Assembly (NCBI GenBank): GCA_029580855.1
Contig: JAKPQH010000065.1
Location: forward strand, 1 to 38,966
DNA: 38,966 nt
Source: a bacterium
Lineage (GTDB): Bacteria > Methylomirabilota > Methylomirabilia > Methylomirabilales > 2-02-FULL-66-22
Direction: 5' to 3'
Shown here: piece by piece, positions 1-38,966 of the stretch
Layout: the number at the start of each line of letters is the position of its first letter
How positions within the stretch are numbered: the first letter of the stretch is position 1
Position numbers and translations under genes: made by a program
The notes under the pieces: generated by a model
What the model was told of the DNA's origin: nothing
Database searches by the model: none
What the model saw: the letters and a program-made list of their open reading frames with translations, nothing else

Positions 1-63
<63 letters not shown>

Positions 64-104
64 CTGGCCGGTGTGGTGTGCGCCGCCGATGGGAGCCGGG
101 GACG

Positions 105-1268
105 ATGTTTTCGCGTCGAACGTCGTGGAGCGTCGGTTTGAACCGCATCGGAGCCGCCTGGGATGCGTGCCGGCGATCGGGGCGGCCGGCGCTGGATCTC
201 ACCGAGACGAACCCGACGGCGGTGGGCCTCCCCATGCCGGACCGGGAGATCCGGGCGGCGCTCGCCGACGACCGACTGATGCGCTACCAGCCGACGCCGT
301 TCGGGCACCCGGCCGCGCGCGAGGCGGTGGCGGCCTATCACGGGGGTGCCGTCGGATGGGAGCAGGTGATCCTGACGGCCAGCACCAGCGAGGCGTACGC
401 GCTGCTCTTCAAACTGCTGGCGGATCCTGATGACCGGGTGCTGGTCCCGGTGCCGAGCTACCCGCTCTTCGACTATCTGGCGGGTCTGGAGGGCGTCGAG
501 ACCGTGTCCTATCCGTTCGCGTGGGTCGAGGGTGGCTGGTTTTTGGATTTCGGCGCCCTCGAGGCGCGGATCGACGGCCGCACGCGTGCGGTCGTCGTCG
601 TCAGCCCCAACAATCCCACTGGCGCCATGCTTCGGCAGGACGAGGCGGACCGACTGCTGAGCATCTGCCGCGACCGCGGTCTGGCGCTCATCGTCGACGA
701 GGTGTTCGCCGACCACGTTTTCACCGCGACGCCGTCGCGCCTGCGGTCGCTGGCGGGCCGGGACGAGGCGCTGGTCTTCGTGCTGGGGGGGCTGTCCAAG
801 ACCTGCCTGCTCCCCCAGTTGAAGGCGGCCTGGATCGCGGCCAGCGGCCCGGCGGAGCAGCTCGGCCAGGCGCTGGCGCGACTGGAAGTTGTGGTCGACA
901 CCTACCTGTCGGTGAACACCCCGGTCCAGCTGGCGTTGCCGCGGCTTCTCGCGTTGCGGGAGGCGATCCGCGCGCCCCTCATGGCGCGTCTACGGGGGAA
1001 TCGGGCGGTCCTGGAGCGGGCGCTGCGGGGCAGCGCCGCCACGCCGCTGCCGGCGCACGGCGGGTGGTCGGCGGTCGTGCGCGTGCCTCGCGAGCCCGGC
1101 GAGGAGGAGCGTGTGCTGCGCTTGATGACGCGGCATGGGCTGCGCGTTCACCCCGGGTTTTTTTTCGACTTTCCGACCGAGGCGTTTCTCGTCGTCAGCC
1201 TGTTGACGCCCGAGGAGGAATTCGGGCGCGGCGCCGCGCTGCTGGCGGCGGATGCGGACGCGCCCTGA
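105..1268 (+). CDS. PLP-dependent aminotransferase, class I/II
   Basis: A 387-residue fold-type I pyridoxal-phosphate enzyme that should transfer an amino group between an amino acid and a 2-oxo acid in the cytoplasm. The sequence shows the usual order of motifs: a substrate-loop TNPT near the N-terminus, a TASTSEAY stretch in the cofactor phosphate region, the family hallmark SPNNPTG in the middle, VDEVF with the Asp that contacts the pyridine nitrogen, and GLSKTCLLPQLK carrying the Schiff-base lysine. The C-terminal small domain is present, so the enzyme looks complete. I chose the ATG at 105 because GGGAG lies about ten bases upstream; an in-frame start at 78 has no such site. The substrate cannot be read from sequence. 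It stands alone ahead of ettA with about 190 bp between them. Confidence 0.9.
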   Translation: MFSRRTSWSVGLNRIGAAWDACRRSGRPALDLTETNPTAVGLPMPDREIRAALADDRLMRYQPTPFGHPAAREAVAAYHGGAVGWEQVILTASTSEAYALLFKLLADPDDRVLVPVPSYPLFDYLAGLEGVETVSYPFAWVEGGWFLDFGALEARIDGRTRAVVVVSPNNPTGAMLRQDEADRLLSICRDRGLALIVDEVFADHVFTATPSRLRSLAGRDEALVFVLGGLSKTCLLPQLKAAWIAASGPAEQLGQALARLEVVVDTYLSVNTPVQLALPRLLALREAIRAPLMARLRGNRAVLERALRGSAATPLPAHGGWSAVVRVPREPGEEERVLRLMTRHGLRVHPGFFFDFPTEAFLVVSLLTPEEEFGRGAALLAADADAP

Positions 1269-1460
1269 CCGCCGCGACGAGGCGTGGCCACGACACGATG
1301 CGGAAATGGTGCGTCGGTACCCGGCGGCTCAAAACGGCCCGGGGCCAAGACGGCGGGCCTATGCCCGGCCGGGGCGTACCGGCCGCGCGTCGCCGCAAGC
1401 GGCAGGGCGCCCCAACGCCGCGGACGGGTCTTTTTCACCACCCCGGTAAAGGAGATGGCC

Positions 1461-3152
1461 ATGGCGAAGGCGGCTGAGCCGAACAAGATCATCTATTCCA
1501 TGGTGCGCGTGGGAAAGACGCACGGGACGAGGCAGGTCCTCAGGGACATCTCGCTGTCCTACTTCTACGGCGCCAAGATCGGCGTCCTCGGACTCAACGG
1601 GGCGGGGAAGAGCACGCTGCTCCGGATCATGGCCGGCGTCGAGCGGCAGTTCGCAGGCGAGACCCACTGCGCGCCGGGGTACACGATCGGGTTCCTGGAG
1701 CAGGAGCCGACCCTGGACGCGGCCAAGACCGTCGCGGAGACCGTCCGCGAGGGGGTCCGGGACCTCGCGGATCTTCTGCGGGAATTCGAGGAGATCAGCG
1801 CGAGGTTCGCGGAGCCCATGTCCGACGACGAGATGAATGCGCTGCTGGAGAAGCAGGGCAAGGTGCAGGACAAGCTGGACGCGGCCGGCGCATGGGACCT
1901 GGACAGCCGGCTGGAGATGGCCATGGACGCCTTGCGCTGTCCACCGGGAGACACCCCGGTGAAGGTCCTCTCGGGCGGCGAGTCGCGCCGGGTGGCGCTG
2001 TGCCGTCTGCTGCTCCAGAAGCCGGACATCCTGCTCCTCGACGAGCCGACGAACCATCTGGACGCGGAGTCGGTGGCCTGGCTCGAGCAGCACCTCCAGC
2101 AGTACGAGGGGACGGTCATCGCCGTCACGCACGACCGGTATTTCCTGGACAACGTCGCCGGCTGGATCCTGGAGTTGGACCGCGGCTACGGGATTCCCTG
2201 GAAGGGCAACTACTCGTCGTGGCTGGCGCAGAAGCGGGAACGGTTGCAACGCGAGGAGAAGGCGGAGACCGACCGGCAGCGCACGCTCCAGCGCGAACTG
2301 GAGTGGATCCACATGTCGCCCAAGGGGCGGCACGCCAAGGGGAAGGCGCGGATCAGCGCGTACCAGGAACTCTTGCAGCAGCCGCACGAGACGCTGGCGC
2401 GGGATCTCGAGATCTTTATTCCCCCGGGACCGCGGCTGGGGGACGTCGTGATCCGTGCCGACGGTGTCGCCAAGGGATACCACGACCGGCTGCTCTTCGA
2501 GCGGATGACGTTCAGCGTTCCGGCCGGCGCGACGGTGGGGATCGTGGGGCCCAACGGCGCGGGGAAGACCACGCTGTTCCGCCTGCTCGTGGGGGAGGAG
2601 AAGCCCGACGCGGGAACGCTCACGCTGGGCCAGACGGTCACGCTGGCCTACGTGGACCAGGTGCGAAGCGATCTGGACCCCAACGCCAGCGTCTGGGAGT
2701 CCATCTCCGGCGGCCAGGACCAGATCGCGGTGGGCAAGGTGCAGGTGAACTCCCGCGCCTACGCCGCCCGCTTCAATTTCGCCGGTTCGGATCAGCAGAA
2801 GAAGGTCGCCGCGCTCTCCGGGGGGGAGCGGAACCGGTTACACCTGGCGCGGATGCTCCGCCGTGAAGCGAACGTCCTGCTCCTGGACGAGCCGACGAAC
2901 GATCTGGACGTGAACACGATGCGGGCGTTGGAGGACGCCATCGACCGATACGCGGGGTGCGTCCTCGTTATCTCGCACGATCGCTGGTTCCTCGACCGGA
3001 TCGCCACGCATATCCTGGCGTTCGAGGGCGACAGCAGGGTGTACTGGTTCGAGGGCAACTGGAGCGAGTACGAGGCCGACCGGAGGCGCCGCCTGGGAGC
3101 CACCGCCGACCGACCGCACCGCATCCGCTATCGACCGCTGACGCGCGCCTGA
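1461..3152 (+). CDS. ettA: ABC-F translation factor EttA (energy-dependent translational throttle)
   Basis: A 563-residue soluble twin-ATPase of the ABC-F family, close to the 555 residues of E. coli EttA. Family members bind the ribosomal E site and gate the first peptide bond according to the ATP/ADP ratio. The first nucleotide-binding domain has Walker A GLNGAGKS (about residues 44-51), signature LSGGESRR and Walker [12 protein letters not shown]. The charged linker after it contains the EttA-type [16 protein letters not shown] element. The second domain has [17 protein letters not shown] and [11 protein letters not shown]. No membrane segment is present, which excludes a transporter. The start at 1461 has AAAGGAG ending seven bases upstream; the frame stays open to 1284 but without a better site. 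A second ATG at 1455 is possible. Confidence 0.95.
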
Positions 3153-3217
3153 CCTGGCGTGTCCGGCGACGAACGTCCACACGAGCGGTTCTTCCGCGCG
3201 CGACGGCCAATTGGGGC

Positions 3218-3246
3218 TTGACACCGGCCCACCCCTTGGGCATCCT
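3218..3246 (+). promoter_or_regulatory. Candidate sigma-70-type promoter of rubredoxin/flavodiiron pair
   Basis: A perfect -35 box TTGACA at 3218-3223 is followed after 17 bp by CATCCT at 3241-3246 (3 of 6 to TATAAT). It lies about 80 bp before the rubredoxin start, with no competing gene. The -10 match is weak, but a minus-strand promoter candidate in this window (5691-5720) has the same TTGACA plus CATCTT design. Confidence 0.45.
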
Positions 3247-3270
3247 CCAATCGGCGCTGCGGAGGTTCCG

Positions 3271-3287
3271 CGGCCCGCCGCGGGCCG
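3271..3287 (+). other. Perfect GC hairpin in the rubredoxin leader
   Basis: CGGCCCG and CGGGCCG form a 7-bp perfect stem with a 3-base loop in the presumed 5' leader. It is followed 17 bases later by GGTCTTTTTC and then the ribosome-binding site GGGAGGG. It could be a weak attenuator or terminator for readthrough from ettA. The T run is not adjacent to the stem, so termination is not certain. Confidence 0.4.
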
Positions 3288-3327
3288 CGACGGCTTCGGG
3301 ACCGGTCTTTTTCGGGAGGGATGCGCG

Positions 3328-3492
3328 ATGCAGAAATTCGAGTGCGCCATGTGCGAATACACCTACGATCCGGCCAAGGGGGACCCGGGGCGGGGCATTC
3401 CACCGGGCACCCCGTTTGACGACCTGCCGGACAACTGGAGGTGCCCGACGTGCAACGCCGGGAAGAACATGTTCGTGGCGGTGGACGAATGA
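3328..3492 (+). CDS. Rubredoxin
   Basis: A 54-residue iron protein that carries one electron at a time on a single Fe(Cys)4 centre. The two ligand pairs are visible: C6-x2-C9 in ECAMCEY and CPTC in NWRCPTC near the C-terminus. The conserved aromatic and proline framework ([20 protein letters not shown]) is intact, as is the usual length. The start at 3328 follows GGGAGGG by seven bases. Its stop overlaps the start of the flavodiiron gene in an ATGA, so the two are translationally coupled. Rubredoxin is the known electron donor of flavodiiron proteins, which fits the pairing. Confidence 0.96.
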
Positions 3493-4670
3493 ACCCGGTC
3501 GAGATCCTCCCCGGCGTCCAGTGGGTCGGCGTGCTCGACCCTCAGCTTCGCGTGTTCGACGTCATCATGGAGGCCAAGCACGGCACGACGTACAACTCCT
3601 ATCTGGTGCGAGGACGCGACAAGGTGGCGCTCATCGACGCGAGCAAGGCCGCCTTCGCCAAGACGTTTCTTGACACCCTGCGCCCCGCCATCGAGCTGGC
3701 GGCCATCGACTACATGGTGTGCAACCATCTGGAACCCGATCATTCGGGCGCGCTGGCGGATGTGTTGGACGTGGCGCCGCAGGCGCAGGTGGTGGCGACG
3801 AAGCCGGGCCGGATGCTGCTGCGGGCCATCCTGAATCGGGACATCAAGCCCATGATCGCGGGCGAGGGCGATCGCATCGACCTCGGGGGGAAGACGCTCC
3901 GGTTCATCCCGGCCCCCTTCCTGCACTGGCCGGACACGATGTTCACCTATCTCGAGGAGGACCAGGTCCTGTTCTCCGGGGACTTCCTGGGGGCGCATTA
4001 CTGCGATCCGCGCCTCTTCAACGACCTGATCCCGAACTACGACGAGGCGTTTCAGCACTATTTCCAGGTCATCATGCGACCGTTCAAGGAGTACGTGCGG
4101 CAGGCCCTGGACAAGATCGACGCGCTGCCCATCCGGGCCGTGTGCCCCGACCACGGGCCGATCCTGCGGACGGAGGTCCGGCGGTATCTGGACAGGTACC
4201 GCATGTGGAGCGCCGAACCGCCCGCACCGGCGTCGAAGCGGATGCTGGTCTTCTATGTGAGCGCGTACGGCAACACCGAGAAGATGGCGCACGCCATCGG
4301 GCGCGGGATCCGCGAAGCGGGGGCGGACGCGGAGGTCGTGGACCTGGCCACGGCGGACGTGCGCGCCATGCTCGACGACATCGAGGCCGCGCAGGGCATC
4401 GTCGTGGGAACGTGCACGATCAACGGCGACGCGCTGGAGCAGACCTGGAGCCTGCTCGGCTCGCTGACCACGATCAAGCTGAAGGACAAGCTGGGCGCCA
4501 CGTTCGGGGCCTTCGGCTGGAGCGGCGAGGGACCCCTCATGCTCGCCGAGCGGATGAAGGGGCTCAAGTTCCGGGTGCCCGAAGAGCCGCTGCGGGTGCA
4601 GCTGGTGCCCACGGATGCGGACCTGAAATCCTGCGCGGAATACGGCAAACGTCTGGTCGCCGCCCTCTAG
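3489..4670 (+). CDS. Flavodiiron protein (FprA/ROO type; O2 or NO reductase)
   Basis: A 393-residue class A flavodiiron protein. Family members reduce O2 to water or NO to N2O using electrons from rubredoxin through FMN to a diiron site. The N-terminal metallo-beta-lactamase-like domain shows the diiron ligands H80-L-E82-P-D84-H85, H146 in FLHWPD, D165 in SGDF and H223 in CPDHGP. The C-terminal flavodoxin domain begins around residue 255 with the FMN phosphate loop in [11 protein letters not shown] and continues with GTCTINGDA and AFGWSGEG. All catalytic ligands are present. There is no fused rubredoxin, which instead is the preceding gene. The pair suggests an anaerobe defending itself against transient oxygen or NO. 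Confidence 0.95.
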
Positions 4671-4759
4671 CCGCGCGGCATTCGCCCCGGCGGGGTTGAC
4701 CCCACCGTCCCGCGGTCTCGCCGGCAGCGCACGTTTCGGTCGGTTGCCGCCTGCGTCCC

Positions 4760-4791
4760 GAGCCGGCGCAACGGGTGGGCTGCGCCGGCTC
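4760..4791. terminator. Hairpin between convergent genes (likely bidirectional terminator)
   Basis: GAGCCGGCGCA (4760-4770) pairs perfectly with TGCGCCGGCTC (4781-4791) around a 10-base loop. It sits between the stop of the plus-strand flavodiiron gene and the stop of the minus-strand kinase-like gene. No U tract flanks it, so efficiency is uncertain, but the 11-bp perfect stem in a convergent gap is best read as a transcription stop or mRNA end stabiliser. Confidence 0.6.
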
Positions 4792-4820
4792 GTCGCTCCG
4801 TGTCCCCCCGTCGCGGCATC

Positions 4821-5642
4821 TTAGGCGGTGCTGTTGCTCCCCTCACGCAGATACCGGACCGCGGAGCGCACCTCGCGCACGCCGTTGACATCGCGCGCGA
4901 CGACGGAGACCGCCTCCAGCAAGGCGGGCGATTGGGTCGTCCCCGTGACGGTGACCGTCCCGTTGTCGGCGGCCACCTCCAGCGCGGCGGCCTGGGTGCG
5001 CGGGTCGCGCGCCAGCCTGGCCGCGACGCGGTTGCTGAGCGCGAGGTCGTTTAACGCCTTCATCGACGCCTCGGTCGGCTGAAACTCCTTCCGCCCGGCA
5101 AGATCGACGATCATGTCGCAGGCGGTGTCCAGCGCCATGCGGCCCAGATTCAAGATGACATCGTAGAGGGTGGGGTCGTCCCACTCGACGTCGAAGGCGG
5201 ACCGGGCCCACGCCCGCCGTTCCTTGTCCACGCGGTCGATGTACGCGACGGCGTCCTTGCGCGCGAACCCCTGGTGGCGCATGGCCGCCTCGATGCGGTA
5301 TTCCATGTCGGCGATGGCGCGCACCCGCACGACGTGGGAGACACCCGGAAAGACCAGATGCCCGACGTACCCGTGATAGACCAAGGGACCCGCCAGGGCC
5401 TGGTCGCACAGCGCCGCCTTCACGAAGGTCAGATAATGTGTGCGCTTGCCGATCAGCCGCTCCCACAGCGGGGGGCGCTTGTCCAAGGCCGCGCTGAGCT
5501 TGTCCACGGGGATGCCGTACCCCCATCCGGCCTCGAGCAATACCTCGCGGCTCAGGCACCGGTACCCCAGCCGCTCGGCCACGGTGGTGGCGAGCGCCTC
5601 ACCGCCGGCGAAGGTTCCGCGGGAGATGGCGATGATGCTCAC
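4821..5642 (-). CDS. Cytidylate-kinase-like family protein with C-terminal BON domain
   Basis: A 273-residue protein with two parts. Residues 1 to about 200 resemble the cytidylate-kinase-like family: ISRGTFAGGEALATTVA near the N-terminus is in the P-loop position, though it lacks the standard GK[ST], and LGYRCLSREVL follows as in that family. Residues about 205-265 look like a BON domain (alternating hydrophobic pattern around DNGTVTVTGTTQS and VNGVREVRSAVRYL), a small fold linked to membranes or ligand binding. The GTG start at 5642 is supported by AAAGGAGGC five bases upstream; the open frame further upstream has no such site. The substrate is unknown, and fusion of a nucleotide-kinase fold to BON suggests a sensor or regulator. 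It follows the hydrogenase operon on the same strand but has its own candidate promoter. Confidence 0.75.
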   Translation of the reverse strand: MSIIAISRGTFAGGEALATTVAERLGYRCLSREVLLEAGWGYGIPVDKLSAALDKRPPLWERLIGKRTHYLTFVKAALCDQALAGPLVYHGYVGHLVFPGVSHVVRVRAIADMEYRIEAAMRHQGFARKDAVAYIDRVDKERRAWARSAFDVEWDDPTLYDVILNLGRMALDTACDMIVDLAGRKEFQPTEASMKALNDLALSNRVAARLARDPRTQAAALEVAADNGTVTVTGTTQSPALLEAVSVVARDVNGVREVRSAVRYLREGSNSTA

Positions 5643-5690
5643 GATGTGCCTCCTTTCTGCAGGCCCTCGGCCCGCGCCCCACCCGGCTAC

Positions 5691-5720
5691 AAGATGGCTC
5701 GAAGCACCCCTCCGTGTCAA
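5691..5720 (-). promoter_or_regulatory. Candidate promoter for the kinase-BON gene
   Basis: On the minus strand a perfect TTGACA (5720-5715) is followed after 18 bp by CATCTT (5696-5691), about 50 bp before the GTG start. The surrounding 218-bp gap (5643-5860) has no other gene. The -10 box is weak. Confidence 0.4.
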
Positions 5721-5860
5721 TGCGAAAACCCCTCCGACGTCGGATGGAGCCCGGGGCGGGGCGAGGATGCGCAGGGGAGGGTGCCTTCGGAGACGGATCG
5801 ATGTCGAGGCCGTGACACGCAACGCTCGACGGGACAGAGACCGACGCGCAAGGCCGGGGT

Positions 5861-6397
5861 CTACACGCGCTCCATCTTCCGATACACCACCATCTCGCCT
5901 TCGCGGTTGAGGTCCTCGGGGTGATAGCGGGGGATGGGGGAGACGGTTTGCTTGAGCGTCACCGGCGCGATTTTTTTGTCCGCCAGCCCCACAGCGACGG
6001 CGATGCCGTAAAGAATGGCTTCGGGGCGCGGCGGACAGCCGGGGATGTAAAAGTTCACCGGGACCACCTTCTCGACGGGGCCGAGGACGCTGTAGGCGTC
6101 GTACCAGAGGCCGCCGCCGCAGGCGCAGGAGCCGATGGCGAACACCAGCTTGGGCGCCGCCATGGCGTCGTAGGCGCGACGTAGGGCCTTGGCGGTGGAC
6201 CGCATGGCGGGCCCCTGGCAGAGCATCACGTCGGCATGGCGGGGTGAGCCGACCAGCTTGATGCCGAACCGCTCGACGTCGTAGTAGGGCGTGAGGACGT
6301 TCAGGACCTCGATGTCACAGCCGTTGCACCCGCCGCTGTTGGCGTGGTAGACCCAGAGCGATCGGGGAAACATCTTCCGACACAGCGCACTCAACAC
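5861..6397 (-). CDS. hycG: Group 4 [NiFe] hydrogenase small subunit (HycG/HyfI/NuoB-like)
   Basis: A 178-residue subunit that holds the proximal [4Fe-4S] cluster next to the NiFe site of membrane-bound hydrogenases and is homologous to complex I NuoB. Cluster ligands are visible in SGGCNGCDIE (about residues 22-31), in GSCACGG and in PGCPPRPE. The CNGCDIE form is typical of hydrogenase-3/4, Ech and Mbh small subunits. No twin-arginine signal is present, consistent with a cytoplasm-facing subunit. It is the last gene of the operon and is separated from hycF by a 229-bp gap holding a MITE-like repeat, whereas its other partners abut or overlap. Confidence 0.93.
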   Translation of the reverse strand: MLSALCRKMFPRSLWVYHANSGGCNGCDIEVLNVLTPYYDVERFGIKLVGSPRHADVMLCQGPAMRSTAKALRRAYDAMAAPKLVFAIGSCACGGGLWYDAYSVLGPVEKVVPVNFYIPGCPPRPEAILYGIAVAVGLADKKIAPVTLKQTVSPIPRYHPEDLNREGEMVVYRKMERV

Positions 6398-6442
6398 GGC
6401 TCGCCCCCCTATGGAACCACGGACCGCGGAACGGGCTTGAGT

Positions 6443-6593
6443 GATCCGCAGATGTCGCAGATTACGCAGATGTTCCGGAGAGGTCCGGAGCGGTGCTTCT
6501 GTAATCTCTTCTGGAAACCTACAGGCCCTTCCATCCTTGTGACAGCGTCTTTCGCGTCCCCGTGAAATCGGCCAATCTGCGTCATCTGCGGAT
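6443..6593. repeat. MITE-like element with terminal inverted repeats
   Basis: About 150 bp bounded by ATCCGCAGATG (from 6444) and its complement CATCTGCGGAT (ending 6593). Inside each end is a further CGCAGAT unit, so each end carries two or three copies of a CGCAGAT-type heptamer. The interior has a second inverted pair, CTGTA and TACAG. It contains no gene and sits between hycF and hycG. Similar CGCAGATxACGCAGAT repeats are scattered between genes of many uncultured bacterial genomes; I recognise the pattern from memory only. Confidence 0.75.
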
Positions 6594-6626
6594 TCAACAA
6601 CCCCTCCGGTCCATCGGCGGTTTGTG

Positions 6627-7151
6627 TCAATCCAGCTCGATGTCGATATCCCGCACGGTCGGTTCGGTGTCCAGATACGGCGTGGCGTCGTACACCCACC
6701 GCTCCTGCTCCAGCAGGTCCAGCCGGTACCCCTTCAGTTTGAGTTGCTCCAGCGGCCCCGGCTCTTTGAAACAGCGCCCGCACCGCTGACAGGTACCCAT
6801 GAACAGCTCCAGACGCTGCTGCATGTCCCCGATGCGGTTGGTGGCGTTTTCGAAATCGGTGCTCATGGTGATGGCCTTCTCGGGGCAGACGTCGGCACAG
6901 CGGCCGCAGTAGGTGCAGCGGCGGCCCACATACTGGATGATCCGGACCTCCTGGCAGAGGTCGTGGACCAGGATCTCGCGGGCGGGGCAGTTGTTGGCGC
7001 AGCCCGCACAACCGATGCACTTCTCGATGTTGAAGATGGGTCGCCCGCGGAAGCCCGGCGGCGTCCCGGCGGGGACGTGGGGATACGGCAGGGTGACCCG
7101 CCCGGCCTGCAGGCCGATGACGGTTTCTTTGAGCTTGCTCAGGAGCGACAT
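6627..7151 (-). CDS. hycF: Group 4 hydrogenase ferredoxin-like subunit (HycF/HyfH/NuoI-like)
   Basis: A 174-residue polyferredoxin that passes electrons to the small subunit. It contains two classical [4Fe-4S] motifs, CIGCAGCANNCP and CTYCGRCADVCP, in the spacing expected for NuoI/HycF. After them there is an extra C-x2-C-x2-C stretch (CQRCGRC, around residue 120) that standard NuoI lacks, followed by a tail of about 50 residues with many acidic residues. The ATG at 7151 is chosen because the next residues (MSLLSKLKE) look like a NuoI-type amphipathic start; an in-frame ATG at 7166 is equally close to the preceding stop. It lies a few bases after hycD. Confidence 0.92.
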   Translation of the reverse strand: MSLLSKLKETVIGLQAGRVTLPYPHVPAGTPPGFRGRPIFNIEKCIGCAGCANNCPAREILVHDLCQEVRIIQYVGRRCTYCGRCADVCPEKAITMSTDFENATNRIGDMQQRLELFMGTCQRCGRCFKEPGPLEQLKLKGYRLDLLEQERWVYDATPYLDTEPTVRDIDIELD

Positions 7152-7169
7152 GGCGCCAGCCCCCATTTC

Positions 7170-8096
7170 TCAGTAGCCATACAGCGCCAAGAGCAGGGCC
7201 GCCAGCGCGGCCCCCAGAAGTCCTCCGTAATAGCGGACCGCCTGATCGATCCGGTAGCGCGCGTGCGTGGCCGCCACCAGGGTGACGGCCAGGACGAGAA
7301 CCACCAGCTTGGCGAGCAGCGCGGCCAGGTTCAGCGGCGCCGGCAGGCGGCTTCCCCAGGGGAAGAACAGCGACACGACCAGCGATCCGTAGACCACCAG
7401 CTTGGCCATCTGGGTGAACTTGAACAGCGCCAGTTTGGGCCCCGAATACTCGACCAGGGCGCCCTCCATCAGCTCCGTCTCGGCCTCGGCGATGTCGAAG
7501 GGCAGACGCCCGACGAGCGCCTGGAAGGCGAGGATGGCCACGCCGAACATAAGGATGCCGGCCAGGGGCGGCCCGGCCTGGGCGTAGGGGGAGCCGTCGA
7601 GGACCGTCTCCAGTCGCAGGGACCCCGCCCGCACCACCCCCAGGACGACGGCGACGGCGAGGATGGGCTCGAGCGTCATCAGGCACATCATCTCGCGGCT
7701 CATGCCCACCACGGAGTAGGTGGACCCCGCGGCCAGGCCCGCCAGCATGGTGGAGACGCCGCAGAGCGTGAGAAGGTAGACCAGCAGATACGCATCGGCG
7801 GCCCCCGCCAGGGGCGGGGCCGCCCCCATGGGCACCAGCACCGCCACGGTCAGGATCGCCGCGAAGGAGAGCCAGGAGGCCAGGCGCTGAACGGCGGGGC
7901 TCTCGCCCACCTCGAGGTCCTCCTTGCCCAAAAGCTTGAGCAGGTCGTAATACGGCTGCCAGACCGGCGGCCCCTGGCGCGATTGCACCTTGGCCGTGAC
8001 TTTGCGCAGAATCCCCTCGAAGAGCGGAGCCAGCGCCAGCACCAGGGCGACGTTCATGCCGCCGGACAGGACTCGGAGCCCCAGGCTAGTGTCCAT
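7170..8096 (-). CDS. hycD: Group 4 hydrogenase membrane subunit (HycD/HyfC/NuoH-like)
   Basis: A 308-residue integral membrane protein with about eight hydrophobic segments. It is the complex I NuoH homologue that anchors the hydrogenase module. Diagnostic stretches include SRQGPPVWQPYYDLLKLLGKE near the N-terminus and RLPFDIAEAETELMEG in the middle; the second holds the conserved acidic residues next to the quinone or proton pathway. The length matches HycD (307 residues in E. coli, from memory). The ATG at 8096 is preferred; a GTG at 8102 is also in frame. It follows the large-subunit stop by about a dozen bases. Confidence 0.93.
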   Translation of the reverse strand: MDTSLGLRVLSGGMNVALVLALAPLFEGILRKVTAKVQSRQGPPVWQPYYDLLKLLGKEDLEVGESPAVQRLASWLSFAAILTVAVLVPMGAAPPLAGAADAYLLVYLLTLCGVSTMLAGLAAGSTYSVVGMSREMMCLMTLEPILAVAVVLGVVRAGSLRLETVLDGSPYAQAGPPLAGILMFGVAILAFQALVGRLPFDIAEAETELMEGALVEYSGPKLALFKFTQMAKLVVYGSLVVSLFFPWGSRLPAPLNLAALLAKLVVLVLAVTLVAATHARYRIDQAVRYYGGLLGAALAALLLALYGY

Positions 8097-8108
8097 CGCC
8101 ACCCATCC

Positions 8109-9791
8109 TCATGGCGTGCGGGTTGTGCCGCGCGTCAGCTCCAGAAGTTCGGCCTGCGTATAGACGCGGTGCGCCCCCGAGCGGATATCGACGATCTCCA
8201 TCCGATCCGTGCAGGAGAAGCACGGATCGATGCTGCCCAGCGAGATCGTCATGTCGGCGATCTGCTGGTCCTTGATCATGGCGGGGACGCCCTGCAGGTT
8301 CTGGTATGTCGGGGCGCGGACCCGCCAGCGGCGCGGCCGGTTGTTCTCGCCGGTGATGACGAAATGGTGAGACTCGCCGCGGGGCGCCTCCACCGACGAG
8401 AGGCCGACCCGCCCCGCGGGGAGCTCGTCCTGGATCGCGGCCTGGAGCGGCCCCTCCGGCAAATGGTCTAGACACTGCCGGATGATCCGGATGGACTCGA
8501 AGATCTCCAGGGCGCGGACCAGGAGGCGGGCCCACACGTCGCCCCCCTGCTGGGTGATCACGCCGAACTCCACCTCGCCGTAGGCCGCGTAGGGATGATC
8601 GCGGCGGGCGTCGATGTCCACGCCCGCGGCGCGGGCCACGGGGCCGAGCAGGCCGGCTTCCTTGACCAGGGCGGCGTCGGCGACACCCACGCCCCGCGTC
8701 CGCTTCTGGATGTTGCGGTCGCCCGCCACGGCGTCCACCACGGGCCGCCATTCCCGTTCCAGCGTGACCAAGAGGGAGGCCAGCTCCGCCCGCAGCGCCG
8801 GCGTGATGTTCCAGCGGACCCCTCCGATCAGACAGAGGGCGTACGTCTTCCGGTTGCCGCTGATCTTCTCGGCGATCCACATTAGGGGCTCGCGGATCCG
8901 GAAGCACTGCATGAAGAGGGTGTCGAACCCCAGAATGTGGCACGCCAAACCGACCCACAGGAGATGGCTGTGGAGCCGTTCCAGCTCCAGCATGATGGTC
9001 CGGATGTACCGGGCGCGCGGCGGGGGCGTGACCGCCGCGGCCTGCTCCACCGCCTGGGCGTACGCCACGTTGTGGACACAGCCGCAGATGCCGCAGATCC
9101 GCTCCGCCGCCATGGGGATCTCGTTGTAGGTCAGCACCGAGTCGCCCAGCTTCTCGATGGCCCGGTGCGCCATGAAGCCGCGGTACTCGCAGCCGCGCAC
9201 CGTCTCGCCGTCCACAAACAGGCGGAAGTGCGCCGGCTCGTCCAGCGTGGGGTGAAACGGGCCGAAGGGGACGACCATGCAGCCCTCGGGCGGATGGTCG
9301 AATTCGAACCCCCGGTCCTCGTCGAACCCCGGCGGGACGGCATTCCAGGGGTAATCCCGGCGGAGGGGGTGGACGCCATCCGGCCACCCGTCGGGCAACA
9401 CCAGCCGCTTGGGGTAGGGGTGGCCGACGGGTTCGATCCCCACCAGGTCACGAAACTCCCGTTCGGCCCAGTTGGCGGCGGGTACGACATCGGCGATGCT
9501 GTCGACGCGCGGCGGGTTGCCCGGGAGGTAGCTCAGGATGCTGCACAGGACGTGCGCCCGGTCAAAGGCGAAGTCATGGGCCACCAGGAACTTGCCAGAA
9601 ATCGGGCGGTCGTCCAGACCGATGCTGATGACGTAGCGGGCGTCCAGATCCCGGAACACATACCGGCAGATCTCCCGCAGCGCCTGGGGTTCCACGTACA
9701 CGAAGAGACGCCCGTCCTCGGGCATATCGGTGCGCTGGACGACCGGTGCGAACCGCTCGGTGATCTGTCTCAGGACGACGTGTGCTGGCAT
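8109..9791 (-). CDS. hycE: Group 4 [NiFe] hydrogenase large subunit with fused NuoC domain (HycE/HyfG-like)
   Basis: A 560-residue catalytic subunit. Residues 1 to about 165 are a NuoC-like domain (HDFAFDRAHVL, WAEREFRDLVGI, PYPKRLVLPDGWP). The rest is the NuoD/hydrogenase large-subunit fold. Both nickel-ligand pairs are present: ERICGICGC (L1) and DPCFSCTDR (L2), which separates it from complex I, where these cysteines are lost. After L2 there is a tail of about 25 residues following an Arg-Met junction, as in the HycE precursor that HycI cleaves. The catalytic site is therefore expected to be functional and to need endopeptidase processing, consistent with the protease gene two genes upstream. 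The ATG at 9791 starts two bases after the hycC stop codon region. Confidence 0.95.
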   Translation of the reverse strand: MPAHVVLRQITERFAPVVQRTDMPEDGRLFVYVEPQALREICRYVFRDLDARYVISIGLDDRPISGKFLVAHDFAFDRAHVLCSILSYLPGNPPRVDSIADVVPAANWAEREFRDLVGIEPVGHPYPKRLVLPDGWPDGVHPLRRDYPWNAVPPGFDEDRGFEFDHPPEGCMVVPFGPFHPTLDEPAHFRLFVDGETVRGCEYRGFMAHRAIEKLGDSVLTYNEIPMAAERICGICGCVHNVAYAQAVEQAAAVTPPPRARYIRTIMLELERLHSHLLWVGLACHILGFDTLFMQCFRIREPLMWIAEKISGNRKTYALCLIGGVRWNITPALRAELASLLVTLEREWRPVVDAVAGDRNIQKRTRGVGVADAALVKEAGLLGPVARAAGVDIDARRDHPYAAYGEVEFGVITQQGGDVWARLLVRALEIFESIRIIRQCLDHLPEGPLQAAIQDELPAGRVGLSSVEAPRGESHHFVITGENNRPRRWRVRAPTYQNLQGVPAMIKDQQIADMTISLGSIDPCFSCTDRMEIVDIRSGAHRVYTQAELLELTRGTTRTP

Positions 9792-9793
9792 GG

Positions 9794-11767
9794 CTAAGCC
9801 CCGCGCGGCGACGTGTGCGACCCGGTGTCCTGCGGGCTCGGCGCCGGGCGCCGCCCGGACCCGTTGCCGCCGATTTCCGTCGACGTGCCCCCGACCCAGG
9901 GAAGATACCGGGACACCTCGCGGTACAGGTTGCGCGCCCCGTAACGCATCTGATCGGTTTCTGCCACATACCCGCAGAGCCAGGGTTCCGCCCTTCGGCG
10001 GACGGCGCCCCCCGCCAGCGAGATCCCCGCGGCGACGAGGAGGAGCACGGCGACGACGGCGGCCACGACCAGGGGCGACAGGACGGCGAGACCCCCCGGT
10101 CCCGCGACGGTCGCGAGACCCGTTGCCGGGAACGGCGCGACCCCGGCCAGGGTGGCGCCCAGCCCCTGCTGGCTGCCCGCCAGGGCCTGGTGGACGATCC
10201 CAAAGCCGATCCCGGGAACCAAGCCGAGGACCAGGCAGAGGACCGCCAGCGCGATCTGCGGCGCCAGCATCGGCCAGCTCAGGTCCACGGCCTTGGCGGT
10301 GGCGGCCCGCTCGACCACGCGCCGGCTGACGCGGGAAAGGAAGCTCGTCCCAAAAAACTTGAGGAACAGCGCCAGCGTCAGCACGCTCGTCAGCATGGCC
10401 ACGACCGCGCAGACGGCGAGATACGGCGCGTACCGGCTTCCCAGGACCGTCGTGAGAAAGATGCTCCATTTGCTGACAAAGCCGTTGAACAGCGGGATGC
10501 CCGCGATGGAGAAGACCCCCACGAGCGTCGCCGCCGCGGTGGCCGGCATGTATCTGACAAGGCCCCCCATCTCGTTCAGATCCTGGGTATCCGTGGCGTA
10601 CAGGATCGAGCCGGCGTTGAGGAAGAAGAGGCTCTTGAAGAGGCCGTGGTTCAGCGTGTGGAACAGCGACGCGGTAAAGCCGATGGCGGCCAGGACGAGC
10701 GCGTTCTCGTCGGTCGGCCCCGACTTGATGAGCGCCACGCACGCGCCCAGCGGCAGGAGGATGTAGCCGATCTGGCCGATGCTGCTGAAGGCGAGGAGCC
10801 GCTTGGACTGGTCCTGGCCGAGCGCCTGGGTGGTGCCGATGAAGAGGGTTGCCGTCCCCAGCCCCGCGAGGAGCAGTCCCCACACCTCGCCGGGGTACGC
10901 GTCCAGCGCCTCGGCGGGCACCAGCCAGAGAAACGAGCGCATCAAGCCGTAGATACCCGTTTTGATCATGACGCCGGAGAGCAGTGCGCTCACGGGCGAC
11001 GGCGCCGCGGGATGGGCCGCCGGCAGCCAGAGCTGGCCGAAGGGCCACAGGCCCGCCTTGATCCCGAATCCGATGAGGAAACAGAGCAGACCGGCGGCCG
11101 CAACACCGCCTCCCGTCCGGAGCAGTTCGGGCAGACCGTGGCCGATGGCTTCGAAGTCGTAGCGCATGAGCGCCTCGCCGGCCAGCGTCACCGGTCCCCG
11201 CGCCAGCAGACCCGCGCCCAGCAGGATGAAGCCGCACGCGGCCTCCATGGCGATGAGGTAGCGGATCGCCGCCCGCACGTTCGCGCGCGTCTTGTACTCG
11301 AAGCGGATCAAGGCGTAGGAGGACAGCGTCATCAGTTGCCAGAGCAGGAAAAACCCAGCCATGAGGTCCGTGACGACCACGATGCCGTACATGCCGGCGA
11401 CAAAGAGCAGGAAGTAGGGATAGTACCGATACAAGGCATAATCGGGATAGTGCTCCATGTACTGGATGGAGTAGAGCGCGGCGAGCGCCGACACCACCGC
11501 GATCAGCAGCAGGAACACGGCGCTCAGACCGTCGACGGAGATGCGGAGGGCCGAGGCGTACTCGGGCAGGGCCCAAAGCGTGAAAGCTTTTCCGGGTCCG
11601 GAGATCAGCACGCTCGCCGCGGCGCCCGCGGTCAAGAGGCCGGCCAGCCCCGAGATCACCGCGGCCACGCGGCCCGCCAGCGGGCGATTGCGACACACCG
11701 GGATCACCAGCAACGCGCCCGCCAGCAACAGGGCGACGGCGGCCACCACGACGATTTCGGCGGTCAT
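9794..11767 (-). CDS. hycC: Group 4 hydrogenase antiporter-like membrane subunit (HycC/HyfB-like)
   Basis: A 657-residue membrane protein of the NuoL/M/N and Mrp antiporter family with some 14-16 hydrophobic segments. It shows the antiporter core (LLWQLMTLSSYALI, FGIKAGLWPFGQLWLPAAHPAAPSPVSALLSG with key Lys and His, and SIGQIGYI). The C-terminal region RRAEPWLCGYVAE and RYGARNLYREV is characteristic of HycC/HyfB. It is the only antiporter-type subunit here: there is no HyfD, HyfE or HyfF partner, so the complex is of the small, hydrogenase-3-like architecture. It probably couples H2 formation to ion translocation, an inference from homologues. Its start overlaps the upstream endopeptidase gene by 4 bp. 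Confidence 0.93.
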   Translation of the reverse strand: MTAEIVVVAAVALLLAGALLVIPVCRNRPLAGRVAAVISGLAGLLTAGAAASVLISGPGKAFTLWALPEYASALRISVDGLSAVFLLLIAVVSALAALYSIQYMEHYPDYALYRYYPYFLLFVAGMYGIVVVTDLMAGFFLLWQLMTLSSYALIRFEYKTRANVRAAIRYLIAMEAACGFILLGAGLLARGPVTLAGEALMRYDFEAIGHGLPELLRTGGGVAAAGLLCFLIGFGIKAGLWPFGQLWLPAAHPAAPSPVSALLSGVMIKTGIYGLMRSFLWLVPAEALDAYPGEVWGLLLAGLGTATLFIGTTQALGQDQSKRLLAFSSIGQIGYILLPLGACVALIKSGPTDENALVLAAIGFTASLFHTLNHGLFKSLFFLNAGSILYATDTQDLNEMGGLVRYMPATAAATLVGVFSIAGIPLFNGFVSKWSIFLTTVLGSRYAPYLAVCAVVAMLTSVLTLALFLKFFGTSFLSRVSRRVVERAATAKAVDLSWPMLAPQIALAVLCLVLGLVPGIGFGIVHQALAGSQQGLGATLAGVAPFPATGLATVAGPGGLAVLSPLVVAAVVAVLLLVAAGISLAGGAVRRRAEPWLCGYVAETDQMRYGARNLYREVSRYLPWVGGTSTEIGGNGSGRRPAPSPQDTGSHTSPRGA

Positions 11768-12279
11768 GATCGCTCCCCACAGGCGGCGACGGGTTCGAGT
11801 CGGACGGAGATGAGCGTCTCGACCAGGAGGTCGCGGAGAGTCTCCAGCGTCCTCCGCAGCGGCGCCGACAACCCGGCACCGTGGGCCACGGTGTACGGCT
11901 GGGCCCCGAGAAGGAACACGCGGGTCGGCCCCGCCGCCTCGATCAGTCTGGCGATGGCTCCCAGCGACAGCTTGTGGGTGGAGACCTGCGGGTACCGCGC
12001 CGCGATCTCGGGCCCTGCCAGGAAAATCACGTCGCCGGGGGCGGCCTCGATTCCCACCGCGTCCAGAAAGACGACGCTCTGAAACCCGCCCCGCGCCAGC
12101 CGGTCGGTCCAGCGCTCGGGCGTCCGCTCGGCCAGGATCACGTCGGCATGACCGCGGTCGCGCACCGCCTCCGCCAGCCGGAGCCCGAACGCGTCGTCCC
12201 CTCGATCCAGATTGCCGACACCCACCAAACAGACGCGCCCCGCGAGGCGCCGGCGCAGTTCATCGCGCAGGGTCGGCAT
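11764..12279 (-). CDS. hycI: [NiFe] hydrogenase maturation endopeptidase (HycI-like)
   Basis: A 171-residue M52-type protease that trims the C-terminus of a nickel-loaded large subunit. The motif VGVGNLDRGDDAFG (about residues 19-32) contains the metal-binding Asp of the family, and FLDAV supplies the second conserved acidic position. It sits directly before hycC and hycE, and the HycE-like subunit keeps a cleavable tail after DPCFSCTDR, so I infer that this is its dedicated protease. The other protease in the operon (16208-16741) would then serve HoxH. It overlaps hydG by one base and hycC by four. Confidence 0.88.
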   Translation of the reverse strand: MPTLRDELRRRLAGRVCLVGVGNLDRGDDAFGLRLAEAVRDRGHADVILAERTPERWTDRLARGGFQSVVFLDAVGIEAAPGDVIFLAGPEIAARYPQVSTHKLSLGAIARLIEAAGPTRVFLLGAQPYTVAHGAGLSAPLRRTLETLRDLLVETLISVRLEPVAACGERS

Positions 12280-13127
12280 CAGATGACCTCCCCCAGCCGC
12301 TTGATCTGCTCGTAGGTGAAGACCGGGCCGTCGACACACACGTACGCCAACCCGATGCAGCAGTGGCCGCATTTTCCCACGCCGCACTTCATGTATCGCT
12401 CGAGGGTGGACATGATGTTCCGGTCCTCGAACCCCATCTCTTTGAGGTCGCGGATCACGAAACGGAACATGACGGGAGGCCCGCACACGAACGCGGTCGT
12501 GTTCTCGACGGGGACCGTGACCCCCGGCTTTCGGAACAGGCTGCCCACCACCCCCACGTGGCCGGTCCACTGCTCGTCGGCGCGGTCCACCGTGAGGTAA
12601 CACTCGAACCCGCGGCTCATCTCCCATTCGTGCAACGCGCCGAGGTACATGAGGTCCTTGAGACCGCGCGCCCCGTAGAAGAGCTGGATCTTGCCGTAGC
12701 GGTGCCGGTTGTCCAGCGCGTAGTTGAGACAGGACCGGAGAGGGATGAGGCCGATGCCTCCGGCCACGAACAACAGGTTCCGGCCAAAATACTCCCGCAT
12801 GGGGAACCCGTTGCCGTACGGACCCCTGACGCCAAATCGGTCCCCGGGCCGGAGCTGGTGCAGGGCGGCGGTCACGCTGCCCACCCGCCGGACGGTGAAA
12901 AAGAGCTCTTCCTCGGTCGGGCTGGGGGGGAGCGACGCGGGGAACTCGCCGGCGCCGAAGACCGACACCTGCGCAAACTGGCCCGGCAGGAATCTGCGGA
13001 ACGCCGCCTGCTCCGCCGGATCCTCGAAGTGCCAGTAAAACGTCCGGACGTCGGCGATCTCCTCGACCACGCGGTCCAGGACTGCGATCTTGGGAAGATA
13101 GACGTTCTCAGTGGGCGACTGGCTCAT
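12279..13127 (-). CDS. hydG: HydG-like FAD/NAD(P)-binding electron transfer subunit (sulfhydrogenase gamma / AsrB family)
   Basis: A 282-residue ferredoxin-NADP reductase-fold protein that exchanges electrons between NAD(P)H and iron-sulfur partners. An FAD-binding beta-barrel comes first (RFLPGQFAQVSVFG about residue 45; RGPYGNGFP about 105), then the nucleotide-binding half (FVAGGIGLIPLRS, FYGARGLKDLMY, FVCGPPVMF). The C-terminus has the family [2Fe-2S] ligands in MKCGVGKCGHCCIG plus a Cys in YVCVDGPVF. The ATG at 13127 is chosen because it gives a typical N-terminus and overlaps the hydB end by 20 bp. In Pyrococcus this subunit partners HydB and a soluble hydrogenase; here it lies between a formate-dehydrogenase-like protein and a membrane hydrogenase. 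Confidence 0.9.
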   Translation of the reverse strand: MSQSPTENVYLPKIAVLDRVVEEIADVRTFYWHFEDPAEQAAFRRFLPGQFAQVSVFGAGEFPASLPPSPTEEELFFTVRRVGSVTAALHQLRPGDRFGVRGPYGNGFPMREYFGRNLLFVAGGIGLIPLRSCLNYALDNRHRYGKIQLFYGARGLKDLMYLGALHEWEMSRGFECYLTVDRADEQWTGHVGVVGSLFRKPGVTVPVENTTAFVCGPPVMFRFVIRDLKEMGFEDRNIMSTLERYMKCGVGKCGHCCIGLAYVCVDGPVFTYEQIKRLGEVI

Positions 13128-14190
13128 GGCGCTCGCTCTCCGCCGTGGCACGGCGCAGGGTCTCCACAACGTTGGGCATGCCGATGTCCCCGTGGCAGAC
13201 CTCGATGCAGCGGCCGCAGCCGACGCAGGCCACCGACAGCTCGCGCTGGATGAAATAGTGGGCGAGCTTCCGGAAGAATCGCCGGTTTCGCCGATCGTGG
13301 GCCGCCTTTCGCGGATTGAAGCCTCCCGCCATCCGGGTGAAGCCCCCGAGGGCGCAGGCGTCCCATATCCGTACGCGCTCGTAGTCGGCGGGACCCACCT
13401 GGCGCTCGGTGACCGTGAAGCACGTGCAGGTCGGGCACATGTAACTGCAGCCGCCGCACTCCAGGCAGCGGTTCCCGATCTGTTCCCAGGTCCCTTCGCT
13501 GATCAACTCGCCGGTGATGTAACGGACGGTCGAGGCGTACCAGCTCGTGGCCACCTTGAAGCGCTTGCGCACGTCGGTCAGGATCTGCCGGCGCCGGGAC
13601 AAGTGGGCGGGCGTCCCCTTGCGGAACATGGGGTGGGCGAAATATGCCTCGCCCTTCTCGGTGCCGGCCACAACCAGGAACTCGTTGCCCAGGTCCATGA
13701 TCTGGAGGTCGAAGTGGTCGCGCGCGGCCGGGCCGGTGTCGGCGCACATGCAGAAGCAGTCGTCGTCGATGTCGAGGTCCGGGTCGGTGCACACCACGTT
13801 CACCAGGAAGAGATCCCGGCGGTGACGCTCGTAATAGGCATCCCTGAAGTCGCGGCCGAGGTAGAAGCGGTCCAGGTGATTGATGCCGGCGGTGTCGCAG
13901 GAGCGGATGCCGAAGATGGCGCGTCGCGGCGCTTCCTCGCAGGGCTGGATGCGCGGGTGGTCGTTCAGGTGGAACCGGAGCAGGCGCTCGATATGGGGCA
14001 GGACGTACCGTTTGGGCGGATAATAGGGGTTCGGGATGTGGATCTGGACCAGATGCCGGTTGGCATCGGTCACGGTGTCGAAGCAGGTATCCCGACCGCG
14101 GCCGTAGAAGGGGGCGATCACCTCGTACTCCTCGCGGAGGAGGTCCACCAGGGTGAGGAGATTCGCCTTGTCGGTGACTCGTGCCCGCAT
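13108..14190 (-). CDS. hydB: HydB-like iron-sulfur subunit (sulfhydrogenase beta / AsrA family)
   Basis: A 360-residue polyferredoxin that relays electrons between the HydG flavoprotein and a catalytic partner. It has the family signature FGIRSCDTAGINHLDRFYLG around residues 93-112, then CTDP and CFCMCADTGP, and near the C-terminus two [4Fe-4S] motifs: CLECGGCSYMCPTCTC and CVGCGRCIEVC. The length fits HydB and AsrA. The ATG at 14190 lies two bases after the stop of the molybdopterin protein. Long open frame upstream of this start is only read-through of the neighbour's other frame. It should form a heterodimer with HydG. Confidence 0.92.
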   Translation of the reverse strand: MRARVTDKANLLTLVDLLREEYEVIAPFYGRGRDTCFDTVTDANRHLVQIHIPNPYYPPKRYVLPHIERLLRFHLNDHPRIQPCEEAPRRAIFGIRSCDTAGINHLDRFYLGRDFRDAYYERHRRDLFLVNVVCTDPDLDIDDDCFCMCADTGPAARDHFDLQIMDLGNEFLVVAGTEKGEAYFAHPMFRKGTPAHLSRRRQILTDVRKRFKVATSWYASTVRYITGELISEGTWEQIGNRCLECGGCSYMCPTCTCFTVTERQVGPADYERVRIWDACALGGFTRMAGGFNPRKAAHDRRNRRFFRKLAHYFIQRELSVACVGCGRCIEVCHGDIGMPNVVETLRRATAESERHEPVAH

Positions 14191-14192
14191 GG

Positions 14193-16223
14193 TCAGACCC
14201 TTTCCAGCCGGACGCAGACCGGCAGGCGGCTGCTCCGCGTGGCGGCGCCCGCCTCGCCCCAGAGCTGCTCGCGGACCTCGCGGAGAAAAAAGGGAACAAA
14301 GATCATGCCCGACTTGACCTCGGGGGTGACGCGGGCGGTGGTCACGGCGGTGCCGGTCACGCCGACGAGCCGCACCTTGGCGCCGTCGCGGATTTCGTGT
14401 TTCCGGGCGTCCTCTGTGTTGATATCCACGAAGCCGTCGGGGTAGTCCAACAGGAGGATCTGGTATTCCCGCTTGAGGGTCTCGCTGTGCCGGACCAAGA
14501 CGTTCTGGTGCCAGTAGTAGAGCGAGTGGCCAAAGCTGAGCGTGAACGGGAAGTCCAGGGAGGCGCAGGGCGGGCGGCTGGGCCGCGGGATCGGGGTCAG
14601 ACAAAACGGTCGTCCGACAACCCCCTCTTCGTACACGAATCGCGTGCCCAGCGGCTTGTCCGTTGTGCACGGCCACTGCCGGCCGTAGTCCCGGACCAGG
14701 TTGTCGTACCCGGCGGCACCGTAGGCGGGGACCGCCCGGCCGATTTCGCGCATGACCTCGGCGCTGGAGGCGTAATCCCAGCCGGCGCCGAGCCGGTTGG
14801 CGAGATCCACGATCTGGCGCCAGGCGGGTGCGAGGCCCGGCGGCGGGTCCACCGCCTTGCCGACCAGCTGGATGCGGCGCTCCGTGTTCGTGTAGGTGAC
14901 CTGCTCCTCGCCGAAGGCGGCCACGGGCAGGACGACGTGCGCGTGCTTGGCCGTTTCGGTGAGGAACGGATGCTGGACGATGACCAGGTCCAGCTGGCGG
15001 AGGACGGCGGCGGCGTCGGCGGAGGCGGCCATGACCGGGTCGTGGCGGCAGAGCCAGAGGGCCCGCACGGCGCCCTTTCCGGTTCGGGTGAGCAGCTCCT
15101 CCGCGCCTTGGCCGGGCTTGGCGGACAGCGGTGCGCCCCACAAGACCTCGAAGCGGCGCCGCCCCGCGTTGTCCGTCACGGGCACGTAGCCGGGGAAGCG
15201 GTTGGGCAGCATACCCATGTCGCACACGCCCTGGAGGTTGTTGTGCTCGGTGAGGGCGAAGACGCCCGCCCCCGCCTTGCCGATGTTTCCGGTCAGCAGG
15301 GCCAGGTTGATCAGCGCCTGGACCGCCTCGACGCCGCTCGCCTCGACGCCCGTGGAGAAGAGGATGGCGGCGCTGCGGGCGCGACCGTAGGTCTGCGCCG
15401 CCTCCTCGATCAGCTCGGAGGGGATGCCGCAGGCATCGGCGGCCCAGAGCACGTCGTAGGCGTGGACCGTCTCCAGGAAGGCGTCCACGTTCCGGCAGTG
15501 CGCCTTGAGGAAGCGCGCGTCCAGGAGCCCACGGTCCACGATCACCTTGGCCATGGCCCCGTACAGGGCGGCGTCGCTTCCGGGCCGCAACTGCAGGAAA
15601 TGGTCGGCGTGCTCGGCGAGGCGGTGGCGGCGCGGATCGATGACGATCAGCTTGCGCCCTTTCAGCTTGGCCCGCATGACCCGCCCCCCGATGGTGGGAA
15701 GCTGCAGCCCCAGATCCACGCCGTTGACGATGATGGTCTCGCTGGCATCCAGCTCGCCGACGGAGTTGGTGCTGGCGGGGACGCCCAGCATGGCCAAGAG
15801 CACGTCGATGCTGTTGTGCCGGTAGGCGCCCAGGCCGTGGTCCACGTTGTTCGTGCCGATGAAGGCCCGCGCGAATTTTTGGAGAAGGTAGCTCTCTTCG
15901 TTGGAGCCGCGCGGGGAGTTCACGAAACCGATGGCGTTGGGCCCGGCCTTCCCCTGGATCTGCCGCAGCCGGTCGCCCACGTAGCCGAGCGCCTCGTCCC
16001 AGGAGACTTCCCGCAGGTCGCCGTTCTTCCGGAGCATCGGGTGCAATAGGCGATCGGGCGCGCTGGCGACCTCGTTCACGTGCCACCCGCGCACGCAGAT
16101 CCGACCCTGGTTGGTCGGATGGGTCATGCTGGGGTACGCGCCGGTCAAGACGTTCCCCGCGCTCTCGAGGTAGATCCCGCAGCCCACACCACAGAACGTG
16201 CAGGTGGTCAGCGTGTGGGACAT
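14193..16223 (-). CDS. Formate-dehydrogenase-like molybdopterin oxidoreductase lacking the canonical catalytic triad
   Basis: A 676-residue protein with the full fold of formate dehydrogenase alpha subunits. The N-terminal [4Fe-4S] ligands are C8, C11, C15 and C43 (TTCTFCGVGCG, GRICVRGW). Pterin-binding stretches follow (INLALLTGNIGKAGAG, HNNLQGVCDMGMLP). The expected Mo ligand is missing: after NNVDH, where formate dehydrogenases have Cys/Sec-His, this protein reads GLGAYRHNS (Y134-R135-H136), so Sec/Cys is absent. The catalytic Arg of the VRGQNNVQG motif is replaced (ALTEHNNLQG, T325). The usual Lys after the last cluster cysteine is Arg (R45). The frame is intact and not a pseudogene. I infer an electron conduit, or an enzyme with unusual chemistry, rather than a normal formate dehydrogenase. 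AGGAGG eight bases upstream supports the ATG at 16223. Confidence 0.85.
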   Translation of the reverse strand: MSHTLTTCTFCGVGCGIYLESAGNVLTGAYPSMTHPTNQGRICVRGWHVNEVASAPDRLLHPMLRKNGDLREVSWDEALGYVGDRLRQIQGKAGPNAIGFVNSPRGSNEESYLLQKFARAFIGTNNVDHGLGAYRHNSIDVLLAMLGVPASTNSVGELDASETIIVNGVDLGLQLPTIGGRVMRAKLKGRKLIVIDPRRHRLAEHADHFLQLRPGSDAALYGAMAKVIVDRGLLDARFLKAHCRNVDAFLETVHAYDVLWAADACGIPSELIEEAAQTYGRARSAAILFSTGVEASGVEAVQALINLALLTGNIGKAGAGVFALTEHNNLQGVCDMGMLPNRFPGYVPVTDNAGRRRFEVLWGAPLSAKPGQGAEELLTRTGKGAVRALWLCRHDPVMAASADAAAVLRQLDLVIVQHPFLTETAKHAHVVLPVAAFGEEQVTYTNTERRIQLVGKAVDPPPGLAPAWRQIVDLANRLGAGWDYASSAEVMREIGRAVPAYGAAGYDNLVRDYGRQWPCTTDKPLGTRFVYEEGVVGRPFCLTPIPRPSRPPCASLDFPFTLSFGHSLYYWHQNVLVRHSETLKREYQILLLDYPDGFVDINTEDARKHEIRDGAKVRLVGVTGTAVTTARVTPEVKSGMIFVPFFLREVREQLWGEAGAATRSSRLPVCVRLERV

Positions 16224-16741
16224 CCCGTGATCCTCCTGTGTCTGCGGGTGGCGTCGGTCGCACGGCGGCTCCGCCGGACGGTCCGCGTCGGCGCCGGTGA
16301 CGACGCCAGCAGCCGCCGCACGGTCTCGAGGGCGTCGCCGACACCGCGCTCGGCCAGCGGGGAGAGCGGCGCCCCGAACACGAACTCGGCCGCCGGGATC
16401 GTGACCCACCAGGCCTCCGGCCAGCGGCCGAACGCGTCCCGGGCGAGGGCGAGGAGCCCCGGCGGATCGCAGGTGTGCGCGAGGCGTGGGGTCGAGCCGG
16501 CGGGGCGGAGGCGTCGGACGCGAATGCCGGCGCCGTTCGGGGCCGGGTGGGCGTCCAGAAAGATGGCACGATCGGCCGCGGCCAGGGGGTCGGCCAGCTC
16601 CGGCGTGAGCTGGTGCAGGGCGTGCACCTCGACACCGGGCAACGCCCACGCGGCGACCCGGGCCGCCGCGTGCTGGCCGGCGGCGTCGTCGCCTCGAAGG
16701 TCGTTGCCGTACCCGACGACCAGGATCATACCCGCGCGCAT
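16208..16741 (-). CDS. hoxW: [NiFe] hydrogenase maturation endopeptidase (HoxW-like)
   Basis: A 177-residue M52-type endopeptidase with the motif VVGYGNDLRGDDAAG (about residues 8-22) and IFLDAHP carrying the second metal-binding Asp. It follows hoxH by 24 bp, the usual place for HoxW, and HoxH keeps a C-terminal extension after DPCLSCSTH, so HoxH is the probable substrate. GGAG six bases upstream of ATG 16741 decides the start. The last 50 residues are rich in Arg and overlap the start of the molybdopterin gene by 16 bp, which ties the Hox block and the downstream block into one transcription unit. Confidence 0.87.
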   Translation of the reverse strand: MRAGMILVVGYGNDLRGDDAAGQHAAARVAAWALPGVEVHALHQLTPELADPLAAADRAIFLDAHPAPNGAGIRVRRLRPAGSTPRLAHTCDPPGLLALARDAFGRWPEAWWVTIPAAEFVFGAPLSPLAERGVGDALETVRRLLASSPAPTRTVRRSRRATDATRRHRRITGCPTR

Positions 16742-16765
16742 CTCCCGCTCCGCCCGGCGGTCCGG

Positions 16766-18190
16766 TCAGGACCGCCAGACCTCGTCCACGACGCTGCCGT
16801 CGGCGGCCACCAGGCGCACTTGGAGGGGCATGGCGCCCGCGGCGTGCGTCGAACAGCTCAAACAGGGGTCGTAGGCCCGGATGCCGGCCTCGACCCGGTT
16901 CAGCATGCCCTCGGGGATCTCGGGGCCGTGGATGTAGTGCCGCGCGATCTGCGCCACGGTCCGGTTCATGGCGAGATTATTCTGACCCGTGGCGATAATC
17001 AAGTTCACTTTTCGGATCAGGCCGAATTCGTCCACGTGGTAATGGTGGAACAGCGTGCCGCGCGGCGCCTCGCTCACCCCCACCCCCTCCAGCTGGTTGA
17101 TCCCCGCGTCGGCGCGCAGGCGCTGGGAGCCCAGGTCCGGATCGTCCAGCAACCGCTCGATCTTTTCGACGGCCGCCAGAATCTCGACCAGGCGCGCATG
17201 GTGGTAGCGAAACGAGGAGATGGCCGTACCGTTGGCACGGTCGCGGAATTCGCGCAATTCCTGATCGGCCAGCGGCGTGCCGATGTGCGAGCAGACGTTC
17301 AACCGCGCCAGCGGGCCCACCCGGTACATCCCGCCGGGGTAGCCGAGCGGCCGATAGTAGGGCGACTTCAGATAGGAGTGAGGCTCTACCGCCTCGCCGA
17401 TGAACTGCCGGTACCGACGGGCCTCCAGTCGGTCGGCGATGGCGTTGCCGGCGCTGTCCACGACGCGGAGGTGGCCGTCGTAATGTTCCCATGCGCCGTC
17501 GTGGCCGACCAGCCCCATGAAGAGACTGGGGAAATTGCCAAAGATGTGCACCTCCCCCTCGAAGGAGGGCAGCATACGCTTGAAGCGGCTCAGCGTGGCC
17601 AGTATGGTGGCGCGCGCCTCGGGGATGCGGTCGCGGATGTGGGCGTGGGATTCCTTGGACAGCGGCGAGCGCACGCCGCCGGGCACGGCCCAGGCGGGGT
17701 GGATTTTCTGTCCGCCGAGGTGGGCGATGATCTCCTGCCCGAACTGCCGCAGCCGGATGCCGGCGCGAGCCAACTCGGGCTCGGCGGCGACCAGCCCGAA
17801 GACGTTGCGGGCGGCCGGGTCGCTGTCAAAGCCGAGAAGGAAATCCGGCGAGCTGAGGTGGAAGAAGCTCAGCGCGTGGGACTGGACGATCTGGCCCAGG
17901 TTCATCAGCCGCCGTAGCTTTTCCGCGGCGGGGGGCACGCTGACCGCCAAAATCTGGTCCCCGGCCTTGGCCGAGGCCAGCAGGTGGCTCACCGGACAGA
18001 TACCGCAGACCCGCGCCGTGATCCCCGGCATTTCGTAGAGCGGACGGCCCTCGCAGAAGCGCTCGAAGCCTCGGAACTCGGTGACGTGAAATCTGGCGTC
18101 GGTCACCTGTCCCGCGTCGTCGAGGTAGATCGTGATCTTGGCATGGCCTTCGATGCGCGTGACCGGGTCGATGACAATCCGTTGCGCCAT
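16766..18190 (-). CDS. hoxH: NAD-linked [NiFe] hydrogenase large subunit HoxH (group 3d)
   Basis: A 474-residue catalytic subunit of the bidirectional, cytoplasmic Hox hydrogenase. Nickel ligands are in [10 protein letters not shown] (L1, around residue 60) and [11 protein letters not shown] (L2, around residue 442). HoxH-specific context is clear in [20 protein letters not shown] and RNVFGLV. About 28 residues follow the L2 histidine and would be removed by the endopeptidase encoded next. The ATG at 18190 is chosen over an upstream TTG at 18214 because it directly gives the conserved [15 protein letters not shown]. All catalytic residues are present. Confidence 0.96.
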
Positions 18191-18247
18191 GAGCGATCTC
18201 GTCTCCGTGTACAATCGGTCGCGGCGGCGGTTCCACTGCGCCCGCGT

Positions 18248-18790
18248 TTAGCCGAATTTCAGATCCCGTCCCGCCAGCACGGGCTGCCGGCCCGCCATGA
18301 CCTGCTCCAGGACCGCCCGGATGCGGTCCGCCGGAGGCGGGCAGCCCGGCAGGAAGGTGTCCACCCGGACGACTTCGTGCAACGGCAGCACGCGGTCGAG
18401 GAGCACCGGCACGATCCCCGGATCGGCCGGGATCTGGGCGGCGACATCCGCGGCCTCCAGGTAGGCGCGGGTGAGCACGGGCTCCGCGGTGCCGAGCGGG
18501 TTCCGCATGGCGGTGACGTTGCCGGTGACGGCGCAGTCGCCAAAGGAAACCAGGTGCGTTGTCCGCCGCCGGATCCGCCGGATCAGGTGGAGATGCTCGT
18601 CGTTGGCGACCGCCCCTTCGACGAGGGCGACGTCCACGCCCTCCGGGTACTCCTTGATATCGGCGATGGGGCTGTACACCAGCCGGACCCGCTCGGCCAG
18701 GGTGATGAGCCCCTCGTCCAAGTCGAGGAACGACATGTGGCAGCCCGAGCAGCCGCCCAGCCAGACGGTGGCCAGCCTTATCGGATCCAT
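18248..18790 (-). CDS. hoxY: NAD-linked [NiFe] hydrogenase small subunit HoxY
   Basis: A 180-residue small subunit carrying the single proximal [4Fe-4S] cluster of Hox hydrogenases. Ligands are visible in [11 protein letters not shown] (about residues 10-20), FGDCAVTGN and [10 protein letters not shown]. There is no Tat signal, as expected of a cytoplasmic enzyme. It overlaps hoxU by 13 bp and precedes hoxH by 57 bp. Confidence 0.95.
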
Positions 18791-19494
18791 TGCTGTTTCT
18801 CCCGCGCCGTGACGATAAACTCCAGTCGCCACCGGTCGCGCTCCATCTCGGCCACGCTCACCCCGCGCCGGAAGATGGCGCCGGTCGGGCAGGCCTGCAC
18901 GCACTTGCCGCAGGCGGTGCAGCTCTTGGCCTGCCCCCAGGGCTGGTTCAGGTCGGTGATGACGTGGGCCTGGGCGCCGCGGCCCGCCATGTCCCAGGTG
19001 TGCGCGCCCTCGATCTCGTCGCAGACTCGGATGCAGCGCGCGCACAGGACGCACCGGTTGTGGTCGATCCCAAAGCGCTCGTGGGTGACGTCCACCTCGA
19101 GCGACGGGAAGACGTAGTCGAAGCGGACGTGGTCCATGCCCACGGCCACGGCCAGGTCCTGCAGCTCGCAATGGCCGTTGGCCACGCAGACGGCGCAGAT
19201 GTGGTTGCGTTCGGCGAAGAGCAGTTCGAGGATCATCCGCCGGTACTCGCGGATCCGGTCGGTGTTTGTCCGGACCTCCATGCCCTCGGCAACCTTGGTG
19301 ACGCAGGAGGGGACCAGTCGGTTGCTCCCGGCGATCTCCACCAGGCAGAGCCGGCACGCGCCGAGCGTGGAGACCCCCTCGAGACGACACAGCGCGGGGA
19401 TAAAAATCCCGGCCTCCCGGGCGGCCTCGAGGACTGTCTGGTCGGCGCTGGCGCTGACCAGCTGATCATCGATGGTGAGTGTCTTTACAGGCAT
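18778..19494 (-). CDS. hoxU: Hox hydrogenase diaphorase iron-sulfur subunit HoxU
   Basis: A 238-residue NuoG-N-terminus-like electron relay between HoxF and HoxY. It has an N-terminal plant-type [2Fe-2S] site ([21 protein letters not shown] region, more than one Cys pair), the His-Cys3 site [15 protein letters not shown] around residue 100, and two [4Fe-4S] motifs, [11 protein letters not shown] and [12 protein letters not shown]. The length is typical of HoxU. It sits 64 bp after hoxF. Confidence 0.95.
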
Positions 19495-19558
19495 GATCGC
19501 CGACCTCGTATGGGTTTGGTCAACGGGACCTGGCCGGGAACGCGCGCGCTCGGCGGTC

Positions 19559-21175
19559 TCACGCCGCCGCGGAAGGCGGCTCCGGTTTCGCCAGAAAGGC
19601 TTCGTACTCGGGCCGGAAGTAGCGCAGCGTGCTCAGCACCGGGTTCGGGGCGGACTGCCCGAGCCCGCACAGGCTGGTCTGTTTGACCATGGTGCACAGC
19701 TGATCCAGGGTGTCCAGGTCCTGCGCCACGGCGCGTCCTTCCCGGACCTTGTCCAGCAGATGGAGGATCTGGGCCGTCCCGGCCCGGCACGGGACGCACT
19801 TGCCGCAAGATTCGTCTTTACAGAACTCCATAAAGAAGCGCGCCACATCCACCATGTTGTTCTGCTGGTCGATCACGATCATGCCGCCGGAGCCCATGAT
19901 GGAGCCCAGGCTGGCCAGCGACTCGTAATCCACGGGGGTGTCCAGCGCCTGGGTGGGGATACAGCCCCCGGACGGGCCGCCGGTCTGGACGGCCTTTACG
20001 GTGCCGCCGTCGGGGACCCCGCCGCCCATCTCCTCGATGATGGTCCGGAGCGGCGTGCCCATCGGGACCTCGATGAGGCCGGTGTTCTTGATCTTGCCCG
20101 CCAAGGCGAAGACCTTGGTGCCCTTGCTCTTCTCCGTCCCGATCTTGGCGAACCACTCCGCCCCGTTTCGGATGATGGCGGGAATGTTGGCGAAAGTCTC
20201 CACGTTGTTGATGAGGGTCGGGAAACCCCACAACCCGTGTTCCGCCGGATACGGGGGGCGCGGCCGGGGTGTGCCGCGCTTCCCCTCGATGGAACCCATC
20301 AGGGCCGTTTCCTCGCCGCAGACGAACGCCCCGGCACCGATGCGCAGATCGACGCGGAAATGGAAAGGCGACTCGAAGATCTGGCTCCCCAGGAGGTCCA
20401 GTTTCCTGGCCTGGCGGATGGCGGTCTGCAGCCGGCTGATGGCCAACGGATACTCGCCGCGCACGTAGATAAAACCCTGGTCCGCGCCCACCGCGTAGGC
20501 CGCGATCGCCATACCTTCCAGCACACGGTGGGGATCGCTCTCCAGGACGCTCCGGTCCATAAAGGCGCCCGGGTCACCCTCGTCGGCGTTGCAGACGATG
20601 AACTTCCGCTCGCTCTTGACCTTGGCGACCAGCGCCCACTTCAGGCCGGTGGGGTACCCGGCCCCCCCGCGTCCCCGCAGGCCGCTCTTGATGATGGTGT
20701 CGATCACCTCGGTGGGCTTCATCTCTCGGAGCGCGTGATAGAGCGGCTGATAGCCGTTGGCGGCGATGTAATCTTCGATCCGCTCCGGGTCGATCTTCCC
20801 GCTGTTCTCCAGGACGATGGGGACCTGTCGGGTAAAGAACGGGTGGTTGAAGTCGGCCTGCTTGGCCGTGGCCGGGCCTCTACCTGTCAGGGCGGCGACG
20901 ATGGAGGGCGCATCGCCCGGCGTGACTTTCTCGTAAAGAATATTCTCCGGATCGACGGCCACCAGCGGCCCGCCGCTGCACAAGCCCAGGCATCCCACCC
21001 CGGTGACCTGGACGCTCCCGGCGAGACCCGCTTCGGCCACGGCTGCCTCCAGGCTCTGCTTGACGGCCTGCGCGTTTGCCGAGAGACATCCCGCGGCGAC
21101 GCAGACACGGAGGCGGATCCCGGTCTGACCCTGGCGCTCCTTCTCGCCGATTTCAAGCAGCTCGGTCAGATCCAT
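19559..21175 (-). CDS. hoxF: Hox hydrogenase diaphorase subunit HoxF (NADH-binding flavoprotein)
   Basis: A 538-residue NuoF-like subunit that oxidises or reduces NAD(H) through FMN. The N-terminal thioredoxin-like [2Fe-2S] region shows [11 protein letters not shown] and [10 protein letters not shown]. The NADH/FMN-binding core has [16 protein letters not shown] around residue 170, [13 protein letters not shown] and GAYVC-type [13 protein letters not shown]. The C-terminal [4Fe-4S] site is [13 protein letters not shown] plus a Cys in SLCGLG. It is complete for HoxF and overlaps hoxE by 23 bp. Confidence 0.96.
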
Positions 21176-21716
21176 TCTCGAGCCATCCTTTCAAGTGGTC
21201 CACGATGCTGTCGGGCGTCTGGCGGCCGACCACCGTTCCATCCAGGACGACGGCGGGGGCGATGCCGCAGGCGCCAATGCAACGCGCCTGGATGAGGGAC
21301 ATGCGGCCGTCGGCGCGGGTCTCGCCCGAGCGGACCTTGGCGTAGTCCTCGACGGTCTTCACCAGGGTTGCCGCGCCTTTGACGTAGCAGGCCGTGCCCA
21401 TGCAGATGGCGCATGTGTGTCTGCCCTTGGGCTTCAAAGAAAAGAAATGGTAGAAGGTAGCGACGCCGTAGACCCGGCTCGGCGGAAGCCTCAGCCCCTG
21501 CGCGATGTACACGAGAAGCTCCGGATCGAGATACCCGTAGAGCTCCTGGGCGGTATGCAAGACCTCGATGAGGGCGTCGGGTTGGTACTGGTGCCGCTTC
21601 ATGGTTGCGGCAAGCGTTTTCAACCGGCTGTCGACTGTGGGCCCCATGCCCGGACCTCGGCCGTCGCTCTGGGTCTTCGGGGACGTGGCTACGCTCGACT
21701 CCATCGGTGTCTCCAT
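21153..21716 (-). CDS. hoxE: Hox hydrogenase diaphorase subunit HoxE (NuoE-like)
   Basis: A 187-residue thioredoxin-like [2Fe-2S] protein, first gene of the operon. Cluster ligands are in [13 protein letters not shown] and [10 protein letters not shown]. The helical N-terminal part ([35 protein letters not shown]) is typical of NuoE/HoxE. The start could be the ATG at 21716 or one four codons later at 21704, which has GGAG seven bases before it; I give the longer form. A HoxE is present in pentameric HoxEFUYH enzymes but absent from the tetrameric Ralstonia type. Confidence 0.93.
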
Positions 21717-21803
21717 GGTTCGACCTGGCGGCGGGCAACGTTTCCGGGAAAAGAAGCTGCGAGGTTACCCCGGGGTTGCTCGCCGTGTGCCGGTAACCAA
21801 GTC

Positions 21804-21819
21804 TGTGAATAAAGTCACA
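21804..21819. promoter_or_regulatory. Perfect CRP/FNR-family palindrome upstream of hoxE
   Basis: TGTGA (21804-21808), six bases ATAAAG, then TCACA (21815-21819) is an exact match to the TGTGA-N6-TCACA consensus recognised by CRP-like regulators. It lies about 90 bp upstream of hoxE and about ten bases downstream of the transcription start predicted from the sigma-54-like promoter, a position more suited to repression than activation from that promoter. Confidence 0.65.
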
Positions 21820-21839
21820 TTACTGCGATACCGACTTTG

Positions 21840-21856
21840 TGCAAATTTGGTGCTAG
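21840..21856 (-). promoter_or_regulatory. Sigma-54-like (-24/-12) promoter for the hydrogenase operon
   Basis: On the minus strand CTAGCACCAAATTTGCA matches the sigma-54 consensus YTGGCACGRNNNTTGCW except for the first G of GG (A here) and a C for G after CAC. The GC of the -12 element is intact and spacing is exact. It points toward hoxE with a leader of about 115 bases. Sigma-54 control is established for several hydrogenase and formate hydrogenlyase operons. The mismatch at the usually invariant GG makes it tentative. Confidence 0.5.
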
Positions 21857-22226
21857 ATTGTCCCGGTCAGAACCAACTGCGACGCGCGAGTCTGCGAAAC
21901 CCCACGCTACCGGTGATGATCGCGAGACGACATCGGACGGCGGATGCGATCCGCCGGAGCGGTGCCCGTCGTTGGAACGAGGAGCCGTGGCGATTTGAAT
22001 GGGAATTTATGTCTCAGTCTTGCTTCATATTTCACAAGTACAATCGCGCGCAAATCCTCCGATACGGCTGCCGGACGAGAAGAAAACTCGGTGCGAACCG
22101 CTGTAATCGGGGGTTATTGGTTGGAAAGTTGGGGAAAGCGGGGAGGAGGGGAAGAGGAGCGGGAAGTTGCGGGAATTATTGGGCGGAACAGCGCTGAATG
22201 CGTGCTTGGAAAAAGCGGGGCGTGCG

Positions 22227-22273
22227 GAAACCTTTTGGAAACTTCGGCGGGATTTGCTGAAACCTTCTGGAAA
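22227..22273. repeat. 15-bp direct repeat pair, 32-bp period
   Basis: GAAACCTTTTGGAAA (22227-22241) and GAAACCTTCTGGAAA (22259-22273) differ at one base and start 32 bp apart, about three helical turns. Each unit is nearly palindromic around CCTTYTGG. This looks like paired binding sites for a dimeric regulator or for a phage transposase. Confidence 0.6.
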
Positions 22274-22330
22274 ATACCAAAATGGTGCTGATGTGTGAAA
22301 TTATGTAGTTATACGATTTTGGGGGATGGT

Positions 22331-22458
22331 TTGGTTGCGATCGATAGGGGAGCGAGCGCAACCACGAGCGCAACCAGTGCACGCGACGCTAACACCTTGC
22401 GCATATTGGGGTTTCAGCCAAAACACGATCAGATTTCCAATCAGAGCGAGCGCAACCA
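22331..22458. repeat. Iterated CGCAACCA repeats (iteron-like)
   Basis: GAGCGAGCGCAACCA occurs at 22350-22364 and again at 22444-22458. A shorter copy CGAGCGCAACCAG follows the first immediately (22365-22377), and an inverted copy TTGGTTGCGA lies at 22331-22340. Adjacent plus spaced copies in both orientations resemble transposase-binding sites at the ends of Mu-like phages or replication iterons. No other copy was noticed elsewhere in the window. Confidence 0.6.
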
Positions 22459-22497
22459 GATAAACGGAGCCTGATTTTCTTGTAGACTTTATATTAG

Positions 22498-22514
22498 ACT
22501 GTCATATTGGCAGT
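22498..22514 (-). terminator. Small hairpin at the end of the lipoprotein gene
   Basis: ACTGTCA and TGGCAGT pair with one G-U around a 3-base loop immediately after the lipoprotein stop codon (overlapping it by one base). The sequence beyond on the minus strand is AT-rich but has no clean U run, so termination is only possible. Confidence 0.35.
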
Positions 22515-23161
22515 TAGAATTCATGCGCGTCGAGGTGGTTGTTCAACATAATCAGGATCCGATTGTTCGAGGCATTGATCGCATTGGCGACTTCATATTG
22601 CAGGCTTTCCTTCCCACGGTATGTCCGGCTTGTTGATGTCCCAGTCCCGACCCCCTGCACATGCGATCCTTCACCGGCCGCGCGGAGTAGCCTGGTCTCG
22701 GTTCCTTCTGGACGCTCGATTTCCACCTCCACAACCACGTTCGCTATGACGATGCTGTTGATTTCTCCACCAAAGAACGCGGCAGCCACAGCGGCCCCCG
22801 TACTCCCGACGAGGCCGGTTTCGATCCAGAACTCCTTGAGAGTCACCCGGATCATGGTTGCCGCCTGCTGATCCAGGGCTGGGAATTTCAGGGTGGCGTA
22901 ATCGTGAAGCATGCGGCCGAAGGTTGTGGCTTCGGTGTGCACAAAACCGGGATGGCCATCCTGCGGTAATCGCGTTCCTTGCGGACACGGGATAATCTGA
23001 CCGTCCTGGATCTCCGATCGATAGACGAGTGCGACTTTTTTCACTTTGGCTGGCTTGGTGGTAATTAAAATGGCCTCACTTAGATTCGCGGTCTGCGGAA
23101 TTGCCGTGACACACCCAACTGCGAATATGGTGATAACCAGGATGCTGATCGTCAGGCGCAT
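22514..23161 (-). CDS. Putative lipoprotein of unknown function
   Basis: A 215-residue protein with a type II signal peptide: MRLTISILVITIFAVGC places the lipidated Cys at residue 17, and the residues after it (VTAIPQTANL) are suited to lipoprotein sorting. The mature part is a mixed alpha/beta sequence with a hydrophobic glycine/alanine-rich stretch (TGAAVAAAFFGG) around residue 125, then EVEIERPEGTETRLLRAAGEGS. The overall look recalls YajG-type lipoproteins, but I cannot assign a family. GGGAGG six bases before ATG 23161 supports the start. Its composition is less GC-rich than the flanking genes. It may be a host gene beside the prophage or a phage-carried cargo gene for which the phage end lies further left. 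Confidence 0.75.
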   Translation of the reverse strand: MRLTISILVITIFAVGCVTAIPQTANLSEAILITTKPAKVKKVALVYRSEIQDGQIIPCPQGTRLPQDGHPGFVHTEATTFGRMLHDYATLKFPALDQQAATMIRVTLKEFWIETGLVGSTGAAVAAAFFGGEINSIVIANVVVEVEIERPEGTETRLLRAAGEGSHVQGVGTGTSTSRTYRGKESLQYEVANAINASNNRILIMLNNHLDAHEF

Positions 23162-23285
23162 GGGAGACCTCCCTTCCTAAGCGCGGCCGTACCTCACGTG
23201 CTGTCAATATATTTATATCACCCTCTTCGACTCCAGACCAGCCGGAGATGGGGGCGGACCGGTGATGGGCCCGCCGCCCCCGGCG

Positions 23286-23675
23286 TCATCCCGCCCTTCG
23301 CTTTCTCCTCCGCAGGGATTCCAAATAGCTCTGGACGATCTGGCGCAAGTACTCGGCCTCTTTCTGGGCGCCATCCACCTGGTCCAGGACCGCATAAATA
23401 TTCACCAGGAATCCCTGCACGACTTCCTCACTCCCAGACGCGAGAATCCGTTCGCACGCCGCGATGAACGGATCTCCAGCCGCCTCACGTTCGAGACGGT
23501 CGAAGAGTAGCTCCAAAGTCTTCGATGCCTTCCGTTGTCCACTAAGAATCATGGAAATATAGGAACCACGAACACCTAGTCTCCTCGCTATTTCAGCGCC
23601 CTTCACATTATGCATATCCATGAATCGCCGTAGGCGATCAGAAAAAGATAACGTAGTGATCTTTTCGCTTGACAT
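23286..23675 (-). CDS. Phage repressor, XRE-type helix-turn-helix
   Basis: A 129-residue protein transcribed leftward. Residues about 12-60 form an XRE-type helix-turn-helix (SFSDRLRRFMDMHNVKGAEIARRLGVRGSYISMILSGQ region); the remainder is helical with a basic end (ESLRRRKRR). It lies back to back with the Ner-like gene, the place of the c repressor in Mu-like phages, and its first codons overlap the divergent promoter and its operators, so it should regulate both itself and the early operon. The ATG at 23675 is the only plausible start. Role inferred from context and fold. Confidence 0.83.
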   Translation of the reverse strand: MSSEKITTLSFSDRLRRFMDMHNVKGAEIARRLGVRGSYISMILSGQRKASKTLELLFDRLEREAAGDPFIAACERILASGSEEVVQGFLVNIYAVLDQVDGAQKEAEYLRQIVQSYLESLRRRKRRAG

Positions 23676-23697
23676 ATGTTCACGTAGTGAATATTAT
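23651..23697 (+). promoter_or_regulatory. Early (Pe-like) promoter with palindromic operator
   Basis: TTGACA (23669-23674), 17 bp, TATTAT (23692-23697) is a near-consensus sigma-70 promoter directed at the Ner-like gene. The spacer contains the palindrome TTCAC-GTA-GTGAA (23679-23691). ACGTAGTGA recurs at 23651-23659, 31 bp (three helical turns) from the copy at 23682-23690. Both are well placed for cooperative repressor or Ner binding. Confidence 0.85.
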
Positions 23698-23704
23698 GCC
23701 GGCC

Positions 23705-23953
23705 ATGCCTACGCAAAACATTGCGACACACATCAGACTCAACCGGGACGCGGTCGATATCCTCCTCGCGGCGCACCGTATCAGCAAGCGCCGCATCGCC
23801 GAGACGGCGGGCGTGGGCCGCTATACCGTCAGTAAGGTCCTCCGGAACCGGCGCGATGTCGGCCCGGAAAAAAAGATGGCCGTGCTCAAGGCTATCGCGT
23901 CCCTGACGGGGCGCGATCCCGAGGCACTGGTCATGGGTCGGCTCGCCGCGTGA
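23705..23953 (+). CDS. Ner-like helix-turn-helix regulator
   Basis: An 82-residue DNA-binding protein. A helix-turn-helix is visible around residues 16-45 (DILLAAHRISKRRIAETAG, VGRYTVSKVLRNRRDVG), followed by a helical tail. It is the first rightward gene, as Ner is in Mu, where it represses early and repressor transcription. The ATG at 23705 is chosen because an in-frame ATG at 23696 lies inside the -10 box; 23705 coincides with the expected transcription start, so the mRNA may be leaderless. Confidence 0.82.
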   Translation: MPTQNIATHIRLNRDAVDILLAAHRISKRRIAETAGVGRYTVSKVLRNRRDVGPEKKMAVLKAIASLTGRDPEALVMGRLAA

Positions 23954-24039
23954 CTCTTGCCGGGGCTGCGCGGCGGGTCGATCTGTTTGCCGGCTTCATA
24001 TCATAGGCGTTGCATTTTTCCAAGGACGAACGGAGCGCC

Positions 24040-24096
24040 GATGCCATTCTCTCTGCAGCGTAATGTAGTCAGCGGAGCGGCCCTCATCAATGTCTA
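24040..24096 (+). CDS. Possible 18-residue leader peptide
   Basis: ATG at 24040 opens an 18-codon frame (MPFSLQRNVVSGAALINV) with GGAG eight bases upstream, ending at 24096 inside the start of the next gene. The next gene (24090) has no good ribosome-binding site, so translation through this short frame could couple to it. Only position and the site support it. Confidence 0.25.
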
Positions 24097-24533
24097 GGTC
24101 CAGACACCTCCCCACCGGCCAGCTCAACCTGCTCGACATCATTGAACCCCCGTCTTCAGGCCCCGGCCGTCTCGCCTGGGACGGACGGCTGCGCGCGCTG
24201 ATCGCCGGCGCCATCCGGCAATCGCGCTTCTCGCGCGAGGAGATCGCGGACCGGATGACGCTCGCCTGCGGCGAGGCGGTCACCCGCGCGATGCTCGACG
24301 CCTGGACGGCGCCCAGCAAAAACGGCCACCGCTTCCCGCTGCAATTCCTCCCGGCCTTCTGCAGCGCCACCGAGTCGCAGGAGATATTAAAGGATGCGCT
24401 CGCCATGCTGGGCGCGCGGCTCGCCACGGCCGAGGATCTGGCCTATGCCGAGATCGGCCGGCTGCACGTGGAGGGACAGAAGACCGCGGAGCGCGAGCGG
24501 GCGCTGCGCGTCCTGCTCGAGGCGAAGCGATGA
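24090..24533 (+). CDS. Mu-like phage early protein of unknown function (before transposase)
   Basis: A 147-residue basic, soluble protein. It is helical with SRFSREEIADRMTLACGEAVT in the middle, resembling a helix-turn-helix, and a C-terminal helix (QKTAERERALRVLLEAKR). Proteins of this size and pattern often precede MuA in Mu-like phages; no function is known to me. Its end overlaps the transposase start (ATGA), indicating co-translation. Confidence 0.75.
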   Translation: MSRSRHLPTGQLNLLDIIEPPSSGPGRLAWDGRLRALIAGAIRQSRFSREEIADRMTLACGEAVTRAMLDAWTAPSKNGHRFPLQFLPAFCSATESQEILKDALAMLGARLATAEDLAYAEIGRLHVEGQKTAERERALRVLLEAKR

Positions 24534-26626
24534 TGGCGCCACACGCCGAACGCGCAGCGGAAAGCGACGCGGCGTGGGTCCCCGTTGCGCTGGTGGCGGA
24601 GCTGCTCGGGATCACGCGGCAGGCGATCCACAAGCGTGTCGTGAAAGAGGCATGGGATCACCGCTACACCACGTTGGAGTCTGGCGGCCGTCGGCTCGAG
24701 ATCGCCTTGACCGCACTCCCGGCGGACCTCCACGCCCGGGCCATCGACCGGCTGCAGCCGCGCGATGTGGACGCCGGGAGTGCGGGCGATCCGCCGGCCG
24801 CGTCCTCGTGCTACGACCGGGCCTCTGCGCCCGAGCGGGCCGAGGCCGACCGCCGCCTGCTGCTGCTTGATCAGTGGCGCGGCTTCCTCGAGACCGAAGG
24901 GAACGGCGCGCGGCGGCGGGCCGCGGACACGGCGCGGTTCGCGCGCACGGCGCGGGCGGGCGGCGCGCGCGTCTCGAAATCGTCGCTCTACGCCTGGGAC
25001 GCGGCTTACACCGCGCAGGGGATCGACGGGCTGCTCCCGCGCTACGGGGGCGGCCGGCCGTCGTCGCTCCCGCCCGCGGACCGCGCGCTGTTCCTCCAGT
25101 GCTGGGGGTGCGAGCAGCAGCCGAGCTTGGCCACGGCCTACCGCGCGTATCTGATCCTCCGGCAACGCGAGCACGCGGCCGCCCCCCACGATCCCCGGTT
25201 CCAGGGCCAGGCCTGCAACCTCAACGCCTTCCGCTATCTGATCGATTCGCTCTCGGCCGAGGAGCGGATCCTGCTCCGCCAAGGCCCGAAAGCCGTGCGC
25301 GCCCAGCTCCTCCCGTACATCGAACGCGACTGGGAAGGATGTCTGCCGCTCGAGTGGTTCGTGATGGATCACTCGCCGCTGGACATCCTGGCGCTCGACG
25401 AGGACGGCCGGCTCTGCCGCCCGTATCTGACGGCGCTGATGGACATGGGGACGCGGCGGGTCTCTGTCACGGTCTGCCGGCAGCCGAACCAGAACACGGT
25501 CCTCTGGACGCTGGCCAAGGCCATCCTGGTGTGGGGCACGCCGGGCAACCTGTACGTCGACAACGGGAAGGATTTTCGCGCGCTCGCGGTCACCGGCGGG
25601 AAGCGGAAGGCCTTCCGGCTGGATCTGAACGAGGGCCGCGTCACCAGCCTTTGCGACCGGCTGGGGATCCAGGCGCATTTCGCGATCAACTATAACGCCC
25701 AGGCGAAGCCGATCGAGCGGTGGTTCCGGACGCTCGAATCCCAGGTCGCGGTGCTCTTCGAAAGCTACGTCGGGAACCGCCCCGACCGGAAGCCCGAATC
25801 GCTCAAGGACAGCCTCACGGCCGGCGACGTCCCCACGTTCGGCGATGTCGAGCGGATCGTGACCGGGTGGATCGAGGGGGTCTACCACGAGACCCCGCAC
25901 ACCGGCCGCGGGATGGCGGGGCTGTCGCCGAACGCCGCCTGGGCCGCCCGGATCGGCGGGGTGGAGGTGGTGCTGCGGACGCGGGACGAGCTGCGGTATC
26001 TGCTGCTCAAGGATCACCGCCCGGTCACCGTGGCGCGATACCAGGTCCGGCTCTTCGGCCGGAGCTACCAGGCCGCGCCCGAGACCCCCGACTGTCTCTA
26101 CGGCCTCCACGGGCGAAAGCTCATCCCGCGCTACGACCCGCGCGACATCACCCGCGTGTTCCTGACGACCGAGGACGACACCGCCGTGGGCTGGGTGGTC
26201 GAGAAGCGCCTGGCCGCCATCGGCCCGGCCGCCGAGAGCGTCATCGCCGCCGCCAAGCGCGAGCAGAAAAAGGTCCGCGCCGCGCTCCGGACGCATCTCG
26301 CCGATCTCGCCGCCTCGCGGGTGGAGCCCGACCGGGTGATCCGGAAGGCGCGCGAGGCGCAGGAGCGGACGCCGGCGGTCGGCGCGCTTCCCCCCGCGCC
26401 CCCGCCCGGAGCGCCGCGGACGGCCACGGTGGTGGCGCTCCAGCCCAAGCTCCGCGCCGCGGCCGCGCTGGCCGCGACGCCCCCGGCAGCACGCGAGCCG
26501 GCGGATCCCGCGGCGACGCGGGACGCCCTCGCCGAATTGATCGCCCGGGGCGACGCCAAAACACCGCCCGCCGCCGTCCAGACCGATGACTGGCTCGATG
26601 ACCTGATCCAGGAGGGCGCCCGATGA
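24530..26626 (+). CDS. A: MuA-like DDE transposase
   Basis: A 698-residue transposase that cuts and joins phage ends into target DNA, comparable in size to MuA (663). A winged-helix DNA-binding domain starts the protein (VALVAELLGITRQAIHKRV). A second helix-turn-helix region lies around residues 130-220. The RNase H-like core has the catalytic triad D280 (VMDHSP), D344 (YVDNGKDF) and E396 (AKPIERWFRTLE), matching MuA D269/D336/E392. A beta-barrel-like segment and an Ala/Pro-rich tail follow; the tail would meet MuB. The start overlaps the previous stop, and the end overlaps muB by 4 bp. Confidence 0.96.
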   Translation: MMAPHAERAAESDAAWVPVALVAELLGITRQAIHKRVVKEAWDHRYTTLESGGRRLEIALTALPADLHARAIDRLQPRDVDAGSAGDPPAASSCYDRASAPERAEADRRLLLLDQWRGFLETEGNGARRRAADTARFARTARAGGARVSKSSLYAWDAAYTAQGIDGLLPRYGGGRPSSLPPADRALFLQCWGCEQQPSLATAYRAYLILRQREHAAAPHDPRFQGQACNLNAFRYLIDSLSAEERILLRQGPKAVRAQLLPYIERDWEGCLPLEWFVMDHSPLDILALDEDGRLCRPYLTALMDMGTRRVSVTVCRQPNQNTVLWTLAKAILVWGTPGNLYVDNGKDFRALAVTGGKRKAFRLDLNEGRVTSLCDRLGIQAHFAINYNAQAKPIERWFRTLESQVAVLFESYVGNRPDRKPESLKDSLTAGDVPTFGDVERIVTGWIEGVYHETPHTGRGMAGLSPNAAWAARIGGVEVVLRTRDELRYLLLKDHRPVTVARYQVRLFGRSYQAAPETPDCLYGLHGRKLIPRYDPRDITRVFLTTEDDTAVGWVVEKRLAAIGPAAESVIAAAKREQKKVRAALRTHLADLAASRVEPDRVIRKAREAQERTPAVGALPPAPPPGAPRTATVVALQPKLRAAAALAATPPAAREPADPAATRDALAELIARGDAKTPPAAVQTDDWLDDLIQEGAR

Positions 26627-27708
26627 CCGCGACGGCTCTGTTGCGGCTCGAACCGCCCGCGGCCGAGATCCGGCCGCCCGCGGACGAGCCGGCCCCGCCA
26701 CCGAAACGCGACAGTACGAAACGCGACACCCGCGCCGGGACGCTGGATCTGCGCGCCTGGGCCGAAGCCTACATGAAGCAGACGGGGCTCAAGAAGAACG
26801 CCCTGGCCGAGCAGATCGGCTACAGCCGCTCCACCGTCTCGCGCTGGCTCGAGGGCAGCTACGACGCCGAGGACCAGACGGCGATCGCGGCGGCGATCCA
26901 GACGCTTCGCGACCGCGTCGAGGGCCCCGGGGGGCTCTCCACCGTGATCGGGTTCCGGGAGACCCTGACCGCCCGCGCGATCTTCGGCGCGCTCCAGCTC
27001 GCCGGGCCGGGCCAGGGCAACCTGGTCATCCTCGTCGGCGAATCGGGCGCCGGGAAGTCCGAGGCGATCAAAGAGGCGCGCCGCCGCGCCTCGCGGAACG
27101 GCCAGCCGCTCCCCATCTATATCGAAGGCACCGTGTTCACTTCGGGCTACGCGCTGGTGTCGGCGCTGGCCAAGGAAGTGGGGGTGGATCAGCGCGGGAA
27201 CCCCGACGCCATGATGCGCGCCATCGCCGACAAGCTGCACCGCGAGCCGCGGATCATCATCCTGGACGAGGCCCACTACGCGCAAGAGCGGGCCATCGAG
27301 GCGCTGCGCCAGATCCGCGACATGTCCGGGGTGGGGGTGGTGATCGTCGGGACGACGATGCTGGCCGGGATCTCCTCCGGGAAGCTCGGCCAGGCGGACC
27401 TGATGCACGAGCTTTTACTGCACCGCCCGCACCTCGAGCAGGTCGTCAGCCGCGCCGTGATCATCCCCGTCCCGGGGCTCGACGCCGACGAGGCCGAATC
27501 CATCGCCGCCGATGTCCTGGGCCGGATCCAGCCCGACGCGCTGGAGCGGCTGCTGGCGCTGGCCGGCGAATCGATCCGGCGGTTCGTCCGGATCGTCGAC
27601 GGGATCAAGCAGACGCGCGCGCGGCGGGGGACCAACGGGGTCGTCCGGCTCGACGAGGTAGACGCGGCCTGGCGGCGGCTCTACCCGCCGCAGCGGGGCC
27701 GGGCGTGA
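26623..27708 (+). CDS. B: MuB-like AAA+ ATPase, transposition target protein
   Basis: A 361-residue ATPase that delivers target DNA to the transposase and gives target immunity. An N-terminal helix-turn-helix (KKNALAEQIGYSRSTVSRWL, about residues 52-71) precedes the ATPase with Walker A GESGAGKSE (139-147) and Walker B IIILDEAHY (Asp at 215). VVIVGTTML fits sensor 1. The C-terminal part is helical and basic. The extra proline-rich N-terminal 30 residues look flexible. ATGA overlap with the transposase gene. Confidence 0.93.
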   Translation: MTATALLRLEPPAAEIRPPADEPAPPPKRDSTKRDTRAGTLDLRAWAEAYMKQTGLKKNALAEQIGYSRSTVSRWLEGSYDAEDQTAIAAAIQTLRDRVEGPGGLSTVIGFRETLTARAIFGALQLAGPGQGNLVILVGESGAGKSEAIKEARRRASRNGQPLPIYIEGTVFTSGYALVSALAKEVGVDQRGNPDAMMRAIADKLHREPRIIILDEAHYAQERAIEALRQIRDMSGVGVVIVGTTMLAGISSGKLGQADLMHELLLHRPHLEQVVSRAVIIPVPGLDADEAESIAADVLGRIQPDALERLLALAGESIRRFVRIVDGIKQTRARRGTNGVVRLDEVDAAWRRLYPPQRGRA

Positions 27709-28061
27709 CCCCGGCGGAGCTGGCGGGGCATCTTGCCCGCGAATGCGACGAATCGGTGGACGTCGTGCGCGACGTCCTCCAGGCCCTGGCCGATACCATC
27801 CGGGACGAGCTGGCCGCCGGGCGGCCGGCGGTCATCCCGGGGGTGGGCGCGTTCCGCCCGATGTCCCGGCCGGGGAAGGTCCCGCGGCGCCAGGTCGCCT
27901 GGCAGGCGGACGAGGCGCTCTCGCGCACCGTGCGCGAGACGCGCCCGCCGGACGGGACGCCGGCCGCCGGCGGATCGCGGCGTGCGCCCGGCGAGCGGAA
28001 GGGCTGGCGGCCGGCGGCAAATCTGAACGGCGAGCCGGTCTCGCGCGGGGCGATGAAGTGA
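27705..28061 (+). CDS. HU/IHF-like DNA-binding protein (phage)
   Basis: A 118-residue protein starting at a GTG that overlaps the muB stop (GTGA). The first 60 residues follow the HU/IHF plan: two helices (ELAGHLARECDESVDVVRDV, LADTIRDELAAG) then the beta turn VIPGVGAFRP corresponding to IPGFGTF of HU. The remaining half is basic and Pro/Arg-rich (RTVRETRPPDGTPAAGGSRR) and does not show a full HU DNA-binding arm. It may assist transpososome assembly, as host HU/IHF do for Mu. Confidence 0.7.
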   Translation: MTPAELAGHLARECDESVDVVRDVLQALADTIRDELAAGRPAVIPGVGAFRPMSRPGKVPRRQVAWQADEALSRTVRETRPPDGTPAAGGSRRAPGERKGWRPAANLNGEPVSRGAMK

Positions 28062-28492
28062 CGGCGGGGGAACGGGGGAGGATGGGGGCAACCAATGGAC
28101 CGGCTGCGGGAGGACCATCCCGGGCTCGCAGATTTCTTGTCCTTGACCCGATCGAGAAGGCTGTCATCAAGGAGGCGCTCGACCGGCTCGTCGCGGCGGG
28201 CCACGCGCCCGCGGCGATCGTTGCGGTCGCCATGGAGCTGCGGCGGCCCCGCGTGGTGGATGCCACGCGGGAACAGCGCGAACGGCTGGCCCGGTTGATC
28301 GACGGGCTGGCGGGCTGTTGGCCGAAGGCCGAGATCATGCGGTTTCTGACACTCCACCAGAATCAACGGATCCCGGTCGCGATCTCGATCGAGGTGCTCG
28401 AGCGCGTCGCCGCGGTCCGGCCCGCGAACGTCTGGGGATTCGTGAACGCCGTCATGCACCGCGATTATCCGCACCACTGCGGGAGGCGATGA
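28058..28492 (+). CDS. Phage protein of unknown function
   Basis: A 144-residue protein. The GTG at 28058 overlaps the previous stop (GTGA) and is in frame with an ATG at 28082, which is the alternative start. The body is helical (IEKAVIKEALDRLVAAGHAP, REQRERLARLIDGLAG) and ends in RDYPHHCGRR with a His-His-Cys that could bind metal. I recognise no family. Confidence 0.65.
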   Translation: MTAGERGRMGATNGPAAGGPSRARRFLVLDPIEKAVIKEALDRLVAAGHAPAAIVAVAMELRRPRVVDATREQRERLARLIDGLAGCWPKAEIMRFLTLHQNQRIPVAISIEVLERVAAVRPANVWGFVNAVMHRDYPHHCGRR

Positions 28493-28677
28493 TGATCCGG
28501 CAGACAACAGGCAGGCGGCAGGAGGAAACGGGCACTACGAGTATGCCGGCGACGTGCGCGCTCTGCGGCGCCCGGCTGGGCCACGTCTACATGTGGACCG
28601 CCGACGGCCGCCGCGTGCACATCGACTGCTACGCGGCGGCGCTGGTGCGCGCGGCGCGGACGGAGGGCGCGGGATGA
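28489..28677 (+). CDS. Small zinc-ribbon phage protein
   Basis: A 62-residue protein with a possible zinc site: CALCG in the middle and HIDCY 25 residues later (C-x2-C ... H-x2-C). Two in-frame ATGs (28489, 28492) overlap the preceding stop. First of three consecutive small Cys-rich genes. Confidence 0.6.
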   Translation: MMIRQTTGRRQEETGTTSMPATCALCGARLGHVYMWTADGRRVHIDCYAAALVRAARTEGAG

Positions 28678-28919
28678 ACGTCTGCAAGGCGTGCGGGGAG
28701 CCGATCGAGTGGATCCGGACGCCGTCCGGACGGTCCATGCCGGTCGACGCGGAATCGTTCGGGCTGCACCGGCTCTGCCACGGGATGACCGTCGTGACGG
28801 AGGCCGGGACGGTCCTATGCGGCACGAGGTACGCGCGGGGGACCATGCAAGGCTATATCCCACATTGGGCGACCTGCCCGCAGGCGGACCAATTCCGACG
28901 GCAGGGGATGACATCATGA
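28674..28919 (+). CDS. Small Cys-rich phage protein (zinc-finger-like)
   Basis: An 81-residue protein beginning MNVCKACGEPIEW with a C-x2-C pair, and later HRLCHG, LCGTRY and WATCPQ. The first pair followed by the IEWIRTPSGRSMPVD pattern is common in phage accessory proteins of unknown role. ATGA overlaps at both ends. Confidence 0.65.
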   Translation: MNVCKACGEPIEWIRTPSGRSMPVDAESFGLHRLCHGMTVVTEAGTVLCGTRYARGTMQGYIPHWATCPQADQFRRQGMTS

Positions 28920-29104
28920 AACGCGATGCAACGCCGGTTGACGCGCGACCGGCGCCGGCGGCGATCCCGCTCCGCTGGGCGATGCTCTGTCTGAACTGCG
29001 ACACCATATCGGAGCTGTCGAAAGACGGCTGCCCGGCCTGCGCGTCCTATGCCCGGGTGCCGCTGGCGACGTGGCTGAACCGCGTGGAGGCGGAGGCGGC
29101 ATGA
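28916..29104 (+). CDS. Small zinc-ribbon phage protein
   Basis: A 62-residue protein with LCLNCDTISELSKDGCPACAS, a C-x2-C plus C-x2-C zinc ribbon spaced by about ten residues. Third of the tandem Cys-rich genes; ATGA overlap with both neighbours. Confidence 0.65.
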   Translation: MKRDATPVDARPAPAAIPLRWAMLCLNCDTISELSKDGCPACASYARVPLATWLNRVEAEAA

Positions 29105-29196
29105 CGGTCTGGGGGTACGTCTGGATCGGCGGCGCGGCGTGGCTCCTGGGGTATCGCGTCCTGGGGCCGCTCGCGGTGTGGGCGCTGGGACTATGA
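29101..29196 (+). CDS. Very small membrane protein (31 aa)
   Basis: The frame from ATG 29101 to TGA 29196 codes 31 residues, almost entirely hydrophobic and Trp/Gly/Leu-rich (MTVWGYVWIGGAAWLLGYRV then LGPLAVWALGL). One membrane span is likely. Its start overlaps the previous stop and its stop overlaps the next start, the same coupling used throughout this region, which supports it as a real gene. Confidence 0.55.
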   Translation: MTVWGYVWIGGAAWLLGYRVLGPLAVWALGL

Positions 29197-29396
29197 GCGG
29201 GCTGGGCGTCAGCATCAAGGGTGTCACCGTGCCGGCCGGCAGGGTTATCGCCGACAAGGACGAATTCCGGGCACGGCTGCGGCTCCTGCGGGCGGCGCGG
29301 GCGGGGAACGCCAGGGCGATCCGGGAACTGGAGCGGCGGTACCACATACGGATCGTCGCGCCGCCGCCGCGGAGGGAATCACCATGTGGGGCATGA
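29193..29396 (+). CDS. Small basic phage protein
   Basis: A 67-residue soluble protein with a strongly basic helix (DEFRARLRLLRAARAGNARA, then RELERRY) in the middle. No family recognised. ATGA overlap with the preceding small membrane protein; the next gene starts inside its last codons. Confidence 0.6.
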   Translation: MSGLGVSIKGVTVPAGRVIADKDEFRARLRLLRAARAGNARAIRELERRYHIRIVAPPPRRESPCGA

Positions 29397-29536
29397 TAGT
29401 CGCGGCGGGTGTGGCGTTTGTGGCGGGGGCCTGGTTTGGGATCCTGGTGATGGCGTGCCTGACGCTGGCCCGCCGGGCGGACGCGGAGGGGATCCGACCG
29501 ACCCGACCGATCGGACGGGTCACGAGGCAACCATGA
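29384..29536 (+). CDS. Small single-span membrane protein (DUF3789-like)
   Basis: Fifty residues: one hydrophobic span (MWGMIVAAGVAFVAGAWFGI then LVMACLTLARRAD) and a short basic tail. The GxWFGxLVMxCL...RRAD pattern resembles DUF3789 proteins common in phages. Overlaps gam by ATGA. The tail is encoded by the GATCCGACC repeat described separately. Confidence 0.6.
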   Translation: MWGMIVAAGVAFVAGAWFGILVMACLTLARRADAEGIRPTRPIGRVTRQP

Positions 29537-29934
29537 AGATCAAATCGTGGGAGGATGTGGACCGGGCGCTGATGGCGATCGCTGTCCACCAGGCGGACAT
29601 CGCCGCCTACAAGGGGATCGTGGACCAGTGGCGCGCGCAGATCGCAGAGCTCGAGCCCCGGATCGAAGCCTTTGTCCGCGAGCACGAGGACGAGCTGCAG
29701 GAGCGGTCCAAGAGCCTGACGCACGGCCGGGTCTGGCTGCGCCGGGCCACGCGGCTGACGGCGCGGTCGTGGGCCAAGGTGGTGGACAAGCTATTCGGCA
29801 CGCCGCACGAGCAGTGCATCCGGACCAAGTACGAGCCGGACAAGGAGCGCCTGGCCGAGCTGACCGACGAGCAGCTCAAGGCCTATGGCGTCAAGCGCGA
29901 GACGATCGATGCCTTCGGGTACGAGGCGACCTGA
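29533..29934 (+). CDS. gam: Mu Gam-like host-nuclease inhibitor
   Basis: A 133-residue protein of the Mu Gam family, which binds double-stranded DNA ends and shields phage DNA from RecBCD-type exonucleases (bacterial Ku relatives). The long N-terminal helices (WEDVDRALMAIAVHQADIAA, IAELEPRIEAFVREHEDELQ) and the segment GRVWLRRATRLTARSWAKVV are in the family order. Shorter than Mu Gam (174) but complete at both ends. Overlaps the preceding gene by ATGA. Confidence 0.85.
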   Translation: MKIKSWEDVDRALMAIAVHQADIAAYKGIVDQWRAQIAELEPRIEAFVREHEDELQERSKSLTHGRVWLRRATRLTARSWAKVVDKLFGTPHEQCIRTKYEPDKERLAELTDEQLKAYGVKRETIDAFGYEAT

Positions 29935-29935
29935 A

Positions 29936-30340
29936 ATGCAGCCTGCTGGCGGCCAGCTATCTCTCGATTGGTCGCTCGATGCGCTCGAGGCGCGCGTCCT
30001 GTGCGCGCTGCGTGCGCACGTCGGGCGCGGGGCGGCGATCCGGGTGCCGGACCTGGCGGCGCTGGCCTACGGCGTGGACTACCACGCCGAGCCCGCCGCC
30101 GGCAAGAAGACGCTCGAGCGGATGCTCCAGGCGGTGGTGAAGCGGCTGCGGGAAGAGCACGGGCAGCCGATCCTCAGCACCGCCGGAAAGCCCGCCGGCT
30201 ACTACCTGGCCGAGACCGCGGACGAGCTGCTCCAGTGCATCCGGGAGCAGCGGCGGAAGGCGATCCACACGCTGGTCATGCTGCGGGCGCTCAAGCGCCA
30301 CCTGGCGCGGCTGCGCGGCCAGCAGGAGATCGCGGCATGA
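29936..30340 (+). CDS. Winged-helix-like phage protein
   Basis: A 134-residue protein. LEARVLCALRAHVGRGAAIR, RMLQAVVKRLREEHGQPILS and PAGYYLAETADEL follow a winged helix pattern (recognition helix, then a hairpin ending in an aromatic pair). The C-terminal third is a basic helix. Similar proteins lie between gam and gemA in Mu-like phages. Function unknown; DNA binding inferred. Confidence 0.7.
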   Translation: MQPAGGQLSLDWSLDALEARVLCALRAHVGRGAAIRVPDLAALAYGVDYHAEPAAGKKTLERMLQAVVKRLREEHGQPILSTAGKPAGYYLAETADELLQCIREQRRKAIHTLVMLRALKRHLARLRGQQEIAA

Positions 30341-30858
30341 CCGCGGGGCGGCCGGGCAAGGCCTCGACCCCCGAGGGGCGGCTCCGGGTCTACATCGTCC
30401 TCGCCGCGCGCCGGGCGGGATGGTCGGAGCGGACGCTCTACGAGGGCCTGTCGCAGGTCCTGGGCCGGCGGCTGGTGCGGGGGTGGGGGCTCACCACCTG
30501 CACCAAGCCCGAGCTGGTGGAGCTGGCGGACTGGATCACGGCCGCCACGGGCGGCGTCCCCGGCCGGCACCGGCGGGGCGGCCGCGAGCGGCGCGGGCCC
30601 GGCTGGCAGCGCGACCCCACCGGGGTGGTGGTCCGGCTGGCGACCCGACCGCAGCGCGATCTGATCGAGCGTCTCGGGCGCGAGCTATTCGGAGCGACGT
30701 CGCCCGGCTCGGCGTTCGCGCACTTTTTGGCGGGGATGGTCGGAAAGACCGAGGCCCGGCTGCTCACGATCGGCCAGGCCTCGAAGGTGATCGAGGCCCT
30801 GATGGACATGTCGCGGCGCGGCTGGAGGCCGCGCGCGGCGGAAAGGAGTCCGGCATGA
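30337..30858 (+). CDS. GemA-like regulatory protein (DUF1018)
   Basis: A 173-residue protein with the GemA layout: an N-terminal helical segment, a short Thr/Cys-containing turn (TTCTKPELVELADWI), then ATRPQRDLIERLGREL and LTIGQASKVIEALMDM, the last being the most typical stretch. In Mu, GemA alters host gene expression and DNA topology; the role here is inferred. A Gly/Arg-rich middle (RHRRGGRERRGPGW) looks disordered. ATGA overlap with the previous gene. Confidence 0.65.
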   Translation: MTAGRPGKASTPEGRLRVYIVLAARRAGWSERTLYEGLSQVLGRRLVRGWGLTTCTKPELVELADWITAATGGVPGRHRRGGRERRGPGWQRDPTGVVVRLATRPQRDLIERLGRELFGATSPGSAFAHFLAGMVGKTEARLLTIGQASKVIEALMDMSRRGWRPRAAERSPA

Positions 30859-31079
30859 GCGCGCAACCCCGGACGCGCGTCCGGATCGACGCGGACGACC
30901 GCGTCGAGCGGTTTCGGGAGGCCTGTCTTCGGATCTGCTACACCGTCAAGTACCGGGCCGAGGCCGCCGACCGGATGACCGAGTGGGACCGCGCCACCGC
31001 GGCGACGGCGGCCGAGATCGGCCGGATGATCGGTGGGCTGTGGCGGCTGACCGGCGGGGAGACGCCGCCGGTCGGATAG
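30855..31079 (+). CDS. Small phage protein of unknown function
   Basis: Seventy-four residues, overlapping the GemA-like gene (ATGA). Mostly helical and charged (DRVERFREACLRICYTVKYR, RMTEWDRATAATAAEIGRMI). No family recognised; Mor-type motifs are not visible. Confidence 0.6.
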   Translation: MSAQPRTRVRIDADDRVERFREACLRICYTVKYRAEAADRMTEWDRATAATAAEIGRMIGGLWRLTGGETPPVG

Positions 31080-31088
31080 GAGGCGGCG

Positions 31089-31322
31089 ATGGCGCCCGCG
31101 GAACCCGATCTCACGTCGCTCTCGCCCGAGGATCTGCGGCGGGTGCGGGCGTGGGTCGAGGATCGGTTCGTCAACGCGGTGACACCGCTCCACCTCCGCC
31201 TCCAGCGCGAGCCGCGCGGGAACTTCCTGTGCGACGCCACGCTCTGCGAGGCGCAACGCGCCGTGGCGCACGTGATGGAGCACGTCGAGGAGATCCGGGC
31301 GCTGGCAGCGGGCAGGGGATAG
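31089..31322 (+). CDS. Small phage protein of unknown function
   Basis: Seventy-seven residues, starting eight bases after the previous stop with GGAGG just upstream. Sequence is helical with two Cys (FLCDATLCEAQ) in the centre. No family recognised. Confidence 0.6.
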   Translation: MAPAEPDLTSLSPEDLRRVRAWVEDRFVNAVTPLHLRLQREPRGNFLCDATLCEAQRAVAHVMEHVEEIRALAAGRG

Positions 31323-31348
31323 ACAACAGAAAGCGGGGGAACGCGCTG

Positions 31349-31552
31349 ATGCCGCATGCCACCGTGCGGGAAATTGTCCTGGGAATCCTCGACCGGCAGA
31401 TCCGCGACGCGGAAGAGGCGTCGCTGGTCGCGCAGCGCCGCCGACGCTGGCAGGAATTCGCCTGCAAGCAGTGCGAGGCGGAGAAGCTGCGGCGGGTGCG
31501 GGCCGCGCTGGCCAAGCAGTTTCCCGGGAACGGCGGCGCAAAACGGGCTTGA
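31349..31552 (+). CDS. Small basic phage protein of unknown function
   Basis: Sixty-seven residues; a long basic helix with one C-x2-C pair (FACKQCEAEKLRRVRAALAK). The last gene of the early/middle block; its 3' end overlaps the -35 box of the promoter that follows. Confidence 0.6.
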   Translation: MPHATVREIVLGILDRQIRDAEEASLVAQRRRRWQEFACKQCEAEKLRRVRAALAKQFPGNGGAKRA

Positions 31553-31576
31553 CTTCCGGGAAAAAGGCGCTATAAG
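31549..31576 (+). promoter_or_regulatory. Sigma-70 promoter ahead of the lysis genes
   Basis: TTGACT (31549-31554), 16 bp, TATAAG (31571-31576): five of six matches in each box. The expected start is about 31583. No gene starts until 31736, and a strong terminator intervenes. Confidence 0.75.
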
Positions 31577-31582
31577 AATTTC

Positions 31583-31710
31583 CAAAAGCACATCGAGGCA
31601 CCTTACGTAGCCGGGCTTCATTATGTACCGGCGTGGTCTGGGGCCGATCATAGTCCGGACGCTCTGCGCGACGCGCTGTGCGCTCTGGTCTCTGATCGGC
31701 CCTTTTTTTT
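31583..31710 (+). ncRNA. Probable small structured RNA between promoter and terminator
   Basis: About 128 nt from the predicted start to the end of a U8 tract. It contains a 5' hairpin (GCCGG 31610-31614 with CCGGC 31628-31632, 13-base loop) and the long terminator stem. Inside the terminator loop GCGCG-A-CGCGC-type complementarity gives a nested hairpin, and CGCTCTG is repeated. There is no open frame with a ribosome-binding site. The setting resembles lambda PR'-6S RNA-tR' before the lysis genes. Which base is the true 5' end is uncertain. Confidence 0.6.
31641..31710 (+). terminator. Strong intrinsic terminator with 10-bp stem and U8
   Basis: GGGCCGATCA (31641-31650) pairs perfectly with TGATCGGCCC (31693-31702), followed directly by eight T residues (31703-31710). 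The 42-base loop holds its own GC hairpin. This separates the early/middle operon and the lysis/head operon. Confidence 0.85.
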
Positions 31711-31735
31711 GTGCCGGCCGCCGGCCGGAGGTCGC

Positions 31736-32131
31736 ATGGGCGATCTGAGCCCGCATTTTTCGCGCTCGGAGTTCCGCTGCCGGTGCGGGTGCGGCGCCGA
31801 CGCCGTGGCGCCCGCGCTGGTCGAGCGGCTCGAGGAGATCCGGGCGATCCTCGAGCGGCCGGTCCTGATCCGATCGGGGTGCCGCTGCCCGGCGCACAAC
31901 CGCGCGGTCGGGGGCAAATCGGGCTCCGCGCACGTCGCGGACCCGGCGCGGCGGCAGTGGTGCACCGCGGCCGACCTGGCGGTCGCCGGCGACGCGGCGC
32001 GCTGGGACGTGGTGCTGGCGGCGATCCGGGTGGGGATCTGCCGGATCGGCGTGGCCGAGGGGTTTGTCCACGTCGACATCGACCGGGCGAATTCCGAGGA
32101 CCGGCTCTGGCTCTACCCGCCGCGGGGATAG
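31736..32131 (+). CDS. Phage endolysin, peptidase M15A (D-Ala-D-Ala carboxypeptidase type)
   Basis: A 131-residue murein peptidase. It opens with LSPHFSRSEFRCRCGCG, the M15A signature, then has LIRSGCRCPAHNRAVGGKSG with SAH (first zinc His), CTAADLAV (zinc Asp) and VHVDID (last zinc His). There is no signal peptide, so release needs a holin, which may be the next gene. ATG 31736 has GGAGG eight bases upstream, beyond the terminator, so expression depends on read-through or an undetected promoter. Confidence 0.87.
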   Translation: MGDLSPHFSRSEFRCRCGCGADAVAPALVERLEEIRAILERPVLIRSGCRCPAHNRAVGGKSGSAHVADPARRQWCTAADLAVAGDAARWDVVLAAIRVGICRIGVAEGFVHVDIDRANSEDRLWLYPPRG

Positions 32132-32153
32132 CGGCGGCCGCGGGAGGTGGGGG

Positions 32154-32750
32154 ATGGATCAACAGTTGGTGCTCGCCCTGATCCCGGTCGTGGTCCCGAT
32201 GGTCATCGCGGGGCTCAAGGCGCTGGCGCCGCGGGTGCCGAAGCGGCTGCTGCCGATCCTGGCGCCGATCCTGGGGGGGATGATCGACGCGGGCGCGGCG
32301 TATCTGCAGGGCGGCGCCCCGAACCCGGTGCTGGCCGCGGCGCTCGGCTCGGCCGGGGTCGGCCTGCGCGAGATCCTGGACCAGATGACGCGCGGCGGAC
32401 GGCGACCCCGCGGCGTCGTCTGTCTGCTGGCCGCCGTCGGCTGCCTCTCGCTCGTCTCCTGCGCCGGGCCCGAGATCAGGCTCCCCATGGGGACGGTCGC
32501 CGTGATGTACGCCAAGGCGCGGAGCGACTACACGCTCGCGCGGCTCCTGGTGGCGCGGGCGTGCAAGGTCCAACGGCTCGACCCCGACGACTGCGAGGCG
32601 GCGGCGGCGATGGATGTCCGCGCGCGGGTCTACGCCGAGCACATCGAGTCGGCGCTGAGCCACCCCGAGACCCCCATCGACTGGGAGCAGGTCCTGGCCT
32701 ACAGCGGCGGGGTGGTGGACCTGTTGATCAAGCTGGGGCTTAACCCGTGA
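32154..32750 (+). CDS. Holin-like protein fused in frame to a lipoprotein (possible dual-start gene)
   Basis: A 198-residue frame with two unlike halves. Residues 1-77 look like a small holin: a hydrophobic N-terminal span (LVLALIPVVVPMVIAGLKAL), a basic turn (RVPKRLL) and a second hydrophobic stretch. From M78 the sequence reads as a classical type II signal peptide: basic RGGRRPRG, hydrophobic VVCLLAAVGCLSLVS, then the lipidated Cys of SCAGPE. The ATG at 32385 could therefore start a separate 121-residue lipoprotein in the same frame. GGAGG precedes ATG 32154. Overlap of 4 bp (GTGA) with the next gene. Functions inferred from lysis-module position. Confidence 0.7.
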   Translation: MDQQLVLALIPVVVPMVIAGLKALAPRVPKRLLPILAPILGGMIDAGAAYLQGGAPNPVLAAALGSAGVGLREILDQMTRGGRRPRGVVCLLAAVGCLSLVSCAGPEIRLPMGTVAVMYAKARSDYTLARLLVARACKVQRLDPDDCEAAAAMDVRARVYAEHIESALSHPETPIDWEQVLAYSGGVVDLLIKLGLNP

Positions 32751-33052
32751 CCCCGCCGATGCCGGATCTGTCGGATCTGATGGTCTGGGCGGCGCTGTGG
32801 GGACCCGGGATCCTGATCCTGGTGGGGATCTATCTCCTGCTGCGGCGGCCGCCGGCCTTCATCGTCCAGTTCGTCGCGGCGCAGCAGTCGCAGGCGGTGG
32901 CGATGACCGAGATGGCGACGGCCGTCCAGACCATGGCGACGCGGCAGGACGCGCTGGAACAGGTGCGGATGCAGAAGCTGGACGAGGTCCTGGTGGGGCA
33001 GCAGCTGATCCTGGGCAAGATCGAGGCGCTGGAGCGGCTGGAGCGGAGGTAG
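32747..33052 (+). CDS. Mu gp25-like protein (DUF2730 type), membrane span plus coiled coil
   Basis: A 101-residue protein with GTG start overlapping the previous stop. One membrane segment (WAALWGPGILILVGIYLLL) is followed by a Gln/Met-rich helical coiled coil (QSQAVAMTEMATAVQTMATR onward) to the end. This fits the Mu gp25/DUF2730 family, but an inner-membrane spanin role is also possible beside the preceding lipoprotein. Confidence 0.7.
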   Translation: MTPPMPDLSDLMVWAALWGPGILILVGIYLLLRRPPAFIVQFVAAQQSQAVAMTEMATAVQTMATRQDALEQVRMQKLDEVLVGQQLILGKIEALERLERR

Positions 33053-33055
33053 AGC

Positions 33056-33391
33056 GTGGACGCTGTCGAGATCGCCATCGCGCGCGGGAAGGCGCTCGAG
33101 ATCCTCAAGGCCCATCTGGACCGCGAGCGCCCGACGACCGCGGACAGTCTGTCGGCCTACATGGAGGAGACGCTGCTCCTGACCTGGCTGGCGCGGATCG
33201 GCCACCCGATGCTGCGAAGCCAGCTCAACGGCAGCGTGATGACCTATCTCAAGGACCGCGGCTGCGTGGCCTACCGCGCGGTGACCCCCGCGGGGCCCAA
33301 GGGCCCCACGCTCTTGTTCTGGCGGCTCACCTCGGACGGGATGGCGGTCCTCGAGGGGACCAAGCAGGACCCGGGAGTGGACGTCCGATGA
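33056..33391 (+). CDS. Mu gp26-like protein, winged-helix type
   Basis: A 111-residue protein starting at GTG 33056. It has a helix-rich start (KALEILKAHLDRERPTTADS), a probable winged helix (HPMLRSQLNGSVMTYLKDRG, CVAYRAV) and a C-terminus with LTSDGMAVLEGTKQDPGV, matching the LTxxGxDVxxG...DPGV ending of Mu gp26-type phage proteins. It is placed as in Mu, between gp25 and gp27. Confidence 0.75.
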   Translation: MDAVEIAIARGKALEILKAHLDRERPTTADSLSAYMEETLLLTWLARIGHPMLRSQLNGSVMTYLKDRGCVAYRAVTPAGPKGPTLLFWRLTSDGMAVLEGTKQDPGVDVR

Positions 33392-33501
33392 CGCGGAATC
33401 GTGATCGTGATCGTGATCGTGTTCGTGATCGTGCGCGGAATCGTGATCGTGACGAACACGAACACGAACACGTACACGGTTCGTCGGTCGAGGCACGGTG
33501 A
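33388..33501 (+). repeat. CGTGAT/CACGAA repeat array with 37-codon Arg-Asp/Glu-His reading frame
   Basis: From about 33397 to 33480 the DNA is built of GTGATC units (several in a row, with one GTTCGTGATC) followed by ACGAAC units. The two halves are partly complementary (CGTGTTCGTG with CACGAACACG) and can form a hairpin. A frame from ATG 33388 (ATGA overlap with the gene before) to 33501 codes 37 residues with RD and EH dipeptide repeats and ends one base into the DUF3486 start. Either a repeat colonised a gene junction or a tiny low-complexity gene exists; the repeat reading is safer. Confidence 0.75.
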
Positions 33502-34166
33502 TGGGGCGCCGCCGGACCGCCGAGGTCGCCCCGGCCACGGCGCGGTCGTTCGCCGAGCTTCGCGACTGGCCGCAGGAGGCGCTGGATTATCTCCACGCCG
33601 CCTTCGACCGGAAGCGGCAGGGGGCGGGGCCGACCTGGGCCGCGCTCTTGGCCGAGATCGCCGAGCGGTTCGGGCGGACCTGGAACGACAGCTCGCTGTC
33701 GCGCTACTACGGCTACTGGCGCTCGACGATGTACGTCGAGGACCGCGCGCGCGACGAGGCCGCCGCCATCGTCGAGCGGCTGGTCGCCGAGCCCAGCCCG
33801 GATCTGATGGCCGCGGCGAGGCAGCTCCTCCAGCAGCAGCGGCTGCTGGCGTTGACCCGGGCCGAGGCCGCGGATCCGATGGCCGTGATCCGCTCGGCGC
33901 AGACGCAGGACAAGATCGACCTCCAGCGCGACAAGATCGCGCTGGACCGGGAAAAGAAGGCGCTCCAGGACGCGAAGCTCACGCTGGACCAGGAGCGGCT
34001 GCAGCTCGAGCGCGAGCGGCAGGCGGCGATCGACCGGCCCAGCCTGTTCCTGGAGTTCTGGCGGATGGTGGTCGAGACGATCGCCACGGCGAGCCCCGAG
34101 GGGGCGGCGGTGGTGAACCAACACTTCGACCAGGTCATGGCGAAAGTCAAGGCCGGCAGCGCGTAG
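33501..34166 (+). CDS. Mu gp27-like protein (DUF3486), small terminase candidate
   Basis: A 221-residue protein. The N-terminal part has a helix-turn-helix-like region (LPxx-type start replaced by ELRDWPQEALDYLHAAF; NDSSLSRYYGYWR). The centre is a long coiled coil (DKIDLQRDKIALDREKKALQ onward) and the C-terminus is helical. It precedes the large terminase, as in Mu. ATG 33501 is preferred over a GTG three bases earlier. Confidence 0.78.
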   Translation: MGRRRTAEVAPATARSFAELRDWPQEALDYLHAAFDRKRQGAGPTWAALLAEIAERFGRTWNDSSLSRYYGYWRSTMYVEDRARDEAAAIVERLVAEPSPDLMAAARQLLQQQRLLALTRAEAADPMAVIRSAQTQDKIDLQRDKIALDREKKALQDAKLTLDQERLQLERERQAAIDRPSLFLEFWRMVVETIATASPEGAAVVNQHFDQVMAKVKAGSA

Positions 34167-34175
34167 GCGGACGGG

Positions 34176-35702
34176 ATGGCGCGGCGAGTCCGGATCCTGA
34201 CCGAGCAGCAGTGGAAGAAGACCGAGGCGGAGCTGCGCGAGCTGGTGCGGCGGTCCGTCAGCGCCTTCGAGGAGGACACCGCCGCGCGCAAGGCGGCGCG
34301 GCTGCGTCGCGCGCGCGAGGACCGGCAGTTCTTCAACGAGACCTATCTGCCGCACTACTTCCACGAGCCGCCGGCCGCCATGCACCTCGAGCTGGACCGG
34401 CTGGCGCAGATCACCGAGCGGCCGGTGGCCGTGGCGGCGGCCCGCGGGTTCGCCAAGACGACCCGGATCACGTTCGCGGACACGGTCCACGATGTCTGCT
34501 TCGGGCTCTGCCCCTTCACGATCATCGGCAGCGAGACCGAGGACGTGGCGACCGAGATCACCCGCGCGATCCGAATCGAGCTCGAGGAGAACGTCCGGCT
34601 GCGGTCGGATTTCGGCGATCTGCGCGGGGCGCCCTGGTCGGACGGGGAATTCGTCACCGCCACCGGATGCAAGGTGCTGGCGCGCGGCGCCGGGCAGGCC
34701 ATCCGCGGTCAGAAGCACGGGCCGCACCGGCCGGTCAAGATCAAGCTGGACGACCTCGAGTCGGACCGGATGGTCCGAAACCCCAAGCGGGTCAAGGAGC
34801 TGCTCCAGTGGATCCGCGAGGCGGTGATGCCGGCGCTGGACCCCAAGCGGGGCGTGCTGTTCGTCGTGGGCACGCTGCTCAGCACGAAGAGCGCGCTGGC
34901 GCAGCTGCTCAAGGACGAGGCCTGGATCCACGCGCGGTTTCCCGGCGAGCTGCCCGACGGGTCCTCGGCCTGGCCCGCGCGGTTTCCGCCGGAGTTGCTC
35001 CGGAAGATCAAGGAGACGATCGGCAGCAAGGCCTATGCGAAGGAGATCCTGATCAACCCCGCGGACGACGAGGGGCTGTTCCAGGACGAGTGGATCCGCC
35101 GGTACACCCCGGCCGACTTCGCGGCGGCGGCCGAGGCGGGCGGGATCCGGACGGTGGAGTTCATCGACCCCTCGACCGGCCAGGGCCAGTCGGGGGATTT
35201 TCGCGCGTTCGTCAAGGTCGTCAAGAGCGCCGACGGGATCATGTACGTCCGCCGGCCGCTCATCGACCGGCGCAGCCTGGCGCAGATCGTGGCGACCACC
35301 TACGCCCGCCAGGCCGAGGAGCCGGCGGAGGAGATCGGCCTCGAGGAGAACGGGTTTTTGGGGCTCCAGCTGGCCTACGACCAGGAGGCCGCGGCCCGCG
35401 GACAGTACCTGCCGCTCCGGACCGTCAAGCACACCGTGGCCAAGGAGGCGCGGATCGGGCGGCTCTCGGCCTACATCGAGCACGGCACGATCCGGTTTCT
35501 GGCGGCCGACGCGATGACGGACCTATTGATCGAGCAGCTCGTCGCCTATCCCGAGCCGACGGTCCACGACGACGGCCCCGACGCGCTCGAGGGCGCGGTG
35601 GGGCTGCTCGACAACTGGGCGGCCAAGGGGATGGGGATCTGGGGGTACTACCGGCAGCTCGCCGCCGGCCGGGGACCCGCCGGCGAGCGGCTGGCGGCGT
35701 AG
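34176..35702 (+). CDS. terL: Phage terminase large subunit
   Basis: A 508-residue DNA-packaging motor. The ATPase has a Walker A-like AARGFAKTT (residues 88-96), an acidic Walker B region KIKLDDLESD and a coupling motif near VVGTLLS. The C-terminal RNase H-like nuclease shows EFIDPSTGQG (first acidic pair), then VHDDGPDALEGAV near residue 473, typical of the terminal acidic site. Size and order are normal. It starts nine bases after the preceding gene. Confidence 0.93.
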   Translation: MARRVRILTEQQWKKTEAELRELVRRSVSAFEEDTAARKAARLRRAREDRQFFNETYLPHYFHEPPAAMHLELDRLAQITERPVAVAAARGFAKTTRITFADTVHDVCFGLCPFTIIGSETEDVATEITRAIRIELEENVRLRSDFGDLRGAPWSDGEFVTATGCKVLARGAGQAIRGQKHGPHRPVKIKLDDLESDRMVRNPKRVKELLQWIREAVMPALDPKRGVLFVVGTLLSTKSALAQLLKDEAWIHARFPGELPDGSSAWPARFPPELLRKIKETIGSKAYAKEILINPADDEGLFQDEWIRRYTPADFAAAAEAGGIRTVEFIDPSTGQGQSGDFRAFVKVVKSADGIMYVRRPLIDRRSLAQIVATTYARQAEEPAEEIGLEENGFLGLQLAYDQEAAARGQYLPLRTVKHTVAKEARIGRLSAYIEHGTIRFLAADAMTDLLIEQLVAYPEPTVHDDGPDALEGAVGLLDNWAAKGMGIWGYYRQLAAGRGPAGERLAA

Positions 35703-35733
35703 CGCAAAGCGCACGGCGCGCAGCGGGGGAGAA

Positions 35734-36189
35734 ATGGCCCAGGAATCGACGAAAGATAGAAATGGCTATCTCGATATGGCCGGCGGCGAGAACGTCGATT
35801 CTGGGGGCCAAGAAAACCGGAATTCCGGTTTTTGCGAATGCGGCTGTGGCCGACTACTCCGCGGCGCCGGCCGCGGGAGACGCCAACGGTGGGCGACCGA
35901 TGCCTGTCGGAAGCGGGCCGCGGGCCGCGATCGACGCCGGCGGCTGGCCTCCGCCAGGCAGATGGTCGACCTCGGACGGACGCCGGCGGAGCGGCTGGGC
36001 ACCTTCCTCGCCATCGTGCGGGATCTCGCGCCGCGGTTGGCCATGGACGCGCCCGCGGCACGGCGCCGGCTCGAGGAGCTGACCCCGGACCGCGTCGATC
36101 TCGCGGTCCCGGCGGAGGAGTTCGAGGCCGCCCGCCGGAACTCGCTCCGCTGCATGTCGTCCTGCGATTCCCCGCAGGGGGCGCGATGA
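35734..36189 (+). CDS. Phage protein with CGCG zinc-knuckle and basic region
   Basis: A 151-residue protein. Residues about 33-60 hold FCECGCGRLL and later DACRKRA, a Cys-rich pattern seen in phage DNA-associated proteins, followed by a strongly basic stretch (GRDRRRRLASARQ). The C-terminal half is helical. GGGGAGAA precedes ATG 35734, and its end overlaps the portal gene (ATGA). DNA binding is inferred from composition. Confidence 0.6.
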   Translation: MAQESTKDRNGYLDMAGGENVDSGGQENRNSGFCECGCGRLLRGAGRGRRQRWATDACRKRAAGRDRRRRLASARQMVDLGRTPAERLGTFLAIVRDLAPRLAMDAPAARRRLEELTPDRVDLAVPAEEFEAARRNSLRCMSSCDSPQGAR

Positions 36190-37892
36190 GTCTCGTGGAT
36201 CGATTGCTCACCCGGGTGGCCGACCGGATGGCCGACCGGCTGCTGCCGCGGATCAATCCGCCGGACCCCAGCCGGCCGGATGCGTCGCCCGGATCCGCGG
36301 CGGGCTGGTTCACCCCGGGCCGGCCGCTGCCCCCCGCGGTGCCCCCGGGGGCGCCGCCCCGGATTTGGCAGTACGGGGTCGGGATCAACCTCTGGGCGAC
36401 GCCCCGAGGCGGCGAGCCGATCTCGTTCGCCGCGCTCCAGAATCTCGCCGACAGCTGCGACCTGGTCCGGATCTGCCTCGAGATGCGGAAGGACCAGCTG
36501 GCCGGGCTGGAGTGGACGATCAAAGCCAAGGAGGGGCTCGACGGGGACTACGAGGCGCAGATCGCCGCCGCGCGCGAGTTCTTGGAGCGGCCCGACCGCG
36601 AGAACGGCTGGGACGCCTGGCTCCGGATGGCGCTGGAGGACGTGCTGGTCCTGGACGCGCTCTCGGTCTACCGCCGGCGCACCCGGGGCGGCCGGCTCTA
36701 CGCGCTGGAGGTCATCGACGGCGCCAGCATCAAGCCGCTGCTCGATCCCCAGGGCCGCACCCCGCGGCCGCCCGATCCCGCGTACCAGCAGATCCTGCAC
36801 GGCGTGCCCTACGCCGACCTGACGATGGACGATCTCTTCTACCGGCCGAAAAACCGGCGCGCGCGCAGCGCGTATGGATTCTCGCCGGTCGAGTGGATCG
36901 TCGCCACGATCCAGTGGTACGTCCGGCGGCAGCAGTTCAACCTGGCCTATTACACCGAAGGGAACGTCCCCGAGGGGATCGCCAGCGCGCCCGACGGCTG
37001 GACGCCGGATCAGATCCGGCAGCTCGAGGAGTGGTTCAACGCCACAATCGCCGGCAATCTGGGCGAGCAGCGCCGGATCCGGTTTCTGGGCCACGGGTTT
37101 CATTTCGAGAAGACGCGCGAGATGAACTTCGAGGTCGCGTTCGAGGAGTGGCTCGCGCGCGTGATCACGGCGGCGTTCCAGGTCAACTACCAGCGGTTCA
37201 TCCAGCGCGTCGTGCGGGCCACCGCCGAACAGGCCGCGGCCGAACAATCCGATCTGGGCCTCGAGCCGCTCAAGCGGTTTGTCACGAATTTGATGAACGA
37301 GGTGCTGAGCCAGGATCTCGGGTTTCCCGACCTGCGGTTCGCGTTCGTGGGCGGCGACCAGGGCGACGACCGGGCGCAGGCCGAGAAGCGCGTGGCCTAC
37401 GTCAACGCCGGGATCATGGCCCGCGACGAGGTGCGCGAGATGGAGGGGCTGGACCCGCTAGGGCTGCCCCTGACCGAGCAGCCGACGGTGACGACGGGGG
37501 CGGGCCCGGTGCCGCTGGACCAGCTGGGAATGGCGGCCTGGCAGCCGGGGCCGCGCGAGCCCGCGGCCGGCGCACCGGGGCCGGACGATCGGACCGATCC
37601 GACCGATCCGACCGATCGGACCGATGCGGAAAAAGCCGACCTCCTCCGCTGGAAGCGGAAGGCACTGAAGGCGGTCCGCGAGGGGAAGCCGGATCGCGGA
37701 CGGCACTTCGCGAGCGCGGCGATTGCGCCGGCCGTGCACGCGGCGATCGCGGCCAAGCTCAGCGCGGCCGTGGACGAGTCCGGGGTGCGCGAGGCCTTCG
37801 AGGTGGCCTCGCGGCCCTTTCGCGGGGGCGCGACGGGTCCGGATCCGGACGGCGCGCACGCTGGACGCGGGGGCGGCGTCCCGTATCCGTGA
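36186..37892 (+). CDS. Phage portal protein
   Basis: A 568-residue portal, the ring through which DNA enters the head. Recognisable segments are LVRICLEMRKDQLAGLEWTI (about residues 95-114), WLRMALEDVLVLDALSVYRR, LTMDDLFYRPKNRRARSAYG with FSPVEW, and near residue 430 VAYVNAGIMARDEVREMEGL, as in HK97-like portals. The last 22 residues are Gly/Pro-rich and unlike the rest; a neighbouring frame continues as a plausible helix to 37959 (see frameshift finding). The Asp/Thr repeat around residue 468 is encoded by a GATCCGACC array. Confidence 0.87.
   Translation: MSLVDRLLTRVADRMADRLLPRINPPDPSRPDASPGSAAGWFTPGRPLPPAVPPGAPPRIWQYGVGINLWATPRGGEPISFAALQNLADSCDLVRICLEMRKDQLAGLEWTIKAKEGLDGDYEAQIAAAREFLERPDRENGWDAWLRMALEDVLVLDALSVYRRRTRGGRLYALEVIDGASIKPLLDPQGRTPRPPDPAYQQILHGVPYADLTMDDLFYRPKNRRARSAYGFSPVEWIVATIQWYVRRQQFNLAYYTEGNVPEGIASAPDGWTPDQIRQLEEWFNATIAGNLGEQRRIRFLGHGFHFEKTREMNFEVAFEEWLARVITAAFQVNYQRFIQRVVRATAEQAAAEQSDLGLEPLKRFVTNLMNEVLSQDLGFPDLRFAFVGGDQGDDRAQAEKRVAYVNAGIMARDEVREMEGLDPLGLPLTEQPTVTTGAGPVPLDQLGMAAWQPGPREPAAGAPGPDDRTDPTDPTDRTDAEKADLLRWKRKALKAVREGKPDRGRHFASAAIAPAVHAAIAAKLSAAVDESGVREAFEVASRPFRGGATGPDPDGAHAGRGGGVPYP
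37587..37626. repeat. GATCSGACC tandem repeat inside portal gene
   Basis: GATCGGACC and GATCCGACC units follow one another four to five times and code alternating Asp-Arg-Thr and Asp-Pro-Thr. A shorter copy occurs at 29491-29520 at the end of a small membrane protein gene. Both sit at or near disordered protein tails. Confidence 0.8.
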
Positions 37893-37959
37893 GCTGATGC
37901 TGCAGCGGTTCCGGAGCCAGGCGTTGGAGCTGACGAGGATCCTGCATGAGCTGGGTTGA
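37840..37959 (+). other. Out-of-frame continuation of portal C-terminus (frameshift candidate)
   Basis: In the +1 frame relative to the portal, the sequence continues as TARTLDAGAASRIRELM and LQRFRSQALELTRILHELG to a stop at 37959, overlapping the next start by 14 bp. The composition and amphipathic helix look coding, whereas the in-frame portal end (GGATGPDPDGAHAGRGGG) does not. A one-base difference in the GGGGG run near 37829 would join the two. Confidence 0.5.
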
Positions 37960-38593
37960 CGATCTGCTGGCGCGGTTCCCGGCGCGCGGGCGGCTCGAAT
38001 CGGCATTCCTCGGCGAGCTGGCCCGGATCCTGGCCGAGCCGTTCGGCGCCGCGGCGGCCCAGGCGGAGGCCGCGGTCCGGGGCGAGGCCGAGCCGGCGGG
38101 CTCCATCGAGTTCGTCATGGATCCCCGCGCGGCGGCCTGGGCGCGCGCCCGCGCCGCGGAGCTGATCGCCGAGATCGACGAGACGACCCGCGATCTGATC
38201 CGCGCCCGGGTCGTGCAGGCGCTGGCCGAGGGGACGCCGACCCGCGATCTGGGCGAGACCATCCTGGACGCGGTGGAGGGGATGGCCGGCTACCGCGCGG
38301 ATCGGATCGCCCGGACCGAGACGGCCCTGGCGATGAACCAGGGCACGCTTGCCGGCTACCGCGAGGGCGGGATCCGGTTTGTCGAGGTCCTGGACGGCCC
38401 CGGGTGTCTGCCCGACGGCCACGACGACGCCGCGCCGCTCCCGGACCCGAATGTCTACGGGCTGCAGCCGGGGGCGCAGGCCAACGGCCAGATCTGGCCG
38501 GTCGAGACGGCGGTCGCGCATCCCCTGGGGCATCCCAACTGCGTGCGAGCGTTCGCGGCGGTGATCTCGCCGCCGCCAGGAGAGGAGAGCTGA
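37946..38593 (+). CDS. MuF-like minor head protein
   Basis: A 215-residue head morphogenesis protein of the Mu gpF (MuF) family. The diagnostic C-terminal part has ADRIARTETALAMNQGTLAG (about residue 115), VEVLDGPGCLPDGHDDAAPL and AHPLGHPNCVRAF, with the Cys/His residues conserved in family members. The N-terminal half is helical (RAAAWARARAAELIAEIDET). The length is short compared with MuF proteins fused to other domains, but it appears complete. Confidence 0.88.
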   Translation: MSWVDDLLARFPARGRLESAFLGELARILAEPFGAAAAQAEAAVRGEAEPAGSIEFVMDPRAAAWARARAAELIAEIDETTRDLIRARVVQALAEGTPTRDLGETILDAVEGMAGYRADRIARTETALAMNQGTLAGYREGGIRFVEVLDGPGCLPDGHDDAAPLPDPNVYGLQPGAQANGQIWPVETAVAHPLGHPNCVRAFAAVISPPPGEES

Positions 38594-38594
38594 C

Positions 38595-38966
38595 ATGGCC
38601 GAGAAGCTGCTCATCGCCCCGGTCGCCAAGGTGGACGCGGCGAAGCGCGAAGTGTGGGGCTACGCCACGCTGGAGGTGCCGGACAAGACCACCCCCATCC
38701 CCGACCTGATGGACTACGAGAGCGCCACGCAGGCCTTCGGCCGGTGGCCGGGGAACGTGCGCGAGATGCACCTGCCGGTCGCCGTGGGGAAGGGGATCGC
38801 GGTGACGCCGGACCCGGAGAAGCGCGGGGTCTACATCGGCGCGCGGATCTCGAAGTCGCGCGACGGCGAGGATGTCTGGACCAAGATCGAGGAGGGCGTC
38901 CTGACGGCGTTTTCGATCGGCGCGAAAGGCGTGACGCGGACCCCCGAGACGGTGACGTTCGAGGGG
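38595..38966 (+). CDS. Phage prohead protease / XkdF-like protein (partial, runs off window)
   Basis: The frame opens at ATG 38595, two bases after the MuF stop, and continues 124 codons to the window edge without a stop. VWGYATLEVPDKTTPIPDL, AVGKGIAVTPDPEKRGVYIG and KIEEGVLTAFSIGAKG resemble XkdF-type and HK97-type prohead proteases, where a conserved His and Ser form the active site; EMHLPVAVG may carry the His and FSIGA the Ser. The C-terminal part is not visible. Confidence 0.75.
   Translation, partial: MAEKLLIAPVAKVDAAKREVWGYATLEVPDKTTPIPDLMDYESATQAFGRWPGNVREMHLPVAVGKGIAVTPDPEKRGVYIGARISKSRDGEDVWTKIEEGVLTAFSIGAKGVTRTPETVTFEG

Follow-up and report, generated by a model that had tools for sequence, protein, structure and literature searches.

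A formate-dehydrogenase-like protein with lost metal-site residues in a conserved gene cluster of a predicted NAD(P)H-linked membrane [NiFe] hydrogenase

FdhX, a protein encoded in a 38,966-nucleotide stretch of a Methylomirabilota contig (JAKPQH010000065.1, assembly GCA_029580855.1; the whole stretch is referred to here as the window), resembles formate dehydrogenase H and has lost the residues of its metal site, and it is probably a cofactor-free subunit that serves for docking and electron transfer in a membrane [NiFe] hydrogenase predicted to be linked to NAD(P)H. From the evidence given below we infer the formation of this complex, the use of NAD(P)H as donor, the direction of electron flow, its coupling to ion movement and the placement of FdhX.

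The FdhX frame runs on the minus strand from position 16223 down to 14193 and encodes, with no internal stop, an FdhF-like protein of 676 residues, identified by translation and alignments, that matches Pfam PF00384, PF04879 and PF01568. Its molybdopterin [4Fe-4S] domain begins at residue 3, and no Pfam match to the Fer2 or NADH-G_4Fe-4S_3 domains was found in it. A long plus-strand ORF (14181-16049) overlaps this frame, whose strand the first-pass annotation had not given. The next frame upstream overlaps the start of FdhX by 16 nt, while HydB starts 2 nt past its stop, a spacing that fits coupling and agrees with the first-pass annotation, which had described the gene as intact and translationally coupled. 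With respect to known families, FdhX is 35% identical to E. coli FdhH over 668 columns, scoring 354 bits against this protein and 51 bits against E. coli NuoG; its best match among solved chains is 9t1s_L (441 bits), and its score against TIGR01591 (559.9 bits) lies under the family cut-off of 666.25.

The key residues were placed by a computed alignment with 18 reference formate dehydrogenases, namely E. coli FdhH and 17 sequences from the phylogenetic neighbourhood of the window. In this alignment Y134 of FdhX falls on Cys/Sec140 of FdhH, R135 on His141, R45 (which comes after C43) on Lys44, and T325, E326 and H327 on Arg333, Gly334 and Gln335, respectively, the sequences at these sites being NNVDHGLGAYRHNSID and ALTEHNNLQG. 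Since R135 occupies the place of His141, the neighbouring H136 is not the catalytic histidine. Cys/Sec140, Lys44 and Arg333 are present in 18 of the 18 references and His141 in 16 of them. Thus, the loss of the catalytic residues claimed in the first-pass annotation is borne out at all four places (Y134, R135, T325 and R45), and translation confirms that the four cysteine ligands of the [4Fe-4S] cluster, C8, C11, C15 and C43, are all kept.

These replacements are fixed throughout the family. In an alignment of 167 FdhX rows, 165 of which cover each key site, position 134 is never Cys or Sec (Y in 151 rows, F in 9, H in 4 and S in 1), position 325 is never Arg and position 135 is never His (0/165 in each case), and position 45 is Arg in 165/165, one of these rows (L070) being out of frame there. 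Position 135 is Cys in 91 rows; a role of this cysteine as a shifted metal ligand was rejected, because the other 74 rows have Arg, Ser, Thr, Gly, Ala or Val. The cluster ligands are retained in every row with a residue there for C8 (160/160), C11 (161/161) and C15 (161/161), and in 163 of 165 rows for C43, with Ser in two and the out-of-frame L070 among the 163. FdhX forms one branch apart from the 18 sampled formate dehydrogenases (SH-aLRT 100), with a mean column identity of 74% across 37 diverse members.

The contamination of the window's genome, 9.24%, could raise the suspicion of an assembly error or a pseudogene in a single metagenome bin; the probability of such an origin is, however, negligible, given that the frame is open and coupled to its neighbours and that at least 120 database clusters, 60-92% identical among the matches listed, and 44 loci carry FdhX. 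A decayed or misassembled copy is refuted by the intact frame together with the family-wide conservation, and the residue losses are neither decay, as had been claimed, nor chance, since they are the same in all 165 covering rows. FdhX is not unique to its Methylomirabilota source organism, the genomes that carry it being labelled with seven phyla. Within the phylum of G062, a search of 288 genomes (E 1e-150) recovered no carrier besides the query genome; the family is thus rare in that phylum.

How much of the remaining pocket has been preserved was evaluated at 185 positions that are at least 94% identical across the 18 references, a position being counted as kept when at least 90% of the FdhX rows have the same residue. 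FdhX keeps 93 of the 185 and shows another consensus at 65, among them a two-residue deletion at T300-Q301 of FdhH. The view that the pterin-binding stretches are all present therefore stands only in part: half of the conserved positions are kept, whereas the changed positions, the deletion included, depart from it. FdhX rows break 27-39% of 108 strictly invariant positions, a deviation that by itself proves little, since E. coli FdhH breaks 26% in the leave-one-out version of the count. At 21 positions, including R45, W47, E294, E326, R393 and D593, one near-invariant residue has been replaced by another. Given the kept and the switched positions, strong selection acts on the former cavity, and something else could be bound in it. 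With a different redox cofactor or a nucleotide there, FdhX would be a redox enzyme put to a new use instead of a shell, and the switched positions, as well as the column identity among diverse members, fit this idea; however, a salt-bridge network filling an empty cavity could give the same pattern and the predicted model is uncertain at this very place, so that we regard it as improbable. The structure model, built from 37 rows, has a mean pLDDT of 72.1 and is weak at the old active site, with values below 50 at 132-136, 326-341 and 437-458, among other stretches. A Foldseek search with this model, which adds little, places formate dehydrogenases in the first eight rows.

The supply of molybdenum cofactor was assessed in 46 genome handles, corresponding to 44 distinct genomes with FdhX. 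MoaC and MoaE were each found in 23 handles, MoeA in 26 and MoaA in 22, and the completeness control RRF in 45 (43 of the 44 distinct genomes). For genomes reached through loci completeness is not given, and this control and the joint absence of the four genes served as safeguards against incomplete genomes. All four synthesis genes are present in 20 of the 44 genomes, three of the four in the window's own genome, and none of the four was detected in 18. FdhD, the sulfuration chaperone needed by formate dehydrogenase, was found in 1 of 46 handles (1/44 genomes) and not in the window's own genome, against 35 of 40 control genomes (Fisher p 4e-17), which are related genomes with a formate-dehydrogenase-type match. 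MoaC occurs in 37 of these 40 controls, and in the 17 of them checked for Cys/Sec140, Lys44 and Arg333 the counts are 17/17 for MoaC and 15/17 for FdhD. Each of the 18 cofactor-less genomes holds one full-length PF00384 match, taken as FdhX, and one other PF00384 protein, which in 17 of the 18 covers only part of the profile and fits a putative NuoG. When 17 FdhX rows from cofactor-less genomes are set beside 17 from cofactor-complete ones, their key residues are nearly identical. Taken together, the missing synthesis genes, the near absence of FdhD and the matching residues indicate, at the level of genomes, that FdhX likely works without a Mo/W cofactor.

The same data bear on the opposite view, in which FdhX would have remained a Mo/W enzyme that turns over formate or some other substrate, its metal being bound by a new ligand (Tyr) or by no ligand at all. 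In favour of this view, a large part of the pterin region is conserved, the 20 genomes with all four genes could supply the cofactor, and in arsenite oxidase a protein ligand to the metal is described as dispensable (PMC10100899). Nevertheless, this is very unlikely: FdhX from the 18 genomes in which none of the four genes was detected hardly differs in its key residues, FdhD is confined to one genome, and position 134 is not fixed, with F, H and S besides Y. An active enzyme with a Tyr ligand, in particular, was rejected because genomes without detected cofactor genes have an FdhX whose key residues are almost identical.

FdhX heads a cluster on the minus strand in which it is followed by HydB, HydG, a maturation protease and a core of the formate-hydrogenlyase type. 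The HydB/AsrA-like Fe-S subunit (13108..14190, 360 aa) has two CxxCxxCxxxC motifs, and the HydG/AsrB-like predicted NAD(P)-binding flavoprotein (12279..13127, 282 aa) matches PF00175 and PF10418 and has a [2Fe-2S] motif; their nearest solved chains are the sulfhydrogenase 1 beta and gamma subunits (9nez_B and 9nez_C, respectively), and both score under the NCBIfam equivalog cut-offs (136.3 vs 750 bits for HydB, 210.8 vs 650 bits for HydG). Next come a HycI-type hydrogenase maturation protease (11764..12279; PF01750, TIGR00072 above cut-off) and a HyfB/HycC-like antiporter-type membrane subunit (9794..11767), whose best match, NCBIfam hydrogenase 4 subunit B, is below cut-off. The HycE-like [NiFe] large subunit (8109..9791), a fused C/D form with both nickel-ligand motifs, is nearest to formate hydrogenlyase subunit 5 (7z0s_E, 422 bits), followed by the membrane-bound hydrogenase alpha subunit (233 bits). 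The core is completed by a HycD/NuoH-like membrane subunit (7170..8102) recognized by a library profile, a HycF-like 2x[4Fe-4S] subunit (6627..7166) named from its sequence and motifs only, and a HycG/NuoB-like small subunit (5861..6397; NF005012 above cut-off). Among the genes of this cluster no HycB-like gene was seen. Upstream of FdhX, also on the minus strand, lies a second hydrogenase operon with NuoE-, HoxF-, HoxU-, HoxY- and HoxH-like genes (16766..21716), outside the conserved cluster. The minus-strand frame at 16208..16741 has no Pfam match and, going by its position, likely encodes a maturation protease for this second hydrogenase.

Where the contigs of the loci extend far enough downstream, FdhX is accompanied by HydB at 40/42 loci, by HydG at 41/42, by HycE at 36/37, by HycF at 31/31 and by HycG at 30/30. 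Both nickel motifs of HycE are found in 38/39 loci, the two-cluster motif of HydB in 42/43, the two clusters of HycF in 38/38 and the [2Fe-2S] motif of HydG in 41/41, and thus, judging by their motifs, the hydrogenase parts look functional. The placement of FdhX beside HydB/HydG and a membrane hydrogenase, noted in the first-pass annotation, is accordingly a fixed neighbourhood across several phyla. No unmatched neighbour family recurs in more than seven loci. The upstream Hox-like hydrogenase was discarded as part of the conserved system: besides the window, HoxH/HoxY occur only at L030 (L009 being the same genome), none was found within 10 kb upstream at L055, the other Methylomirabilota locus, and L069 has NuoE-, HoxF- and HoxU-like genes with no HoxY/H. 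At L071, from Anaeromyxobacter, a short FdhX of 293 aa precedes HycF and HycG; it was rejected as a natural minimal form, since HydB, HydG and HycE are missing, and looks like a deletion or misassembly.

As for the origin of this arrangement, we give an even chance to the conversion of a formate hydrogenlyase into an NAD(P)H-driven ion-pumping hydrogenase, in which FdhF would have been emptied and a flavin module added, an independent step of the NuoG type with the [NiFe] site kept. In our best explanation, the ancestor would have been a formate hydrogenlyase whose FdhF supplied electrons to the [NiFe] site of HycE by way of HycB and HycF; in the FdhX cluster, the HydB-HydG module is present and HycB is not seen. 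NAD(P)H would hand a hydride to the flavin of HydG. From the [2Fe-2S] cluster of HydG, electrons would cross the [4Fe-4S] clusters of HydB and reach HycF, HycG and finally the [NiFe] centre, and this flow, which could be reversed under plentiful H2, would drive ion movement via HycD and the HyfB-like subunit. The single [4Fe-4S] cluster of FdhX could act as an electron relay between HydB and HycF or be a dead-end branch, and we propose that FdhX has been retained because it holds HydB against HycF. E. coli FdhF is described as touching HycB and HycF (PMC9474812), so that docking by HydB is a guess.

Overlapping with this best explanation is the proposal that FdhX is a scaffold needed for assembly, a realistic possibility that falls somewhat short of an even chance. 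Two published accounts go in this direction: the FdhF-like domain of StnC is termed catalytically inactive, its clusters forming a branch that has no function in electron transfer but is required for assembly (PMC10482914), and FhcB appears among the scaffolds that lack the Mo/W cofactor (PMC10100899). Moreover, without a metal centre a lone cluster would be a poor through-wire. On the other hand, the cluster ligands are kept almost perfectly (C8, C11 and C15 in all rows with a residue there, C43 in 163/165), and R45 retains the positive charge, which in the K44R variant of FdhH is described as helping to hold the cluster (PMC12176258). The electron conduit of the first-pass annotation is a possibility, a scaffold role of the kind reported for StnC being about as likely.

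Several known systems share features with the docking and electron-transfer piece proposed here. FdhX has in common with the formate dehydrogenase H/FdhA family (TIGR01591; E. coli FdhF, the F420-linked FdhA 9t1s and HDCR FdhF) the fold, the length and the N-terminal [4Fe-4S] site, but it lacks Cys/Sec140, His141, Arg333 and Lys44, and FdhD accompanies it in only 1/44 genomes. As in E. coli formate hydrogenlyase (FdhF-HycBCDEFG), an FdhF-like protein is combined with a core of HycE-, HycD-, HycF-, HycG- and HycC/HyfB-like subunits; in the window, in contrast, HydB and HydG are present with no HycB-like gene, and FdhX, without the catalytic residues, takes the place of FdhF. The window HydB and HydG share Fe-S and NAD(P)/FAD modules and matching cluster motifs with those of sulfhydrogenase (AsrA/AsrB), which serve a soluble hydrogenase, whereas their neighbours in the window are FdhX and a membrane hydrogenase. 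NuoG/Nqo3 of complex I is also described as a formate-dehydrogenase fold that lost Mo/W, the complex around it belonging to the same superfamily (PMC10100899, PMC9474812). The parallel with NuoG drawn in the first-pass annotation is upheld by the single branch, the common loss and the members in genomes without the four cofactor genes, but FdhX lacks the N-terminal ferredoxin-like domains, is much closer to FdhH, and is predicted to pair with a subunit in which the [NiFe] motifs persist. In the Stn transhydrogenase, the inactive FdhF-like domain of StnC is reported beside an NADPH-binding module (PMC10482914), as with FdhX; StnC, however, is a fused protein of 1172 aa that also contains GltD- and hydrogenase-like parts, while FdhX is free-standing, its gene lying beside that of a membrane [NiFe] hydrogenase. 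Finally, an "enigmatic" region of Saganbacteria RX5A is described as carrying asrA and asrB, a group 4 hydrogenase and a protein of the molybdopterin type, which HMMs assigned to formate dehydrogenase and phylogeny left unplaced (PMC6349859). The RX5A region, likened to the FdhX cluster by description only, also has cooF and Mrp-like genes, and that description reports neither lost active-site residues nor cofactor independence (PMC6349859). Literature searches for the whole FdhX-HydB-HydG-Hyc system led nowhere.

Cofactor-free proteins with the formate dehydrogenase fold are already known (NuoG, StnC, FhcB and ActB), and FdhX would add a variant to them. Among the matches listed, its relatives are mostly named formate dehydrogenase subunits or YjgC-type/molybdopterin oxidoreductases, names that would wrongly give uncultured bacteria a formate metabolism and a need for molybdenum. 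The lineages described without Mo/W cofactor, Nqo3, ActB and FhcB, are all three tied to aerobic physiology (PMC10100899); FdhX, along with StnC, would instead represent the metabolism of H2 and redox carriers. A step from formate hydrogenlyase to complex I has been raised as a possibility (PMC9474812), and a HycE-type core joined to an NAD(P)H-type module via a metal-free formate-dehydrogenase fold would offer a testable parallel to that step.

The formate-dehydrogenase-like protein FdhX (676 aa), encoded on the minus strand of the window from 16223 to 14193, contains three molybdopterin-oxidoreductase domains according to Pfam. Its best NCBIfam model, TIGR01591 (formate dehydrogenase alpha subunit), scores 559.9 bits and hence lies below the cut-off of 666.25, and the closest solved chain is 9t1s_L from an F420-linked formate dehydrogenase (441 bits). 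The first-pass annotation had proposed a comparison with Escherichia coli FdhH and NuoG; FdhX matches FdhH with 35% identity over 668 columns (354 bits) and NuoG with 23% identity over 483 columns (51 bits).

The family was collected as 167 sequences (rows), comprising 121 proteins, the query included, and 46 loci, some of which duplicate a database protein or each other. All but six of these, left out for length or a broken frame (loci L044, L070, L071 and L073; proteins P0027 and P0071), were aligned with MAFFT, giving 161 FdhX rows together with 18 formate dehydrogenases, namely FdhH and 17 loci from the phylogenetic neighbourhood of the window genome. In this alignment, Y134 of FdhX corresponds to Cys/Sec140 of FdhH, R135 to His141, R45 to Lys44, T325 to Arg333, E326 to Gly334 and H327 to Gln335. 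Cys/Sec140 (Sec in FdhH, L012 and L013), Lys44 and Arg333 are present in all 18 references, and His141 in 16, L023 and L024 having Gln instead. Of the 167 FdhX rows, 165 cover each site: P0027 and L073 are missing at 45, 134 and 135, and L071 and L073 at 325. Position 134 is Y in 151 rows, F in 9, H in 4 and S in 1; position 45 is R in 165/165, L070 being out of frame at that point; position 325 is T in 141, A in 18, S in 3 and N, M and C in 1 each; and position 135 is C in 91, R in 37, S in 23, T in 6, G in 5, A in 2 and V in 1. The loss of catalytic residues first noticed in the window protein (Y134, T325 and Arg for Lys) extends to all covering rows. The N-terminal [4Fe-4S] site noted alongside it is kept almost family-wide: counted over the rows that have a residue at the site, C8 is present in 160/160, C11 in 161/161, C15 in 161/161 and C43 in 163/165, P0039 and L036 having Ser in place of C43. 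In FdhH, the K44R exchange nearly preserves the cluster, leaves ~7% activity and raises the Km for formate 32-fold (PMC12176258).

The first-pass annotation had also described the pterin-binding stretches as all present, which holds only in part: the 18 references show 94% identity or more at 185 positions, of which 93 are unchanged in 90% or more of the FdhX rows and 65 have a different FdhX consensus. Among 108 strictly invariant reference positions, 27–39% (mean 30%) are broken in FdhX rows; in the leave-one-out count, sixteen references stay at 0–5%, with L016 reaching 19% and FdhH 26%. By this count alone, FdhX is thus only somewhat more aberrant than FdhH, the difference lying in the identity of the broken residues. 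At 21 positions, one near-invariant residue of formate dehydrogenases is replaced by another near-invariant residue in FdhX. The old metal site has been remodelled, and selection rather than drift acts on it.

A genome scan yielded 45 FdhX loci, of which L074 (36% over 53 residues) was removed and 44 were used for the neighbour search. Among loci whose contig extends far enough downstream, matches to the window genes were found for HydB in 40/42, HydG in 41/42, HycI in 39/42, HyfB in 37/40, HycE in 36/37, HycD in 33/34, HycF in 31/31 and HycG in 30/30, so that the hydB/hydG and hyc surroundings suggested for such a homologue search do recur; among the exceptions are L071, with its truncated FdhX, and L044, with broken frames. 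In L071 (Anaeromyxobacter, 10001-11990), FdhX ends at 293 aa and is directly followed by HycF and HycG, HydB to HycD being absent, through either deletion or misassembly. Two separate HyfB-like antiporter-type matches per cluster, not one, occur in L038, L048, L054 and L060. In the window, a 229-nt gap (6398-6626) containing the repeat-like text GCAGATGACGCAGATTGG separates the HycF and HycG genes of an operon elsewhere tightly packed. By record titles and NCBI ranks, FdhX occurs in Methylomirabilota, Verrucomicrobiota, Acidobacteriota, Omnitrophota, Lentisphaerota, Planctomycetota and Armatimonadota, as well as in the Anaeromyxobacter bin, metagenome bins being nearly all of its sources. It is rare within the phylum of genome G062, where it was found in G062 alone among 288 genomes sampled (E 1e-150). 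A quick maximum-likelihood tree built from 63 rows groups the 45 FdhX sequences together, separated from the formate dehydrogenases by a branch with an SH-aLRT value of 100, though the program flagged long branches between the two. In two genomes of the window genome's genus, G001 and G005, a formate dehydrogenase gene has TGA, which likely encodes Sec, at precisely the codon of the metal ligand; neither genome gave an FdhX match above the search threshold.

Upstream, a second hydrogenase operon with NuoE-, HoxF-, HoxU-, HoxY- and HoxH-like genes (16766-21716, minus strand) runs straight into the FdhX cluster. Its HoxH matches chain 7t2r_D, from an electron-bifurcating NiFe hydrogenase, with 530 bits, ahead of the 449 bits for 5xf9_D from the NAD-reducing hydrogenase. 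Of the loci, L030 is the only one to share HoxY/HoxH with the window (L009 being the same genome); a Lentisphaerae bin (L069, 1-4500) has HoxF-, HoxU- and NuoE-like genes ~6–10 kb upstream of FdhX, without HoxY/H.

Cofactor supply was examined in the genomes behind the loci, except that of L035, plus G000, G004 and G006, giving 46 handles and, assuming from identical matches that G060 is G006 and G084 is G004, 44 distinct genomes. Per 46 handles, MoaC was found in 23, MoaE in 23, MoeA in 26 and MoaA in 22. None of these four synthesis genes was found in 18 of the 44 genomes, all four in 20 and a partial set in 6, including the window's own genome (MoaC, MoaE and MoeA found, no match for MoaA). 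The completeness control RRF was present in 45/46 handles and in all 18 genomes without any synthesis gene. Formate dehydrogenases generally need FdhD, which was found in 1/46 handles, the Anaeromyxobacter genome of L071 alone among the 44. In 40 related control genomes with a formate-dehydrogenase-type match and without FdhX, MoaC was found in 37 and FdhD in 35, and in the 17 controls with checked active-site residues (L011–L027) in 17 and 15, respectively (Fisher, 44 vs 40 genomes: p = 4e-17 for FdhD, 3e-5 for MoaC). PF00384 proteins were surveyed in 28 genomes, these 18 and a further 10. All 18 contain a full-length match, taken as FdhX, and one other PF00384 protein, the latter being a partial profile match in 17, which would fit a putative NuoG, and lying in two pieces in G065; the cofactor-complete G063 and G090 likewise have just two each. 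In G095, where no cofactor genes were detected, a 742-aa frame (G095:C230:5789-6985) is a full-length match besides FdhX, which may be a further cofactor-free member, for instance ActB. Between FdhX rows from cofactor-less and cofactor-complete genomes (17 compared from each), key residues are near-equal (e.g., Y134 in 17/17 vs 16/17), and on the tree the two states imply no fewer than 10 changes. From the 18 genomes without synthesis genes, the near-absence of FdhD and the near-equal key residues, we conclude by genomic inference that FdhX very likely does not need a Mo/W cofactor, the completeness of the genomes behind the loci being gauged by RRF.

The same fold without the cofactor is already known from NuoG/Nqo3, FhcB and ActB (PMC10100899), and StnC has an inactive FdhF-like domain (PMC10482914). 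In Saganbacteria RX5A, asrA and asrB lie in a region that also encodes a group 4 hydrogenase and an unplaceable molybdopterin protein (PMC6349859). According to PMC10100899, a sizeable share of the cytoplasmic formate dehydrogenases in its set lacked the required Cys and fell into the Nqo3 family, so FdhX may be hidden there. Within the open-access texts searched, no account of the lost site or cofactor-free genomes was found for the FdhX system.

The hydrogenase partners carry the motifs of putatively active parts. HycE is nearest to 7z0s_E, formate hydrogenlyase subunit 5 (422 bits), with the membrane-bound hydrogenase alpha subunit 6cfw_L well behind (233 bits), and its nickel-ligand motifs are found in 39/39 (N-terminal) and 38/39 (C-terminal) loci. 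The nearest solved chains of HydB and HydG are sulfhydrogenase 1 beta and gamma, respectively, their scores lying far under the NCBIfam equivalog cut-offs; two-cluster motifs occur in HydB (42/43) and HycF (38/38), and the [2Fe-2S] motif of HydG in 41/41. No HycB-like gene is present among the genes of the window cluster, and a general neighbour comparison of the other loci, not specific to HycB, gave no recurrent unmatched gene family in more than 7 loci. Judging from the named families, HydG would act as an NAD(P)H/flavin module, HydB as an Fe-S relay and HycE as the H2 site, while HycD and the HyfB-like protein would form an ion path; within such a complex, FdhX might serve as a conduit or as a scaffold, two roles to which we give about the same weight.
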